From: Catenulispora sp. EB89
Lineage (GTDB): Bacteria; Actinomycetota; Actinomycetes; Streptomycetales; Catenulisporaceae
Length of the DNA: 64,000 nt
Assembly (NCBI RefSeq): GCF_041261445.1
Contig: NZ_JBGCCU010000003.1
Location: 62,001 to 126,000, forward strand
Direction: 5' to 3'
A program made the position numbers and the translations under genes. The notes under the pieces are model-generated. The model was not told the DNA's origin. It worked only from the letters and a program-made list of their open reading frames with translations, and did not search any database. Below, in pieces: positions 1 through 64,000 of the stretch. Position 1 is the first letter of the stretch. The number at the start of each line of letters is the position of its first letter.

Positions 1-1
1 G

Positions 2-1036
2 ACGTCCCTCGCCGTGCTGCTCGCCGGCGGTGGTGTCGCCCTGTCGTGGCGGTGGCCGTGGGCCGGCCTGGTCGTCACGAGCGCGGCGTCCTTCGCCGTC
101 ACCGCCGTGGGCCGGGATCCCCTGTCGGTGTGGATGATGGCCGTCCTCGTGCTGTTCTCGGTCACCTTCCGGGGACGCCAGGCCCTGATCGGAATCGCCG
201 TCGTGGCGGCGTCCTTCCTGGGAGCGTTCATGACGGTGGGAGGCTTCCGCGGCGGCGCCGTCGTGGGCGCCGCCGCCCTCTTCTCGGCCATCGCAGGCGG
301 AGCGACCGGGGCGGCACTGCGCATCCACCGCGACCGGTGGTGGATGCTGGCCGAACGCGCCGCGAGCGCCATCGCCACCCGCGAGATCGAAGCCACTCGG
401 CGGGTGGTCGAGGAGCGGCTGCGGATCGCCCGGGACCTGCACGACGTTGTCGGCCACCAGGTCGCGATGCTGAGCATGCATCTGGGAGTCGCGGAGATCG
501 GACTCCCCGAGGGCTCCGACGCGTCCCGGCAGGCCCTCGTCTCGGCCAGGTCCGCCGCGCGCACCGTGGTCGTCGAGACGCAGCGGATTCTCACGCTCCT
601 GCGCCGCACGGACGACGCGTCAGAGGCTGAAGCGCTCCGGCCGATCCCCGCGCTGAGCAGTTTGGAAGGGCTCATCGGTTCCTTCGAGAGCATCGGCCTG
701 GACATCCGGCCCTCGATCGACGTCCCCGCCGTCTTCGTGGAGCCCAGCGTCGGCGTGACCGTCTACCGGGTCGTCCAGGAAGCGCTGACGAATGCCCACC
801 GGCACGGACAGGGGACGGCGACAGTCGATGTGCACGAACGCGACGGCAGGATCTGCGTCACCGTGGAGAACCGCGTCGGCCAGCCGTCCCCCGGCTCCAG
901 CCCGGGCGGCGGACTCGGGCTCGTGGGCATGCGCGAACGCGTCGAGTCCTCCAGCGGACGCCTGACGATCGACAACGACGGCGAACGCTTCCGGGTCCGT
1001 GCCGAGTTCAGCCCGCTGGGAGCGGCCCTGCGATGA
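2..1036 (+). CDS. Two-component sensor histidine kinase (NarL/DesK type), 5' end cut off
   Basis: Membrane sensor kinase that autophosphorylates a histidine and passes the phosphate to the response regulator encoded next. The frame is open to the window edge, so the start and probably the first membrane helices lie outside; a GTG at 14 is only an internal codon. Visible parts are hydrophobic segments over the first ~100 residues, a HisKA_3 dimerisation helix with the phosphoacceptor in RDLHDVVGHQ, and an HATPase_c domain with an N-box (VQEALTNAHRHG) and a G-box (GGGLGLVGMRERV). The end overlaps the regulator start (ATGA), so the two are translationally coupled. The stimulus cannot be told from sequence. 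Confidence 0.93.
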   Translation, partial: TSLAVLLAGGGVALSWRWPWAGLVVTSAASFAVTAVGRDPLSVWMMAVLVLFSVTFRGRQALIGIAVVAASFLGAFMTVGGFRGGAVVGAAALFSAIAGGATGAALRIHRDRWWMLAERAASAIATREIEATRRVVEERLRIARDLHDVVGHQVAMLSMHLGVAEIGLPEGSDASRQALVSARSAARTVVVETQRILTLLRRTDDASEAEALRPIPALSSLEGLIGSFESIGLDIRPSIDVPAVFVEPSVGVTVYRVVQEALTNAHRHGQGTATVDVHERDGRICVTVENRVGQPSPGSSPGGGLGLVGMRERVESSSGRLTIDNDGERFRVRAEFSPLGAALR

Positions 1037-1707
1037 CGCGCATTCTGATCGTCGACGACCAGGACGAAATCCGCGCCGGCATCCGGGCGATGCTGCGGCT
1101 CGACCCGGATCTGGTCGTCGCCGGCGACCTCTCCGACGGGCTCCAGGCCCTGCCCTTCCTCCGAGCCCACCCCGTCGACCTGGTCCTGATGGACATCCGG
1201 ATGCCCGGCATCGACGGTGTCGAGGCCACCCGCCGGATCCGCAAAGAACACCCGCCCGAGAAGCTGCGGGTGATCGTCCTGACCACCTTCGACCAGGACG
1301 ACATCGTGCTCGCCGCCCTCCGCGCGGGCGCCAACGGCTTCCTGAGCAAGACCGTGAGCCCCGCCGAACTCGTCGCCGGCATCACCGAGGTCGTCGCCGG
1401 AGGCGGTGCGCTCTCCGCGGTCGCGACCGCCGCGCTCATCGGCCACATGACCCACAATCCGCCGCCGGTCGTCGACCGGGAGCTGCTGCGGCGCTTCGAC
1501 GCCCTGACCCCCAGGGAGCGGGACGTGATCGTGCTCGTCGCGAGCGGTCTGGGCAACGACGAGATCGCGGCCCAGCTGCACGTCTCGCCGTTGACTGTGA
1601 AGACGCACGCCGTGCGGGCCATGACGAAGGTCGGCGCCCGCGATCGAGCGCAGCTCGTCTCGTTCACCTTCCGCGCCGGCCTCTACCCCGGAGCCCCCGG
1701 GACTTGA
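1033..1707 (+). CDS. LuxR/NarL-family response regulator
   Basis: Cytoplasmic transcription factor of 224 aa, partner of the preceding kinase. The receiver domain (residues 1-120) has the acidic pocket VDDQDE, the phosphoacceptor Asp in LVLMDIRMPGIDG, the Thr in VLTTFD and the Lys in FLSKTV. The C-terminal GerE-type helix-turn-helix starts at LTPRERDVIVLVASGLGNDE and includes SPLTVKTHAVRAM. The start ATG sits inside the kinase stop region. Targets are unknown; no operator repeats are obvious nearby. Confidence 0.95.
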   Translation: MTRILIVDDQDEIRAGIRAMLRLDPDLVVAGDLSDGLQALPFLRAHPVDLVLMDIRMPGIDGVEATRRIRKEHPPEKLRVIVLTTFDQDDIVLAALRAGANGFLSKTVSPAELVAGITEVVAGGGALSAVATAALIGHMTHNPPPVVDRELLRRFDALTPRERDVIVLVASGLGNDEIAAQLHVSPLTVKTHAVRAMTKVGARDRAQLVSFTFRAGLYPGAPGT

Positions 1708-1908
1708 ACAGGGCCTGGGGCTTCCAGGCGAAGTTCGGGGGCAAGCCCAGCAACTCCACAGCGTCGACACTGCCCCGGACGAAGGCGTCGACGATGACGA
1801 CGGCGACCAGCCTCGGGGTCTGGCTTGCGCCGGCGAGCGGGTGTCCGCGCCGCGGCCCGGGGTGAATCAGGGATTGTGTGACGTCTATGCGGCTGCTGCT
1901 CGTACCGG

Positions 1909-1952
1909 GGTCCGCCGCCCCAGACACCTGGCCGGGAGCGGGGCGGCGGACC
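1909..1952. terminator. Bidirectional terminator hairpin
   Basis: GGTCCGCCGCCCC at 1909-1921 pairs perfectly with GGGGCGGCGGACC at 1940-1952 (13 bp, 18-nt loop). It lies between the convergent ends of the response regulator and the sedolisin gene. There is no T-tract, as is usual in high-GC actinobacteria. The rest of the 1708-1964 gap holds nothing I can recognise. Confidence 0.7.
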
Positions 1953-1964
1953 TGCCAACCTCTG

Positions 1965-3272
1965 TCAGAAGTCCGCCAACCCCTTCGGCGTCCCCCACCC
2001 GGTGGGACCGTCGTAGCCGACCACCGCGTTGCACTGGTAGTCGCCGCCGCAGTCCATGCCGCTTACCGAGTTGTTCCCGCCGACCACGTCGTTGAGGCCG
2101 GACGCGTGCGCGTACAGGTACGACGCGTCGGGGAACCGTCCCGGGTGTCCGCCGAGGGCGACGACGCCGGCGAGGAACGGGGAGGAGGCGCTGGTGCCGC
2201 CGATGATGCCCCAGCCTTGGCAGCCTTCCGTGCAGTAGACGGCGGGGCCGGTGTTCGGGTCGGCGTCGGCTGCGATGTCGGCGACCATGCGGCCGGGGCA
2301 GTTCGGGTCGGTCTGCCACGCCGGTTTGGCGAACCAGGCCGAGCAGCCGCTGCCGGAGCCCGACCACGCCGTCTCGGACCAGCCGCGGGCGTTCGCGGCG
2401 CGGGTCAGCGAGGTGCCGCCGACGGCGATCACGCTGCTGTAGACGGCCGGGGCGCTGGCCGGCTGGAAGCCGTAGTCGCCGCTCGACGCGAGGATCGCGA
2501 CCCCGGGGTGCGAGTAGTGCGGGGCGAGCCGTGCCGAGTCGGAGCCTTCGGGGCCGCCGTAGCTGTTGGAGACCTCGTTCGCCCCCAGCGCCACCGCTTC
2601 GTCGACGGACGCGGCGAGGTTGTCGGTCGTGGCGTCGTCAGCCTCGACCAGCAGGATGTGGCACTGCGGGCACGCCGCCGAGACCATGTCCAGGTCCAGC
2701 GCCTCCTCCACGCTCCAGCCCTGGTCGGCCGGCAGCGGCGTGGCGGCGCCGCGCTGGTTCACCTTGGTGAAGCAGCCGTTGGCGGTGGTGCACGCGGGCA
2801 GGCCGTAGGTGGTGCGGTAGACCGCGAGGTCGGCCTCGGCCGTCGCGTCGTCGCCGGCGTCGACGATCGCAACAGTCTGCTTCGCGCCGCCGGTGGCCGG
2901 GAGGCCGTAGGCCGCGCGCAGGTCGGTGGGGCTCAGGCCGGCGGGCAGTGTCGCGGCCGCCGGTGTGGCACGGGCCGCCGCCGGGCCCCGGACGCCGGTT
3001 CCGCCGTGGACGTCGGTCCGGATCCGGGCGAAGCAGCTCGCGTGGCCGGGCAGGGCCGTGGCGCACACGGGTACCGAACGTGCCGCGCCGAGCTGGGTCC
3101 CACTGCCGTTGGCGGTCGTCGGCGTCGCCGCCGTTGTCGCGCTTGTCGTGGTTGACGCGGTCGCCGCGCTCCCGGTCGCCGCGCTAGCCGTCGGCGCGAC
3201 TGTCGTCGCCAGGCCGAGAGCCGCGGTGGCGCCGGCGGCCAGGAGTGCCAGGACTCTTATTCGAGACTTCAT
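1965..3272 (-). CDS. Secreted sedolisin-family (S53) serine-carboxyl peptidase
   Basis: Exported endopeptidase of the kumamolisin/sedolisin group, which usually works at acidic pH. The 435-aa product starts with a signal peptide (MKSRIRVLALLAAG, then Ala/Thr-rich to about residue 40). Catalytic signatures are present: the Glu/Asp pair in WSVEEALDLDM (about 189-193), the oxyanion Asp in SSGDYGF and the nucleophile Ser in GGTSASSP (about residue 361). Start chosen at ATG 3272 with AAGGAG about 12 nt upstream; an upstream in-frame ATG would add 55 residues before the signal peptide. The N-terminal propeptide appears shorter than in large sedolisins. It lies 31 bp behind the gene for a large secreted protein and is probably co-transcribed with it. 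Confidence 0.92.
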   Translation of the reverse strand: MKSRIRVLALLAAGATAALGLATTVAPTASAATGSAATASTTTSATTAATPTTANGSGTQLGAARSVPVCATALPGHASCFARIRTDVHGGTGVRGPAAARATPAAATLPAGLSPTDLRAAYGLPATGGAKQTVAIVDAGDDATAEADLAVYRTTYGLPACTTANGCFTKVNQRGAATPLPADQGWSVEEALDLDMVSAACPQCHILLVEADDATTDNLAASVDEAVALGANEVSNSYGGPEGSDSARLAPHYSHPGVAILASSGDYGFQPASAPAVYSSVIAVGGTSLTRAANARGWSETAWSGSGSGCSAWFAKPAWQTDPNCPGRMVADIAADADPNTGPAVYCTEGCQGWGIIGGTSASSPFLAGVVALGGHPGRFPDASYLYAHASGLNDVVGGNNSVSGMDCGGDYQCNAVVGYDGPTGWGTPKGLADF

Positions 3273-3303
3273 ATCTGCGGGAATCTCCTTGCTGGAGCGC
3301 CGG

Positions 3304-5553
3304 TCAGCCGACGGTGTAGGGGTTGGTGACGGTCTGCGTGATCGAGCCGCCGATCGCGTCGGTCGCGGTGACGCGCACCGTGACCGAGCTCCCCGGCGCG
3401 GGGTTGCACCACTGCGCGACGTAGTGGCCGACAGCACCGAGAGTCGGCACGTCCTGCCAGCTGGTGCCGCCGTCGAAGGACACTGACACCCGCGCGGAGA
3501 CCACCGGGGCGAGCGAGCCGTGCCCGCCGAAGGAGTGGTGGCCGATGTCCAGGACCAGCACCTGGTTCCGGCCGGTCGAGACGTTCGTCTGGGACAGCCC
3601 GCCGTACTTGTAGCCGACGGTCAGGACCGGCATGATCTGGCACGGCGCCGACGGCTGGCCCGCGGCCCGGGCCGCCGGGCAGTAGTTCCCGTCCGGGAGT
3701 GTGGACCACGCGTCGGTCTTGCCGGTGTACTGGAACGTCACGTCGGTGTGCGTCTTCGTGGACTGAGTCGCCCCGGCCGGCCGGGCGGCGTCCAGGACCG
3801 CGCGGATGGTCGCCGGGCCGGTACCGATGTTCGGCAGGATGATCGCCGGGGCCTGGAACGGCCCGGGCGGCTGGGACACCTGCTGGCCGTTCACATAGAA
3901 GGCCGCCGTGGTGGTGTCGCCGATGCCCGCGCCGATGGTGTCCGGGTTGCTGTCGCCGGTGTCGTCGAACTCGAGGTCCATGTTCCCGGCACCGACGCAC
4001 GCCTGGCAGTCCTCATCGGCCGCGGCCTCGGGATAGCGGCCGAAGACCGGGGCGGACGGCGCCTTGCCCCAGGTGTGCTCCGAAACCTGGCCGGCGTAGT
4101 AGGTCTTCGCGCCGGACTGGAGGCCCAGTCCCCCCAGGCCGCCGGGCGCACTGGCCCAGGGACCGCTGACGCCGGTCACCCAGCGCCCCGGGGTGAAGTA
4201 CGACGTCGACTTCAGCGGCATGGAGGTTCCGAACATGAAGGCATCACCCGCGCCCGGATCCACCGGTGCGGCGTCGACACCGCGCGTGGTGCCGGCGAGG
4301 GCCGGATCGGAGGCGATGTCCTCGGTCTCGGCGGCCAGGTCGCGGTCCGCGAGATGGTGGGTCTGATCGGCGTCGATGTGGTCCGAGGTGAAGTCCGTGA
4401 AGTACTGGTACTGGCTCTGGTCCGCAGTGGCGCCGACCGGGCCGGACGCGGACTCGAACGTGTCGATCAGGAACTTCCCGACCTTCGCCGTCGGCTGCGG
4501 CGACACCGTGATCGGCGTCGTGCCGGTGTAGATGAAGAACTCCCCGAGGACTACGGCAGGGCCCTGAGCCGGCGTCCGGACGATGCGCTGCATCGAGTCC
4601 TGCGGCGTCGAGGGCTGCTGCGTAGTGATGGAAACCGGCGCGGTGGCGGTCCGCGCGTCCAGGGTCAGCGCCGGCACGTCGCCCGACGCGGGGACCGCGA
4701 AGTCGTTGACCGCGACCTGCGCGTCCGCGGTGATGTCGCCGATGGAGTCGTAGGAGTAGTCGCTCATGTAGGCGGCGTAGTTCCCGGCGGGCAGCGCGAT
4801 CCGGGCGACGCCGTTCTCGATCGGCTCGCTCAGCGTCATGATCCGCGAGTCGTCGGTGTTGATCACCGTGACGTAGCTGTCGAGGGCGGCCCCGTCGGTC
4901 CCGACGGCGTTGATCTGCAGGATCCGCATCGGATAGGCCGGAGTGACCGGCGTTCCGACGCCGGCCAGCCGCATCGAGGCCAGGCCGAGGAGCCCGCCGC
5001 TGCCCACGATCCGGCCCGCTGCCTTGTCGGCGGCGATCTGCTGCCGCAGCGCGGCGGCGAACGCGGCCCCGGACGCCGGGGTCAGGTAGCCGGTGGCCGT
5101 CTGCCCCGCGACCGCGGTCAGGGTGACGCCGGCCGGCGCGCTCGGCGTGACCCCGGCCCGGAACGCCAGCGACACCGGGACCTGCCCGTTCGGCGCGGTG
5201 GCGGCGAGCCGGGTGACGTCGAACAGCGACAGGTCGAGCAGCCGGCCGGCGAACGGCACCGCCTCGGCCGGGACCAGGTAGTTGTCGCCGTTGGCGTCGG
5301 TGAAGGTGTTGAAGGCCTGGCTCGGCCCCCCGGGCTGCACGCGCATGCCGGCCGGGGACATGGTGACGCTGTCGCCGGTGGGCAGCACGACCTGGCCGGT
5401 CAGGCTTGATGAGGCCTGGATCGCCGCCCCAGGTGTGGCGGCCCTGGCGACGTCAGCGGAAGCCCCCTCAGGCATGACGGTGAGCGCCGCGACAGCTGCC
5501 ACGGCGACACCCAAGGCCGCCACGCGGGCGGTTCGAGTTCTCTGGTTTCGCAC
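3304..5553 (-). CDS. Large secreted protein of unknown function
   Basis: A 749-aa exported protein that I cannot assign to a function. It begins with a signal peptide (VRNQRTRTARVAALGVAVAA, cleavage near residue 35). An early segment, SLTGQVVLPTGDSVTM, resembles the N-terminal LLTGDRVTV segment of actinomycete secreted subtilases, but no subtilase domain follows. The last ~100 residues (VSARVSVSFDGGTSWQDVP onwards) look like an immunoglobulin-like or fibronectin-like fold. Start is GTG 5553 with GAGGG upstream; an ATG at 5592 is less likely because it precedes the basic signal region. The sedolisin follows 31 bp downstream, suggesting a shared extracellular job such as protease plus adhesin or substrate-binding partner (inference). 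Confidence 0.8.
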   Translation of the reverse strand: MRNQRTRTARVAALGVAVAAVAALTVMPEGASADVARAATPGAAIQASSSLTGQVVLPTGDSVTMSPAGMRVQPGGPSQAFNTFTDANGDNYLVPAEAVPFAGRLLDLSLFDVTRLAATAPNGQVPVSLAFRAGVTPSAPAGVTLTAVAGQTATGYLTPASGAAFAAALRQQIAADKAAGRIVGSGGLLGLASMRLAGVGTPVTPAYPMRILQINAVGTDGAALDSYVTVINTDDSRIMTLSEPIENGVARIALPAGNYAAYMSDYSYDSIGDITADAQVAVNDFAVPASGDVPALTLDARTATAPVSITTQQPSTPQDSMQRIVRTPAQGPAVVLGEFFIYTGTTPITVSPQPTAKVGKFLIDTFESASGPVGATADQSQYQYFTDFTSDHIDADQTHHLADRDLAAETEDIASDPALAGTTRGVDAAPVDPGAGDAFMFGTSMPLKSTSYFTPGRWVTGVSGPWASAPGGLGGLGLQSGAKTYYAGQVSEHTWGKAPSAPVFGRYPEAAADEDCQACVGAGNMDLEFDDTGDSNPDTIGAGIGDTTTAAFYVNGQQVSQPPGPFQAPAIILPNIGTGPATIRAVLDAARPAGATQSTKTHTDVTFQYTGKTDAWSTLPDGNYCPAARAAGQPSAPCQIMPVLTVGYKYGGLSQTNVSTGRNQVLVLDIGHHSFGGHGSLAPVVSARVSVSFDGGTSWQDVPTLGAVGHYVAQWCNPAPGSSVTVRVTATDAIGGSITQTVTNPYTVG

Positions 5554-5723
5554 CCTGATTCCCTCTGGTGAAGGTCGGTAGGACGCACCCAATCAACCAG
5601 ACAGGCGCAGTCTCCGTCAGGGAGCTGATTTGGCGAGAACCCGACAGGGCTACGAGCCAACCCGGAGGCCGGGCCAGCGCGTTCTCCGGACTGGCCGAGC
5701 TTTCACGCCGAGTCCGGAGAAGA

Positions 5724-6740
5724 TCACGCCGATTCCCGGATCACCAGCTCCGGGGACAACGTCACCGGCGATCCGGCCGCACCGCCGCCGATCTGTGTCA
5801 GCAGGCTGTCGACCAGCGCCTGGGCCATGGCCTTCAGCGGCTGGCGCACCGTCGTCAGCGACGGGTCGGCCAGCTTCGCCGGCGGCGCGTCGTCGAACCC
5901 GATCACCGCGACGTCGTCGGGGATGGCCCGGCCCGAGGCGCGCAGCGCCCGGATCGCGCCCAGCGCCATCAGATCGCTGGCGGCGAAGACGGCGTCCAGG
6001 TCCGGCGCGCGGTCGAGCAACTCGGTCATCGCCGCCTCGCCCTGGTGCAGCGTGAAGTCGCCAAAAGCCACCACCGGCGGGCCTTGCAGCTCGCGCCGGA
6101 AACCGTCGAGGCGGTCCACGCCGGCCGCCATCTCCTGAGGGCCGGCGATCGTCGCGATCCGGCGGCGTCCGCCGGCCGCCAGGTGCCGGACGGCCCGCGC
6201 CGCGCCCTCGGCGTTGTCCGCGTCGACGTACGCCATGTCCGGCGACGCTCCCCGCAGCGGCCGGCCCAGCACCACGGCCGGGAACCGCGCCTGCGCGACG
6301 GACCGGACCGGCGGGTGGTCGTCGTGGAAGGACACCAGGATGACGCCGTCGACGGGGCCGCCGTCCAGGAAGCGATCCAGCCCGACGCGCTCGGCGGCAC
6401 TGCCGACCATCTTCAGCACCATCTCGATGTCCGACCCGGCCAACGCCCGCCCGACCGCCCAGATCATCGAGCTCAGGAACGGATCGGCGAGCACCAACTC
6501 CGCGGGCTCGCTGACGATCAGCGCCACCGAGCCGGCGCGCCGCGTGGCCAGCGACCGCGCAGCGCGGTTGGGCAGGTAACCGAGTTCCGCGACCGCCGCC
6601 TCGACCGCCCGGCGCACCCGCGGCGACACCACCGACGAACCGTTGACCACCCGCGAGGCCGTGGCGCGCGAAACACCCGCGCGCGCCGCCACCGATTCCA
6701 GCGTCGGCAGATCGGGCCCGCGGCCGGCCGCCTCGGTCAT
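5724..6740 (-). CDS. LacI-family transcriptional regulator
   Basis: Sugar-responsive DNA-binding regulator of 338 aa. The N-terminal HTH is PTLESVAARAGVSRATASRV followed by the hinge helix NRAARSLATRR. Residues ~65-338 form a periplasmic-binding-protein-like effector domain ending in DDAPPAKLADPSLTTVRQP, typical of the family. Start is ATG 6740 with GGGAGG 6-7 nt upstream; an upstream ATG (6785) would add 15 residues. No sugar transporter or catabolic operon is adjacent, so the inducer is unknown. Confidence 0.93.
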   Translation of the reverse strand: MTEAAGRGPDLPTLESVAARAGVSRATASRVVNGSSVVSPRVRRAVEAAVAELGYLPNRAARSLATRRAGSVALIVSEPAELVLADPFLSSMIWAVGRALAGSDIEMVLKMVGSAAERVGLDRFLDGGPVDGVILVSFHDDHPPVRSVAQARFPAVVLGRPLRGASPDMAYVDADNAEGAARAVRHLAAGGRRRIATIAGPQEMAAGVDRLDGFRRELQGPPVVAFGDFTLHQGEAAMTELLDRAPDLDAVFAASDLMALGAIRALRASGRAIPDDVAVIGFDDAPPAKLADPSLTTVRQPLKAMAQALVDSLLTQIGGGAAGSPVTLSPELVIRESA

Positions 6741-6762
6741 CTGCCCCTCCCGTATGGCTCTT

Positions 6763-6777
6763 GGGAAAGCGTATCCC
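6763..6777. promoter_or_regulatory. Possible LacI-type operator upstream of the regulator
   Basis: GGGAAAGCGTATCCC, an imperfect inverted repeat with outer GGGA/TCCC arms, lies 22 bp before the LacI start. Position and CG-containing centre fit an autoregulatory operator. This is a single, imperfect occurrence. Confidence 0.3.
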
Positions 6778-6855
6778 GCCGGCATCCCGCCGGGGCATGA
6801 GATTCCGCCGGGTAGAAGCCGGAGCCGACGTCGCGGGGCCGCCCGCCGCTCCGGC

Positions 6856-7755
6856 TCAGCCGGGCGAGCCGAGGACGCACAGGAACCCGCTCGCGTGCTG
6901 CGGGTCGAGCGCGTTCTCGATGAGGTGCCAGACGTTCGGGTCGTAGGCCTCGCCGATGTGGCCGACCGGGTCGAAGGGGCAGGTGTCCTGGACGTACTCG
7001 TTCGTGACGCCCGGTTCGTTCACGAAGGACGTGGCGGTCGGCGTGACGAGTTCGTCCGTGCGTGAGGTGATGACCGTGTAGTGGACGCCGGGCTGCGCGA
7101 TCGGGCCGTTGTCGAGCGCCGTGACGGCGGCGCCCCCGGTGACGAGGTCGGAGCAGGCGCCGCAGCCGAAGGCGTCGAGCACGGCCTGGGTCTGCGGCTG
7201 GATGCCGAGCGCCATGGCGATCGAATAGAGCCCGGCGAAGCTGGTGCCGTGGGCCGGCGGGGCCAGCGCCACGACTTTGTCGACGGCGGCGGCGACGTTC
7301 TGCGTCTTGGTCACGTACAGCGCCTGGAACGCGCCCTCGGAGTGGCCGACCAGATCGACCTTCGGCGCGCCGGTCTCGGCGAGCACCTGGTGGATGAAGG
7401 CCGCGATCTCGGGGGCGGAGTCGCTGATCTGCCTCAGACCGCCGACCAGCGGGAAGCCGGGGTAGGCGCCGTAGGTCGCGCTGAAGGTGCAGTAGCCCTT
7501 GAGCGCGAGGTCGGCTTGGAGGAAGTTCAAGTCCTCGTAGTAGGTCGCGCCGAGACCGTGCAGGAGGACCACCGGGTAGGGATGCGCCGCGCTGGGCTTG
7601 CACGACGCGTCGTTGTCGCCGCCGCCGGTGCCCGCCGAGGCCTGGCCCGCGCCGGTAGTGAGGGAGGCGGCCAGGACGAGGGCGCCGGCGACCAAGGGGG
7701 CTGCGATCCTTCGGATCCGGCCGGATGGGGGCGTGCGGAAGCCTTTCGGTCTCAT
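6856..7755 (-). CDS. Secreted lipase/esterase (alpha/beta hydrolase)
   Basis: Exported ester hydrolase of 299 aa, similar to actinomycete triacylglycerol lipases. It has a signal peptide (RIRRIAAPLVAGALVLAASL, then AGQASA), the oxyanion segment PVVLLHGLGA, and the nucleophile elbow GHSEGAF with catalytic Ser; the later DELVTP Asp and WHLIENALDP His region complete a plausible triad. Paired cysteines (FGCGACSD and DTCPF/FLCVLG) suggest disulphides. Start ATG 7755 has GGGA about 6 nt upstream. It is divergent from a TetR gene across tandem operator-like palindromes. Confidence 0.88.
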   Translation of the reverse strand: MRPKGFRTPPSGRIRRIAAPLVAGALVLAASLTTGAGQASAGTGGGDNDASCKPSAAHPYPVVLLHGLGATYYEDLNFLQADLALKGYCTFSATYGAYPGFPLVGGLRQISDSAPEIAAFIHQVLAETGAPKVDLVGHSEGAFQALYVTKTQNVAAAVDKVVALAPPAHGTSFAGLYSIAMALGIQPQTQAVLDAFGCGACSDLVTGGAAVTALDNGPIAQPGVHYTVITSRTDELVTPTATSFVNEPGVTNEYVQDTCPFDPVGHIGEAYDPNVWHLIENALDPQHASGFLCVLGSPG

Positions 7756-7794
7756 GGGGATCCCTTCTGCTGCGTCAGGGATGGTGTCTCGGTT

Positions 7795-7851
7795 CGATAC
7801 CGTGCGGTATCGGATACTCGGAAGTATCGACCTGTTAGATTGAAAGTCAAT
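7795..7851. promoter_or_regulatory. Tandem palindromes between lipase and TetR genes (operator candidate)
   Basis: Three inverted repeats sit in the 125-bp divergent gap: CGATACCG-TG-CGGTATCG (7795-7812, perfect), GATACT-CGGA-AGTATC (7813-7828, perfect) and ATTGA-AAG-TCAAT (7839-7851). The first two share the GATAC/GTATC half-sites and are spaced 17 bp apart on the same helix region. This is a classic layout for a TetR dimer pair controlling both divergent promoters. Confidence 0.65.
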
Positions 7852-7880
7852 ACTCGACGACTCAGCGCGGGGAGGTCGAC

Positions 7881-8543
7881 GTGGCGGCACCATCCACCGG
7901 CGACGCCGCCGATGCCATCACTCCTGCCGCCGTGCGCGCACGGAAACGCCCCCACCGGTCACAGACCCGGCGGCAGGTGCTCGACGCGGCGTTCGCCGTG
8001 TTCAGCGAACACGGGATCGCAGCCAGCAGCCTGAACCAAGTCGCCGCAGCGGCCGGCCTCACGAAGGGGGCCGTCTACTCGAACTTCGCCTCCAAGGACG
8101 ACCTCGTACTCGCCCTGATGGAGGAACACGCCGCGGCCCGCACCGACGCCGCACTGGCCGGCTTCACGAGCGCCGACGCCGGCGACCCGCAGCGCGCCCT
8201 GGCCCAGATGGCCGCCGCACTGGTCCACGGAATGCGCGCCGACGCAGCCTGGCACCGGCTGCTCGCCGAGTACTTCGCGATGTCGTCGCACGACGCCGGA
8301 CGCCGCGAAGGCCTGCGCCACCGGCGCCGCGAAGTCCGCGACGCGGTGGCACGGGCCGTGGCCCGCGTCAGCCAGGACCTCGCCATCAATCTGCCGTTCG
8401 CCCCGACGGAGATGGCCACGGTGATGCTCGCCTTGAGCAACGGCCTCGCGGTCGAAGCCGCCATCGACCCCGACGCCGTCCCGGACGACCTGCTGGGCCG
8501 GGTGCTGGTTCTGATCGCGGGCGACAGCGCCGCGCCGGGGTAG
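7881..8543 (+). CDS. TetR-family transcriptional regulator
   Basis: A 220-aa one-component repressor. The HTH is near residues 25-70 (TRRQVLDAAFAVFSEHGIAA, then GLTKGAVYSNFASKDDL), followed by an all-helical ligand-binding domain of normal length. The GTG start at 7881 has GGGGAGG 6 nt upstream. It is likely autoregulated through the palindromes at 7795-7828 and likely represses the divergent lipase. The convergent hydrolase at 8620-9354, with its own different operator-like repeats, is a second possible target. Confidence 0.92.
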   Translation: MAAPSTGDAADAITPAAVRARKRPHRSQTRRQVLDAAFAVFSEHGIAASSLNQVAAAAGLTKGAVYSNFASKDDLVLALMEEHAAARTDAALAGFTSADAGDPQRALAQMAAALVHGMRADAAWHRLLAEYFAMSSHDAGRREGLRHRRREVRDAVARAVARVSQDLAINLPFAPTEMATVMLALSNGLAVEAAIDPDAVPDDLLGRVLVLIAGDSAAPG

Positions 8544-8619
8544 GCGGCGGTCGCGGCACGCCGGTGAGGGGTAGGTTCAGGCGGATTGGGCGCGCAGGGT
8601 AGCCCAGTGCGCGATCTTC

Positions 8620-9354
8620 CTACGGTTCAGCCGTCGCGGCAGCCGCCACCCTGATCACACGCGCCACGACGTCAGGCTGCGAAAGCGGGACGGCGTGCGA
8701 GGATGCGACCTCGGCGATCCGTGATCCGGCGCGGGCGGCCATGAAGTGCAGGATTTCCGGCGGGAGTGAGCGGTCTTCGGTGGAGACCACGGCCCAGGAG
8801 GGGATCGTGCGCCAGGCGGGCCGGCCCGTGAACGTCTCGCCGAGGGCCGCGGGCTCGATCGGGCGCTGGCTCACGGCAAGCACCGCGGCGTCCTGCGGGG
8901 GCAGGTCGGCGGCGTAGGCCTCCGCGAACCGCCCCGGCTTGAGGGTCAGGTCGGCGCCGCCCAGTGGGTTCGGAAACACATCAAGGTTCTCCGGAACCAG
9001 CAGAGTGCCGGGGTACTTGGCGTTGAGCTCCCCGGCGCTCTCCCCCGAATCCGGCTGGAACGCCGCGACGTACACCAGCGCGCTCACGCGGCCGGTGGCC
9101 GCGATGTCCGGATGCGAGATCACGGCGCCGGCCCACGAGTGGCCGGCCAGGACCACCGGTCCGTCGATGCGTTCCAGACAACCCACGAGGTAGGCCACGT
9201 CCTGCTCGAGGCTGCGCATCGGCAGTGCGGGGGCGGTGATCGGATGGCCGGAGTCCAGGAGTCGCCGGGCGACCTGATGCCAGATCGAGGCGCCGGTCAG
9301 GGCGCCGTGGACGAGGACGGCGGTGCGAGTAGAAGTAACGTTCGTTCTCTCCAT
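8620..9354 (-). CDS. Cytoplasmic alpha/beta hydrolase
   Basis: A 244-aa hydrolase with AVLVHGALTGASIW as oxyanion segment, the nucleophile elbow GHSWAGA, an acid near STEDRSLPP and the catalytic His in ASSHAVPLSQP. It is a paralogue of the Tat-exported hydrolase at 23590-24438, sharing TGPVVL/HSxxG and the SALVYVAAFQPDSGES pattern, but has no signal sequence. The start codon ATG 9354 has no Shine-Dalgarno and lies next to an operator-like repeat inside codons 2-6, which suggests a leaderless transcript. Substrate unknown. Confidence 0.85.
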   Translation of the reverse strand: MERTNVTSTRTAVLVHGALTGASIWHQVARRLLDSGHPITAPALPMRSLEQDVAYLVGCLERIDGPVVLAGHSWAGAVISHPDIAATGRVSALVYVAAFQPDSGESAGELNAKYPGTLLVPENLDVFPNPLGGADLTLKPGRFAEAYAADLPPQDAAVLAVSQRPIEPAALGETFTGRPAWRTIPSWAVVSTEDRSLPPEILHFMAARAGSRIAEVASSHAVPLSQPDVVARVIRVAAAATAEP

Positions 9355-9408
9355 GACGCGGAGCCTAGGGCCCGCGCTCGACGGGAGTCAACAGAACGTT
9401 CGTTCTCT
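9337..9408. promoter_or_regulatory. Two direct copies of AACGTTCGTTCTCT (TetR-type operator candidates)
   Basis: The 14-mer AACGTTCGTTCTCT occurs at 9337-9350 and again at 9395-9408, 58 bp apart. The second copy sits in the perfect inverted repeat AGAACG-TT-CGTTCT. One copy covers the first codons of the hydrolase gene and the other the stop of the upstream aldo-keto reductase. The form (GAACG..CGTTC) is typical of TetR/AcrR operators. Confidence 0.6.
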
Positions 9409-10486
9409 AGTACCGCACGTCGCTTTGCAGAAGCGGCGGGTAGACCGCCGATTCCTCGCCGTCGACGGTCGTTCCGGCGAACTGGAGCATCGCACGCTGC
9501 GCGCCGTGCATCGGGGCCGGATAGTTCAGCGTCGGGGCGGAGACCTCGTTCAGGGTCCGTAGTTGCTCGGCGCTCAGGGTGACGTCGAGCACGGCGAGGT
9601 TGGACTCGAGGTGCGTGATCCGGCGGGCCCCGATGATGGGGACGACGTTGCCCTGGGCTCGGAGCCAGGCCAGGGAGACGGCTGCGGAGGTCGTGTCCAG
9701 CGCTTCGGCGATCGCGGCAACGGCCTCGATGACCTCGTACTCGGCCTCGGTCGGGCCGCCGACGAAGGAGGTGCGGGCCGAGTCGGTCACCTGCGTGCCG
9801 CGCCGGTATTTGCCGGACAGGAAGCCGTTCTTCAGGGGGCTCCAGGGGACCAGCGTCATGCCCTGGTCGTGTGCCAGAGGGCTGAGTTCGCCTTCGACCG
9901 TGCGGGCCAGCAGCGAGTACTCGACCTGCAGGGCGATCAGCGGGGTCCAGCCGCGCAGGAGGGCGGTCGTCTGGGCCTGCGCGGTGAACCACGCGGGGGT
10001 GTTGGAGAAGCCGAGGTAGCGGATCCGGCCGGCGCGCACGAGGTCGTCCAGAGTCTGCATCGTCTCCTTGACCGGGGTGTTGCGGTCCCAGTTGTGCAGC
10101 CAGTACAGGTCGAGGTAGTCGGTGCGCAGGCGGCGCAGGGTCTGATCGAGTTGCCGGCGGATCGAGCTCCGTCCGGCGCCGCCGCCGTTGGGGTCGCCGG
10201 GGTGCATGTTGAAGAAGAACTTCGATGCCAGGACGGTGTGCTCGCGGCGTCCGGGCCGGGCGGCGAAGTAGTCGCCGAGGATCGCCTCGGAGTGGCCGTT
10301 GGTGTAGAAGTTGGCCGTGTCGATGAAGTTGCCGCCCTGGTCGAGGTAGGCCTCCAGGATCTTCTCCGACTCCGCGACGCTGCATCCCGCGCCGCCGAGA
10401 TCCTCGCCGAAGGTCATGGCGCCGAGCGCGAACGGGCTCACGCGCAGCCCGGAGCGGCCGAGGGTGACGTAGCTGTCGAGTGTCAT
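9407..10486 (-). CDS. Aldo/keto reductase
   Basis: NADPH-dependent oxidoreductase of 359 aa with the TIM-barrel AKR fold. The catalytic residues are visible: Asp in NFIDTANFYTNGHSE with the Tyr, Lys in VLASKFFF and His in LDLYWLHNWD; the cofactor-binding end is IIGARRITHLESN. Start is ATG 10486 with GAGGAG 7 nt upstream; an in-frame TTG at 10501 was rejected. It is divergent from an AraC regulator, a common pairing for AKR genes induced by aldehydes or xenobiotics (family knowledge). Confidence 0.93.
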   Translation of the reverse strand: MTLDSYVTLGRSGLRVSPFALGAMTFGEDLGGAGCSVAESEKILEAYLDQGGNFIDTANFYTNGHSEAILGDYFAARPGRREHTVLASKFFFNMHPGDPNGGGAGRSSIRRQLDQTLRRLRTDYLDLYWLHNWDRNTPVKETMQTLDDLVRAGRIRYLGFSNTPAWFTAQAQTTALLRGWTPLIALQVEYSLLARTVEGELSPLAHDQGMTLVPWSPLKNGFLSGKYRRGTQVTDSARTSFVGGPTEAEYEVIEAVAAIAEALDTTSAAVSLAWLRAQGNVVPIIGARRITHLESNLAVLDVTLSAEQLRTLNEVSAPTLNYPAPMHGAQRAMLQFAGTTVDGEESAVYPPLLQSDVRY

Positions 10487-10644
10487 GATCGTGCTCCTCA
10501 AAGCGAGTGGTGCATCGTGTCCCCTCGATCAAACCCTCGCCGATCTGCGGCTGGTAGACCAGAACGGGCCCAGGCTTGCACGATCCTGCTCCATCCGCGC
10601 GGATCGGGTTGTCCGAGCCGGGACGCGGATGGTTTCGTGAAGTC

Positions 10645-11598
10645 ATGCTGGAGGAGATCCGCCGCCTCATCGCCGCGCACGCGCGGCCGGACCTGCGCAC
10701 GCCGATCGACGGCCTGCTGCTCTCGCGCGTCAGCTCGAGCGAGACCGACTATTCGATGACCTCGCCGCTGCTGGTCGTGATGGCGCGGGGCGGCAAGCGC
10801 CTGCTGCTCGGCGACCGGGTCTTCCAGTACCGGGCCGGCGATCTGCTCCTGGTCACCGCTGACCTGCCGGTCACCGGCCACTTCTTCGACCTCTCACCGC
10901 GGGCCCCGTCGCTGGCCGTGGGCCTCGAACTGCGCCCCGCGCTGATCGCCCCGCTGCTCCTCGACGCGGCCTCCGCTCCCCCGGCTCGTCCCGGCACGGG
11001 CGCCAGGGCAGGCGCCAGGGCAGGTGCCAGTACAGGTGCCAAGGCAGGCGCGATCGCGACCGGCGTCGCGGACGCCGACCTGCTCGACGCCCTCGTCCGC
11101 ATGCTGCGGCTGCTCGACCACCCGGCGGACGTGCCGGTGCTCGCGCCGTTGTACGAGCGCGAGATCCTCTGGCGGCTGCTGACCGGCCCGCACGGCGCGG
11201 TGCTGCGCCAGATCGGGCTGGCCGACAGTGCCCTGACTCACGTGCGCGGGACCATCCAGTGGATCCGCGAGCACTACGACGAACCGCTGCGGATCCCCGA
11301 CCTCGCCCGGCAGGCCGGCCTGAGTCCGTCGGCGTTCCATCGCCGTTTCCGCGACGTCACCGCGCTGAGCCCCTTGCAGTTCCAGAAGCGCATCCGGCTC
11401 CAGCAGGCGCGGGAGCTGCTGGTCACCGACGCCGGCGACATCGCCGCAGTCGGCCACCGCGTCGGATACGACAGCCCCTCGCAGTTCAATCGCGAGTACC
11501 GGCGGCTGTTCGGCGCGCCGCCCGGGCAGGACGCGGCCAGACTGCGCGTCGGGTCGGGTTCGGGCTCAGGCGCCGAACCGCAGCAGGTCCTGCCCTAG
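10645..11598 (+). CDS. AraC-family transcriptional regulator
   Basis: A 317-aa activator with an N-terminal AraC_N/cupin-like sensor domain (RPDLRTPIDGLLLSRV to about residue 125) and a C-terminal double HTH (EPLRIPDLARQAGLSPSAFH, then VGYDSPSQFNREYRRLFG). ATG 10645 was chosen; it has no strong ribosome site, and a TTG at 10576 is the alternative. A 17-residue Gly/Ala-rich linker (GARAGARAGASTGAKAG) encoded by a 12-bp tandem repeat interrupts the sensor domain. Probably controls the divergent aldo-keto reductase. Confidence 0.9.
   Translation: MLEEIRRLIAAHARPDLRTPIDGLLLSRVSSSETDYSMTSPLLVVMARGGKRLLLGDRVFQYRAGDLLLVTADLPVTGHFFDLSPRAPSLAVGLELRPALIAPLLLDAASAPPARPGTGARAGARAGASTGAKAGAIATGVADADLLDALVRMLRLLDHPADVPVLAPLYEREILWRLLTGPHGAVLRQIGLADSALTHVRGTIQWIREHYDEPLRIPDLARQAGLSPSAFHRRFRDVTALSPLQFQKRIRLQQARELLVTDAGDIAAVGHRVGYDSPSQFNREYRRLFGAPPGQDAARLRVGSGSGSGAEPQQVLP
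10999..11051 (+). repeat. 12-bp tandem repeat inside the AraC gene
   Basis: Four copies of the unit GGCGCCAGGGCA with drift (10999-11010, 11011-11022, 11023-11034, 11035-11046) plus a 5-nt partial. The period is a multiple of three, so it adds the repeating linker GARA/GARA/GAST/GAKA without breaking the frame. Likely arose by slippage. Confidence 0.85.
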
Positions 11599-11626
11599 TC
11601 GGCCGTGGTCGGCCGTAAGTCGGCGA

Positions 11627-12736
11627 TCACTCGACGCTCGCCACGGCCTTCAGACGATCGCCGGAAGAAAGAACAAGCTCCCCCAGTTCGGCATTGACCG
11701 CTCCCAGCCACGCGACCAGGGCGGCGCCGTCCACGTCCAGCTCGGCCGCGAGGTCCCGCTCGTCGAAGCAGGAGCCGAGGTACGCGGCGCGGGCCCACCG
11801 CACCGCCAGCCGGTCCGTGAGCTCGGATTCGGTGTGCTCGAGTCCGAGTCCGTCGCGATCCAGCAATGCGACCGCGTGGAGAAGCGTCAAGTGGACGTAC
11901 ACGTGGAACGCCGCCAGAGTGCGGTCCGCGGTAAAACTGCGGCCGGGCCCTCCCCACGGCACCGGGGCACGGTGGCTGGCAGCATCCTGATAACCACTAC
12001 GGAGCATGCGACGGGCCAGGCCGAAGTCGACGAGTTTCTGGTGCAGGGACTCATGAAGTACCGAGTCCGCGCCGGCCAGGGGGTCGGCCGCGACGCGTTC
12101 GTTCAGGTAGATCACGAGCGGCGTGGCGCTGATGTAGGCGCTGTGCGGCGCACCCTGGAACAACACGACGCCGTCGACGAGCGCCGCCGTCTCGGGAGCC
12201 ACGGTCGGCAGGCACGCGTAGAGCAGCCGGAACGCCCGATCGACCGAGTCCTGCGAAGGCGCGGCCGGTTCCTGGAGCGCGATCTCGACGGTGAATCCGT
12301 CGTGGGCCATGGCCGCGTGGAAGCGCTGCGCGAGCTGTTGTCCGAGCGTGTCGTCGACGTCCGTGAGTGTCGGCGGCCGGAGCAGGCCAGCCGTCGCGGG
12401 AGCCAGAGCCGAGACCGGCACCGGCGGAACGGGCTCCAGGCTCCGCGCATACGCCACCAGCTCGACAAGCTGTCGCAGCCGTTCGTCGGAGCGCTCCTCG
12501 CGGTCGCGCAGCCGCAGGAAGGCCTCGTCGGCGAATCCGCGCAGCAGCGACCGGCTTTGCGGGCTGTGGGCCTTCTCGGCGAGATCCGCGAACGGCGGGA
12601 AGATCTTGCCCAGCAAGGCGTAGAGGCCGCCGTAGTAGACGTCTGCGTTGGCTCTCAGGGCGCTGCTGTCGCCGAACATCCCGCGCGCCAGATGCCGGTC
12701 CAGCTCACGGAGCCTGGCCAGCTCTGCGTCCGTCAC
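11627..12736 (-). CDS. HExxH-motif peptide-modification enzyme (peptide beta-hydroxylase type)
   Basis: A 369-aa protein resembling the family of HExxH enzymes found beside RiPP precursors, named in databases as alpha-ketoglutarate-dependent peptide beta-hydroxylases (family knowledge, from memory). The key site is SVLHESLHQKL with His228, Glu229 and His232. Downstream, HRAPVPWGGPGRSF and TLAAFHVYVHL match the family's usual RAPW..P and histidine-containing helix. Start is GTG 12736 with AGGAGG about 8 nt upstream, overlapping the stop of the preceding recognition protein (GTGA), so the two are translationally coupled. In this locus the likely substrate is the precursor at 14632-14814, perhaps its Asp/Asn residues (inference). 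A zinc-peptidase role is the alternative. Confidence 0.78.
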   Translation of the reverse strand: MTDAELARLRELDRHLARGMFGDSSALRANADVYYGGLYALLGKIFPPFADLAEKAHSPQSRSLLRGFADEAFLRLRDREERSDERLRQLVELVAYARSLEPVPPVPVSALAPATAGLLRPPTLTDVDDTLGQQLAQRFHAAMAHDGFTVEIALQEPAAPSQDSVDRAFRLLYACLPTVAPETAALVDGVVLFQGAPHSAYISATPLVIYLNERVAADPLAGADSVLHESLHQKLVDFGLARRMLRSGYQDAASHRAPVPWGGPGRSFTADRTLAAFHVYVHLTLLHAVALLDRDGLGLEHTESELTDRLAVRWARAAYLGSCFDERDLAAELDVDGAALVAWLGAVNAELGELVLSSGDRLKAVASVE

Positions 12737-13035
12737 TGTTCGGCCTCCTGCTGTTCCACCGACTCGATCAAGCCGACTCCACTGAGTCCGTCCAGGACAC
12801 GGTCGAAGCGGCGTTCGGCCTCGTCCGCGCCGAGGCGTCCGCCGACCGTCGCCGCAAAGCGCTCCGCCGCCGCCTGCCGCGGGTGTCGGGTGACGAGCTC
12901 CAGGACGTACAGACTGACCTTGTCGAGGATCAGGACGTAGGGCTGCCGCCCCGTGAAGGCGAATGCGTTCGACAAGTCGTCGTACGGCCGGACGTCCCAC
13001 TCCTGCGACCTGCGGTATCCAACACTCAGGGTCAT
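12733..13035 (-). CDS. PqqD-like RiPP recognition protein (RRE)
   Basis: A 100-aa protein that probably binds the leader of the precursor and delivers it to modifying enzymes. From about residue 30 the pattern is that of PqqD: YVLILDKVSLYVLELV, a helical stretch, then ERRFDRVLDGLSGVGLIE as the last helix with the terminal Gly-Leu. PqqD-like folds are winged-helix domains that bind leader peptides as an extra beta strand (established). Start ATG 13035 has GGGAGG 5-6 nt upstream. It lies between the exporter (14 bp gap) and the HExxH gene (4 bp overlap). Assignment rests on pattern, not on a profile score. Confidence 0.68.
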   Translation of the reverse strand: MTLSVGYRRSQEWDVRPYDDLSNAFAFTGRQPYVLILDKVSLYVLELVTRHPRQAAAERFAATVGGRLGADEAERRFDRVLDGLSGVGLIESVEQQEAEQ

Positions 13036-13049
13036 GATTCCTCCCGCGC

Positions 13050-14330
13050 TCATCCGGTCGGGGCGGCGGCCTCGGATCGGGCCGCGCGCAGTGTCGGGGC
13101 GACTAGGGCGGCCACGCCGACGATGCTTCCGAGAACCCCCGCCGCACCGAGCACCACCGCGCTCGTCCGGACGGGGTCGGCGTGCGCCAGGTCCACCGCC
13201 GGGCCGGCGATGAGCAGCCCCAGCGGCGTCGCCGCCTGCACCAACGAGCGCCGGATCCCGAAGACCTGGGCCTGGCGCTCCAACGGCACCGCCGTCTGCC
13301 ACAGCGTCTGGTAGGCGCTGGTGACGCTGGGCAGGACGAACGCCGCGCAGAACGCCGACACCAGCCACCACGGCGCCTGTCCGCTGACCGCGGTCAGCAC
13401 CGGACCCGCCAGGCACGCGGCGGCGACCCCGGCGGGTACCAGAACACTGCTTCTCACCCGGCGCATGATGACGACGGCGCTCAGTCCCCCGAGCACCGCG
13501 CCCAACCCGGCGGCGGACGACACCGACCCCAGGATCACCGCGTTCTGCCCCGAGCGCAGCATCAACAGCGGCTTGCTGAGCACGGCACCGACCGCCGAGA
13601 CGAAGTTCAGGGTGAAGAAGACGAAGACCAGCCCGCGCAAGGTCGGCCGGCTGGCGATGAAGCTCAGGCCGGCCCTCATGGTTCGCAGGGCGCTGTCCCG
13701 TCCGGCGCCTGCTCCCGCCCGGGTTTCGGCATTGTCCGCCTGCGGCTCCGCGCGATCGCCGGGAACCCTGGTGAACGCCAGCGTGACGAAGCCGGCCAGG
13801 TAGCTGAGCAGGTCCACGAGCAGCACCGCGGGAAGCCCGGCCAGCTTCAACAGCAGCCCGGCGGCCAGCGGCGCGATGACGGAGCCCGCCGATTCGCCGA
13901 AGCCGATCTGCGCGTTGGCGCGGGCCAGACCGTCGGCGCCGGCCAAGGTGGTGACGACTTTCGAGTAGGCGAGCCAGTGTGCTGCTTCGAGGACGCCCTC
14001 AGTCACGCCCACGAGGTACAGGTGCCACGTGCGCAGGTCGTGATGGTGCGCCAGAAGCAGGAGAACCACGGCGACGACGGCCAGAAGCGCGTCGCACGAC
14101 AGCATCACGGACTTGGCGCTCAGCCGGTCGACCCACACGCCCAGAAATGGCGAGAAAAGTATTCCCGGCAGCAGATTGGAAAGCAACAGAAAAGAAAGCG
14201 TGGACGCGCGGCCGTCGGTCTGCCAGGCCCACAACGTAATGGCGAACCAACAGATCTGTCCACCTACCGCGGACGCGAATTGTCCGAGCCAGACCGTGGT
14301 GGCGGCGGATCTCAGAGACCGCGCGCGCAA
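13050..14330 (-). CDS. MFS transporter, likely product exporter
   Basis: A membrane protein of about 426 aa with ~12 hydrophobic helices, of the MFS_3/enterobactin-exporter type: WLGQFASAVGGQICWFAITL is helix 1 and GVWVDRLSAKSVM matches the conserved loop 2-3 motif. It heads the leftward operon and is divergent from the precursor, fitting export of the mature product. The start is uncertain: no ATG or GTG lies in frame near the hydrophobic start. TTG 14330 is used here, but its GGGGAG is 20 nt away, while an ATC codon at 14342 is 8 nt from it. Confidence 0.85.
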   Translation of the reverse strand: MRARSLRSAATTVWLGQFASAVGGQICWFAITLWAWQTDGRASTLSFLLLSNLLPGILFSPFLGVWVDRLSAKSVMLSCDALLAVVAVVLLLLAHHHDLRTWHLYLVGVTEGVLEAAHWLAYSKVVTTLAGADGLARANAQIGFGESAGSVIAPLAAGLLLKLAGLPAVLLVDLLSYLAGFVTLAFTRVPGDRAEPQADNAETRAGAGAGRDSALRTMRAGLSFIASRPTLRGLVFVFFTLNFVSAVGAVLSKPLLMLRSGQNAVILGSVSSAAGLGAVLGGLSAVVIMRRVRSSVLVPAGVAAACLAGPVLTAVSGQAPWWLVSAFCAAFVLPSVTSAYQTLWQTAVPLERQAQVFGIRRSLVQAATPLGLLIAGPAVDLAHADPVRTSAVVLGAAGVLGSIVGVAALVAPTLRAARSEAAAPTG

Positions 14331-14631
14331 AGTCGATCCGATGACCGCACCTCCCCGTGAACAGCACCGACGATCCCTGAGAGTAGCAGCGCCGCTCGGG
14401 GCGAACGCGATGACGGTGTTGCGTTCAACCGTCGAAACCGGGAAGTCCGCAGGCTCGGACAGCGGATTCAAGCACTTGACTGGCCGCTCAATCGCGTTCA
14501 ACTGTCCAGCCGGGCAATCCGCTTTGTGTGGACAGTGGACTCCGGCATTGGCTAACTTCACGCCGAGCCGATCACATTCGGCTTGTGAGTAAAGGCACCG
14601 GTGCACCGTGCCCTGAGAAAGGGGAAAGCCC
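14331..14631. promoter_or_regulatory. Divergent control region of the RiPP locus
   Basis: This 301-bp gene-free stretch separates the exporter and precursor operons. It contains a direct repeat GCGTTCAAC-Y-GTC at 14421-14433 and 14494-14506 (one mismatch), an inverted repeat ACTGTCCA / TGGACAGT at 14501-14508 and 14529-14536, and a short hairpin GTCCG-CAGGCT-CGGAC at 14445-14460. TTGACT at 14476-14481 could be a -35 element. The repeats are the best candidates for a regulator's binding site; no pathway-specific regulator gene is inside the locus. The precursor ribosome site (AAGGGGAAAG) ends the region. Confidence 0.55.
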
Positions 14632-14814
14632 ATGCAGGAATCGAGCACGCTGCAGGATCTCGAGGCGACGCTGGCCGCCACGTTCGAGGCCGGCGACTGG
14701 GGTCTGGACGCCGCGATCGCGGAGCAGTCCGGGACCGAGCTGGTCGACACCTCGATCCGTCCGATCAACATGGACCTCAACGACCTGATGGGCAGCCGTC
14801 CGGTCGGTAACTGA
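14632..14814 (+). CDS. Putative RiPP precursor peptide
   Basis: A 60-aa peptide with a strong ribosome site (AAAGGGGAAAG, 4 nt before ATG). The N-terminal part is acidic and helical (STLQDLEATLAATFEAGDWG) and looks like a leader; LQDLEATL fits an RRE-binding segment. The C-terminal part after about residue 40 (SIRPINMDLNDLMGSRPVGN) is a likely core, with Arg43-Pro44 and Arg56-Pro57, Asp48/Asp51 and Asn46/Asn50/Asn60. It has no cysteine, and the only Ser/Thr of the proposed core are Ser41 and Ser55, so lanthionine or thiazole chemistry is unlikely. Position at the head of the enzyme operon and the adjacent recognition domains support the call; cleavage site is unknown. Confidence 0.78.
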   Translation: MQESSTLQDLEATLAATFEAGDWGLDAAIAEQSGTELVDTSIRPINMDLNDLMGSRPVGN

Positions 14815-14868
14815 GTCCAGAACGGGCCCGACCCTCCCACAGGTGACACACGGGGACGGGACTAACCC

Positions 14869-14910
14869 GGGGATGGCCGGCCGGCCGCACCGCGGCCGCC
14901 GGCCATCCCC
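14869..14910 (+). terminator. Strong hairpin between precursor and enzyme genes (attenuating terminator)
   Basis: GGGGATGGCCGGC at 14869-14881 pairs perfectly with GCCGGCCATCCCC at 14898-14910, and the stem continues inward with GGCCGC/GCGGCC, giving 19 pairs with one bulged C and a 3-nt loop. No T-tract follows. It sits 55 bp after the precursor stop and 22 bp before the next start. Such hairpins often let precursor transcript exceed enzyme transcript in RiPP operons. Confidence 0.75.
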
Positions 14911-14931
14911 GCACGCGACGGGGATCACCGC

Positions 14932-16065
14932 ATGAACCTTTCCGGCAGCCCGAGCGGTGCCGTGCTGCGCGCCGCCATCCGGGTCCCGAGCCCGGCGGTC
15001 GTGTACGACCTGGACCTGGTCACCGAGGCCGTGGCTGGGCTGCGGGCGGACCTGGGCGCCATCCCCGACGCCGCGATCCTGTTCGCCGTGAAGGCGAACC
15101 GGTTCCCGCCGGTGCTGCGGCATCTGGCGGGCCTCGGAGTCGGCGCGGACGTGGCCGGGCTCCGGGAGTACGAAGCAGCCGTCGAGGCCGGGATGACGCC
15201 GATCACCGCGACCTCGCCCGGTTTCGACGCGGCGGCGCTGCGCCGGCTGAGCGGCCTGGACGTCCCCGTCGACGTCAGCAGCCGATCGCAGCTGGAGGGC
15301 TGGATCGCGGCCGGCGGACTGCCGGCGGACGGGGAGATCGGCCTGCGGATCAGGGTTCCGGTGGCTCCGGTGGAGCGCGCGGGCACCGGAGTGGCGTGGA
15401 GCCGCTTCGGCGTCGATGCCGCGGATCCGGAGTTGCACGCGCTTCTGAAGCAGCATCGGCTGACGGTGACCCGGCTGCACGCACATGCCGGCGAGGTGAT
15501 GACAGCGCGACGGGCCCGGGGCCTGATGACCGCGCTCCTTCAGTGCTGCACGGCTACGTTCCCCGACGTCTCAGTCCTCAACATCGGCGGCGGCCTGGCC
15601 GGTCTGTACGCCGACCCGGCCGAGGCGCGGCGGGCCTGGGCAGCGGTCGCGGCGGCGCTGAGCGAGTTCGCCGAGACGACCGGACGACGGCTGAAGCTGA
15701 TCGTCGAGCCCGGGATGCTGCTGACCGCCTTGGCCGGCTACCTCGTGGTGACGGCCCGGGGAGTCGACGCCCATCCCGGCGGGGTCCCCGCCGTCACCGC
15801 CGACGCCTCCGGATGGAACCTGCTGAGCTGGACCCGGCCCCGGCTGGTCGCCCAGATCCCGGACCGGGGCGCGCCGCCGCGGCGCTACGCGCTGGTCGGC
15901 AACAGCTGTTACGAGGAAGACGTACTGGTCCCGGATCTGGCCGCCGGCGAGGTCCGAGTGGGAGACCGGCTGGTGCTGAACGCGGCCGGCGCCTACGTGA
16001 CAAGCATGGCGCGGTCTCTGCACGGTATGGAGCCGCCTCACGAGGAGGTCGTGCGCGGAAGATGA
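14932..16065 (+). CDS. PLP-dependent fold-type III enzyme (Orn/DAP decarboxylase-like)
   Basis: A 377-aa protein of the alanine racemase/group IV decarboxylase superfamily. The PLP lysine is Lys54 in ILFAVKANRF; other conserved parts are LHAHAGEV, the phosphate-binding LNIGGGLAG, IVEPGM, the cysteine-containing GNSCYEEDVLV and the active-site Tyr in AAGAYVTSMA. Known relatives decarboxylate free basic amino acids or diaminopimelate. Within this operon the substrate could be a free amino acid or an ornithine generated on the peptide; sequence does not decide. It is a paralogue of 17106-18719 and overlaps the next gene by ATGA. Confidence 0.85.
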   Translation: MNLSGSPSGAVLRAAIRVPSPAVVYDLDLVTEAVAGLRADLGAIPDAAILFAVKANRFPPVLRHLAGLGVGADVAGLREYEAAVEAGMTPITATSPGFDAAALRRLSGLDVPVDVSSRSQLEGWIAAGGLPADGEIGLRIRVPVAPVERAGTGVAWSRFGVDAADPELHALLKQHRLTVTRLHAHAGEVMTARRARGLMTALLQCCTATFPDVSVLNIGGGLAGLYADPAEARRAWAAVAAALSEFAETTGRRLKLIVEPGMLLTALAGYLVVTARGVDAHPGGVPAVTADASGWNLLSWTRPRLVAQIPDRGAPPRRYALVGNSCYEEDVLVPDLAAGEVRVGDRLVLNAAGAYVTSMARSLHGMEPPHEEVVRGR

Positions 16066-16565
16066 TGAAGATGACTGAGATGCTGCTCAGAGACCCGGCG
16101 GCGGTGCGGGCGCTGGCCGAGGCCTGGCTGTGGGACTTCGGTGCCGCCGACGATGCCGGGACCGAGGTTCTGGAGGGCGTCGGCAGCCGGTGCGCGGTCG
16201 TGGACCTGGGCGGCGCGCCCGGCGGCCTGATCAGCACCCTGAAGGAGATGCTCGACGAGTCGGCGCTGCCGGGCCCGGCGACGCGCGCGGTACTCCGTCG
16301 CTATGAGCCCGGCGACTACACCCCCGCGCACCGGTTCCGCGACGAGGCCGTCGGCACGGAGGGCGGCTGGACGGTGCTGTGCGCCCTGGACGACTCCGAC
16401 CTCGACGCCCTCACGCACTGGGACGGCGAGCGCTTCACCAGGACGTTCGACCGCTGCGGGGTGGCGCTGCGGCTCCAGCCGGAGTGGTGGTGCTGGACCA
16501 GCCCGGTGCGCGGCGGCGTCCGGCACACGTTGGCGATCGGAGGGGACGAGCTGTGGACGAGCTGA
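16062..16565 (+). CDS. Degenerate 2OG-Fe(II) oxygenase-like protein (probable pseudoenzyme)
   Basis: A 167-aa protein whose C-terminal half aligns with the next gene product: YEPGDYTPAHRF matches YDRGDYILPHRD, and WWCWTSPVRGGVRHTL matches AWHWVDPVRSAVRYTL. In this copy the iron-binding Asp is Phe92 and the distal His is Cys144; only His90 and the 2OG-binding Arg154 remain. It therefore should not hold iron in the usual way. It may partner the intact paralogue as a heterodimer or as a peptide-binding subunit (inference). The start overlaps the previous stop (ATGA). An alternative is a changed metal site rather than loss of catalysis. Confidence 0.72.
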   Translation: MMKMTEMLLRDPAAVRALAEAWLWDFGAADDAGTEVLEGVGSRCAVVDLGGAPGGLISTLKEMLDESALPGPATRAVLRRYEPGDYTPAHRFRDEAVGTEGGWTVLCALDDSDLDALTHWDGERFTRTFDRCGVALRLQPEWWCWTSPVRGGVRHTLAIGGDELWTS

Positions 16566-17089
16566 TCGTGGTACCGGATGTCGTGCCGAACTGCGCGGAG
16601 ATCATCGAGATCGCTGAACGCCACCGGCGGCTGTTCGAGGACTATCCGTCGGCGGCGGCGCTGGAAAACCGGGGCGATCACGATCCGCTGAACCCGTACC
16701 GCGACTCCGAGTACGAGGACGACGACCGGTACCACGTCCTTCAGGCCACCGCGATGCCGGTGGAGCTGCGCCGGGCGATCCTCGCCGGCCTGGCGGACGA
16801 GGACTCGGACCTGAGCCGCTTCTACTTCCAGATCAACCGCTACGACCGCGGGGACTACATCCTCCCGCACCGCGACAAGCTTCAGCAGGGTCTTTACATG
16901 CTCAGCGACTCGGCGGCCGACGGCCTGGTGGTCCAGGCCGGCGACGGATCGATGGCCTTCGTCGCCGACCGGGCCGGGACGCTGGTGCACCACGACCCGG
17001 CGGCCTGGCACTGGGTCGACCCGGTCCGGTCCGCGGTGCGGTACACGCTGGTGACCATTTCCGCCCGACCGCCGCGCAAGCGGTCCTGA
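16553..17089 (+). CDS. 2OG-Fe(II)-dependent oxygenase
   Basis: A 178-aa oxygenase with a complete facial triad: His106 and Asp108 in LPHRDK, His153 in AWHWVDP, and Arg163 in AVRYTL for 2-oxoglutarate. Such enzymes hydroxylate or otherwise oxidise unactivated carbons using O2 and 2OG (established). Size and end pattern suit the prolyl-4-hydroxylase-like group, and the proposed core holds two Arg-Pro pairs, so hydroxylation of Pro, Arg or Orn is possible (inference). Start GTG 16553 has GGAGGGG about 8 nt upstream and overlaps the paralogue's end by 13 bp. Confidence 0.85.
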   Translation: MDELIVVPDVVPNCAEIIEIAERHRRLFEDYPSAAALENRGDHDPLNPYRDSEYEDDDRYHVLQATAMPVELRRAILAGLADEDSDLSRFYFQINRYDRGDYILPHRDKLQQGLYMLSDSAADGLVVQAGDGSMAFVADRAGTLVHHDPAAWHWVDPVRSAVRYTLVTISARPPRKRS

Positions 17090-17105
17090 TCGCCCGGAGG
17101 GATTC

Positions 17106-18719
17106 ATGTCCACCCACGTCGCCGCCGATGCGCCGACCGGCACGCCGAGCACACCGAGCACACCGAGTACGCCGAGCACGACGGCCACGACGGTCGCCGG
17201 GGTCGCCACGCCGGCCGGCACCGCCGCGCCCGGCTCGCCGACAGCAGCCAGCCCGACCGCCACGCCCGAGCAGCCGACCGCACGCTCCAGCACCGCCGCG
17301 CCCACGGCACAGCCCGCGCCCAACACCCAGCCATCCACCCCGCCGGCCACGCCCGAGCCGCTGACCGCACGCTCCAGCACCGGCGCGCCCACGGCACGAC
17401 CCGCGCCCAACACCCAGCCATCCACCCCGCCGGCCACGCCCGAGCCGTCGACCGCACGCTCCCGCGCCGCCGCGCCCACGGCACAGCCCGCACCCAACAC
17501 CCAGCCGTCCGCCCCGCCGGCCGCGGTCGAGCCGCTGGTGTCCGACCCGCCGACCGCGCTCTTCAACCAGGCGCTGCGGGTGGGGACCCCGGCGCTGGTG
17601 TACGACTACCCGGGCATCGTCGCCTCGGTCCGGCGGATGCGCGAGGACATCGGCGTCGTCCCCGGTGCGCAGCTGAACATGGCGGTCAAGGCCTGCCACA
17701 CCCCGGACGTGCTGCGCCGCCTGGCCGCGCTCGGACTCGGTGGCGACGTGGCCAGTGTCGGCGAGCTGGCGTTGGCGCAAGAAGCCGGGTTCGGCGAGAT
17801 CACGACCACCGGTCCGGCGTTCGGCCCGGCCGACTTCGGCGCGTTCCGCGCCGCCGGAGTGGTCGTGGATCTGGACTCTGCGGATCAGCTCGACATCTAC
17901 GGGTCCGAATATCCGGGTACAGAGATCGGCCTGCGCGTCCGCGTCCCGCTCCCCGAGGCGTTGCAGACCAACACCACCTTCGGCGTCAACAGCCGGTTCG
18001 GCGTCTCCATCACCGATCCGGCCGTGCACGACGCGCTGCGCCGCCACGGCCTGACCCTGACCCGGCTGCACCTGCACACCGGTCAGATGTCGCCCGAGGC
18101 CCTGGTCTACAAGACCGACTACACCCTGAAGGTCGCGGCGCGGTTCCCCGGCGTCCACACCATCGATCTCGGCGGCGGCTTCTTCCACCTCTACACCCAC
18201 CGCGGCCGGGCCCGGGCCGCGTTCGCGCGCGTCGCCGAGATGGTCCAGGCCTGGCAGGCTCGGCACGGCCGCGCGATCGCGCTCCGGTTCGAGCCCGGCG
18301 GCGCGATCCTGGCCGCGCACGGCTACCTGTTCACCGAAGTCCGGTCGGTCACCGGGCATCATCCGCACTACGGGACGCGGGTGGTGACCGTCGACTCCTC
18401 CGCCTGGAACCTGGCGCCCTGGCACAAGCCGACGGTCCTGGCCGCCGACCCCGCGGCCGACGGCGGCGTCGTGGAGCCGGGCCTGATCGCCGGGAACACG
18501 TTGTACGAGAACGACTTCTTCGCCACCGGCATCCACGGCGAGCTGGCGCCGCTGACGTTCCCGCGCTGCCGTCCGGGCGACCGGCTCGTGATCACCGCGG
18601 CCGGCGCCTACACCATGACGAACTCGCGGCGGTTCAACCGGATCCCGGCCCCGACGGAGTTCGCGTTCGAGGACGTCGGCGGCGAACTGCGGCGCCTGGA
18701 AGCAGCACCGTTCGCATGA
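17106..18719 (+). CDS. PLP-dependent fold-type III enzyme with repeat-rich N-terminal extension
   Basis: A 537-aa paralogue of the enzyme at 14932. The catalytic part starts near residue 140 (PALVYDYPGIV): PLP Lys195 in NMAVKACH, LHLHTGQM, DLGGGFF, RFEPGGAIL, GNTLYENDFF and TAAGAYTMT. Unlike its paralogue it lacks the cysteine in the GxxxYExD segment (Leu instead), so the two may differ in reaction. The first ~138 residues are a disordered Thr/Pro/Ala/Ser tract with short TPS repeats and three 29-residue repeats. The start is secure (GGAGGG 5 nt before ATG), so the tract is translated. Such tails are very unusual on this fold; it may be a flexible tether or a protein-binding tail (inference). 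Confidence 0.83.
   Translation: MSTHVAADAPTGTPSTPSTPSTPSTTATTVAGVATPAGTAAPGSPTAASPTATPEQPTARSSTAAPTAQPAPNTQPSTPPATPEPLTARSSTGAPTARPAPNTQPSTPPATPEPSTARSRAAAPTAQPAPNTQPSAPPAAVEPLVSDPPTALFNQALRVGTPALVYDYPGIVASVRRMREDIGVVPGAQLNMAVKACHTPDVLRRLAALGLGGDVASVGELALAQEAGFGEITTTGPAFGPADFGAFRAAGVVVDLDSADQLDIYGSEYPGTEIGLRVRVPLPEALQTNTTFGVNSRFGVSITDPAVHDALRRHGLTLTRLHLHTGQMSPEALVYKTDYTLKVAARFPGVHTIDLGGGFFHLYTHRGRARAAFARVAEMVQAWQARHGRAIALRFEPGGAILAAHGYLFTEVRSVTGHHPHYGTRVVTVDSSAWNLAPWHKPTVLAADPAADGGVVEPGLIAGNTLYENDFFATGIHGELAPLTFPRCRPGDRLVITAAGAYTMTNSRRFNRIPAPTEFAFEDVGGELRRLEAAPFA
17277..17537 (+). repeat. Three 87-bp tandem repeats (29 aa each)
   Basis: Units start at 17277, 17364 and 17451 with the shared ACCGCACGCTCC and run in frame, encoding TARSSTAAPTAQPAPNTQPS and related text ending TPPATPEP. 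A shorter 9-bp repeat (CACACCGAG-like, about 17143-17180) precedes them. High DNA identity between units indicates recent duplication. Confidence 0.9.
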
Positions 18720-19966
18720 CCACGGATCAGCCGACGGACTCCCGCCGCGTCCTCGTCGTCGCGCCGGGCTACATCCGGACCGGCGGCCGCGATGACGGCC
18801 AGGTGTTCTGGAACCCCGAGAGCGGGCACGAGATCAGGCTCGGCAACGCCCTGGCCGAGCTGGCCGCCCGGTTCGCGATGCCGTCGTCCGTAGACGTGGT
18901 GGTCGCCGCGGTGCCCGGCGCCGCGCGCGAATCCGCGCGGAACGCGGTGACCGCGCTGGAGGAGGCGGGGCTGCTCGTCGGCTACCGCACCGCCGCCGCG
19001 GCGGCGCCCGCGCCGGCTCCGGCGGCCACCGGCACCGGCCTATTCGGCGCCCCGGTGCTGGACGCACCGACGGCGCTGACCGGGGACACGACGGACGTGG
19101 TGGTCATCGGCATGCCCTACGACGTCGGCTCCACCCACCGTCCCGGCTCCCGCTTCGCGCCGGACGAGCTGCGGCAGATCAGCACGGCCCTGTTCCAGTA
19201 CCGCTGCGACGCCGGCGAACGGCCGCGCGGACTGCACGACCCGCTGCGCGGCCGGGCCGTCCTCGACGGCGTCCGGATCGCCGACCTGGCGAACATCTCC
19301 CAGCCGGTGCACACCCGCAACGGTGACTCCCTGGAGGGCCTGCACCGCCTGGCGCGCTCGGCGTTCCAGGCCGGACGGTTCGTGCTGACGCTCGGCGGCG
19401 ACCACTCGATCAGCCTGCCGCTGATCACCGCGGCGCTGGACGTGCACGGCCGGATCGGGGTGCTGCACGTCGACGCGCACTCCGACTTCGCCGCCCCGCG
19501 CACCGACGACTGGCGCCGCGACTGCCACCACGGCAACTTCATGAGCTGGGTGGTCGGGGACGCCAGACTCGGCGTGCTCGCGCAGTTCGGCGTCCGCCAG
19601 CTCACCGAGCACGAGATCGAGCGGCCGGAGCACGTCCGCGTCTGGCCGGGACGCACGGCCGTGCTGACCGATCCGGACTCGGTCCTGGCCGAGCTGCCCG
19701 AGGACATCCCGTACTACCTGACGATCGACGCCGACGGCCTGGATCCCTCCGCGCTGCCCGACACCGGCACACCGCTGCCCGGCGGGTTCGGCCACGCCGA
19801 GCTCGTCACGCTCCTGGAGCACCTGGCCGGCCACCGGCGCCTGATCGGCATGGACTTCGTCGAACTCATTCCCGGCGACCGGGAGACCTCGACACTGACG
19901 GCGGCGGACCTGATCCTGCGCGTCCTCGACGCCGCGACCGCGTCCGACAAGGGAGAACGGGGATGA
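18716..19966 (+). CDS. Arginase-family enzyme with fused PqqD-like recognition domain (probable peptide arginase)
   Basis: A 416-aa ureohydrolase. The C-terminal ~320 residues hold the full binuclear Mn site: GGDHSISLP (about 227), HVDAHSDF (about 251) and LTIDADGLDPS (about 338), with GMDFVELIP near the end. Residues ~12-95 are extra: VFWNPESGHEIRLGNALAEL, then a helix and ARESARNAVTALEEAGLLV, which follows the PqqD pattern of beta hairpin, helices and a closing LEEAGLL. Free-amino-acid arginases lack this. Peptide arginases that turn Arg into ornithine in RiPPs are known (OspR type). A fused leader-binding domain would explain substrate choice; the likely targets are Arg43 and Arg56 of the precursor. 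ATGA overlaps join it to both neighbours. Confidence 0.82.
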   Translation: MTTDQPTDSRRVLVVAPGYIRTGGRDDGQVFWNPESGHEIRLGNALAELAARFAMPSSVDVVVAAVPGAARESARNAVTALEEAGLLVGYRTAAAAAPAPAPAATGTGLFGAPVLDAPTALTGDTTDVVVIGMPYDVGSTHRPGSRFAPDELRQISTALFQYRCDAGERPRGLHDPLRGRAVLDGVRIADLANISQPVHTRNGDSLEGLHRLARSAFQAGRFVLTLGGDHSISLPLITAALDVHGRIGVLHVDAHSDFAAPRTDDWRRDCHHGNFMSWVVGDARLGVLAQFGVRQLTEHEIERPEHVRVWPGRTAVLTDPDSVLAELPEDIPYYLTIDADGLDPSALPDTGTPLPGGFGHAELVTLLEHLAGHRRLIGMDFVELIPGDRETSTLTAADLILRVLDAATASDKGERG

Positions 19967-21540
19967 GCGAGCCGGCCTGGTACGAGCGCACGGCCGAGGC
20001 CGTGAACGGGAACCGGATCGAGCGGGAGATCCTGCTCGATCTCGTCGAACGGTGCGCGAAAGCCGCTGCCGAACCCGATCCCGCCCTGGACCGGCTGGTC
20101 GAGGACCTGGCACGGCTGTCCGACCATCCCGAGCCGGGATCGCTGGATCTGGAACGGCGCCTGGATTCGGTTTCGCAGCAGCTACGACGCGCGTTGCTCG
20201 CGCGAGCACACAGCAGCATCGATCCCTACTTCCGCTCCCCCACGCATGAGCGTCCGACCGTGCTGCCCTCTGGCAGAACCATGAAATACAGCTACGAACG
20301 CAGCGCGGATCCCGCATGGCTGGAGGAACGCCTCGGCCGCTCCGCTCCGGACGCGCCGAACGCCACCGGCACCGCGAACGCCACGGACGGCTGGCACAGC
20401 GAGCATGTCGTGTTCGGCAGCGGCACGGCGGCCATCAGCGCGGTCCTCAACTGCTATCTGCGGATGGTCCCCGCGGACGTCGGCCATCCCGTGCGCGCAG
20501 GGGTGTGGGCGAGCTACTTCGAGACCGACATGGTCTTCGAGTTCAGGAGTTCGCCGCTGTTCGGCTGGGAGCGCCTGACCGATCTCGGCAAGGCCGTGTC
20601 GCAGGGTGCTTATGACCTGCTGTTCGTGGAACCCGTCCGGTACAACTGGGACCTGGACGCGGTAGACCTGCGGGACGTCCTTTCCCGGTGGCGCGCACGG
20701 GGCGCGGGTCGGCCGCGCTGCGTGGTGTTCGACACCACGCTCAGCTCGTTCACCTGGCCCTCGCGCAAGGTCCTGGAGGCGCTGCGCGACGGCGACCCGC
20801 TGCTGGTCGTCGAGCTGCGCTCCGGGCTCAAACTGGACCAGCAGGGACTGGAGCTCGGAAACCTCGGGCTGGTGACGGTCCACAGCGTCGACGAGGACGC
20901 CGGCACGCCGAGCGCCGAACAGTTCGCGGGCCATCTGCGGATGAGCCGTGCGGTGACCGGGACGTCGGTGCCGGTGGACGCGGCCGCCGCGCTGGACGTG
21001 CCGATCGTCCTGGATCCCGCGCTGACCGCCCGGCACGCCGGGCAGGTGTTCCTGGCCAACCAGTGCCTGGCCGCCGAGCTGGAGTCCGAGGCGGGGCTGT
21101 TCAGCGCGGTGGGACATCCGTCGCTGCCGGACGTGCCGGCCGGGACGCCGAAGCACGCGCCGTTCGTGGTGTGCCGGCTGGCCGAGGACGAGATCGCGCA
21201 CCACGGGCTGCTGCTGGCGGTGGTCCGGCACGAGGCCTTGCGGCGCGGCCTGCTGCTGGACTGGGGATCGAGCTTCGGGTTCCGCGGGCACCGGTGCGAG
21301 ACGATCCTGCCGCGGCTCAAGGACCGCAAGGGCTTGTTCAAGATCGCGATGGGAGCCAGGTCCGGGCCGTCTCTGGCCGGTACCGTCGAGTTGCTGCGGG
21401 AGATGGCGCGGTTCCCCGACTTCCGGTCCTTGCGGGCCGCCTACCCGGACGTGCCGCAGATCGATCTGGCCAAGTACGCGGACCCGGCCGATGCGGTGGA
21501 GGAAGGAGGGGATCAGCTTGCTGAGAAGGTGCGCGCATAG
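19963..21540 (+). CDS. PLP-dependent fold-type I enzyme with helical N-terminal extension
   Basis: A 525-aa protein with aminotransferase/Cys-Met-lyase-like features: phosphate loop VFGSGTAAISAVLN, pyridine-binding Asp in CVVFDTTLSS, and the likely Schiff-base Lys290 in LRSGLKLDQQG. The first ~120 residues are helical and charged and are not part of the usual fold. The reaction is unclear; acting on an ornithine amine made by the upstream arginase (transamination to a semialdehyde) is a testable idea, not a conclusion. It ends the operon and overlaps the convergent GNAT gene by 28 bp. Confidence 0.78.
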   Translation: MSEPAWYERTAEAVNGNRIEREILLDLVERCAKAAAEPDPALDRLVEDLARLSDHPEPGSLDLERRLDSVSQQLRRALLARAHSSIDPYFRSPTHERPTVLPSGRTMKYSYERSADPAWLEERLGRSAPDAPNATGTANATDGWHSEHVVFGSGTAAISAVLNCYLRMVPADVGHPVRAGVWASYFETDMVFEFRSSPLFGWERLTDLGKAVSQGAYDLLFVEPVRYNWDLDAVDLRDVLSRWRARGAGRPRCVVFDTTLSSFTWPSRKVLEALRDGDPLLVVELRSGLKLDQQGLELGNLGLVTVHSVDEDAGTPSAEQFAGHLRMSRAVTGTSVPVDAAAALDVPIVLDPALTARHAGQVFLANQCLAAELESEAGLFSAVGHPSLPDVPAGTPKHAPFVVCRLAEDEIAHHGLLLAVVRHEALRRGLLLDWGSSFGFRGHRCETILPRLKDRKGLFKIAMGARSGPSLAGTVELLREMARFPDFRSLRAAYPDVPQIDLAKYADPADAVEEGGDQLAEKVRA

Positions 21541-22532
21541 CCCGCCCACACGTGGGCCCGCCGGAAACCCGCCTGTTCGTAGACGTCGAGCTGCGGAGCC
21601 GGGTCGTCGGACCGGACGCTGAGCGCGGCGCGCTGGTAGCCCTGTTCGGCGTGGGCACGACCGGCGTGCGTGAGCAGGGCGTCGACGACTCCGGTGCCGC
21701 GTGCCGAGCGCCGGGAGCCGACGCCGGTGATCCAGGCCTCGCGGACGCCTGTACGTTCGGTGTCGGTCGGGTAGTGGTCGGCGAGCAGGACGCCCACCAC
21801 GGCCCCGGAGGCGTCCCGGGCGAGGAACGAGGATTCCGGACGGAAAGAAGGGGCGGATGTGGCCCGATGCCAGGAATCCGCGGTGTGCTGCGGGTTTCCG
21901 GGCGACGAGGAGAAAGCGTCATTCCAGACCACGCGCGCCGGCTCGGCGAGATCGCTCGAGTAGGAAATGATTTTCCCCGTCCACACCGAGTCCCGCGATA
22001 CCGCGTGGCTCGATTTCGGATTCCGCGATATCGGATCCTGCGATATGTCCGCGGGCAAGTCGCGTTCCAGATCGGTGAACCAGCATTCCGGCTCGAATCC
22101 CCGCTCCAGGACCGTCAAAGCGTGCGCGGGGTTGCGGTCACTGACCCGGCTGTGCAGCGTGACGCTGTGCCCCGCAGCGGCGGCGCGTGCCGCCGCCCAT
22201 TGCTCGAACCAGCCCACCACCGCCCGACCCAGACCTTGTCGGCGCAGGTCGGGAGCTACGCCGCCGTCCACCACCGCGTGCTCGCCGCCGTGACCGCCGC
22301 GACTGCCGTGTCCGCCGCGCGGCCGGATCACGCCGTAGGCCACCAGGCGGTCGGCGTGGAACGCGGCGAAGGAGTCCCCGGACGAATCCGGGCCGGTGCA
22401 CGCGGCGAGTTGGACGGCGAGGTCTTCCAGCCCGAAGTTCTCGCCCCGGCGGTCGACTTCTTCGATGCTCTCCAGAAGATGCGACCAGGAGTGGAGATCG
22501 GACGTTCGCAAGGCACGCCACCGCAGTTCCAT
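21513..22532 (-). CDS. Tandem GNAT acetyltransferase
   Basis: A 339-aa protein with two GNAT domains. The first has the acetyl-CoA loop PDLRRQGLGRAVVG and the end SDRNPAHALTVLERGFEPE; the second has TGVGSRRSARGTGVVDALL and LDVYEQAGFRRAH. The layout resembles mycothiol synthase and antibiotic acetyltransferases. The linker between domains carries degenerate repeats (SQDP/SRNP/SRDS). It is convergent with, and overlaps, the last enzyme gene and is divergent from the kinase-like gene. It may acetylate an amine of the product, for modification or self-protection (inference). Confidence 0.85.
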   Translation of the reverse strand: MELRWRALRTSDLHSWSHLLESIEEVDRRGENFGLEDLAVQLAACTGPDSSGDSFAAFHADRLVAYGVIRPRGGHGSRGGHGGEHAVVDGGVAPDLRRQGLGRAVVGWFEQWAAARAAAAGHSVTLHSRVSDRNPAHALTVLERGFEPECWFTDLERDLPADISQDPISRNPKSSHAVSRDSVWTGKIISYSSDLAEPARVVWNDAFSSSPGNPQHTADSWHRATSAPSFRPESSFLARDASGAVVGVLLADHYPTDTERTGVREAWITGVGSRRSARGTGVVDALLTHAGRAHAEQGYQRAALSVRSDDPAPQLDVYEQAGFRRAHVWAGYARTFSAS

Positions 22533-22578
22533 GACTATATCTTAGTATTGATCCAAGGCGGAGTGAAGGGAATCGAAG

Positions 22579-23541
22579 ATGGAAACAGAGGGCGAATCCA
22601 GCGATGCCTACACGGAGGTCTTCGACCGGTTCGGCATTCAGGCCGCTGACATACCGGACAGGTCCTGTTATGTGTACTCGCCGGTATTCCGCACCGTGGT
22701 CGGCGGCCGTCAGGCGGCGGTGAAGCGGACGCGCAGACCGATCGGCGCCGCCGACGCGCTGGCGAGCTGGCTCGGCGAGCTGTCCCGGCGGGGAGTCCGC
22801 GTGGTCCAGCCGCTGCCGGTTCCGAACAACCCGGCGGCGGTCGGCGACCGCTGCTGGGTCGCCTACCCCTGGATATCCGGCACGCCCTACGACGGCTCCG
22901 CCGAGCACATCGCGCTCGCCGGCGACCTGCTCGGCCGGATGCACGCCGCGGCCGGCGGACCGGAGGAGATCCCGCGGTTCACGTGGCCGGACCACGATCA
23001 GGCCTCGGTCGACGAGGACGTCGAAGGACTCACCGCGGTCTTCAAGCGCCACGCCCCGGAGCTGCTGGACCACGTGTTGCCGCGGCTGTCGTCGTGGCTC
23101 CAGGACTTCATGGCCGAGACGCTGCCGCCGATCCGCGACGCCGGGCTGCCGGTCGTCGTGGCGAGCATGGATTTCCGGGCCAACAACCTCGTCTACACCC
23201 CGGACGGCCCCATCCTCATCGACCCGGACAACGCCGAGACGGCCGCGCGGATCCTGGATCTGGCGCTGGCCGTCCTGCTGTTCCACAACGAGGCCGAGGG
23301 CGCGCCGTCCCGGTTGTTCGACGTGAAGGAGTGGGCTGTCTTCCGCGACGCGTACGTGCAGCATGTGGAACTCACGCCCGATGAGCGGCGGCTGTGGCCG
23401 GTCGCGCTTCGGTACATGCTGCTGGAGTGGTGCGTCTGGTCGCTGATCGCCGCGGAGGAGTGGGGCGACTGGGAACGTCCGCAGCAGCGGGACTTCCTCA
23501 CCGCTTTGGCCGACGCCGACCTCGGGGCCTACGAACTGTGA
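22579..23541 (+). CDS. APH-like phosphotransferase
   Basis: A 320-aa protein of the aminoglycoside-phosphotransferase/choline-kinase fold. Visible elements are the ATP-binding Lys in QAAVKRTRRP, the catalytic loop SMDFRANNLVY, where the usual His of HxD is Met but Asp and Asn remain, and the metal-binding LIDPDNAE. Start ATG 22579 has GAAGGGA about 8 nt upstream. A strong hairpin directly after the stop marks the end of this side of the locus. It may phosphorylate the product as self-resistance, or be an unrelated small-molecule kinase. Confidence 0.82.
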   Translation: METEGESSDAYTEVFDRFGIQAADIPDRSCYVYSPVFRTVVGGRQAAVKRTRRPIGAADALASWLGELSRRGVRVVQPLPVPNNPAAVGDRCWVAYPWISGTPYDGSAEHIALAGDLLGRMHAAAGGPEEIPRFTWPDHDQASVDEDVEGLTAVFKRHAPELLDHVLPRLSSWLQDFMAETLPPIRDAGLPVVVASMDFRANNLVYTPDGPILIDPDNAETAARILDLALAVLLFHNEAEGAPSRLFDVKEWAVFRDAYVQHVELTPDERRLWPVALRYMLLEWCVWSLIAAEEWGDWERPQQRDFLTALADADLGAYEL

Positions 23542-23543
23542 AC

Positions 23544-23571
23544 GCCCCGGGCCGCAGAAGCGGACCGGGGC
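23544..23571. terminator. Terminator hairpin after the kinase-like gene
   Basis: GCCCCGGGCCGC (23544-23555) and GCGGACCGGGGC (23560-23571) form a 12-bp stem with one mismatch and an AGAA loop, starting 2 nt after the stop. It also faces the end of the convergent hydrolase gene, so it can serve both strands. Confidence 0.75.
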
Positions 23572-23589
23572 GCGTGCGCGGCAAGCGCG

Positions 23590-24438
23590 TCAGCTGACGG
23601 CCTCGGCGGCGTCCTTGATGAGGTCGGCGACGATCCTCGGGTGGCTGAGCATCGCGACATGGGACGAGGTCGGCACCTCGACGATCTTGCGGGCGTTGGC
23701 GCGGGTGTACATCCAGCGCTCGCACGCCGGCGGGATCGCCTTGTCCCGGCCGGCGACCAGGCCCCAGACCGGGATCGTCTTCCAGGCCGCGGCGGTGGTC
23801 GGGTAGGTAAACGAGGCGGCGTCGAACGGCCGCTGCGTGGCCTGGAGCACCCGGAAGGTCTCGGTCGGGATGTCGGCGGCGAAGGCGGCCTGGCCGTCCT
23901 TGCTCAGATACAGGTCGGTGCCGGTGGTGCCGTCGGCCTTCGTGTACGGCACCGGCACGCTCACCGGCAGGACCTCGCTGCCGGGGAACTTGTTGATCAG
24001 GTCGCCCTGCGTCTCGCCGACGTCGGGCACGAACGCCGAGATGTAGACCAGCGCCTTGACGTTCGCCTTCCCGGCGGCGGCGTTGGTGATGACCGTGCCG
24101 CCCATGGAGTGCGCGACCAGCACGACCGGGCCGGTGATCGAGTCCAGCAGGCTCGCGATGTAGGGGGCGTCGGTGGGGATGCCGCGCAGCGGGTTCGCCC
24201 CGCAGATCGTGGTGTAGCCCCGGTGCTGGAGCTCCGCGATGGTGGCGTTCCAGCAGGACGAGTCGGCGTAACCGCCGTGCACCAGGACGATCGTGGGCTT
24301 CACCTTCGGGTTCCCCTTCGTGGTGGCGGCCGGGGCCGTGGCGGACGCCGTTCCTTCCTGACTGGCGACCAGCGCCGCCGACCCAGCCAGCACCGCTCCG
24401 GCGGCCAGCACCTTGCGGCGGGACATTTCTGTACTCAT
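23590..24438 (-). CDS. Tat-exported alpha/beta hydrolase
   Basis: A 282-aa hydrolase with a twin-arginine signal (EMSRRKVLAAGAVLAG) and probable cleavage after ASA. Catalytic parts are IVLVHGGYADSSCW, the nucleophile elbow AHSMGGT, an acid in VAGRDKAIPP and His in TSSHVAMLSHP. It is a paralogue of the cytoplasmic hydrolase at 8620-9354. Start ATG 24438 has GAGGAG upstream; the GTG four codons earlier is less likely. Likely folds in the cytoplasm before export. Substrate unknown. Confidence 0.88.
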   Translation of the reverse strand: MSTEMSRRKVLAAGAVLAGSAALVASQEGTASATAPAATTKGNPKVKPTIVLVHGGYADSSCWNATIAELQHRGYTTICGANPLRGIPTDAPYIASLLDSITGPVVLVAHSMGGTVITNAAAGKANVKALVYISAFVPDVGETQGDLINKFPGSEVLPVSVPVPYTKADGTTGTDLYLSKDGQAAFAADIPTETFRVLQATQRPFDAASFTYPTTAAAWKTIPVWGLVAGRDKAIPPACERWMYTRANARKIVEVPTSSHVAMLSHPRIVADLIKDAAEAVS

Positions 24439-24842
24439 GGGACTCCTCACACAGTGGATCGGTGTGGCATGCGATGGACACTAGGAGGAGGGGTTTCGGG
24501 GCGGCTTCCGTAATGTGACTTAGATTCGCGAGCGCGTGGCGCAGTAGGCATACACCGGCCATTGCCGCGCGCGCCGGTGGCCTGTTCTCGGTCGCGCGGC
24601 TGTCCACCTGATGTTCACCTTCGGCGGCGCGTGGCCGCCGTCGCTCGCTATCAGGGCTCGTGAGCTGCGGCTATAGCCCATCGATATGGGCTATGACAGC
24701 GATAGCCGCCGTCTTTGTGAACTCTTCGCGCAACACCTTGTCCCGGCGCCGCACCGCGTCTTCGATGTGCGGTGAGCCGCTCACTCCAGTCTGCGCAGAC
24801 TGTCCTTCCCCACCCCTGTCTTCGACGACGAGGAAGTTCGTC
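24439..24842. promoter_or_regulatory. Divergent intergenic region with an ATAGCC palindrome
   Basis: This 404-bp gap separates the Tat hydrolase and the phosphoesterase. At 24673-24694 lies ATAGCCCAT-CGAT-ATGGGCTAT, a 9-bp perfect inverted repeat; a third half-site at 24702-24707 forms a second, overlapping repeat GGCTAT-N7-ATAGCC. This is the only structured element I see and is a probable operator. The phosphoesterase ribosome site (GAGGAAG) is at the right end. Confidence 0.5.
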
Positions 24843-27275
24843 ATGCCCCGATCCAGACCTCTGTTCCGAACCTCGGCGGCCGTGCTGGCCGTCGCCGCCG
24901 CGAGTGCGCTCGCCGGAGTGGCGGGTGCCGCGGCGCCCGCCGCCGCGTCGGCCTCCTCCCCGGCTGGCACGAACCTGCTGCTCAACGGCGGCGCCGAGAC
25001 CTCGCAGTGCAGCCCCGGCGGTTGGGAGGAGACCACCGTCCCCGGCTGGACCCTCGCCTCCGGCGACCCGGTCATCAACTGCTACAACTCCACCAACGGC
25101 GCGAACACCACCACGCCGGGCGCGGACGGCACCGCCTACTTCCAGGGCGGCTCGCGCGGCTCCTCGGAGATGACGCAGACCACTGACGTCTCCAGCGCCG
25201 CGACCGCGATCGACGCCGGCGGAGTGCACTCGACGCTTTCCGCCCGCCTCGGCGGCGTGGCCGCCTACAACGACGCGGCGCAGGTCACCATCACGTACCG
25301 GGACGCCTCGGGCGCCGGCCTGGGCACGTCCTCGATCGGCCCGGTGCTCGCCGCCGACCGCAACAGCACGACGTCGTTCGTCACCAAGTCCGCCACCGCC
25401 TCGGTGCCGGTCGGCACCCGCTCGATCACCACCACGGTCGACTTCACCATGACCGGCACGCAGAACGACGGTATGGCCGACGACCTGGCGCTGAGCCTGG
25501 ACACCGCCGCGAGCGCCCCGACGCTGAGCGTCCCGGCGTCCACGGTTCCGGGCTACGACCACGTGTTCGTCGTGATGATGGAGAACAACAACTACTCGGC
25601 GTCCTCCAACACGGTCGACGGCGGGGCGGGCATCATCGGCAACTCGGCCGCGCCGTACATCAACAACACGCTGGTCCCGATGGGCTCGCTGCTCACGAAC
25701 TACCACGCCAACACGCACAGCTCCGACCCGAACTACGAGGCGATCGCGTTCGGCAACTCCTTCGGCCGCAGCAACCACAGCACGCCGGGCGCGGACTGCA
25801 TCACCGATGCGGCCTGCGCCGCGACGAACAACGGGCTCGACTACTACATCGACGGGGCCGGGAAGACCTGGAAGCAGTACGTCCAGTCGCAGACCAGCAA
25901 CTGTCAGACGTCGAACTCGGGCAACTACGAGAGCGACGACGTGCCGTTCTACTACGACCCGAAGATGCAGAGCGACAGCGCCTACTGCCAGGCGCACTGG
26001 CAGCCGCTGCCGCAGCTGATGAACACGGACCTGGCCTCGGCCTCGACCACGCCGAACTTCGTCTGGGCCGACGCGGACTCGTGCTACGACATGGAAGGAT
26101 GCGGGATCGCGTCCGGCGACACGTGGCTGAGCCAGAACCTGCCGACGATCTTCACCTCGCCGGCGTGGACGCAGCAGAAGTCGCTGCTGATCCTGACCTG
26201 GGACGAGGACGGGGCCAACTCGCCCGGCGGGTTCGGACCGGGGCAGAGCAACCAGGTGGCGACGATCGTCATCGGGTCGCAGGGCACGGTGAAGGCCGGG
26301 TACCAGGACGCGACCCGGTACGACCACTACAGCACAGCGCGGGTGATTGAGGGGGCGCTCGGTCTGACGGCGTCGATGACGAACAACGACAAGTGGGCGA
26401 CGCCTTACAACGAGGTCTTCGCCAACGGCGCTCCGGGGAACACGGTCAGCGTGACCGATCCGGGCGCGCAGAGCTCGACTGCTGGTACGGCGATCAGTCC
26501 GCTGCAGATCCAGGCCAGCGACTCGGCTGGCGGGCAGACGTTGGGTTACGCGGCTTCTGGGCTGCCGGCGGGGCTCTCGTTGAACGCTTCGACTGGGGTT
26601 GTCAGTGGGACTCCTACTACGGCCGGGACCGGGACTGTGGCGGTGACCGTCACTGACGGCACCGGTGCCTCGGGGCGGACCAGCTTCAGCTGGGCCGTTG
26701 CCGCCAACCCGAACGCGTACAGCGTGCCGATCGTGAATCCGGGTGCTGAGACGGGTTCCTGCCAGAGCTCGATCGGGACTGGGACGCCGGCTCAGGGCTG
26801 GACGCTGAAGAACAAGCCGCAGCAGGTTTGCTACGGCGCGTCTGGCGGCTTCCCGACCGCTGCCGAGGGACCGCAGCCGACTGGTAGCGGTGGGCAGGCG
26901 TTCTTCGATGGTGGGAGCACGGCGACGGCTTCGATGTCGCAGACGGTGAGCGTCAGCGGGCAGGCGTCGCGGATTGCCACCGGGACGCTGCCGTACAACC
27001 TGTCGGCGTGGATCGGTGGCTACTCCACGCAGGGTGACAACGCGGGGGTGGTCGCGACGTTCCTCAATGCCTCGGGTGCCTCGCTGGGTACCGCGACGCT
27101 CGCGCCGGTGACGGCGGCGCAGCGCGGCAACCAGACCGAGCTGCTGCAGGAGACGGCGACGGGGACGGTGCCGGTGGGGACCAGCAGCGTGACGTTCACC
27201 GTGAACTACACACGGCAGGCCGGGACTGGCGATGACGGGTACGTCGACAACATCGGGATGACCTTCGGCGGCTGA
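24843..27275 (+). CDS. Secreted phosphoesterase with duplicated carbohydrate-type domains
   Basis: An 810-aa exported protein. Order: signal peptide (RTSAAVLAVAAASALAGVAG); a domain of ~170 residues starting NLLLNGGAETSQC; a phosphoesterase domain (acid phosphatase/phospholipase C superfamily) starting YDHVFVVMMENNNYS, with NTHSSDPNYEAI and LTWDEDGANSP as metal-site segments; a putative Ig domain (SGLPAGLSLNASTGVVSGTP); and a C-terminal domain starting IVNPGAETGSCQS that is a diverged copy of the N-terminal one. It probably scavenges phosphate outside the cell while its outer domains bind a polymer (inference). Start ATG 24843 chosen for its ribosome site; an upstream frame extension to 24660 lacks signal-peptide character. 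Confidence 0.88.
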   Translation: MPRSRPLFRTSAAVLAVAAASALAGVAGAAAPAAASASSPAGTNLLLNGGAETSQCSPGGWEETTVPGWTLASGDPVINCYNSTNGANTTTPGADGTAYFQGGSRGSSEMTQTTDVSSAATAIDAGGVHSTLSARLGGVAAYNDAAQVTITYRDASGAGLGTSSIGPVLAADRNSTTSFVTKSATASVPVGTRSITTTVDFTMTGTQNDGMADDLALSLDTAASAPTLSVPASTVPGYDHVFVVMMENNNYSASSNTVDGGAGIIGNSAAPYINNTLVPMGSLLTNYHANTHSSDPNYEAIAFGNSFGRSNHSTPGADCITDAACAATNNGLDYYIDGAGKTWKQYVQSQTSNCQTSNSGNYESDDVPFYYDPKMQSDSAYCQAHWQPLPQLMNTDLASASTTPNFVWADADSCYDMEGCGIASGDTWLSQNLPTIFTSPAWTQQKSLLILTWDEDGANSPGGFGPGQSNQVATIVIGSQGTVKAGYQDATRYDHYSTARVIEGALGLTASMTNNDKWATPYNEVFANGAPGNTVSVTDPGAQSSTAGTAISPLQIQASDSAGGQTLGYAASGLPAGLSLNASTGVVSGTPTTAGTGTVAVTVTDGTGASGRTSFSWAVAANPNAYSVPIVNPGAETGSCQSSIGTGTPAQGWTLKNKPQQVCYGASGGFPTAAEGPQPTGSGGQAFFDGGSTATASMSQTVSVSGQASRIATGTLPYNLSAWIGGYSTQGDNAGVVATFLNASGASLGTATLAPVTAAQRGNQTELLQETATGTVPVGTSSVTFTVNYTRQAGTGDDGYVDNIGMTFGG

Positions 27276-27292
27276 TCCGGCGCTGGAAGAGG

Positions 27293-27333
27293 GATGGGCT
27301 GGCGCGCGGTTTGAGTCCGCGCGCCAGCCCATC
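27293..27333. terminator. Strong bidirectional terminator
   Basis: GATGGGCTGGCGCGCGG (27293-27309) pairs perfectly with CCGCGCGCCAGCCCATC (27317-27333): 17 bp with a 7-nt loop. It sits between the convergent phosphoesterase and TetR genes and serves both. Confidence 0.9.
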
Positions 27334-27354
27334 AGGGCTTTCCGCCTTAGGCGC

Positions 27355-27972
27355 TCACGGCCTCGGCTCTGCCGGTTCCCGCGCGGGCAGCCCGCGCAGC
27401 AGGGCGTCGAGGAAGAGGTCGAACCTGGGCGCCGCCTCGCCGAGGTCGAGGGAGTTCTCGGTGGTGGCGAGCCAGCTGACGATCGAGGTGACGAAGATGT
27501 ACCAGCTCTGCTCGGCCATCTCGGCAGAGGCCCCGGCGGCCGCGAACGCGGCGGTCACCTGCTCGCGCATCCGCGCGAAGGGCGCCGGGCTGTGCTGGTG
27601 CGGCCGCGCGATGCGCGAGGCGTAGCCGGGGACGGCGAGGAACTCGTCGTGCATCGACCACGCGAGCCGCCGCAGCCACTGCCGCCACTGCCGAGGGCGC
27701 GGCGCGTCGGCGGGCAGCACGCGCTCGACGATGACCTCGCTGACCAGGTCGGCGATCGCCTGGTGGCTCGGCACCCAGCGATAGAGCGCCCCATGGCGGA
27801 CCCCGAGCCGCGCGGCGAGCTCACGAACCGTGAGCGTGTCGAGGTTCGACTCCAACGCCGCCGCGACGATGAGGTCGCGACTCAGCTGCGCGGGGCGTCC
27901 ACGCTTCGGGGGCGTGGCGGGCGGTGGCGCGGGCGGGGCCTGATCGGTGGGCGGGCCGCTGGTGGCGGGCAT
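27355..27972 (-). CDS. TetR-family transcriptional regulator
   Basis: A 205-aa repressor with a Pro-rich N-terminal tail (about 25 residues), an HTH containing TVRELAARLGVRHGALYRWV and a C-terminal domain of the TetR_C_1 (tetracycline-repressor) type. ATG 27972 has no obvious ribosome site. It follows the HNH lipoprotein gene by 63 bp on the same strand, so they may be co-transcribed. No drug pump is adjacent; target unknown. Confidence 0.9.
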   Translation of the reverse strand: MPATSGPPTDQAPPAPPPATPPKRGRPAQLSRDLIVAAALESNLDTLTVRELAARLGVRHGALYRWVPSHQAIADLVSEVIVERVLPADAPRPRQWRQWLRRLAWSMHDEFLAVPGYASRIARPHQHSPAPFARMREQVTAAFAAAGASAEMAEQSWYIFVTSIVSWLATTENSLDLGEAAPRFDLFLDALLRGLPAREPAEPRP

Positions 27973-28035
27973 GGGGCGATTGTACGGAGGGCGGCGGAGT
28001 GGGTGGTCGCGGCGCGGCGCGCGGAGCGTGGCGAG

Positions 28036-28743
28036 CTATTTGCCGGCCCCGGTGACGGCGAGCGCCGTGGTCCAGTTGGTCGCTATGGCCTCTTGGGCGG
28101 CGGCCAGGGTGACCTTGTGGTCGCAGACGGCCTTGTGCAGGGCGTTCTCGACCGTGTCCTTCGGGTTGGGGAGCGAGCCCGGCTCTATCCACAGGTTCCT
28201 CGGGTCGTTGCTGCCGCCGAGTTCGAGGGACACCAGGTGGTCGAGTTCTGACGGGGTGCCGTCCGGGACGCCGTACGCGCTGTACATGTCGCGCTTGACC
28301 TTGTCGGTGGCTGAGGCCGGCGGCCGGATCTTGGTCGTGTAACCGGTGACGCAGATGGTCGAGCCGATGTTGTTCTGCGTGACCGAGTCCTCGACCGTGC
28401 CGGGGGTGCACGCGGGGTCGGGCCGGTACGTCGTCGGGGTCGTGCCGCTCATGTGGCAGTGCATGCCGGCGGCGGGCATGGTGACGGTCCCGGGCGCCAG
28501 CCGGGTCCGGGCCAGCGGCGCGGTGGCGCCGCCGTGCGCCGCGGTGGTGGGTGCGCTGCCGGAGGTGCTGCTTGAGGTGCCGCCACCGGCCCGGAGTTGG
28601 CTGCCGCACCCGGCGCACCAGACCATCAACGCGGCGGCCGAGGCGGCCAGAAGCCAGGTCCTTCTCCGGGCGGCACGAGCGGTCGACGCGCTGGTCGCAG
28701 TGCTCGTGGATGATCGCGGGGACGTCACAGGCTTTGGGTTCAC
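28036..28743 (-). CDS. Membrane-anchored HNH-motif protein
   Basis: About 235 aa. A hydrophobic stretch ending in a lipobox-like cysteine (AALMVWCAGCGSQ) is followed by a Ser/Thr/Gly linker, then a domain with ELDHLVSLELGGSNDPRNLW, KDTVENALHKAVC and AQEAIATNW. That is the signature of a widespread HNH-endonuclease-like family, usually found in the cell envelope or secreted. It may cut extracellular DNA (inference). The start is uncertain: GTG 28743 is used, GTG 28728 and ATG 28830 are alternatives, and none has a clear ribosome site. Confidence 0.75.
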   Translation of the reverse strand: MNPKPVTSPRSSTSTATSASTARAARRRTWLLAASAAALMVWCAGCGSQLRAGGGTSSSTSGSAPTTAAHGGATAPLARTRLAPGTVTMPAAGMHCHMSGTTPTTYRPDPACTPGTVEDSVTQNNIGSTICVTGYTTKIRPPASATDKVKRDMYSAYGVPDGTPSELDHLVSLELGGSNDPRNLWIEPGSLPNPKDTVENALHKAVCDHKVTLAAAQEAIATNWTTALAVTGAGK

Positions 28744-29045
28744 AACAGCATTTACCCATGTATGCCCTCGGCATTCGGCGGCGGGGTCGTCGACAGACCT
28801 CGACGGGCATCGCGGAACGCCGGACGTCATCAGTACCCTGACGCTAGGCTGGCCACAGCGCGGATCCAAGCGGCGGGGACGGCCCAAGTGGGGTGGCCGT
28901 CCCCGCTCTCGCGTCTGACGACGTCACCGCGGGCGGCATGGCGGCCGCGCGATCGCGGACCGCGGGGAAACCCCACGGTCCGCGATCAGTCCTTGCGAGC
29001 GGGCACCGAGCTCCAGGTCCGTGACCCCGGGCTCGGAGTACCGGA
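28744..29045. other. Intergenic region with two back-to-back hairpins
   Basis: This 302-bp gap contains GCGGGGACGGCC / GGCCGTCCCCGC (28873-28884, 28895-28906; 12 bp perfect) and GATCGCGGACCG / CGGTCCGCGATC (28951-28962, 28976-28987) extended by GGGG-AAA-CCCC. The second is a convincing terminator for the lactonase gene. The first has no assigned gene and could be a second terminator or part of an unannotated RNA. The rest should hold the promoter of the HNH gene. Confidence 0.6.
28951..28987 (-). terminator. Terminator of the lactonase-like gene
   Basis: A 16-bp stem with one C-A mismatch and an AAA loop, 59 bp after the stop of the gene at 29046-30203. No T-tract. Confidence 0.75.
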
Positions 29046-30203
29046 TCAGCCCACTGCGATTCCCTCGCCGCCGGCCCCGCCGGCCACCGTGACCGAGCCG
29101 ATCGCGGTCAGCGAGCCGTCGGGCGCGACCGAGTACTCGTCCACGATGCCCTTGGCGCCGGTCTGGACGTAGAGGTTGTGGCCGGCGGCCGCGGCGTCGA
29201 CGGTGCCTCCGTCGGTGGCGGTGTTGCCGAGGCCGGTCAGGGCGCCGCCCCGACCGAGGCGGATGCCGGTCTCGGTAGCGCTGCCGGCGTTGGAGGCGAA
29301 CAGCAGGTCGCCGTCGCGGGCGATCCAGCACGTCGCCGCCTGGCCGGTGGCGTAGGAGGACTGCTGCGTCAGCGTGCCGTCGGCGGCGACCCGGTAGCTC
29401 ACGACCGCGCCGGCGCCGGCCTGGACGAGGGCGATCTCGTGGCGGCCGGTGGCGACGAAGGCGAAGGGCACGGTGCCGGGGAAGGCGTTGACGGTCGGGG
29501 TGTGCGCCGGGGCGCCGTCGAAGCCGAGGCGGTAGACGAGCACGTCGTTGCTCGCGGCCTTGGTGGTCACGACCAGCTGCCGGCCGTCGCCGGTGAAGCC
29601 GACCTGGCCCGGGGTGTGGGTGAACTGCGGCGTGCCGGTGGCGTCCAGGCCGAGCGGACGGTTCCAGTCCTTCCTGAGCTCGAGCCGGCCGTACGACACC
29701 TGGTAGCCCTGGACGCTCGCGCCGTCCTCGGCGTTGAGCACGTAGACGACGTCTCCGTGCACTGCGACGCTCACCGGGAACGCGCCGCCGGAGGAGACGA
29801 CCTGGACCAGCGTGAGCCCGGCACCGTGGACGGCGAACACCGAGACCGTGTTGCTGCCCGCGTTGACCGCGTAGAGCAGGTGGTGCGCGGCGTCGTAGGT
29901 CAGCGCGCCCTGCGAGGCGGTGTGGTCGACGGCGCTGCCGGTGAGGATGCCGCCGAGGCCGCCGGTGTCGTAGGTGTGGGCCAGGGTCAGGGTGCCGTCG
30001 GCGGCGCGCTGGTAGGCGGCCACCTGGTTGCCGGAGGTGTTGTCGGTCTGCACGAAGACGGCGTCGGAGCCGTTGGCGATGTGAGCGGCGGCGGCAGGGG
30101 CCGAGGTGGCCGCGTTCGCCGGGGCGGCGGTCAGCGCGATGGCCGCGCCGCCGAAGGTGAGTGCTGCTATGGACAGGCTCGTGCGACGGGAAATCTTGGA
30201 CAT
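29046..30203 (-). CDS. Secreted seven-bladed beta-propeller (lactonase-like)
   Basis: A 385-aa exported protein resembling 6-phosphogluconolactonase-type propellers (3-carboxymuconate cyclase-like). It has a basic signal region SKISRRTSLSIAALTFG with cleavage near NAAT, and blade repeats such as HLLYAVNAGSNTVSVFAV, GDVVYVLNAEDGASVQGY and NLYVQTGAKGIVDEYSV. Start ATG 30203 with GAGGAG 11 nt upstream. Enzyme activity is unproven for such secreted members. Divergent from an ECF sigma gene. Confidence 0.87.
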   Translation of the reverse strand: MSKISRRTSLSIAALTFGGAAIALTAAPANAATSAPAAAAHIANGSDAVFVQTDNTSGNQVAAYQRAADGTLTLAHTYDTGGLGGILTGSAVDHTASQGALTYDAAHHLLYAVNAGSNTVSVFAVHGAGLTLVQVVSSGGAFPVSVAVHGDVVYVLNAEDGASVQGYQVSYGRLELRKDWNRPLGLDATGTPQFTHTPGQVGFTGDGRQLVVTTKAASNDVLVYRLGFDGAPAHTPTVNAFPGTVPFAFVATGRHEIALVQAGAGAVVSYRVAADGTLTQQSSYATGQAATCWIARDGDLLFASNAGSATETGIRLGRGGALTGLGNTATDGGTVDAAAAGHNLYVQTGAKGIVDEYSVAPDGSLTAIGSVTVAGGAGGEGIAVG

Positions 30204-30412
30204 GACGGGGTGCACTCCTCGTTCGCGGTTCATACAGATGCGGCGGACTCAGGTCCGCACACATGTGCAGTTCCGTTTCCGGGCCAGGCGTTACAGGCCG
30301 CCGACTTGAGAGTCCTTACGAGTCGAGGAACTGATCATGGAACCGGGCCGGAACGGGCTACTGTTTCCTTCGCCAGACCGCAGAACGCAGAACGCAGCCG
30401 CAGGGAGTCGTC

Positions 30413-31153
30413 GTGGGGGATCCGTCCCGGCTACCGCCGGACGCCGAGCTCGTCGCCCGCTTGCGCGTCGGGGACGAGGCGGCCTTCCGCTTGGTGTTGG
30501 ACGCGTGGTCGCCGTCGATGCTGCGGCTGGCGCGCTCGTTCGTCTCGACCGGGGACTCCGCCGAGGAGGTCGTGCAGGAGTCCTGGCTCGGGGTCATACA
30601 GGGCATCGACCGCTTCGAGAGCCGTTCGTCGCTGAAGACGTGGGTGTTCCGGATCCTGGTGAACATCGCCAAGGGACGCGGCGCCAAGGAGAGCCGGACG
30701 CTGCCGTTCAGCAGCCTGCTGCCGGAGGACGAGGGGCCGTCGGTGGATCCGTCGCGCTTCCGGCCCGACACCGACGCGTATCCGGGGCACTGGAATCCGG
30801 GCCAGAAGCCGCAGGCCTGGGCCTCGCCGGAGAGCGAGGCCCTGCACGGCGAAGCGCGGCGGGTCGTCGGCGAGGCGCTGGCGGCGCTGCCGGATCGGCA
30901 TCGGGTGGTGGTGGCGCTGCGGGACGTGGAGGGCTACACCTCCGACGAGGTCTGCCACCTGCTGAACATCTCCCCGGGGAACCAGCGCGTGATCCTGCAC
31001 CGGGCGCGGGCCGCGGTGCGCACGCGGTTGGAGACGTACTTCGCCCCGGTCGAGCCCCAGCGGCACAGCGGCGCGAGCACCCGGCCGCGGCGTCCCACGC
31101 GGCACGCGGCCGAGGCCGCGAGGCCGACGCTCCGGGACTGCGGCCGGGGCTGA
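30413..31153 (+). CDS. ECF RNA polymerase sigma factor
   Basis: A 246-aa sigma factor with region 2 (SGDSAEEVVQESWLGV-like segment, then SLKTWVFRILVNIAKGR) and region 4 (ALAALPDRHRVVVALRDVEG, then LLNISPGNQRVILHRAR). A ~50-residue linker and an Arg-rich tail of ~40 residues are longer than usual. Start GTG 30413 has AGGGAG upstream. It directs RNA polymerase to a stress regulon. A zinc anti-sigma gene follows immediately but on the opposite strand. Confidence 0.93.
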   Translation: MGDPSRLPPDAELVARLRVGDEAAFRLVLDAWSPSMLRLARSFVSTGDSAEEVVQESWLGVIQGIDRFESRSSLKTWVFRILVNIAKGRGAKESRTLPFSSLLPEDEGPSVDPSRFRPDTDAYPGHWNPGQKPQAWASPESEALHGEARRVVGEALAALPDRHRVVVALRDVEGYTSDEVCHLLNISPGNQRVILHRARAAVRTRLETYFAPVEPQRHSGASTRPRRPTRHAAEAARPTLRDCGRG

Positions 31154-31160
31154 ACCGGGC

Positions 31161-31394
31161 TCACGCCCCGCGGTGGAACCCGCGGAAAGCGCTGAGGAGC
31201 TTGTCCCGTGCCTCGCCGGAAATCGAATCCGCGGGCAGCCCACCGAGGGTGTCGATGGTCTGACGGAACTGCGCGAGATAGGTCTCGCAGCCGTCGCAGG
31301 CGGTCAGGTGCTCGACGAAGCGGGCTTCGTCGGCGTCGGGCAGGGCGCCTTCGAGGAAGTCCGTGACCAGTTCGACGAACTCGTCGCAGTCCAT
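31161..31394 (-). CDS. Zinc-binding anti-sigma factor (zf-HC2)
   Basis: A 77-aa soluble protein with the ZAS motif H-x3-C-x2-C in VEHLTACDGC (His29, Cys33, Cys36). ZAS proteins hold ECF sigma factors inactive and often release them on thiol oxidation. It lies 7 bp from the end of the ECF gene but is convergent with it, whereas most pairs are co-transcribed. No transmembrane helix. Start ATG 31394 has GGGAGGAG upstream. Confidence 0.88.
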   Translation of the reverse strand: MDCDEFVELVTDFLEGALPDADEARFVEHLTACDGCETYLAQFRQTIDTLGGLPADSISGEARDKLLSAFRGFHRGA

Positions 31395-31506
31395 GGGATC
31401 TCCTCCCGAGTCGGCGGCCGTTCCACCATTGGATCACGCCGACCCGGGAGCATGCGAGGCCGCGGGCGAAAGCGTCAGGACGCAATCAGCGGGGCGCCGA
31501 CTGCCT

Positions 31507-32643
31507 TCAGTAGTTGTACGGGCGGCTGACCATCAGCGGGTGCATGGCGCCGTCCGTTGTGTCGTAGGCCCCGGACACCGTGAGCGTGCCGTCGTCCGCG
31601 ACCGCGCCGTAGGGCGAGTCGAACACACCGAGCGCCGGCAGGTTCAGATCGGTCCAGGTCCGGCCGTCGTACGCCTCGCCGTAGGGCGCGCCGGTGTTCC
31701 GGGTGTAGCCGATGAAGGCTGTGCCGGAGCGCGTTTTGGTGACGGCGAAGATCTCGCCGGTGCCGGGAGCCGCGACCTGGGTCCAGCGGTGCCCGTCGAA
31801 GTGCTCGACCAGCGGGCCGGAGGCGGTGCCGCTGTCTCCGGCGGCCCAGACGTCGTTCGGGCCGTCGGCCGCGATCGTGTCGAACTCGGAGCCGCCGGCG
31901 GCCGTCGGCAGGTTCGGCACCCGGGACCAGGTCCTGCCGTCGAAGTGCAGGATCACCATCTGCTGGTTCAGGGAGCCGGCCGCCCACACATCGTTCGGGC
32001 CGCTCGCGCTGATCGAGGACAGGTAGGCGGCGGCGGGGTCGACGGGCAGCTTGACCGCCTGCCAGGACGATCCGTCCCAGTACTCGATCATGCTCTCGCC
32101 GGTGGACACGTTCCCGTCGACCCGCTGCACGGCACCGACGGCCCACGCGTCGTGCTGATTCAGAGTGCTGACACCGAGCAGACTGGCCGCGAGCGTGTCG
32201 GAGGGCACGGGGGCCGACGCGGTCTTCCAGGCATGGCCGTCCCAGTGCTCGGTGAAGATCGGGGCGCCGTAGACGACAGGGTTGCCGGAGTCGTTGTCCC
32301 CGACGACCCACACGTCGTCCAAGCCATGCGCGGAGATGGCGTTCGCCCGCGAGCTCACCGTGTCGCCCGGCGTCGCCACGCGCTGCCAGCCCTGGCCGGT
32401 GCGGTCGTCGCGGGAGAGCACCACCGGGTTGAGCCGCTCGGTCTTGCCGCCGGTCGACGTCACCTCGAATCCGGCGGCCCACGTGACGTGCGGCGCGACG
32501 GCCGTCAGCGCGGCGATGTTGCCGGACGGGACCGGCACCGGCTCCTGCTGCCAGCCGGCCGCGGCCTGCGCGCCGCCGGCCGTCATCACGGCCAGCGCGC
32601 CCGCCGCGGCGAGCGCTGTTATCGACCTGGTCTTCGAGAGCAT
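31507..32643 (-). CDS. Secreted repeat protein (beta-propeller type)
   Basis: A 378-aa exported protein with a signal peptide (SITALAAAGALAVMTAGGAQA). It has at least five repeats of the form GPNDVWAAG followed by an EHFDGHxW-type strand (HGLDDVWVVG, NQHDAWAVG, GPNDVWAAGS, GPNDVWAAGD). This resembles Kelch or WD-like propellers common in secreted actinobacterial proteins. Function unknown; probably binding. GGAGGT precedes ATG 32643. Confidence 0.83.
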   Translation of the reverse strand: MLSKTRSITALAAAGALAVMTAGGAQAAAGWQQEPVPVPSGNIAALTAVAPHVTWAAGFEVTSTGGKTERLNPVVLSRDDRTGQGWQRVATPGDTVSSRANAISAHGLDDVWVVGDNDSGNPVVYGAPIFTEHWDGHAWKTASAPVPSDTLAASLLGVSTLNQHDAWAVGAVQRVDGNVSTGESMIEYWDGSSWQAVKLPVDPAAAYLSSISASGPNDVWAAGSLNQQMVILHFDGRTWSRVPNLPTAAGGSEFDTIAADGPNDVWAAGDSGTASGPLVEHFDGHRWTQVAAPGTGEIFAVTKTRSGTAFIGYTRNTGAPYGEAYDGRTWTDLNLPALGVFDSPYGAVADDGTLTVSGAYDTTDGAMHPLMVSRPYNY

Positions 32644-32719
32644 CGTCGTTCTACCTCCGGGTCCGGAGACGACGAACTGCCGCCTCCAGAGATACCAGAG
32701 GCGACAGGGCCTTGATTCG

Positions 32720-33985
32720 TTACTCTTCGCCGGTCAGGGCTTGATCATCGCTGTGGAGCGAGGTGTGGATGACGGTTTCGGACGTCAGCGTCCGGTGCAC
32801 CGGGCACTTGTCCGCGATCTCCTGAAGCCGGGCCCGCTGTTCCTGCGTCAGCGGACCCTCGAGCCGGATCACGCGATCGATGCGGTCGATGAATCCGGCG
32901 GTGCTCTCGCACTCCTCGCAGTCCTTGGCGTGGATCCGGTCGTGGCGCAAGGCGACCGTCACCTTCTCCAGCGGCAGGTTCTTGCGCTCCGCGTACATCC
33001 GCAAGGTCATCGAGGTGCAGGCGCCCAACGCGGCGAGCAGGAGGTCGTAGGGGTTCGGGCCGGTGTCGCCGCCGACCGGGACCGGTTCGTCAGCGACGAG
33101 GCGGTGGCGTCCGGCGGTGATCAGCTGCTGCAAGGGCCCGGTTCCGGTCTCGGTGACGATGACCGCGGTGTCCTGCTGCGCCTCGAAGACGGCCTGTTGC
33201 GCTTCAGGGGAAAAGTCCGGCACGGGAAGGTAGCGCGAGGCCCACGCCGCGAGCACCGACGCGGCGTACTGCGCGTCGGGACGGCGGGTCAGCAGGTGGT
33301 CGGCGCCGTCCAGGGAGACGAACGACTTCGGATGCCGCGCGGTGTCGAAGATGCGCCGGGCGTTGTCGACGCCGACCACCTCGTCCTGCGGGGAGTGCAT
33401 GACCAGCAGCGCGGCCTTCAGCTCGCGGATGCGCTCGGCCTGCGGCTGGTCGGCGATGTCGGCGAGGAAGCTGCGCCGGACGCAGAAATCGCGGCCGCCC
33501 AGGGAGACCGTCGCCTCGCCCTCGCGCTCGATGGTGTCGCGGGCATCGCGCAGCAGGTGCGCGATGTGCGAGGGGTCGGCCGGCGCGCCGATCGTCGCCA
33601 CCGCGCGCACCTCGGGGACGAGGTGCCGGGCCGCCAGGACCGCCGCGCCGCCGAGGGAGTGGCCGACCAGCAGGCTCGGGGCGGCGTGCTCGGCGCGCAG
33701 GTAGTCCGCGGCGGCGACCAGGTCCTGCACGTTGGAGCTGAAGCCGGTGTTGCCGAAGTCGCCGCCGGACTGGCCCAGGCCGGTGAAGTCGAAGCGCAGG
33801 ACGGCGATGCCGTGATCGGTCAGGGCCCGGGCGATCCGGGAGGCCGCGACGGCGTCCTTGCCGCAGGTGAAGCAGTGGGCGAAGATCGCGTACGCGCGGG
33901 GCTCGGCGCCGTCGGGGAGCTCCAGACGGGCGGCCAGGGCGGTGTCGCCGCCGCCGGTGAAGGTGACCTTGAGCGAGGTGGGCAT
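32720..33985 (-). CDS. Fusion of alpha/beta hydrolase and OsmC domain
   Basis: About 421 aa in two domains. Residues 1-255 form an alpha/beta hydrolase with nucleophile elbow GHSLGGA and LVMHSPQDEVV / DGADHLLTR for acid and His. Residues ~280-421 are an OsmC/Ohr-type domain with two redox cysteines (AALGACTSMT and DKCPVH) and CEECEST. This fusion is a known family of unclear role, likely in peroxide or ester detoxification. ATG 33985 is used; ATG 33997 would add four residues and neither has a strong ribosome site. Confidence 0.9.
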   Translation of the reverse strand: MPTSLKVTFTGGGDTALAARLELPDGAEPRAYAIFAHCFTCGKDAVAASRIARALTDHGIAVLRFDFTGLGQSGGDFGNTGFSSNVQDLVAAADYLRAEHAAPSLLVGHSLGGAAVLAARHLVPEVRAVATIGAPADPSHIAHLLRDARDTIEREGEATVSLGGRDFCVRRSFLADIADQPQAERIRELKAALLVMHSPQDEVVGVDNARRIFDTARHPKSFVSLDGADHLLTRRPDAQYAASVLAAWASRYLPVPDFSPEAQQAVFEAQQDTAVIVTETGTGPLQQLITAGRHRLVADEPVPVGGDTGPNPYDLLLAALGACTSMTLRMYAERKNLPLEKVTVALRHDRIHAKDCEECESTAGFIDRIDRVIRLEGPLTQEQRARLQEIADKCPVHRTLTSETVIHTSLHSDDQALTGEE

Positions 33986-34361
33986 GGGGTCAAGCATCCC
34001 CGACGCGGGCCCCCTTGCCGAATCCCCCCTCCTGCCCTTGTTCTCTCACGCGCTGCTCACGGGCTCCCTTCGCGCCACCCCCGCGGGCATGTGACGCAAG
34101 TGACTGGTGTGACTGGATGGACGCAATGGACGGACCTTTACTCGCTCTTGACATCTTTGACCCGGTTATTCCTCGACCGCTCCAGCGGTCGGCGCTAGGT
34201 TCCGTCGCAGTGGGTTCAGCGACCTGACATCAAGTCACTGATCCCACTGCTCCGCCGGGCGGACCATCCCGCTCCGCCCGGATTCCCCCACAGTCGCCAC
34301 CAGTCCGCGGGCCCACCCCTGCCCGCGTGCTTCCAGGTGCGACGGAATGGAGTACTGGGAA
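33986..34361. promoter_or_regulatory. Divergent intergenic region
   Basis: This 376-bp gap has a perfect inverted repeat GACCGCT-CC-AGCGGTC at 34175-34190 and a TTGACA at 34148-34153 that could be a -35 element of the rightward gene. A short direct repeat (GTGACTGG twice) lies near 34098-34117. I see no gene here. Confidence 0.4.
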
Positions 34362-35321
34362 ATGAGTGAACGGAACCTCGCTCCGCGCCGGCTTCGCCGG
34401 GGCATGGCCGTGGTCGGCGCGCTCGCGCTGGCCGCGGGCCTGGCCGCCTTGGGCGGCGGAACGGCATCGGCCTCGGCGCCGCACGCGGCGGCACCGCTGG
34501 CCAAGCACCACAAGCCGCAACCGCACGGCCGGTTCGGCATCGTCCCGATGCGGTCGACGTCGACAGCGTCGACGGCCTCTCGGGTCCACACCTTCTCCCC
34601 CGAGTCCGGCGGCACCGGCGGTCCGCTGAACTACGGCGGCGGCCCCGTGCAGCACAACGTCCAGGTGTACCTCGTCTTCTGGGGTTCCCAGTGGGACAGT
34701 GACTCCAACGGCGTCGAGAGCTACATGCAGAACCTGTTCAGCGGCCTGGGCACCGGCTCGGACTCCTGGTCGACGGTCACCAGCCAGTACACCGACAACT
34801 CCGGCTCGGGCCCGACCTTCGGCGGCGCCGTGCTGGCCGGCACCTGGGTGGACGACGGCAGCGCGGCCCCGCAGTCCGCGGCGCAGTCGGACATCGCCGC
34901 CGAGGCGGAGAACGGCGTGTCGCACTTCGGGATCACCCCGACCGGCGACACCCAGATCGTGGTGCTGAGCCCCTCCGGGACCAACCCCGACGGCTTCCCG
35001 AACTCCGGTTTCTGCGCGTGGCACGACTACGACGGCACGGTGTCCTACACCAACATGCCGTACGTCCTGGACGCCGGCAGCAGCTGCGGCGCGAACAGCG
35101 TCGCCAACCAGCTCGACGGCTTCAGCATCGTGGAAGGCCACGAGTACGCCGAGTCGATGACCGACCCGCAGCCCTCCTCGGGCTGGGTCGCCAGCGACGG
35201 CGAAGAGACCGGCGATTTGTGCGCCTGGTACAACCTCGGTTCGATCAGCCTGTCCACCGGCAGCTTCGCCATGCAGCCGACGTGGAGCAACTCAGCCAAC
35301 GGCTGCGCGATGTCGGGCTGA
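34362..35321 (+). CDS. Secreted HExxxE-motif protein of unknown function
   Basis: A 319-aa exported protein with a signal peptide (GMAVVGALALAAGLAALGGG, cleavage near ASA). The conserved core is NVQVYLVFWGSQWDSDS and SIVEGHEYAESMTDPQPSSG, a His-Glu containing segment like those in EXORDIUM/phosphate-induced-protein relatives and some metallopeptidases. Four cysteines in the C-terminal half suggest disulphides. I cannot assign a reaction. Start ATG 34362 follows GGAG by 9 nt; ATG 34347 is the alternative. Confidence 0.75.
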   Translation: MSERNLAPRRLRRGMAVVGALALAAGLAALGGGTASASAPHAAAPLAKHHKPQPHGRFGIVPMRSTSTASTASRVHTFSPESGGTGGPLNYGGGPVQHNVQVYLVFWGSQWDSDSNGVESYMQNLFSGLGTGSDSWSTVTSQYTDNSGSGPTFGGAVLAGTWVDDGSAAPQSAAQSDIAAEAENGVSHFGITPTGDTQIVVLSPSGTNPDGFPNSGFCAWHDYDGTVSYTNMPYVLDAGSSCGANSVANQLDGFSIVEGHEYAESMTDPQPSSGWVASDGEETGDLCAWYNLGSISLSTGSFAMQPTWSNSANGCAMSG

Positions 35322-35390
35322 GGCAGGCGGGCAGCCACACGACGGATGCCTGATCCGACACGGATCAGGATCCTGAGTTGAGGAACAGCG

Positions 35391-35420
35391 GAGCCGGCCC
35401 CGTTCGCGCGGGGCCGGCTC
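35391..35420. terminator. Bidirectional terminator
   Basis: GAGCCGGCCCCG (35391-35402) and CGGGGCCGGCTC (35409-35420) form a 12-bp perfect stem with a 6-nt loop between convergent genes. A smaller perfect repeat TGATCCG-ACA-CGGATCA lies at 35351-35367. Confidence 0.88.
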
Positions 35421-35470
35421 TGTGGTTCGGCGGGTACGACCGGATCACGAGCGCCGCCACTCCCCTGCCG

Positions 35471-36574
35471 TCAGTTGTGCACCGAGACCAACCCGCCGTT
35501 GTAAGCGATCTTCTGAATCTTCGCCGACTTGTCCGGCGGATCGATCGCGGCCGCCATCCACACCGCCTCCGCGGTGAAGCCCCCGGCCATGCTGTCGGCC
35601 CCGGCCACCTTGGCCCACCCCTGGTTGCTGAACGTGAACGTGTGCCCCGATTCCGCCGTGCGCACCGCTGTCCGGGTCCCGTACAGCGCCAGCTCCCCTC
35701 CGTTCTTGAGCGGGATGTACGTCGGAGGCGGCTTGAGGTCCGTGGTCACCGTCAACGACGAGGTGGCGCCGGGCTCGCTGCCGCCCTCGTTCGTGATCCA
35801 CTTCTGCTCGGCGTTCGTCGCGTCGTCGCTGAGGAACGGCGAGCCGGGCTGGCCCGCGTTGTTGTCGGCGAGCACGGTCCGGTCGGCGGCCGCCAGGTCC
35901 ACCGTGCTCAACGGCAGCTGGTCCAGGTGCGTCGCGGAGTCGTCCAGCACGCCGCCGGAGTCGACGGCGAACGCCGGCCACTGCTGGCCCGACAAGAGCG
36001 TCACGTCGAAGTCCACCAGCCAGGGCGCGCCGGACGTGTCCTGCGTGAAGTGGATCAGGACCGAGGTGTTGGCTTCGCCGGACTGGACGCCTGTCGCGAT
36101 GGCGAAGAACGCCCGCGGATAGTCGGCGGCGCGCACTGGGTAGAACGTCGGATTCGTCAGGGAGATCGCTGTCTCGTCCTGCTTGGCCCGGCTCCCGCCG
36201 GCGCCCTGGTCGTAGACCATGTTGCACTGGTCCAGGGCCAGCAGCGATCCGGTCTCGGCCTTCGCGATGGCGGTGGTGTCCAGGGAGGCGTTGGCGGTGT
36301 TGTTCTCGGTCTGATAGATCTTCAGCACCGCGGCGGCGTCGTCCTGGGACACGGTGGCGTCCGGCGGGGCCGACGACGTGGTCGGGCTGTCCGGCACCCC
36401 CGACTGCTGCGTCGGCGCGGCCGAAGTGCTGGGACCTCCGCTGGTCGGCGCGGTACTGCTCGAGGGTTTCCCGATGGCGCTCACGGTCCCGCTCGCGGAA
36501 CACCCCGCCAATGACAAGCCCAGTATCAGCGTGGCCGCCGATCCACCGCGGCCGACCGCTCCCCACCTACGCAT
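35471..36574 (-). CDS. Putative lipoprotein of unknown function
   Basis: A 367-aa protein with a lipoprotein signal (ATLILGLSLAGCSAS, lipobox Cys) and a Ser/Thr/Pro-rich linker of ~60 residues. The remainder, from VSQDDAAAVLKIYQTENNTA, is a globular domain typical of actinomycete envelope lipoproteins with no assigned role. AGGGGG lies 5 nt before ATG 36574. Confidence 0.8.
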   Translation of the reverse strand: MRRWGAVGRGGSAATLILGLSLAGCSASGTVSAIGKPSSSTAPTSGGPSTSAAPTQQSGVPDSPTTSSAPPDATVSQDDAAAVLKIYQTENNTANASLDTTAIAKAETGSLLALDQCNMVYDQGAGGSRAKQDETAISLTNPTFYPVRAADYPRAFFAIATGVQSGEANTSVLIHFTQDTSGAPWLVDFDVTLLSGQQWPAFAVDSGGVLDDSATHLDQLPLSTVDLAAADRTVLADNNAGQPGSPFLSDDATNAEQKWITNEGGSEPGATSSLTVTTDLKPPPTYIPLKNGGELALYGTRTAVRTAESGHTFTFSNQGWAKVAGADSMAGGFTAEAVWMAAAIDPPDKSAKIQKIAYNGGLVSVHN

Positions 36575-36611
36575 TGCGCCCCCTGGTGTGTCCTCACACG
36601 GAGAGCGCAGG

Positions 36612-38210
36612 CTACTGCGGCAGCGCCCCCGCCGGGACGGTACTTCCTGCGGCAGCCGGGGTGGCGAGACTCTCCATGGACGCCAGCATCGCCTCCCGTG
36701 CCCCGGCATACTGAGCCCGCACTCCGGCCCCGATGCCGGCCTTCACGTTCGGCGAGTCCTTGAACATCACCGCCTCGTTCCACGTCGGCGGGGCCTTGGG
36801 CGCCTCGCCGCCGGGCGCCGTGGACGCCGCCAGCACCCACGCCGCCTGCCGGGCCGCGCCGATCGCCATGATCTCGCTGCCGCCGAGCATCACGGCGCCG
36901 GTGGGCCGGCCCGAGCCAGGCCGCGGCACGCCGGTGGCGTCCAGGGCCGCGAACACGCCGGTGGACGTCAGGCCGCCGCCGGGGCCGTCCTCGAACGAGC
37001 CGGACACCGCGACCGCGACCGGCACCCCGAAGATCGCCGGGGCTATCAGCCGCACCGCGTCCAAGCGCGCGCCCTTGCCGGTGAGTATCACGCGCCGCAG
37101 CGGGGTTCCCACCGCGGCCATCTGCGCGGCCAGCGCGTCCAGGCCCTCGGCTATCCCGCAGAGCATCCCCTCCACCGCCGCGCGCGCCAGGTTCGGCGCG
37201 GTCATCCGGGCCAGCCGCAGCCCGGTCAGCGAGCCGGGCTGGCCGGCCATCGGCGGCACCATGACCACGCCCTGCGCGCCGGGGGTGGACTCCAGCGCGA
37301 GCCGCGACAGGCCCTGGAGGTCCACGCCGGTCATCTTCGCGGCGGCCTCCAGCGTCGGCATCGCCTCGCCGGTGCGGGCCATGGCCAGGAAGCCGCCGGT
37401 GGCGTCGGCGAACCCGGAGACGGTGCCGCCGGGGTCGGCGATCGGCCGCTCCAGGCCGCCGGCGAACAGCGTGCCGGTGGCGCCGACGCTGATCACGACG
37501 TCGCCGGGCTCCGCGGACAGACCGAGCACCTGCGCCATCGCCGAGCCGGTGCCGGGGGCCACTAAAACCCCGGCGTTGGTGGTCCCGGCCGGCTCGACCG
37601 GACCGAGCACCCGCGGCACGGCCAGTTCGCGGCCGAAGGCGTGGATCAGCAGGGCCGTGCGGTAGTCGTTGGAGAACGGCGACCAGTAGCCGGTGCCGGA
37701 GGCCTCGCCGCGGTCGGTGACCGGCCCGGCGGCGGCGCCGAGCAGCAGCCAGGTGAGCCAGTCGTGCGGCTGGAGCGCGGCCGCCACCCGCGCGGCGTTC
37801 TCCGGCTCGCGCTGGGCCAGCCAGCGCAGCTTGGCTATCGGGAAGGCGGCGGTCGGCACCGAGCCGACCGCCGAGGCCCAGGCGCCCGGGCCACCGCCCT
37901 CGACGACGAGGTCGTCGGCGGAGTTGGCGGCGCGGAAGTCGGTGGACATCAGCGCCGGGCGCACCACTCCCCCGGCGTTGTCCAGCGCGACCAGCGCCTG
38001 GCGCTGCCCGGAGACGGCGACCGCCTGGACTCCGTCCAGGATGTCGCCGTCGCAGGCCTTCACGAGCGCGTTCCACCACTCGTGCGGGTCGTCGTCACCG
38101 GCGGCGGGGTGGGCCACCGCCGATTTCCGGATCACCTTCCCGCTGAGGGCATCGCAGACGACGACTCGTGTGGTGCTGGGCGAGGAATCGATACCCGCGA
38201 CGATCGGCAT
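36612..38210 (-). CDS. FGGY-family carbohydrate kinase (xylulokinase-like)
   Basis: A 532-aa ATP-dependent sugar kinase. The two-lobed FGGY fold is seen from VAGIDSSPSTTRVVVCD (phosphate 1), the VSGQRQALVALD strand, DVVISVGATGTLFAGG and VILTGKGARLDAVRLIAPAI near the ATP site. Overall it is closest to xylulokinase, but the usual GTSG/K residues are altered, so the substrate is open. No pentose pathway genes are adjacent. Confidence 0.85.
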   Translation of the reverse strand: MPIVAGIDSSPSTTRVVVCDALSGKVIRKSAVAHPAAGDDDPHEWWNALVKACDGDILDGVQAVAVSGQRQALVALDNAGGVVRPALMSTDFRAANSADDLVVEGGGPGAWASAVGSVPTAAFPIAKLRWLAQREPENAARVAAALQPHDWLTWLLLGAAAGPVTDRGEASGTGYWSPFSNDYRTALLIHAFGRELAVPRVLGPVEPAGTTNAGVLVAPGTGSAMAQVLGLSAEPGDVVISVGATGTLFAGGLERPIADPGGTVSGFADATGGFLAMARTGEAMPTLEAAAKMTGVDLQGLSRLALESTPGAQGVVMVPPMAGQPGSLTGLRLARMTAPNLARAAVEGMLCGIAEGLDALAAQMAAVGTPLRRVILTGKGARLDAVRLIAPAIFGVPVAVAVSGSFEDGPGGGLTSTGVFAALDATGVPRPGSGRPTGAVMLGGSEIMAIGAARQAAWVLAASTAPGGEAPKAPPTWNEAVMFKDSPNVKAGIGAGVRAQYAGAREAMLASMESLATPAAAGSTVPAGALPQ

Positions 38211-38312
38211 GACGCCAGATCATGCCGTATGCGCCGCGCGCCGGAAACAGGTCCCGCCCAACCTGTTCGGCGCTGGTCCGGTGCGATTCAGTATCCTGTT
38301 GGTGACCCACCG

Positions 38313-39485
38313 TCATCGCAGGTAGTCAAGCAGCTGATCGGCGTAGGTGTGCCCGCGCAGCTTGGCCAGGGTCTTGGCCTCGATCTGCCGGATCCGCTCG
38401 CGCGTCACACCGAAGGTGCGGCCGATCTCCTCCAGAGTGTGCGGCTGGCCGTCGGTGAGCCCGTAGCGCAGTTGCACCACGCGCTTCTCCCGCTCGCCGA
38501 GCGTCGACAGCAGCGCGTCCAGGTGCTCGCGCAGCATCACCACGGCGACCGAGTCGGCCGGGGAGACCGCGTCGGCGTCCTCGATGAGGTCGCCGAGCGC
38601 CACGTCGTCCTCCTCGCCGACCGGCGCGTGCAGCGACACCGGCTCCTGGGCCAGGCGCAGCACTTCGACGACGCGCTCCACCGCGACGCCCAGAACCTCC
38701 GCGATATCGTCCGGCGACGGCTCGACGCCGTTCTCCTGCAACAGCCGGCGCTGCAGCCGCACCACGCGGTTCATCAGCTCGACCACGTGCACCGGCACCC
38801 GGATGGTGCGGGCCTGGTCGGCCAGCGCGCGGCTCATCGCCTGCCGGATCCACCAGGTGGCGTAGGTGGAGAACTTGTACCCGCGGGTGTAGTCGAACTT
38901 CTCGACCGCGCGGATCAGCCCGAGGTTGCCCTCCTGGACCAGGTCCAGGATCGACATGCCGCGGCCGAGATAGCGCTTGGCGATCGACACCACCAGCCGC
39001 AGGTTCGCCTCGATCAGGCGGCGCTTGGCGGCCTGGCCCTCCAGGACCAGGATCGCCAGTTCGCGGCGCAGTTGCGGCTTCAGGTGGGTCTCGTAGGTCA
39101 GCTTCTCCTCGGCGAACAGGCCGGCCTCGACGGCCTGCGCGAGTTCCACCTCCAGCACCGCGTTGAGCAGCGGCACCCGACCGATTTCCCGCAAATACTG
39201 CCGAAACAAGTCGCCGGCCGGTCCGGCGGAGTCGGCCCAGGCGTTGACCTTAGAATCCGCCTCGGCTTCCTTCTCCGGCTCGGTTTCGGCCTCTTCCTCC
39301 AGCACCGCTTCGAGCTCTGCGATCTCCGGCCCGGCCGGGCCTGGGACTCGCAAGGGGTTGAGCTCTTCCGGCTCGCCCAGACCGACAGCGGTCCGGGCCT
39401 CGGCCACGGACGAAGAAGTGGGGTGGGGGGTCGGCGCGAGGGTGTCGAGGAGGGCCACCGGTCCCTGTGCGACAGCACTGTTCAC
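38313..39485 (-). CDS. RNA polymerase sigma-70 factor (SigA/HrdB-like)
   Basis: A ~390-aa sigma factor with regions 1.2 ([16 protein letters not shown]), 2 ([39 protein letters not shown]), 3 and 4 ([20 protein letters not shown]). Acidic N-terminus is short compared with HrdB, so it is a short primary or a group 2 factor. GTG 39485 was chosen because GGAG precedes it by about 7 nt; GTG 39524 is the alternative. It follows dnaG and dgt on the same strand, echoing the macromolecular-synthesis operon. Confidence 0.9.
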
Positions 39486-39612
39486 GACAAGCTCCAAGGT
39501 GGGGGTTCGCGACGTCTTCGCCACACGCTTACCCCGCGCGCCGCAGAGCTATCCCAGATAACGGAAACCAGTCCAAGATCAGTGTCGCCCGCCGGTCACG
39601 AAACCGTGACCG

Positions 39613-41754
39613 TTATGAGACTTCCGCCAGGCCACGCTTGTATTGCTCCAACGCCACGAGTTCACCGAAGAGTTTGTTGTATTCCTCTTGCCCGGTAACG
39701 GGATTCAACCGCTGCAGTTTGGATCTCACGTCCTTGATACGGCGGTCGACGGTGTGGATGCGGACCCTGGTCATGACTTCGGCGACATACCGCTCGTCGG
39801 CCGGGCCGCGGAAGTGCACCGGCTCCACCGTCAGCTCCGTGACCAGGCCGCGGATCGCGTCGTCAGGGGCCTGATCTTGAACCCGGCCGGTCCAGTTGTT
39901 GTCATTGCCGGTGGTGCAGCCGCCGGCCGCGCGCACAGCCGCGCACACCGCGGCATACGCGGGAACGGTGAACTCCTCGGGCGCCAGACCGTCGAAAGTG
40001 ACGCCGGCCAGTTGCGGGAATTGCAACGCCATCTTCAACGCTTCGCGCTCGGCGCCGGCGACCGGATCACGGTGTCCCGGAACGGTCGCGGCCTCGGCGC
40101 CGAACAGACCGTCCTGGTTCGGGGGGCCGTATCCGCCGCCTCCGTAAGCGTCGCCGTAGCCGCCGCGATCGTCGCGCCCGCCGAAGCCGCCCCGGTCGTT
40201 ACGGCCGCCGCCCCGGCCGCCACCGCGACCGCCGCCGTAGCCGCCGTCCCGGCCGCCCGAACCGCCCTGGCCGCCTCCGTAACCGCCGCGCCGGTTGTTC
40301 GAGCCCTGATTCCCGCGGCGGTCGCCCCAGTCGCCGCCACGACCCCCTGAGGACCCGTAGCCGCCGCCCTGGCCGCCGCCGCCCGGTCCGCCGGAGACCG
40401 GCACCTCCGGGCGGACCCCGGAGGCCGCGAGCAGCCGGCGCACCGTGGCCTGCACGTCCCGCTCTTCGAGCCCGAGCCAGCCGGCGAGCCGGCGCGTGTA
40501 GTCGTTGCGCAGCGCCGAGTCGCGGATCTTCGCCACGATCGGCGCGGTGGTGCGCAGCGCGTGCACCCGGCCCTCGGACTCGTCGAGGTTCTGCTTGGCC
40601 AGCTCGGCGCGGATCACGAACTCGAACAGCCGGGTCCGGGTGGCGACCAGCTCGCGCACCGCCGCGTCGCCCTTGGCCAGCCGCAGATCGCACGGGTCCA
40701 TGCCGCTGGGCTCGACGGCGACGAAGGTCTGCGTGACGAACTTGTCCTCGTCGAGATAAGCGCGCATAGCGGCTTTTTGCCCGGCGGAGTCACCGTCGAA
40801 GGTGAACACCACCTCGACACCGAGGAACTGGTTCCGGTCGGCCAGCAGCCGTCGCAGGATCTTGATGTGTTCCTCGCCGAACGCGGTGCCGCAGGTGGCC
40901 ACCGCGGTCGGGACGCCGGCCAGATGGCAGGCCATCACATCGGTGTAGCCCTCGACCACGACCGCCCGCTCCTGCTTGACGATCTCCTTGCGCGCCATCT
41001 CCAGGCCGTAGAGCACCGAGGACTTCTTGTAGATCGGCGTCTCGGGGCTGTTGAGGTACTTCGGAGTGTCCGGGTCGTCGGTGAGCCGGCGGCCGCCGAA
41101 CCCGATGACGTCGCCGGACAGGTCGGCGATCGGCCACATCAGCCGGTTGCGGAAGCGGTCCATCGCACCGCGGCGGCCCTCGGAGGCCAGACCGCCGGTC
41201 AGGATCTCCTTGTCGGTGAAGCCGCGGGCGCGCAGGTGGCGGACCAGCGATTCCCACGATTCCGGGGCGAACCCGACGCGGAACTGCTCGATCGCGGAGG
41301 CGTCGAAGCCGCGCGCGCTCAGGACTTCGCGGGCCTTGACGGCGGCCGGGGTGGAGAGCTGGTCGATGAAGTACTCGGTGGCGACCTTGTGCGCGTCGAT
41401 CAGCCGGGTGCGCTCGCTGCGGCCCTCCCCCTGCTTCGTGTAGCCGCCCTCGCTGTAGCGCAGCTCGATGCTGTACTGACTCGCCAGCCGTTCGACCGCC
41501 TCGGCGAAGGTGAGGTGGTCGTACTCCATCATGAACTTGATGACGTCGCCGCCGACGCCGCAGCCGAAGCAGTGGTAGAAGTTCTTGGCCGGGCTGACCT
41601 GGAAGGACGGCGACTTCTCGTCGTGGAAGGGGCACAGGCCCTTCAGGTTCCCGCCGCCGCCGTTGCGGAGTTGGACCACGGCGCCGACGACATCGACGAT
41701 CGAGGCCGCCTTGCGTACTCGCTCGATGTCGTCGTCATTGATCCGTCCAGCCAC
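39613..41754 (-). CDS. dnaG: DNA primase with Gly/Arg-rich insertion
   Basis: A 713-aa primase that makes RNA primers at the replication fork. The zinc-binding CHC2 domain is CPFHDEKSP through FYHCFGCGVG; the Toprim core has VVVEGYTDVMA and VVFTFDGDSAGQKAA. Between the catalytic core and the helicase-binding C-terminal domain (about residues 455-548) is an inserted tract of Gly with Arg, Asp and Tyr, including several RGG and GGY units. Usual actinobacterial primases are ~630 aa, so the tract explains the extra length. Start is GTG 41754. Next to dgt and the sigma gene. Confidence 0.95.
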   Translation of the reverse strand: MAGRINDDDIERVRKAASIVDVVGAVVQLRNGGGGNLKGLCPFHDEKSPSFQVSPAKNFYHCFGCGVGGDVIKFMMEYDHLTFAEAVERLASQYSIELRYSEGGYTKQGEGRSERTRLIDAHKVATEYFIDQLSTPAAVKAREVLSARGFDASAIEQFRVGFAPESWESLVRHLRARGFTDKEILTGGLASEGRRGAMDRFRNRLMWPIADLSGDVIGFGGRRLTDDPDTPKYLNSPETPIYKKSSVLYGLEMARKEIVKQERAVVVEGYTDVMACHLAGVPTAVATCGTAFGEEHIKILRRLLADRNQFLGVEVVFTFDGDSAGQKAAMRAYLDEDKFVTQTFVAVEPSGMDPCDLRLAKGDAAVRELVATRTRLFEFVIRAELAKQNLDESEGRVHALRTTAPIVAKIRDSALRNDYTRRLAGWLGLEERDVQATVRRLLAASGVRPEVPVSGGPGGGGQGGGYGSSGGRGGDWGDRRGNQGSNNRRGGYGGGQGGSGGRDGGYGGGRGGGRGGGRNDRGGFGGRDDRGGYGDAYGGGGYGPPNQDGLFGAEAATVPGHRDPVAGAEREALKMALQFPQLAGVTFDGLAPEEFTVPAYAAVCAAVRAAGGCTTGNDNNWTGRVQDQAPDDAIRGLVTELTVEPVHFRGPADERYVAEVMTRVRIHTVDRRIKDVRSKLQRLNPVTGQEEYNKLFGELVALEQYKRGLAEVS
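40115..40395 (-). repeat. Low-complexity Gly/Arg-rich coding tract in dnaG
   Basis: About 93 codons of GGN and CGN, with repeats such as GGRGGGRGGGRNDRGG and GGYGDAYGGGGYG in the protein. The same pattern recurs imperfectly in the DNA as CCGCC(G/T)CC-type repeats. Flanking primase domains are intact. Confidence 0.88.
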
Positions 41755-41775
41755 AGCCAGAGTTTATAGCGGTGG

Positions 41776-43068
41776 TCAGACGGTACCCATTCGCCTGCTC
41801 AGGGCGTACGCGGCGTCATCGGTGAGCGACGCGACCTGGTCCACGACCACGCGCAGGCGAGTGCAGTCGTCGGTGGCCTCGGCGTACCAGGCGCGGAAGG
41901 CCGGCTCCAGGTGGTCCGGCAGTGCAGACAGGCCTTCGACCAGGCTGGCGACCAGCTCGCGCTGGAGCCGGCGGCGTTCGCGGGCGTCGTCGCGCTGCAT
42001 GACGTAGCGCGCGGTGACGGCCTTGAGCAGCGCGCATTCCAGCCGGGTCGCACGCGGGACGATCAGGTCCGCGGCGTAACGGGTCAGCGGGCCGGTGGCT
42101 CCGTCGGCAGCCAGCTCGCCGGCCCGGTCCCGGGTGGCGGCGGCCGCGGACTGGCAGAACCGGCCGATCAGGCTGCTGGTGGCGTTCTTCAGCGCGGCCT
42201 GCGCGGCGAAGGAGCCGTCGTAGTCGCCGGGCCAGTACTCCAGGGCCATCAGCCGGCCCAGCGCCTCGGACAGCTCGGCCGCGCTGGCGCCCGGTGCGTA
42301 GCGGATCTCGGTGAGCTCGAACAGCTCGGTCTGCTCGGCCAGCGACAGCAGGTTCTTGGGGACCAGGTGGCCGGCGTGCAGGGCGTCCTCCAGGTCGTGG
42401 ACCGAGTACGCGACGTCGTCGGACCAGTCCATCACCTGCGCCTCGAAGCAGGTCCGGCCGGGCTCGGCGCCGCTGCGCATCCACTCGAAGACCGGCTCGT
42501 CGTCGGCGTAGACGCCGAACTTCCCAGTGCCGCGCCCCTGGCCCTCGGCGCGGGTCCACGGGTACTTCGTCGCGGCGTCCAGCGCGGCCCGGGTCAGGTT
42601 CAGCCCGCCGGGCTCGCCGTTCGGGCCCAGCGCCTTGGCCTCCAGCCGGACCAGGATGCGGAAGGACTGCGCGTTGCCCTCGAAGCCGCCGCACTCGGCC
42701 GCGGCCAGGGCCAGCGCCTCCTCGCCGGTGTGGCCGAACGGCGGGTGGCCCAGGTCGTGGGACAGGCAGGCGGTCTCCATCAGATCCGGGTCGGCGCCGA
42801 GTTCCTTGCCCAGCTCGCGACCGATCTGCGCGCACTCCAGGCTGTGCGTGAGCCGAGTGCGGGGGCTGTCCATGTAGGCGCCGAAGGCCGAGTCGTTCGA
42901 GCCCGGCGCCACCACCTGGGTCTTGGCCGCCAGCCGGCGCAGCGCCGAGCTGTGCAGCACCCGGGCACGGTCCCGCTCGAACGCGGTGCGGCGGTTGTTG
43001 CTGGGGTGGTCCGGCAGGTGCCGCTGCCGGTCGGCGTCGGTGTAAGCGTCGGTCTTGGCATCGGTCAC
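41776..43068 (-). CDS. dgt: Deoxyguanosinetriphosphate triphosphohydrolase-like protein
   Basis: A 430-aa HD-domain nucleotidase. Metal ligands are visible in [29 protein letters not shown] and the later [17 protein letters not shown]. It splits dNTPs to the nucleoside and triphosphate. Length and order match the actinobacterial dgt that lies upstream of dnaG. GTG 43068 was chosen; the region before it belongs to other frames. 21 bp separate it from dnaG. Confidence 0.93.
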
Positions 43069-43179
43069 CGCCCCACGGTAACCCGCGCGGGCCAACGGAA
43101 ACTGAAGACTCGGCGGTGGCGCGGCGACTCTGGCCCGGCGGCCGGACCGCGAAATGATGAGGAAACCCTCGCCGAGGTC

Positions 43180-43338
43180 ATGGAGATATTCGGAACCACC
43201 GTCAAAGCGCGAGCCGTGCGGGCCGCCCTGGAGGATGTGGTGAAGCGCCACCGCCGCCAGGTGGGAATCGACATGCTCAAGTCCGGGGAACTCGTCATCG
43301 AGGACCGGAAAGCCGACACGGTAACGGACACCGCGTGA
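43180..43338 (+). pseudogene. VapB-like antitoxin remnant
   Basis: 52 codons from ATG 43180: [20 protein letters not shown] then [12 protein letters not shown], the helix-turn and C-terminal part of a VapB antitoxin. The ribbon strand normally found before this segment is missing upstream, where the frame continues without a start (NDEETLAE precedes). The stop overlaps the next reading frame by GTGA, the usual vapB-vapC coupling. Confidence 0.6.
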
Positions 43339-43511
43339 ACCATCGCACGGTCCTGTTCCTCGTGGACGACTCCGCGTTCGCCCGGTGGCGGCAGCCTTCA
43401 GCCGAGCGCGCTGCGGCCGCCTGGGAAGGGTCCCCGGGCGGCCGCTTCTGCTCGTCGTCGGATCGTCGTCGGGTCGCTGGCCCTAGAGCAGTTCCTCGAA
43501 GGGTTCGATGA
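43335..43511 (+). pseudogene. Truncated VapC (PIN-domain) toxin remnant
   Basis: Starts GTG 43335 with [20 protein letters not shown], the first strand and catalytic Asp of a PIN ribonuclease. After ~30 codons the sequence loses similarity and reads into the end of the convergent EthD gene, stopping at 43511. The rest of the domain (about 100 residues) is absent, so it cannot be active. Confidence 0.6.
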
Positions 43512-43806
43512 CCATGTTGCGGCAGGTCGCGTACACGGCCAGCTTGTCGACGTCGTCGGCGACCGCGCGGGCCTCCGGCGAGTCGATGCCGGCGCGCAGG
43601 TCCTCCATCGTGTCCCAGCGGAGCTCGGCGATGCGGAAGAAGGGCTCGCCGCGGACCGGGAGGGGGTTGTCGGTGATGGCGTAGGAGCGCAGCCCTGGGA
43701 TCTTGCGCGCCAGCGGGATGTGGATCTCGCGGTAGTGGCGCTCGAAGGCCTCGGGGTCGGACGGCCGCTCCCAGAAGACGAGGAAGCGGGCTGGGGTGGT
43801 GGTCAT
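43483..43806 (-). CDS. EthD-domain protein
   Basis: A 107-aa ferredoxin-like dimeric alpha-beta-barrel protein: ARFLVFWERPSDPEAFERHY, HIPLARKIPGLRSY and the conserved RIAELRWDTMEDLRAGI. EthD proteins accompany oxidative degradation systems, but the molecular role is unclear. It lies downstream of, and co-directional with, an ECF sigma gene, 55 bp away. Confidence 0.88.
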   Translation of the reverse strand: MTTTPARFLVFWERPSDPEAFERHYREIHIPLARKIPGLRSYAITDNPLPVRGEPFFRIAELRWDTMEDLRAGIDSPEARAVADDVDKLAVYATCRNMVIEPFEELL

Positions 43807-43861
43807 GGCGGGTCCTCTCGGTCGGTGTCTCGCCTCTACATACCGGCGGCACCGACCGGAC

Positions 43862-44779
<918 letters not shown>

Positions 44780-45393
44780 GAGGTCAGGCTACGCGGGAGG
44801 ACCGACAAGTACCGTGTCGGCATGACCGACACGGACTGCTGGCTGCACCCCGATGCGGAAGTACGCGAGTCGGAGATCGAGGGGCGCGGCCTGTTCGCAC
44901 AGGCGGCGATCGCGCGCGGGACCGTCGTGTCCCGGCTCGGCGGGCGCCTGGTGACGGAGGCGGAGCTGCGGGAGATCTTCCGCACCGCGGACACGTACGT
45001 CGACACGATCGCGGTGACCGAGGACCGCCACCTGGTCCTCCCGCCGCGCCGGCCCAACGGCTACGGGAACCACAGCTGCGACCCGAACCTGTGGTGGCAC
45101 GACGCGTACACGCTCGTCGCGCGCCGCGACATCGCGGCCGACGAGGAGCTGACGAACGACTATGGGACGTCGTCGGGGCTGCCGGACTTCCGGATGGACT
45201 GCCGGTGCGGCGCGGGGCTCTGCCGCGGCGTGATCACCGGGGATGACTGGCGGCGGCCCGAGTTGCGGGAGCGGTATGGGGAGCACTGGGTGCCGGTGCT
45301 GCTTGAGCGGATCAATGACAACAGGCCGGATGCCCTCGCGGACACCCGGCCTGTTCGTACTCACCTCACCGCGAACCAATCACCACGGACCGA

Positions 45394-48132
<2,739 letters not shown>

Positions 48133-48452
48133 GCAGATACTCCCTGACTGATCTGTGTGGCACACACCGCGGCGACGGCGGGACGGACTGAGGGGGTGTC
48201 CCGCCGCATGCCCTGACGCTGCGGAGCGTAGCGCGTCGGCCGGGCGTGTTCGCCAGGGCTATACCCGGATTCAAGCGTTTCGTTCCTGTGAGTCGCCTCA
48301 CCCGGACCGCGCACGTCACCCGTGCGGACGCCACGGGGAACCGCCGGGAATGAAAGTGCAGCAGGGTGTGCTGTGGGGGGCGATAGGTTAGTTGAAGCCT
48401 CAACCATGATCGCTCGGCGCGGACCCGCCCGAGCCCACCAGGAGGAAGAGTT
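48133..48452. promoter_or_regulatory. Divergent ppdK/YceI promoter region with CRP-like site
   Basis: This 320-bp gap holds TGTGAGTCGCCTCACC around 48287-48302, with the core GTGA-N6-TCAC (48288-48301) typical of CRP-type regulators, 156 bp before ppdK. A second inverted repeat GCACG-TCACC-CGTGC follows near 48307-48321. AGGAGGAAG precedes the YceI start. Confidence 0.4.
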
Positions 48453-49004
48453 ATGAGCACGGATTACGCGTCCCTGACCGGCGATTACACCTTTGACGTC
48501 GCGCACAGCACGGTCGGTTTCATCGCCCGGCACGCGATGGTCACCAAGGTGCGCGGGGGCTTCAACGAGTTCGAGGGCCAGATCCACATCGACGGCGCCA
48601 ACCCCGAGAAGAGCAGCGTCGAGGCCACGGTGAAGGTCGCCAGCGTCGACACCCGCAACGAGCAGCGCAACGGCCACCTGCTGTCCGGCGACTTCTTCGA
48701 GCAGGACAAGTTCCCGGAGATGACGTTCAAGTCCACCGGCGTCACCGTCAAGGGCGAGGACACCTTCGTCCTGCACGGCGACCTGACGGTCAAGGACGTC
48801 ACCAAGCCGGTCGAGTTCGACGTGGAGTTCCTCGGCACCACGGTGGACCCCTACGGCAACACGCGCGTCGGCTTCGAGGCCAAGACCACCGTGAGCCGCA
48901 AGGACTTCGGCATGACCTGGAACGCCGCGCTGGAGACCGGCGGCGTGCTGGTCAGCGACAAGATCCAGCTGGAGCTGGAGATCTCGGCGATCAAGAACAG
49001 CTGA
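48453..49004 (+). CDS. YceI-family lipid-binding protein
   Basis: A 183-aa lipocalin-like beta-barrel: YTFDVAHSTVGFIARHAMVT, RNEQRNGHLLSGDFFEQDKF, and GFEAKTTVSRKDFGMTWNAA. YceI proteins bind isoprenoid quinones or other long-chain lipids. No signal peptide, so it works in the cytoplasm. Strong ribosome site AGGAGGAAG. A T-rich terminator follows. Confidence 0.95.
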   Translation: MSTDYASLTGDYTFDVAHSTVGFIARHAMVTKVRGGFNEFEGQIHIDGANPEKSSVEATVKVASVDTRNEQRNGHLLSGDFFEQDKFPEMTFKSTGVTVKGEDTFVLHGDLTVKDVTKPVEFDVEFLGTTVDPYGNTRVGFEAKTTVSRKDFGMTWNAALETGGVLVSDKIQLELEISAIKNS

Positions 49005-49022
49005 ACCACCTGGTCGCCGAGG

Positions 49023-49066
49023 AGCGCCGGGACCGCCTGGAGGGTCCCGGCGCTCTTTTGTGTTTT
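49023..49066 (+). terminator. Rho-independent terminator with T-tract
   Basis: AGCGCCGGGACC (49023-49034) pairs perfectly with GGTCCCGGCGCT (49043-49054), followed by CTTTTGTGTTTT. It ends the YceI transcript and is the best classical terminator in the window. Confidence 0.93.
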
Positions 49067-49108
49067 CTGGCTTGTCCTGTCGGCGACGGGACGGGTCGGC
49101 GAGCGGTG

Positions 49109-50248
49109 TCAGCCGCCCGAGTCCTCCATCTCGGCGCCGGCCGGCACCGTGTCGTCGTCCCGGTCGTCGAGCCAGCCGTACGGCAGCGTGACCTTGCCCG
49201 GAGAGTTGGTCCGCCCCCGCGGCTTGCCGAGCGTGTCCGTCGGGAACGGCGTGGCCGGGTCCAGCTGCGCGAAGAAGCCGTCGAGCTCGGCCAGCGAGGA
49301 CGCCATCGCCAGGCCCCGGCGCACGTCGCCGCCGACCGGGAAGCCCTTGAGGTACCAGGCGACGTGCTTGCGGAAGTCCACGACGCCCTCGCGCTCGGTG
49401 CCGAGCCAGGAGGCGAGCAGTTCGGCGTGCCGGCGCATGGTGGCCATGACCTCGCCGAGGTCGGGCAGCTTGCGCTCGCTGCGGCCCTCGAACGCTGCCG
49501 CGAGATCCCCGAACAACCACGGCCGCCCAAGGCAGCCCCGCCCGACCACCACGCCGTCGGCGCCGGTCTGGCTCATCATGCGCAGCGCGTCGTCGGCCTC
49601 CCAGATGTCGCCGTTGCCCAGGACCGGGACCTCCAGCTCGTCCTTCAGCGCCTTGATCGCGGTCCAGTCGGCCTCGCCGCTGTAGCGCTGGGCGGCGGTG
49701 CGGCCGTGCAGCGCGACCCAGGCCGCGCCGGCGTCCTGGGCGATGCGGCCGGCCTCCAGGAAGGTGTGGTGCTCGTCGTCGATGCCGATGCGCATCTTGA
49801 CCGTGACCGGGATGCCGGCGGGGGCTGCGGCCTGGACCGCGGCCTCGACGATCTGGCCGAACAGCCGGCGCTTGTAGGGCAGGGCCGCGCCGCCGCCCTT
49901 GCGGGTGACGCGCGGAACCGGACATCCGAAGTTCATGTCCACGTGGTCGGCCAGGTCCTCGGCGGCGATCATCTCGACCGCCTTGCGGACTGTGACCGGA
50001 TCCACTCCGTACAGCTGGAGGCTGCGCGGCTTCTCGTCGCTTGCGAAGCTCACCATCCGCAAGGTCTTCTCGTTCCGCTCCACCAGGGCGCGGGTCATGA
50101 CCATCTCACAGACGTAGATCCCGGCCCCGTGCTCGCGGCAGAGCTGGCGAAACGCCACGTTGGTGATGCCGGCCATCGGCGCGAGCACCACGGGCGGCGC
50201 AACGGGCAGGGAGCCCAGAGTGAGGTTCTGTTTGTCTGGGGAAGTCAC
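49109..50248 (-). CDS. tRNA-dihydrouridine synthase
   Basis: A 379-aa FMN enzyme that reduces uridines in tRNA D-loops. Motifs: VVLAPMAGITNVAFR at the FMN site, the catalytic Cys in MNFGCPVPRVTRKGGG, and LHGRTAAQRYSG. It matches the actinobacterial DusB-type protein in length. GTG 50248 is used; its ribosome site is weak. Confidence 0.94.
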   Translation of the reverse strand: MTSPDKQNLTLGSLPVAPPVVLAPMAGITNVAFRQLCREHGAGIYVCEMVMTRALVERNEKTLRMVSFASDEKPRSLQLYGVDPVTVRKAVEMIAAEDLADHVDMNFGCPVPRVTRKGGGAALPYKRRLFGQIVEAAVQAAAPAGIPVTVKMRIGIDDEHHTFLEAGRIAQDAGAAWVALHGRTAAQRYSGEADWTAIKALKDELEVPVLGNGDIWEADDALRMMSQTGADGVVVGRGCLGRPWLFGDLAAAFEGRSERKLPDLGEVMATMRRHAELLASWLGTEREGVVDFRKHVAWYLKGFPVGGDVRRGLAMASSLAELDGFFAQLDPATPFPTDTLGKPRGRTNSPGKVTLPYGWLDDRDDDTVPAGAEMEDSGG

Positions 50249-50398
50249 CGTTCCAGGATCGCATAGCACGGCGGAGCACCCGTTCGGATATTCCAGTCGG
50301 CCTTCGGACAACCGGCCCGTTAGTCTGAACGTCATAAGGAAAGAGTTAAGAAACCGGCGGGGGGACCGCTGGAACAGCAGAACAGCGGGTGGGCGAGA

Positions 50399-51181
50399 GT
50401 GAGTGGAGAAGTGGTGAGAGCCAACCGCACCGACGGCAGCGGTGCGGAAGCGACCGGCCCGCGGGGGCGGGGGCCGGAGCGCGGGCGCGACAAACTGGCG
50501 ACCGGCCTGCTGGCCGGCGCACTGGGGGTCTTCATGGCGGTCGGGATCTCGGCGTGCAACACGAACCCGCACGCCGCGGACGTGCCGCCGCCGTCGACCG
50601 AGAACCAGCCGGCGGCCAACGGCCAGACGCCGAACACCGAGTCGAGTTCGCATCACAAGGCGCCGCCGAAGCCGGGCATACAGCTGCCGAACACGATCAA
50701 CGTGTTCTACGCGACCACCCCGGCGTTCCAGGACCTGACGCACCACATCGTGCTGTGGAACGCGACCCAGGCGTACAAGGCCGGCTACGTGGCGGCCTAC
50801 CAGCCGGCCGAGGCCGGCACCCCGGACCTGAAGCGCTACTGGACCGGCACCGGCTACCAGCAGGCGCACGCCTGGGCGCAGAACTGGATCGACCACAAGC
50901 AGCAGCCGGTGGGCTTCGCGGTGCTGTCCAAGGTGGTGGTGGAGAACCTCACCCCCGAGCAGGCCACCGTCGGCTTCTGCCAGGACCTGTCCGGCGTGGT
51001 GCGCGGCAACGTGCTGACCCACACCCCGGGCAAGGAGCTGCAGCCGAAGAACTCGCTCGGCGACCGGGTGGAGTACAGCATGGTGCCGACCGGGGTGAAG
51101 GGGCAGTGGCAGGTGAACGGGGAGTCGATCGCGCACGCGTCGGCGCTGTGCCCGCCGCCTTCGGAGAAGCACCACCACTGA
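50399..51181 (+). CDS. Putative lipoprotein, actinobacterial conserved
   Basis: A 260-aa envelope protein with a cytoplasmic Arg-rich N-terminus, a hydrophobic segment ending in a lipobox-like cysteine (FMAVGISACNT), and a Pro/Ser-rich linker. The remaining domain contains HHIVLWNATQAYKAGY and GFCQDLSGVVRG. Function unknown. GTG 50399 is used, but GTG 50411 and 50414 sit behind GGAG and may be the real start. Confidence 0.75.
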   Translation: MSGEVVRANRTDGSGAEATGPRGRGPERGRDKLATGLLAGALGVFMAVGISACNTNPHAADVPPPSTENQPAANGQTPNTESSSHHKAPPKPGIQLPNTINVFYATTPAFQDLTHHIVLWNATQAYKAGYVAAYQPAEAGTPDLKRYWTGTGYQQAHAWAQNWIDHKQQPVGFAVLSKVVVENLTPEQATVGFCQDLSGVVRGNVLTHTPGKELQPKNSLGDRVEYSMVPTGVKGQWQVNGESIAHASALCPPPSEKHHH

Positions 51182-51200
51182 GCTCATCCGGCGCCGGACG

Positions 51201-51240
51201 CGCTGAAGGGGTGGGCCCCGCGGGGCCCACCCCTTCAGCG
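51201..51240. terminator. Perfect 40-bp palindromic terminator
   Basis: CGCTGAAGGGGTGGGCCCCG (51201-51220) followed directly by its exact reverse complement (51221-51240). It separates the convergent lipoprotein and glyS genes, serving both. Confidence 0.93.
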
Positions 51241-51259
51241 TTCGAACAGGCTTCGAGCC

Positions 51260-52642
51260 TCAGGCCCCGATGAGCCGGGCCGCGAGGTAGCCCTCGACCT
51301 GGTCCAGGGCGACCCGCTGCTGCTCCATCGAGTCCCGCTCGCGCACGGTCACGGCCTGGTCTTCGAGGGTGTCGAAGTCCACCGTGATGCAGAACGGCGT
51401 GCCGATCTCGTCCTGGCGGCGGTAGCGGCGGCCGATGGCCCCGGCGTCGTCGAACTCGACGTTCCAGTTCTTCCGCAGCAGCTGCGCCAGGTCGCGGGCC
51501 TTGGGCGAGAGGTCCGCGTTGCGGGACAGCGGCAGGACCGCGGCCTTGACCGGGGACAGGCGCTTGTCCAGGCGCAGGACCTTGCGGACCTCCATCTGGC
51601 CCTTGGCGTTCGGGGCCTCGTCCTCGGCGTAGGCGTCGAGCAGGAACGCGAGCATGCCGCGGTTCACACCGGCCGCCGGCTCGACCACGAACGGCGTCCA
51701 GCGCTCGCCGGTCTCCTGCTCCAGCTGGGAGAAGTCCTCGCCGGAGTGCTTGGCGTGCGTGGACAGGTCGAAGTCGGTGCGGTTGGCGACGCCCTCGAGC
51801 TCGGAGAACTCCTGGCCGCCGAAGTTGAACCGGTACTCGATGTCGACGGTGCGCTTGGAGTAGTGCGACAGCTTCTCGGTCGGGTGCTCGAAGAACCGCA
51901 GGTTCTCAGGACGCAGACCCAGGTCGGTCCACCAGTTGTAGCGCTCGTTGAGCCAGTACTCGAACCACTCCTCGTCCTCGCCGGGCTTGACGAAGAACTC
52001 CATCTCCATCTGCTCGAACTCGCGGGTCCGGAAGATGAAGTTGCCCGGCGTGATCTCGTTGCGGAAGGACTTGCCGATCTGGCCGATGCCGAACGGCGGC
52101 TTCTTGCGGGAGGCGTCGCGGACCGTCTTGTAGGACACGAAGATGCCCTGCGCGGTCTCCGGACGCAGGTAGGCCAGGCCCGCCTCGTCCATGGTGACGC
52201 CCAGGTGGGTCTGGAGCATCAGGTTGAACACCTTGGGCTCGGTGAACGTGCCCTTGTTGCCGCAGTTCGGGCAGTTGATGTCGGCCAGCCCGCGCTCGGG
52301 GGCCCGGTTGTGCTTGGCCTCGTAGGCCTCGATGAGGTGGTCCTCGCGGAAGCGCTTGTGACAGGACTGGCACTCGGTCAGCGGGTCCGTGAACTCCTTG
52401 ACGTGGCCCGAGGCCTCCCACACCTCGCGGGCCAGGATGACCGAGGAGTCCAGGCCGACGACGTCCTCCCGGCCGGTGACCATGGCCTTCCACCACTGGC
52501 GCTTGATGTTCTCCTTCAGCTCCACGCCGAGCGGCCCGTAGTCATAGGCGGCACGCGTACCGCCGTAGATCTCGCTGGAGGGGAAGACGAAGCCTCGGCT
52601 CTTCGCGAGCCGGACGATGGTCTCGATCTTGTCGGCGGCCAC
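51260..52642 (-). CDS. glyS: Glycyl-tRNA synthetase (alpha2 type)
   Basis: A 460-aa class II synthetase that charges tRNA-Gly. It shows [13 protein letters not shown], a zinc-binding CQSC/CPNC pair, motif 2 in [20 protein letters not shown], and the anticodon-binding C-terminal domain. GTG 52642 gives the N-terminus [12 protein letters not shown] usual for actinobacteria and the usual length; GTG 52666 would add eight residues. Confidence 0.96.
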
Positions 52643-52953
52643 AGTCGCTCTCTTTCGTGTTGCCACCGCATCCACGGTGGCGAAGCCCGGCCGGATGCCG
52701 GGTTTCGGATGATGGCCCAGCTTAGCGGGTCCGCGGGGGTGATTCTGAATGGTTTCCGGCGCAGGTCGCGGTGGGGGTATCGGGGGGTGGGGCACGCGTC
52801 GGCGGATGGCGCGCGGCGGATGGTTCGGCGCGTGGCCGGGGGCGATCCGGGTCGATCGGGATCTATCGGCGCCGAGGGCGGCCCGGGCTGCCGCGACCCG
52901 TGTGCTGATCGTGAGAATTGACAATCATTTTCATTTTCAGCGACCATGATCCC
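52643..52953. promoter_or_regulatory. Divergent glyS/zinc-transport intergenic region
   Basis: This 311-bp gap holds the glyS promoter on the left and, at the right end, the Zur box described separately. Apart from that I see no gene or strong repeat. Confidence 0.5.
52919..52933. promoter_or_regulatory. Zur box
   Basis: TGACAATCATTTTCA is a 7-1-7 inverted repeat with one mismatch to the actinobacterial Zur consensus (TGAAAAT-N-ATTTTCA). It ends 20 bp before the zinc-binding lipoprotein start, where bound Zur would block transcription. The Zur gene itself is 3 kb downstream. Confidence 0.8.
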
Positions 52954-53901
52954 ATGCCGTTCCGCACCGCCGGGTCCCGCCGCCTGCGGCGCCCGGCTGC
53001 CGCCGTGTCGGCTCTGGCGACGGTGCTCGTGATGGCGCTCGTGCTCAGCGGATGTGTGAAGCAGTCGGACCGGTCCTCCGGAGACACCGGCCGGCTGGAC
53101 GTCGTGGCCGGCTTCTACCCCTTCGCGTACCTCGCCGAGCAGATCGGCGGCGGGCACGTGAGCGTGCGGAACCTCACCAGGCCCGGGGCCGAGCCGCACG
53201 ACCTGGAGCTGACCCCGTCGCAGGTCGGCGCGGTGAGCAAGGCGGACCTGGCGATCTACGAGAAGGGGCTGCAACCGGCCGTGGACTCCGCGATCGCGCA
53301 GAACAAGCCCAAGGCGGCCCTGGACACCGCGACTGTGGTGCGCCTGGAGAACCACGGCGACCTCGGCGAGGGCAACGCGCACAGCGCCGACCCGCACGTC
53401 TGGCTGGACCCGGTCGACTTCGCGAAGATCGCCGACGCGGTCTCGGCGAAGCTCCAGCAGATCGACCCGGCCCACGCCGCCGACTACCAGGCGAACCAAG
53501 CCGCGCTGGACGGCCGGCTGGCGGCCCTGGACGCCGACTACCGCGCGGGGCTGGCGCACTGCGTGCGCAAGGACGTCGTCACCAGCCACGCCGCCTTCGG
53601 CTACCTCGCCGAGCGCTACGGCCTGGTCCAGGTGCCGATCGCGGGGCTGTCGCCGGACGACGAGCCGAGCGCGGCCCACCTCGCGAAGATCCAGCACCTG
53701 ATCAAGACTGAGGGCGTGACCACGGTCTTCTTCGAGACCCTGGCCAGCCCCAAGACCGCGCGGACGCTGGCGGCGGACACCGGGACCAAGGCCGCGGTGC
53801 TCGACCCGATCGAGGGCGTCAAGGACCCCTCGACGCAGGACTACTTCTCGATCATGCGCGACAACCTGGCGGCGCTGCGCACGGCGCTGGGGTGCTCGTG
53901 A
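52954..53901 (+). CDS. znuA: Zinc ABC transporter substrate-binding lipoprotein
   Basis: A 315-aa cluster A-I metal-binding protein. It has a lipoprotein signal (LATVLVMALVLSGCVK), metal-ligand histidines in AEPHDLELTP, SADPHVWLDP and VTSHAAFGYLA, and a C-terminal acidic ligand near EGVKDPSTQDYFSIM. The His-rich loop is short (ENHGDLGEGNAH). It captures Zn2+ outside the membrane for the next two genes. ATG 52954 is used; the longer frame to 52918 would overlap the Zur box. Confidence 0.93.
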   Translation: MPFRTAGSRRLRRPAAAVSALATVLVMALVLSGCVKQSDRSSGDTGRLDVVAGFYPFAYLAEQIGGGHVSVRNLTRPGAEPHDLELTPSQVGAVSKADLAIYEKGLQPAVDSAIAQNKPKAALDTATVVRLENHGDLGEGNAHSADPHVWLDPVDFAKIADAVSAKLQQIDPAHAADYQANQAALDGRLAALDADYRAGLAHCVRKDVVTSHAAFGYLAERYGLVQVPIAGLSPDDEPSAAHLAKIQHLIKTEGVTTVFFETLASPKTARTLAADTGTKAAVLDPIEGVKDPSTQDYFSIMRDNLAALRTALGCS

Positions 53902-54881
53902 TGGCGCGGCGCCGGGCTTGGGCCCGGACTTCGGCTTGGGCGCCGGGCGGGAGTGGCGCTCGCGACGGCAGTCGCGGTCGGGCTCGCGGACGCGGGCGCG
54001 GGCGCGCCACGGCGGCGGTGTCGGCGACGACGGTCGCGGTCAGCGCACCGGACGAAACCCCGGCGCCGGTGGTGGCCGCGCACGCGGTGACCGTCTCGCT
54101 CGGCGGCCGCCGGATCCTGCACGGCGTGGACCTGGAGGTACCCGGCGGCCAGACGGTCGCGCTGCTGGGGGCGAACGGCTCGGGCAAGTCCACCCTGGTC
54201 AAGACCATCGTCGGCCTGTACCCGGTGGACGGCGGCCGCGTCGACCTGTTCGGCACCCCGCTGCCGGAGTTCAAAGCGTGGCAGCGGGTCGGCTACGTAC
54301 CGCAGCGCACCACGGCCGCGGCCGGCGTCCCGGCGACGGTCGGCGAGGTGGTGGCCTCCGGCCTGCTCAGCCCGCGCGGCTGGGTGAACCGCCGCACCCG
54401 CGGCGACCGCGGCGCCATCCGTGAAGCCCTGGCCACGGTCGGCATGCTGGAACGGATCGGCGACCCGGTGGCCTCCCTGTCCGGCGGCCAGCAGCAGCGG
54501 GTGCTGATCGCCCGCGCCCTGGCCCGCCGCCCCGACCTGCTGATCATGGACGAGCCGATGGCCGGCGTGGACCTGGTGAGCCAGCAGGCCTTCGCCGACA
54601 CCCTGGCCGACCTGTCCTCGCACGGCACCACGATCCTGCTGGTCCTGCACGAACTGGGCCCCCTGGCGCCGCTCATCGACCGCACGGTGGTCCTGCGCGC
54701 CGGCACCGTCCGCTACGACGGCGCGCCGATCGAGCACGGCGAGCCCGACCCGGCCCACGGCCAACCCGGCCACGAACACGTGCACCCGCATGCCGCACCC
54801 GACGAGGTGCCGGGGACGCCGGAGTGCCCGCCGGGGCACGCTCCGGTGGAGGCGCTGACGCGGAGGGAGGGCGCCGAGTGA
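53901..54881 (+). CDS. znuC: Zinc ABC transporter ATP-binding protein
   Basis: A 326-aa ATPase with Walker A GANGSGKST, the signature LSGGQQQRV and Walker B LLIMDEPMAGVD. It energises zinc uptake. The first ~45 residues are Arg/Gly-rich and unlike the family, so translation may start later (GTG near VSATTVAVSAP). The C-terminal tail is His-rich (HGEPDPAHGQPGHEHVHPHA) and probably binds zinc. Start ATG 53901 overlaps the previous stop (TGATG). Confidence 0.93.
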   Translation: MARRRAWARTSAWAPGGSGARDGSRGRARGRGRGRATAAVSATTVAVSAPDETPAPVVAAHAVTVSLGGRRILHGVDLEVPGGQTVALLGANGSGKSTLVKTIVGLYPVDGGRVDLFGTPLPEFKAWQRVGYVPQRTTAAAGVPATVGEVVASGLLSPRGWVNRRTRGDRGAIREALATVGMLERIGDPVASLSGGQQQRVLIARALARRPDLLIMDEPMAGVDLVSQQAFADTLADLSSHGTTILLVLHELGPLAPLIDRTVVLRAGTVRYDGAPIEHGEPDPAHGQPGHEHVHPHAAPDEVPGTPECPPGHAPVEALTRREGAE

Positions 54882-55086
54882 TTACGCTCACTGGTGGGCG
54901 GTATGCCGCCGCGCTCACGACAACAGCGCAGCCCACAAACACGACGCCGCTGCCGACCGCACCGCACATCGCGCTGCCGACCTCGCGATCCTCCGCGCGC
55001 CGCACCGAATCAATGTCCGCATCAATGTCCGCGCCGTCGACCATCACAACAGTTCCCACCCGCCCCACCCCGAAGGCAGGCCCCGC

Positions 55087-55992
55087 ATGCTGAGCGACAC
55101 CATCTTCAGCCTGCCCTTCATGCAGCGCGCCTTCCTCGCCGCCTTCGCCATCGGCCTGGCCGCGCCGGCCATCGGCACGTACCTGGTGCAGCGGCGGCTC
55201 GCGCTCATGGGCGACGGGCTCGGGCACGTCGCGCTCACCGGTGTCGGGTTGGGCCTGGTCACCAACACCTCGCCGGTGTGGGGGGCGGTGCTGGTGGCGG
55301 TGGCCGGGGCGGCGGCCGTGGAGCTCATCCGGGAGCGGGCCAAGGCCAGCGGGGATGTGGCGCTGGCGATGCTCTTCTATGGCGGGCTGGCCGGCGGGTC
55401 GATGTTGATCTCGGTGTCCGGCGGGAACGCGAACCTGAACTCGTACTTGTTCGGGTCGATCCTGTCCACGTCGGTCGGGGATGTGTGGGCGATCGCGGCG
55501 CTGGCCGTCGGGGTGCTGCTGGTAACACTCGGGCTGCGCCGTGCGTTGTTCGCTGTGTGCCAGGACGAGGAGTTCGCGCGGGTGGCGGGCTTGCCGGTGC
55601 GGGCGCTGAACCTGCTGCTGGCCGTGACCACCGCGGTGACGGTGACCGTGGGCATGCGCGTGGTCGGGGTGCTCATGGTCAGTGCGCTGATGGTGGTGCC
55701 GGTGGCGGCCGCGCAGCAGCTGACGCGGGCTTTCGCCGCCACGATGGGGGCGGCCATGGTGGTCGGGGTCGGGGCCGCGTTCTCCGGCGTCACCATGTCG
55801 TACTACGCGGACACGCCGCCCGGCGCGTCGATCGTGCTCATCGCGATAGCGGTGTTCCTGGCCGCCAGCGTGGGCGCCGGCCTGGTGCGGCGCAGCCGGG
55901 GACGCGGCGGGGCGCGGGCCCGGCCGCGGGCGCCGGGCGCCGACCCCGCGACCGAACAAGAGGTCGGAACCGTCCCGAGCCTGCCACAATGA
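55087..55992 (+). CDS. znuB: Zinc ABC transporter permease
   Basis: A 301-aa inner-membrane protein of the ABC-3 family with about eight helices, including the conserved MGDGLGHVALTGVGLGLV and GVLMVSALMVVPVAAAQQL. It forms the channel of the Znu system. The 205-bp gap before it (54882-55086) carries only a weak open frame with no clear gene. The C-terminal tail is Arg/Gly-rich. Confidence 0.93.
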   Translation: MLSDTIFSLPFMQRAFLAAFAIGLAAPAIGTYLVQRRLALMGDGLGHVALTGVGLGLVTNTSPVWGAVLVAVAGAAAVELIRERAKASGDVALAMLFYGGLAGGSMLISVSGGNANLNSYLFGSILSTSVGDVWAIAALAVGVLLVTLGLRRALFAVCQDEEFARVAGLPVRALNLLLAVTTAVTVTVGMRVVGVLMVSALMVVPVAAAQQLTRAFAATMGAAMVVGVGAAFSGVTMSYYADTPPGASIVLIAIAVFLAASVGAGLVRRSRGRGGARARPRAPGADPATEQEVGTVPSLPQ

Positions 55993-56104
55993 CATCGGGC
56001 CGGACATCCGGCGCCCCGCGAACCGCACGAACCGCACATGCCGCACCAGCCGCACCACCGCCGAGACCGCGTCGATCCGCACGCCAACCGCTAGGAGAAG
56101 GACA

Positions 56105-56545
56105 GTGAGTACCGCAGACACCTCCGGCGACCACCACGGCGACAGCGGCCGGGGCCTGCCCGCCCAGGGCCGCTCCACCCGCCAGCGGTCGGCGGTCGCG
56201 GCGCTGCTGGACGAGGTCGACGACTTCCGCAGCGCCCAGGACCTGCACGACCTGCTCAAGCAGCGCGGCGAGTCGGTCGGCCTGACCACGGTCTACCGCG
56301 CCCTGCAGTCCCTGGCCGACGCCGGCGAGGTGGACGTGCTGCGCACCGGCGACCGCGAGGTGATCTACCGGCGCTGCTCGACCCCGCGGCACCACCACCA
56401 CCTGGTGTGCCGGGAGTGCGGCAAGACCGTCGAGGTCGAGGGCCCGGCCGTGGTGGAGAGCTGGGCCGCGCGGGTGGCCGCCGAGCACGGCTACTCCGAC
56501 GTGTCGCACACGCTGGAGATCTTCGGGACCTGCGGAGACCACTGA
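56105..56545 (+). CDS. zur: Zinc uptake regulator (Fur family)
   Basis: A 146-aa zinc-sensing repressor. The winged helix covers QGRSTRQRSAVAALLDEV to TTVYRALQSLADAG; the dimer zinc site uses CRECGK and the late Cys in FGTCGDH, where the usual second Cys is replaced by Asp-His. HHHHLVCREC marks the sensor site. It sits behind znuABC and should repress it through the box at 52919. GTG 56105 has GGAGAAGG upstream. Confidence 0.93.
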   Translation: MSTADTSGDHHGDSGRGLPAQGRSTRQRSAVAALLDEVDDFRSAQDLHDLLKQRGESVGLTTVYRALQSLADAGEVDVLRTGDREVIYRRCSTPRHHHHLVCRECGKTVEVEGPAVVESWAARVAAEHGYSDVSHTLEIFGTCGDH

Positions 56546-56643
56546 GCACGCCGCGTTGAGCATGCCGCGTGCTCACGTCGCACGAGCACGCCGCCTCAGC
56601 ACGTCCCGTCCTCGGCCGGGCACCGCACGGTATTTTGGGAACG

Positions 56644-56690
56644 CACGAGGGCGCGCCGCGGTCGTCGCATGATCGCGGAGCGCCCTTGTG
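56644..56690. terminator. Bidirectional hairpin between zur and uppS
   Basis: CACGAGGGCGC (56644-56654) pairs with GCGCCCTTGTG (56680-56690) with one mismatch around a 25-nt loop. The convergent gene ends are within 100 bp. Confidence 0.6.
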
Positions 56691-56699
56691 TCTGTCGCG

Positions 56700-57599
56700 C
56701 TATGCGACCGCGTCGGGGTCCCCGTACTCGGCCTCGTTGTACTCGTACTCCGGCTCCGTCTCCGCGGCGAACTGCTCCTCGTTCGTGATCGCACCGCCAT
56801 AGCGCCGGTCACGTCCGACGAAGGACTCGCACGCGCGCCACAGGTTGGTGCGGTCGAAGTCCGGCCAGAGGGTGTTGTCGAAGACGAACTCCGCATAGGC
56901 CGACTCCCACATAAGGAAGTTGGACGTACGGTGCTCTCCAGAGGAGCGGATGAACAAGTCCACGTCCGGCATATCCGGCTCGTAGAGGTAGCGCGTGACC
57001 GTCTTCTCGTTGATCTTCGCGGGATCGAGCCGGCCCGACTTGATGTCCCGGCCCATGGCGGCCATGGCGTCGGCGATCTCCCAGCGGCCGCCGTAGTTGA
57101 CGCACATGGTGAGGGTCAGGAGCTTGTTGTCCTTAGTGCGCTCCTCAGCCCACTCCAGCTCGTCGATGACGGACTTCCAGAGCCGGGGGCGGCGGCCGGC
57201 CCAGCGGATGCGGACGCCGAGTTCGTCCATCTCTCCGATGCGGCGGCGGATGGTGTCGCGGTTGAAGCCCATGAGGAAGCGCACCTCCTCTGGAGAGCGC
57301 TTCCAGTTCTCTGTAGAGAACGCATAGGCGGAGATGTGCGTAATACCGCCGAGCTGCACAGCGCCCTCGACGACGTCGAACAGCGACGCCTCGCCGACCT
57401 TGTGGCCCTCTATGCGCGACAGGCCGCGCTCCTTGGCCCAGCGGCCGTTGCCGTCCATCACCAGGGCCACGTGCCGGGGCACCAGGTCCAGCGGGAGGTC
57501 CGGCGGCAGCTTGCCGTCCTTGTGCGGGAAGGGGTCCCGGTTGACGCCCGGCTGCCGCTTGGCGAGGCGCTCTTCCAGGATCCGTCGGGTCAGTCTCAC
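56700..57599 (-). CDS. uppS: Isoprenyl transferase (undecaprenyl diphosphate synthase type)
   Basis: A 299-aa cis-prenyltransferase that builds the lipid carrier for cell-wall synthesis. Motifs: [18 protein letters not shown] (catalytic Asp), [13 protein letters not shown] and [18 protein letters not shown]. The C-terminal acidic tail is a little long. Start GTG 57599. recO lies upstream (57644) on the same strand. Confidence 0.95.
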
Positions 57600-57643
57600 C
57601 GCTCCACCTATCTCGTCTTACGTCTTACGTCGCGTGCTCATGC

Positions 57644-58375
57644 TCACCGCTCCACCAGCCGCAGGGACCGCAGGCCGCGCTCCAGGTGCCACTGCAGGTA
57701 GGCGGCGACCAGGCCGCTGCCCTCCCGCCGGTGCTTGTCGGCGCTGGCGTCGGCGGCCCCCCAGTCCCCCGCGAGCAACGCCCCCAGCAGGGCGAGTGTC
57801 TCACGGGCCGGCGCCACCGACCCCGACGGCTTGCAGTCCGAGCACACCACCCCGCCGGCCGGCAGGTTGAAGAACCGGTGCGACCCCGGGTCCCCGCAGC
57901 GTGCGCAGTCCTCGAAGGACGGCGCGTAGCCGGCGATGGCCAGGGAGCGCAGCAGGAACGCGTCCAGGACCAGCCCGGCGGCGTGCTCGCCCGAGGCCAG
58001 CGTACGCAACCCGCCGACGAGCAGGAGGTACTGCTGCACGGCGGGCACATCATCTTCACTCAACCGCTCGGCGGCCTCCAGCATCGCCTGCCCCGCGGTG
58101 TAGGCGGGGTAGTCGGAGACCAGCGTGCCGCCGTACGCCGCCAGCGTCTCGGCCTGCGTGACCAGGTGCAGGTCGCGGCCCTGCTTCTCGAAGATCTGGA
58201 CGTCGACGAACGTGAACGGCTCCAGCCGCGACCCGAACTTCGACGAGGTCCGCCGCACCCCCTTGGCCACGGCCCGGACCCGCCCGCGATCCCGGGTGAG
58301 GAACGTGATGATGCGGTCGGCCTCCCCGAGGTTCCGGGTGCGCAGGACGACGCCTTCATCACGGTGCAGGGGCAT
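57644..58375 (-). CDS. recO: DNA repair protein RecO
   Basis: A 243-aa recombination mediator that helps load RecA. It shows the N-terminal OB-fold ([38 protein letters not shown]) and a zinc site CARCGD/CSDC. Start ATG 58375; a GTG/ATG further up would add nine residues. Usual neighbour of uppS in actinobacteria. Confidence 0.95.
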
Positions 58376-58406
58376 TGTCCAAGTGTAGGCGCGGCCACGC
58401 ACATCG

Positions 58407-58446
58407 AGGGCCCGCGAGAGGCGAACTGCAACCTCCCGCGGGCCCT
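58407..58446 (-). terminator. Terminator hairpin after the TerB-like gene
   Basis: AGGGCCCGCG (58407-58416) pairs perfectly with CGCGGGCCCT (58437-58446) around a 20-nt loop, directly after the stop of the gene at 58461-60023 and before recO. Confidence 0.75.
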
Positions 58447-58460
58447 GTTGCTGCGGATCG

Positions 58461-60023
58461 CTAAGGCTGCCGCGGCGGCTGGTACTGCCAGCCGGCCGGA
58501 CCCTCGTCGGGCCGGGTGACGTGCGTCGGCTCCTCGGCCGGATCGGCGGGCTCGGCCGGCTTCGGCTGCGCGACCTGCGACAGCGGAATGGCCATGGTCT
58601 CCATCCCGGACGAGGTGTCGACCAGCGTGGCCGGCGGGGCCGGAATGGTCCCGCGCGCAGAGGCGGGGTCCAGCAGCGTGGGCGGCGGCGCCGGGATGGT
58701 CCGCTGCTGCGGCGGGACCGGGATGAGCACGGTCTCCATGCCGGACGGCGGCGGCGGGGCGTCCTGCGCGGCGGTGCCCCAATCCGGAGCCTGCGGCGGG
58801 ACGGCGGGCTGGGGGCCGGTGGGCGGAGCCGGCTGAGGCGCCTGAACCAGCATGGTCTCCATACCGGAACTGGCAGCCGGAACCTGCGGAGGCACGGCAG
58901 GCTGCGCGCCGGTGCCCCAAACCGGAGCCTGCGGGGACACGGCGGTCTGCGCGCCGGTGGGCGGAGCGGGCTGGGGCGCCTGAACCAGCATGGTCTCCAT
59001 GCCGGAACTGGCAGGCGGAACCGCGTCCTGCGCGCCGGTGCCCCAGGCCGGGGCAGGCTGCGCGCCAGTGGCCGGTGCAGGCTGAGGCGCCTGAACCAGC
59101 ATGGTCTCCATGCCGGAACTGGCAGGCGGAGTCTGCGGGGTTACTGCGGGCTGCGCACCAGTGGCCGGAGCGGGCTGGGGCGCCTGAATGAGCATGGTCT
59201 CCATGCCGGAGCCACCAGCCGGAACCGCATCCTGTGCGCCGGTCGACGAGCCGGGCTTCGGAGCCGGAATCAGCATCGTCTCCATGCCCGCACTACCCGC
59301 AGCCGGTGCCTGCGCTCCAGTACCGGCACCAGAGCCCCAAGCCGGAGCCTGCGCCGGGGCCTGCCCCGTGCCCCAAGCCGGAGCCTGCGCCTGGCCGCCA
59401 GCCCCCGGCGCACCCGCCACCGCCGCCGGGGCGACCGCGCCGACGATCCCGGCGACGTGCGCCTGGCTCATCCCGAGTCCGGCGCCGACGGTGTCGATCA
59501 CCGCGCGCTCGGCGGGCTGCACCGGGCCGTCGGCGGCGGCCACCCGGGTCGCGCCGGTGACCAGGGCCTCGCGGCCGGCGTCGGGGAGTTGGCCGGCCAG
59601 GCCGGCGAGCAGCTGCGCCAGGTCGGCCGGGACCACCTGCATGTCCTGGGCCAGGACCGCCTCGGTGTAGCCGATCGCGCCGGCGTTGGCGATCTCCTGG
59701 ACCGCCGTCGCGCGGGCCGCCGGGTGGTCCCAGCCGCCGCGGCGCAGGACGTTGACCATCACCGCTCGGACCGTGTTCTGCAGCAGGTCGGTGAACTGGG
59801 CCGCGGTGGGGCGGGAGAGCACGGTGTCGCGGAAGTCGTTCTTGCAGTAGGTACAGCGGATGAACTCGCCGACGGTCTTCAGCGGGATCAGGGGGATGAA
59901 GAACAGCGTGAAGAAACGCTGGGCTTTGCGACGTTCGTAGTTGCGGTCCGCACCACAGGTCGGGCAGGAGAACACTCCGCTGCCGATGACCCGGAAGACG
60001 GTTTTCCAGCCCCAGATGATCAT
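58461..60023 (-). CDS. Zinc-ribbon and TerB-domain protein with GMETM repeats
   Basis: A 520-aa protein. N-terminus: zinc-ribbon ([24 protein letters not shown]) around a membrane-like [12 protein letters not shown]; then a TerB-type helical domain ([20 protein letters not shown]). The last ~270 residues are Pro/Ala/Gln-rich and carry seven GMETxxxx motifs ([20 protein letters not shown] and variants), each with Ile or Val three residues after the Thr. That is the pThr-x-x-Ile/Val pattern bound by FHA domains (established knowledge for the pattern; role here is inference). TerB domains occur in tellurite-resistance and membrane stress systems. Confidence 0.82.
58590..59300 (-). repeat. Seven-fold coding repeat in the TerB-like gene
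   Basis: The DNA string ATGGTCTCCATGCCGG (plus strand) and close variants recur seven times at irregular 75-140 bp spacing, together with a repeated proline-rich linker ([12 protein letters not shown]). DNA identity between copies is high. Confidence 0.9.
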
Positions 60024-60040
60024 TGGTACTAGTCCCCTCC

Positions 60041-60059
60041 GTTCCGCGCGTTACGGAAC
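60041..60059 (-). terminator. Short hairpin after leuA
   Basis: GTTCCG (60041-60046) and CGGAAC (60054-60059) form a 6-bp stem, flanked by CCCT/AGGG that could extend it. It lies between leuA and the following gene on the same strand. Confidence 0.45.
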
Positions 60060-60116
60060 AGAGGGAATCCTTCCACAACCACCCCGGTCGTTGGATAGGC
60101 CGGGTCAGGGGAAACG

Positions 60117-62005
<1,889 letters not shown>

Positions 62006-62142
62006 AGCGTTGCCACGTTATCCCGACCGTCTCACCGGTCGCACTCCCCGTCCGTGATCCGAGACACCAGGGCCCCTCAGCTGCGCTGCCGCACCGGGCT
62101 TCACTCGATCAGCGTAATCGCCGCCCGCAGCCCGCGCACAAT

Positions 62143-62158
62143 CGTGACCAAGGTCACG
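62143..62158. promoter_or_regulatory. Perfect CRP-like palindrome upstream of the M4 protease
   Basis: CGTGACC-AA-GGTCACG includes GTGA-N6-TCAC, the core recognised by CRP-family regulators, 21 bp before the protease start and 138 bp before the leader peptide on the other strand. Confidence 0.4.
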
Positions 62159-62179
62159 AATCCCGCCATAGTTACCGCT

Positions 62180-63247
62180 ATGACGAGGGCTACGACGAGG
62201 ACTCCCTTCTGCGGCATCGTCCCGCCGCACCTGCTGTCCCGCCTGGCGGACTCCGACCTCCACGTGGCGGACGCGGCACGCCGCACGCTGACCGCCGACG
62301 CCCGGCACCGCCTCACCCGCAGCGCCGTCCCGTGGGTCGGCGAGCGGCACCTGGCGGCGCCGACCACCGTGGAGCGCAGCGACGACCGCTCGATCTTCGA
62401 CGACCACGACACCGAGAACCTGCCCGGCTCGGAGGTGCGCGCGGAGGGCGGGCCGACGACCGGGGACCCGAGCGCCGACGAGGCCTACGACGGGCTCGGC
62501 GCGACCTTCGACTTCTATCTGAAGGTCTACAACCGGTGGTCCGTGGACGGCCAGGGGCTGCCGTTGAAGGGGACCGTCCACTACGGCGTGCAGTACGACA
62601 ACGCCTTCTGGAACGGCTCGCAGATGGTGTTCGGCGACGGGGACGGCGCGGTGTTCGGCCGGTTCACCGGAGCGGTGGACGTCATCGGGCACGAGCTCAC
62701 ACACGGCGTGACGCAGTACACGGCGAACCTCGTCTACCGCGGGCAGTCCGGCGCGCTGAACGAGTCGGTGTCGGACTGCTTCGGTTCGATGGTCAAGCAG
62801 TATCAGCTCGGCCAGGACGCGGCGGATGCGGACTGGCTGATCGGGGCGGGGTTGTTCCTGCCCTCGGTGCAGGGGGTCGCGCTGCGGTCGATGAAGGACC
62901 CGGGGACGGCTTACGACGATCCGCATCTCGGGCAGGATCCCCAGCCGGCGGCCATGTCAGGGTACGTCGACACGACTACGGACGATGGCGGGGTGCATAT
63001 CAACTCCGGGATTCCCAACCGCGCGTTCTACCTGGCGGCTACTGGGATCGGGGGTAAGTCGTGGGAGGGCGCCGGGGCGGTTTGGTACGACGTGCTGACG
63101 TCGCCCACGCTGCCGGCCGCCGCGACGTTCGCCACGTTCGGTACGGCGACCGTGCACGCTGCCGAGGCGCGCTTCGGGCGCAGGTCGGCGCAGGCGCACG
63201 CGGTGGCGGCGGCTTGGCGGGAGGTCGGGGTTTCGGTTCACAGCTGA
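62180..63247 (+). CDS. M4-family (thermolysin/protealysin-like) metallopeptidase
   Basis: A 355-aa zinc protease. The active site is IGHELTHGVTQYT with the downstream Glu ligand in GALNESVSDCFGS; the C-terminal His is in DDGGVHINSGIPNRAFY. The N-terminus has FCGIVPPHLLSRLA, the short protealysin-type propeptide motif, and no signal peptide, as in protealysin relatives that act inside cells or leave without a Sec signal. ATG 62180 lacks a clear ribosome site. Confidence 0.92.
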   Translation: MTRATTRTPFCGIVPPHLLSRLADSDLHVADAARRTLTADARHRLTRSAVPWVGERHLAAPTTVERSDDRSIFDDHDTENLPGSEVRAEGGPTTGDPSADEAYDGLGATFDFYLKVYNRWSVDGQGLPLKGTVHYGVQYDNAFWNGSQMVFGDGDGAVFGRFTGAVDVIGHELTHGVTQYTANLVYRGQSGALNESVSDCFGSMVKQYQLGQDAADADWLIGAGLFLPSVQGVALRSMKDPGTAYDDPHLGQDPQPAAMSGYVDTTTDDGGVHINSGIPNRAFYLAATGIGGKSWEGAGAVWYDVLTSPTLPAAATFATFGTATVHAAEARFGRRSAQAHAVAAAWREVGVSVHS

Positions 63248-63256
63248 GCGCTCGGG

Positions 63257-63300
63257 GCGTCGGGCTTCGGGCGTCGGGCTTCGGGCTTCGGGCTTCGGGG
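63257..63300. repeat. 7-bp tandem repeat
   Basis: About six copies of CTTCGGG/CGTCGGG in tandem just after the protease stop. Probably slippage; no stem or gene is evident. Confidence 0.7.
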
Positions 63301-63348
63301 CGGAAAATCAATCGCTGCCAACGCGGGCCGTGCCTAGCATCGGCTGTG

Positions 63349-64000
63349 ATGACTATCACGATCCGGGAAATCGACCTCGCCGGCGCGGACGCGATGTCCA
63401 CGCTGCTTCCACTCTTCCGGGCCGCGACGGCGGTCGCCGCGCCGCGCGCGCCGGAACCCTCCGAGTCGTACCTCAGGCTGCAGATCGGCCCGCGCGCGGC
63501 CCGCCATATCGCGTGCCTGGTCGCCTATGACGGCGACCGTCCGGCCGGGTTCGCGCGGATGAACCATGGCAAGGTCGCGAACCGGGACATGGTGTACGGC
63601 GAGCTGTGGATCCCGGCCGGAGACCGTGACGAGGTGACCGGGGCGTTGGTGGAGGCGTGCCGAGACTACGCGCGCGGGCGGGATGCCACCCGGCTCGTGC
63701 TCGACACCAGCGAGCTGTCCGGCTACGACGCCGTCTGCGGTGCCGGCGGCGGCCGGGCGCTGTCCAGCGACTACCGTCGTCAGCTGGATCTCACGGCGAT
63801 CGACCACCAGCAGTACGCCGCCTGGGCCGCGCCGACGGAGAAGAACTCGCACTACCGGGTCGACATCTGGCGGACCCCCACGCCGGAGCACCTGCTGGGG
63901 CCGCTGGTCGTGGCGTACGACGTCATGCGCGACGCCCCGACCGGGGAGCTCGTGATCGAGACCCCGCCACCGGATGTGGATCGGCGGCGGCAGACTGAGG
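63349..64000 (+). CDS. GNAT-family acetyltransferase, 3' end cut off
   Basis: The open frame (217 codons visible) starts MTITIREIDLAGADAMSTLL and looks like a tandem GNAT protein: ARMNHGKVANRDMVYGELWI then ALVEACRDYARGRDATRLVL is the first domain's acetyl-CoA region, and a second domain begins near GPLVVAYDVMRDAP. The window ends before its stop. GTG 63346 is one codon earlier and equally possible. Confidence 0.75.
   Translation, partial: MTITIREIDLAGADAMSTLLPLFRAATAVAAPRAPEPSESYLRLQIGPRAARHIACLVAYDGDRPAGFARMNHGKVANRDMVYGELWIPAGDRDEVTGALVEACRDYARGRDATRLVLDTSELSGYDAVCGAGGGRALSSDYRRQLDLTAIDHQQYAAWAAPTEKNSHYRVDIWRTPTPEHLLGPLVVAYDVMRDAPTGELVIETPPPDVDRRRQTE

Follow-up and report, generated by a model that had tools for sequence, protein, structure and literature searches.

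In the soil actinobacterium Catenulispora sp. EB89, a cluster of closely spaced genes around a 60-aa ORF very probably constitutes a RiPP biosynthetic pathway. The cluster is situated in a 64,000-nucleotide stretch of DNA (the window). Because the same enzyme core, next to a similar peptide gene, is present in another phylum, the locus seems to represent a kind of peptide natural-product pathway that has not been described. That it is a RiPP locus of undescribed type which works by the full mechanism set out below, comprising an arginase, an aminopropylation and a set of PLP enzymes, is a more tentative proposal, plausible rather than probable.

Gene content and the probable precursor peptide

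All genes which the first-pass annotation had placed in divergent operons around the 60-aa ORF proved to be present with coding signal, and most neighbouring genes overlap by 4-13 nt or are less than 50 nt apart (coordinates within the window):

11627-12736, minus strand: candidate aKG-HExxH-type peptide beta-hydroxylase (TIGR04267, 39.3 bits, E 6e-10, just below the cutoff of 40)
12733-13035, minus strand: predicted stand-alone RRE, PqqD-like, in the divergent operon (AlphaFold2 model, Foldseek and VIA)
13050 to about 14330 (start codon uncertain), minus strand: MFS exporter (PF07690, E 2e-28; TIGR00900, E 3e-51)
14632-14814, plus strand: putative precursor peptide gene, 60 aa (identity in C. 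rubra; motif common to the M. sciuri ORF)
14869-14911, plus strand: strong hairpin between the precursor and the first enzyme gene (RNA fold, z = -4.9)
14932-16065, plus strand: PLP3a, LysA/ODC-type fold-III PLP enzyme (PF02784, E 1e-18; TIGR01048, E 8e-35)
16062-16565, plus strand: OG1, degenerate 2OG-oxygenase-like partner (33% identity to OG2 over 82 aa)
16553-17089, plus strand: OG2, 2OG-Fe(II) oxygenase-like (weak PF13640 match, E 0.007)
17106-18719, plus strand: PLP3b, LysA-type fold-III PLP enzyme (PF02784, E 3e-19)
18716-19966, plus strand: ARG, ureohydrolase-family arginase with an N-terminal RRE-like domain of about 110 aa (PF00491, E 7e-52)
19963-21540, plus strand: PLP1, cystathionine-gamma-synthase-like fold-I PLP enzyme (weak PRK07582 match; family profile versus 1n8p)
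21513-22532, minus strand: two-domain GNAT acetyltransferase (PF00583 in two stretches, E 2e-17)
22579-23541, plus strand: APH-type phosphotransferase (PF01636, E 6e-13; 94% identity in C. rubra)

Two genes inside this stretch, encoding the two-domain GNAT and the APH-type kinase, had been left out of the earlier annotation. Its statement that radical SAM, LanB/LanM, YcaO and ATP-grasp genes are lacking holds at the E-value limits used: the window gave no radical SAM match, the nearest on the contig being located about 60 kb from the cluster, and none of the 10 cluster and 20 neighbouring proteins had a Pfam hit for LanB/LanM, YcaO or ATP-grasp, a threshold-limited result compatible with remote ATP-grasp or YcaO relatives. 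No MNIO was found in the genome.

The arrangement is more than chance: gene order is conserved in C. rubra, where the enzymes differ by 3-15% in amino-acid sequence and, in the genes other than the precursor, 3-15% of codons differ nonsynonymously and 9-22% synonymously. The precursor itself is 100% identical at the amino-acid level and identical in 182/183 nt, its 60 codons containing a single synonymous substitution and no amino-acid change; with so little synonymous change, its conservation may partly reflect recombination or RNA constraint. Upstream of the ORF, AGAAAGGGGAAAG is found. The leader likely runs up to ...INMDLNDLMG, followed by a short Arg-containing core, SRPVGN, a boundary that we infer. 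None of 200 shuffles folded as well as the hairpin downstream of the precursor, which is probably an attenuator favouring precursor mRNA; in C. rubra the main stem is kept, but the wider stretch is not significant (z = -0.67).

The shared core on a Mammaliicoccus sciuri plasmid

A plasmid of Mammaliicoccus sciuri (Bacillota) carries the same four-enzyme core as the Catenulispora locus: a fold-I PLP enzyme resembling cystathionine synthases, an arginase extended by an additional domain at its N-terminus, and a pair of LysA-like fold-III PLP enzymes of which only one has the catalytic Cys. Immediately upstream of this core lies an unannotated 27-aa ORF with a perfect Shine-Dalgarno sequence in front of it. 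Its C-terminal end, DLDLMGGSRPRLK, resembles that of the Catenulispora precursor, DLNDLMGSRPVGN; the match, which is short and from this one locus, was equalled by 16 of 20000 shuffles, and the ORF ranks top of the 222 ORFs in the M. sciuri locus. Homologous loci with the enzymes and never a precursor-like ORF, which had been named beforehand as evidence against a RiPP, are thus not what was encountered.

The HExxH protein, stand-alone RRE, 2OG pair and MFS exporter are all absent from the M. sciuri locus, and the core therefore consists of the precursor, the fold-III pair, the arginase with its N-domain and the fold-I enzyme. For the same reason, hydroxylation would be an addition in Catenulispora and does not define the class. 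The exporter in M. sciuri is of the ABC type, compared to MFS in Catenulispora. The first-pass reading of a RiPP locus with an Arg to Orn step is well supported by the conserved precursor, the predicted RRE fold and the homologous locus in another phylum, whose ORF shares the precursor motif. Its class definition, which included the HExxH protein, the stand-alone RRE and the 2OG pair, has to be corrected, and the PLP chemistry that it left general can be narrowed down as proposed below.

Enzymes, proposed pathway and alternatives

ARG has the motifs GGDHS, HVDAHSDF and DADGLDP of a canonical ureohydrolase and keeps the metal ligands H230, D253, H255, D257, D338 and D340. Other Catenulispora ureohydrolases match columns 116-411 only, so that the extra N-domain is exclusive to ARG. 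Compared with a PqqD profile built from 22 sequences, this domain gave an hhalign probability of 75% (E 2.6e-5; controls <1%), and the M. sciuri N-domain alone gave no match; direct hhalign of the small RRE, ARG N-domain and ThiF N-domain alignments had been uninformative. Structure prediction of ARG yielded no usable model (pLDDT 32). We consider that the arginase probably acts on the precursor, converting Arg to Orn.

For the stand-alone protein, the top four Foldseek chains retrieved with the AlphaFold2 model are all RiPP leader-binding domains (best matches TbiB1, probability 0.95, E 0.2, and CteB), as are the top four in VIA (Z 6.7-7.4), led by a lasso B1 at Z 7.4 with PqqD, LynD and TruD next. 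Because the mean pLDDT is 62, this match is of only moderate strength, and we assign an RRE (PqqD-like) fold, a beta-hairpin with a winged helix, with moderate confidence. The HExxH protein contains an HESLH motif; its kinase matches were rejected as chance-level. Both genes of the 2OG oxygenase pair described earlier are present, and the HRD...H ligands are intact in OG2 (96% identity in C. rubra). In Catenulispora sp. EB89 as well as in C. rubra, OG1 is without the HxD...H metal ligands (HRF / WCW), so the pair likely comprises one active enzyme, OG2, and a degenerate partner.

Tested against the fold-III family (PF02784), both cluster enzymes reach the score and keep the PLP Lys. PLP3a also has the catalytic Cys (GNSCYEED), aligned with a solved DAP decarboxylase; PLP3b has Leu at this position of LysA (GNTLYEND) and a Pro/Ala/Thr-rich N-terminal extension of about 135 aa. 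PLP3b and M. sciuri 8652-9815 are each other's best match, and the Cys difference is kept across phyla. In the fold-III tree the cluster enzymes form a clade apart from the other fold-III enzymes of the genome (100/99); the tree does not separate a from b, and this division comes from reciprocal best hits together with the difference at the Cys position.

PLP1 shows SGTAAI, D257 and K290, and the SG(M/T) motif, Lys and Asp are conserved in its family. Cystathionine gamma-lyase 1n8p is matched by the profile of this family at E 2e-5; for PF01053, PLP1 is below the Pfam threshold and the E. faecalis homologue scores 26.5 versus 27. PLP1 is conserved in loci of four genera, with remote similarity between phyla (22-28%). 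One Catenulispora homologue lies in a stretch of 20 kb that has no fold-III partner. A single scan of genome contigs with PLP1 gave C. rubra as sole match, and no matches were obtained in viral contigs with PLP1 and ARG or in phages with PLP1. A weak PLP1 match in another actinobacterial genome was set aside as probably an ordinary Cys/Met enzyme.

In the pathway that we propose, with an order of substrates that we infer, the leader of the short precursor (60 aa; 27 aa in M. sciuri) would be bound by the RREs, namely the stand-alone protein and the ARG N-domain, and ARG would turn the core Arg (SRP) into ornithine. By gamma-substitution, with SAM or an activated homoserine as donor, PLP1 could then attach a 3-amino-3-carboxypropyl group to the new ornithine delta-amine. 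PLP3a and PLP3b, perhaps as a heterodimer with one Cys-bearing active site, would decarboxylate this group to 3-aminopropyl, giving a spermidine-like side chain. In Catenulispora only, the HExxH protein and OG2/OG1 might add hydroxyl groups. The product would leave the cell through the MFS exporter (an ABC exporter in M. sciuri), and the producer would be protected by the GNAT, perhaps together with the APH-type enzyme, through modification of the new amine. The aminopropylation step is a tentative possibility. LolC/LolD of loline are a similar enzyme pair. Microcin C biosynthesis combines MccD for aminocarboxypropyl transfer with a PLP decarboxylase and, for immunity, the GNAT MccE (PMC12250964, PMC10491745), and the fold-I PLP enzyme Mur24 of muraymycin moves aminocarboxypropyl from SAM to an amine (PMC10491745).

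Each plasmid homologue ends with a GNAT or AAC(3), and the two-domain GNAT is probably a self-protection gene of the producer; a blastp comparison gave no direct homology between the GNAT of the window and that of M. sciuri. The APH-type gene, of uncertain cluster membership and with no counterpart seen in the plasmid loci, is possibly a second one.

Alternatively, PLP1 could deaminate or transaminate the ornithine delta-amine of a RiPP to a semialdehyde cyclising on the backbone, with the fold-III pair epimerising or tailoring. ARG and the PLP set are conserved while M. sciuri has no other modifying enzyme, and daptides offer a precedent for an aminotransferase dependent on PLP among RiPP enzymes (PMC10036551). 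However, PLP1 is nearest to the cystathionine synthase/lyase family and not to aminotransferases, and the fold-III relatives are decarboxylases, which makes this route unlikely.

On Enterococcus and Lactococcus plasmids, the fold-I enzyme occurs with ThiF beside short ORFs ending in RT, and two such loci (L009 and L011) combine ThiF, PLP1, PLP3, MFS and an acetyltransferase, a close parallel to mccABCDE. These relatives suggest that the PLP enzymes might instead produce a free building block, an amino acid or amine, for attachment to the peptide. Against this, the Catenulispora and M. sciuri cluster genes include no ThiF/MccB adenylyltransferase, ATP-grasp or other ligase, and we regard it as improbable. 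That the locus is no RiPP at all, and encodes a polyamine- or amino-acid-like small-molecule pathway with the small ORFs as regulatory leader peptides or chance, fits the free amino acids that are normal substrates of arginase, LysA/ODC and CGS folds; it is quite improbable in view of the RRE structure, the exclusive ARG N-domain, the HExxH peptide-hydroxylase candidate, the precursor identity in C. rubra and the motif match in M. sciuri. A biphenomycin-like pathway with arginase and hydroxylases on one Arg, recalling the joint work of BipC arginase, BipG Orn hydroxylase and BipH HExxH (PMC12707348), was excluded, its core enzymes being missing (neither an MNIO in the genome nor a radical SAM match in the window), with no FRF-type core and with ARG in PF00491 instead of UPF0489.

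Should the aminopropylation mechanism be true, aminopropyl-ornithine would be a new peptide modification, peptide arginases would have a second independent origin, and microcin C-like peptides would be linked to PLP-based alkyl transfer. The open literature searched described no RiPP class combining three PLP enzymes with an arginase, in line with what the first-pass annotation had stated. With the 27-aa ORF of M. sciuri as a minimal substrate, the enzymology can be tested directly. A wider view, which we hold to be rather doubtful, is that an RRE-fused canonical arginase with CGS-like and paired fold-III PLP enzymes builds a polyamine on a ribosomally made peptide with no need for chemistry of the methyltransferase type, and that the system has spread between Actinomycetota and Bacillota plasmids, the ThiF branch rebuilding the microcin C scheme with a PLP enzyme for MccD.

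Comparison with known systems

Like the proposed pathway, daptides are RRE-guided RiPPs that involve a PLP-dependent enzyme and occur in Actinomycetota as well as Bacillota, but they use an alcohol-dehydrogenase-type oxidative decarboxylase, an aminotransferase and a methyltransferase on a C-terminal Thr, none of which is in the core here. The biphenomycins and pbs peptides have a peptide arginase, Orn hydroxylase, aKG-HExxH enzyme and MFS exporter, and the Catenulispora locus has an exporter of this kind and candidates for the three enzymes; it differs by lacking MNIO, B12-radical SAM and an aromatic FRF core, by an arginase from another family and by three additional PLP enzymes. As proposed for ARG, the enzymes OspR, FlmR, OhkR, BipC and PbsE convert Arg to Orn in a RiPP core. 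The characterised ones carry EEH-type, DxHxD and DIDLD-type motifs (BipC in the UPF0489 superfamily), whereas ARG is a canonical ureohydrolase of PF00491 with a fused N-domain, in which the EEH(N/H)EAF-type family motif of known peptide arginases (PMC12703449) is not found. The proposed likeness to Mur24 is functional, a fold-I PLP enzyme moving aminocarboxypropyl from SAM to an amine to give an aminopropyl linker; Mur24 has a nucleoside substrate and is ACC-synthase-like, PLP1 CGS-like. Compared to microcin C (mccABCDE), the Catenulispora locus has no ThiF, a CGS-like PLP enzyme would stand in for MccD, arginase, RRE and hydroxylases are added, and no nucleotide is expected. The two nevertheless share a very short peptide, GNAT immunity (putative here), MFS export and, in the proposed aminopropyl logic, aminocarboxypropyl transfer followed by a PLP decarboxylase, and an enzyme of the ThiF/MccB type is present as well in the relatives from Enterococcus and Lactococcus.

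The locus and its spread in Catenulispora

The genes that the first-pass annotation had listed for a probable new type of RiPP locus at 11627-23541 are all present in the arrangement described, with coding signal. The host is a Catenulispora-like actinobacterium with a genome of 11.9 Mb, in which the window corresponds to contig C3, 62001-126000. The following features are referred to by position.

8620-9354 and 23590-24450: two alpha/beta hydrolase genes, approximately 41% identical, one on each side of the cluster
12733-13035, minus strand: small RRE-like (RiPP recognition element) protein
14632-14814, plus strand: 60-aa precursor ORF
17106-17510: N-terminus of PLP3b, a Pro/Ala/Thr-rich stretch of about 135 aa with TPST and near-identical longer repeats

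The hydrolase pair possibly marks an insertion or duplication. In Catenulispora rubra DSM 44948, the nearest relative with the locus, the entire block and its flanks are syntenic (protein identity 86-96%). Since the precursor is carried by 2 of the 10 genomes of the genus, the locus is patchy. Searching 148 relatives and actinobacterial samples of 395, 396 and 392 genomes, which overlap each other, with the fold-I PLP enzyme (PLP1) revealed homologues in three genomes, all Catenulispora; one further weak match in these samples was judged unrelated. The third genome holds a PLP1 homologue (47% identical) in a cluster unlike that of the window (L004, G007 C7, 1667-13852), without arginase or fold-III partner, and therefore PLP1 alone cannot define the class. 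This cluster also encodes aminotransferase-like, PhyH-type, methyltransferase-like and ATP-grasp-like proteins, a fused ABC exporter and an aldo/keto reductase. Its tandem 2OG-like pair, with metal ligands apparently in one member and not in the other, echoes OG2/OG1, the 2OG-oxygenase-like pair of the window.

Between the window and C. rubra, the 60 precursor codons differ by a single synonymous substitution and the peptide is unchanged, compared to 9-22% synonymous differences in the other locus genes. As synonymous sites are thus also near-frozen, this conservation may in part stem from recombination or from constraint at the RNA level. On the 3' side of the ORF lies a strong hairpin (z -4.9), of which the main stem is kept in C. 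rubra; this is a common layout for making precursor in excess of enzyme.

Predicted enzymes

PLP3a and PLP3b are LysA/ODC-type fold-III enzymes that both possess the PLP lysine; the LysA catalytic cysteine is kept in PLP3a and its site is occupied by leucine in PLP3b. More LysA/ODC-like fold-III genes occur elsewhere in the genome, outside the window (C8 77542-102367, C6 330606 and C9 27327), not close to PLP3a/b. The arginase ARG is of the canonical ureohydrolase type and keeps all its metal ligands. Its N-terminal domain, which none of the other ureohydrolases found in genomes of the family has, is probably PqqD-like (75% in hhalign, E 2.6e-5, against <1% for controls). PLP1 is probably a distant relative within the cystathionine-synthase family. 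The 2OG iron ligands are intact in OG2 and lost from OG1 in both Catenulispora species. In its structural model, the small protein on the minus strand looks like an RRE: the best matches are TbiB1, the leader-binding domain of CteB and a lasso B1, and PqqD, LynD and TruD rank lower. The HExxH protein gives a near-threshold match to an aKG-HExxH hydroxylase, and a two-domain GNAT followed by an APH kinase is encoded after the biosynthetic genes.

Related loci in other bacteria

A plasmid tblastn with PLP1 matched only two records, one being Mammaliicoccus sciuri pWHA07, a plasmid isolated from chicken-farm air. One tight operon encodes a PLP3b homologue without the Pro/Ala/Thr-rich stretch, ARG with its N-terminal domain, a PLP3a-like enzyme, PLP1, an ABC exporter and a GNAT. 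Immediately upstream, preceded by AAAGGAGG, lies an unannotated 27-aa ORF, MTENIRNATPSISLDLDLMGGSRPRLK (L008 8494-8577), whose C-terminal part matches INMDLNDLMGSRPVGN of the window precursor (16 of 20,000 shuffles as good); it ranks best of 222 short ORFs in this locus. Common to both phyla are the four enzymes and the precursor motif, and not the HExxH protein, stand-alone RRE, 2OG pair or MFS exporter. The linkage across genera by which the first-pass annotation expected a class to show itself is thus conserved for these enzymes and motif, although the core differs from the proposed one.

In Enterococcus faecalis LR962333 (L009 4303-12544) and Lactococcus lactis p001F (L011 5358-12180), PLP1 and a fold-III enzyme are accompanied by ThiF (PF00899); each locus also encodes an acetyltransferase and an MFS exporter. 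Just upstream of ThiF lie short unannotated ORFs, MNEEGKTTEMTFEDLFVEIISVERT and MEENDIITENIDFEEIFSDLEMRVRT respectively; both end in RT, and their similarity, taken alone, is weak. The E. faecalis locus also holds a PepF-like peptidase relative, and the split fold-III, exporter and second genes of p001F suggest decay. This branch was partly foreseen in a review of ThiF-type RiPPs (PMC12250964), in which the word "arginase" is absent: for Enterococcus and Streptococcus it mentions decarboxylases, N-acetyltransferases and PLP-dependent enzymes in the vicinity of genes of this type.

Proposed pathway and known systems

The core would be short, perhaps SRPVGN or SRPRLK following the DLMG(G) leader end. 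ARG would convert its arginine to ornithine, PLP1 may transfer aminocarboxypropyl onto the ornithine amine by gamma-substitution, and the fold-III enzymes may decarboxylate this to aminopropyl. This is most likely how the locus works, with the steps from ornithine onward being those we infer. Each cluster of both branches holds an acetyltransferase, which fits self-protection.

In microcin C, MccD transfers aminocarboxypropyl from SAM, and MccE combines a decarboxylating PLP domain with a GNAT immunity domain (PMC12250964, PMC10491745). The working logic may be alike, but the window locus lacks ThiF and so is not a member. Characterised RiPP arginases have EEH-type motifs, with BipC in the UPF0489 superfamily, neither being true of ARG. 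The biphenomycin type is excluded, as MNIO is missing from the genome and radical SAM from the window. No paper describing the arginase-plus-PLP set was found in open-access full texts. The locus is real and probably encodes a RiPP of a kind not yet described, whose proposed mechanism can be tested, a claim kept below certainty because it is based on three arginase-type loci, two of them near-identical. The transfer proposed for PLP1 follows the same logic as in muraymycin, where the PLP enzyme Mur24 carries out aminocarboxypropyl transfer (PMC10491745).
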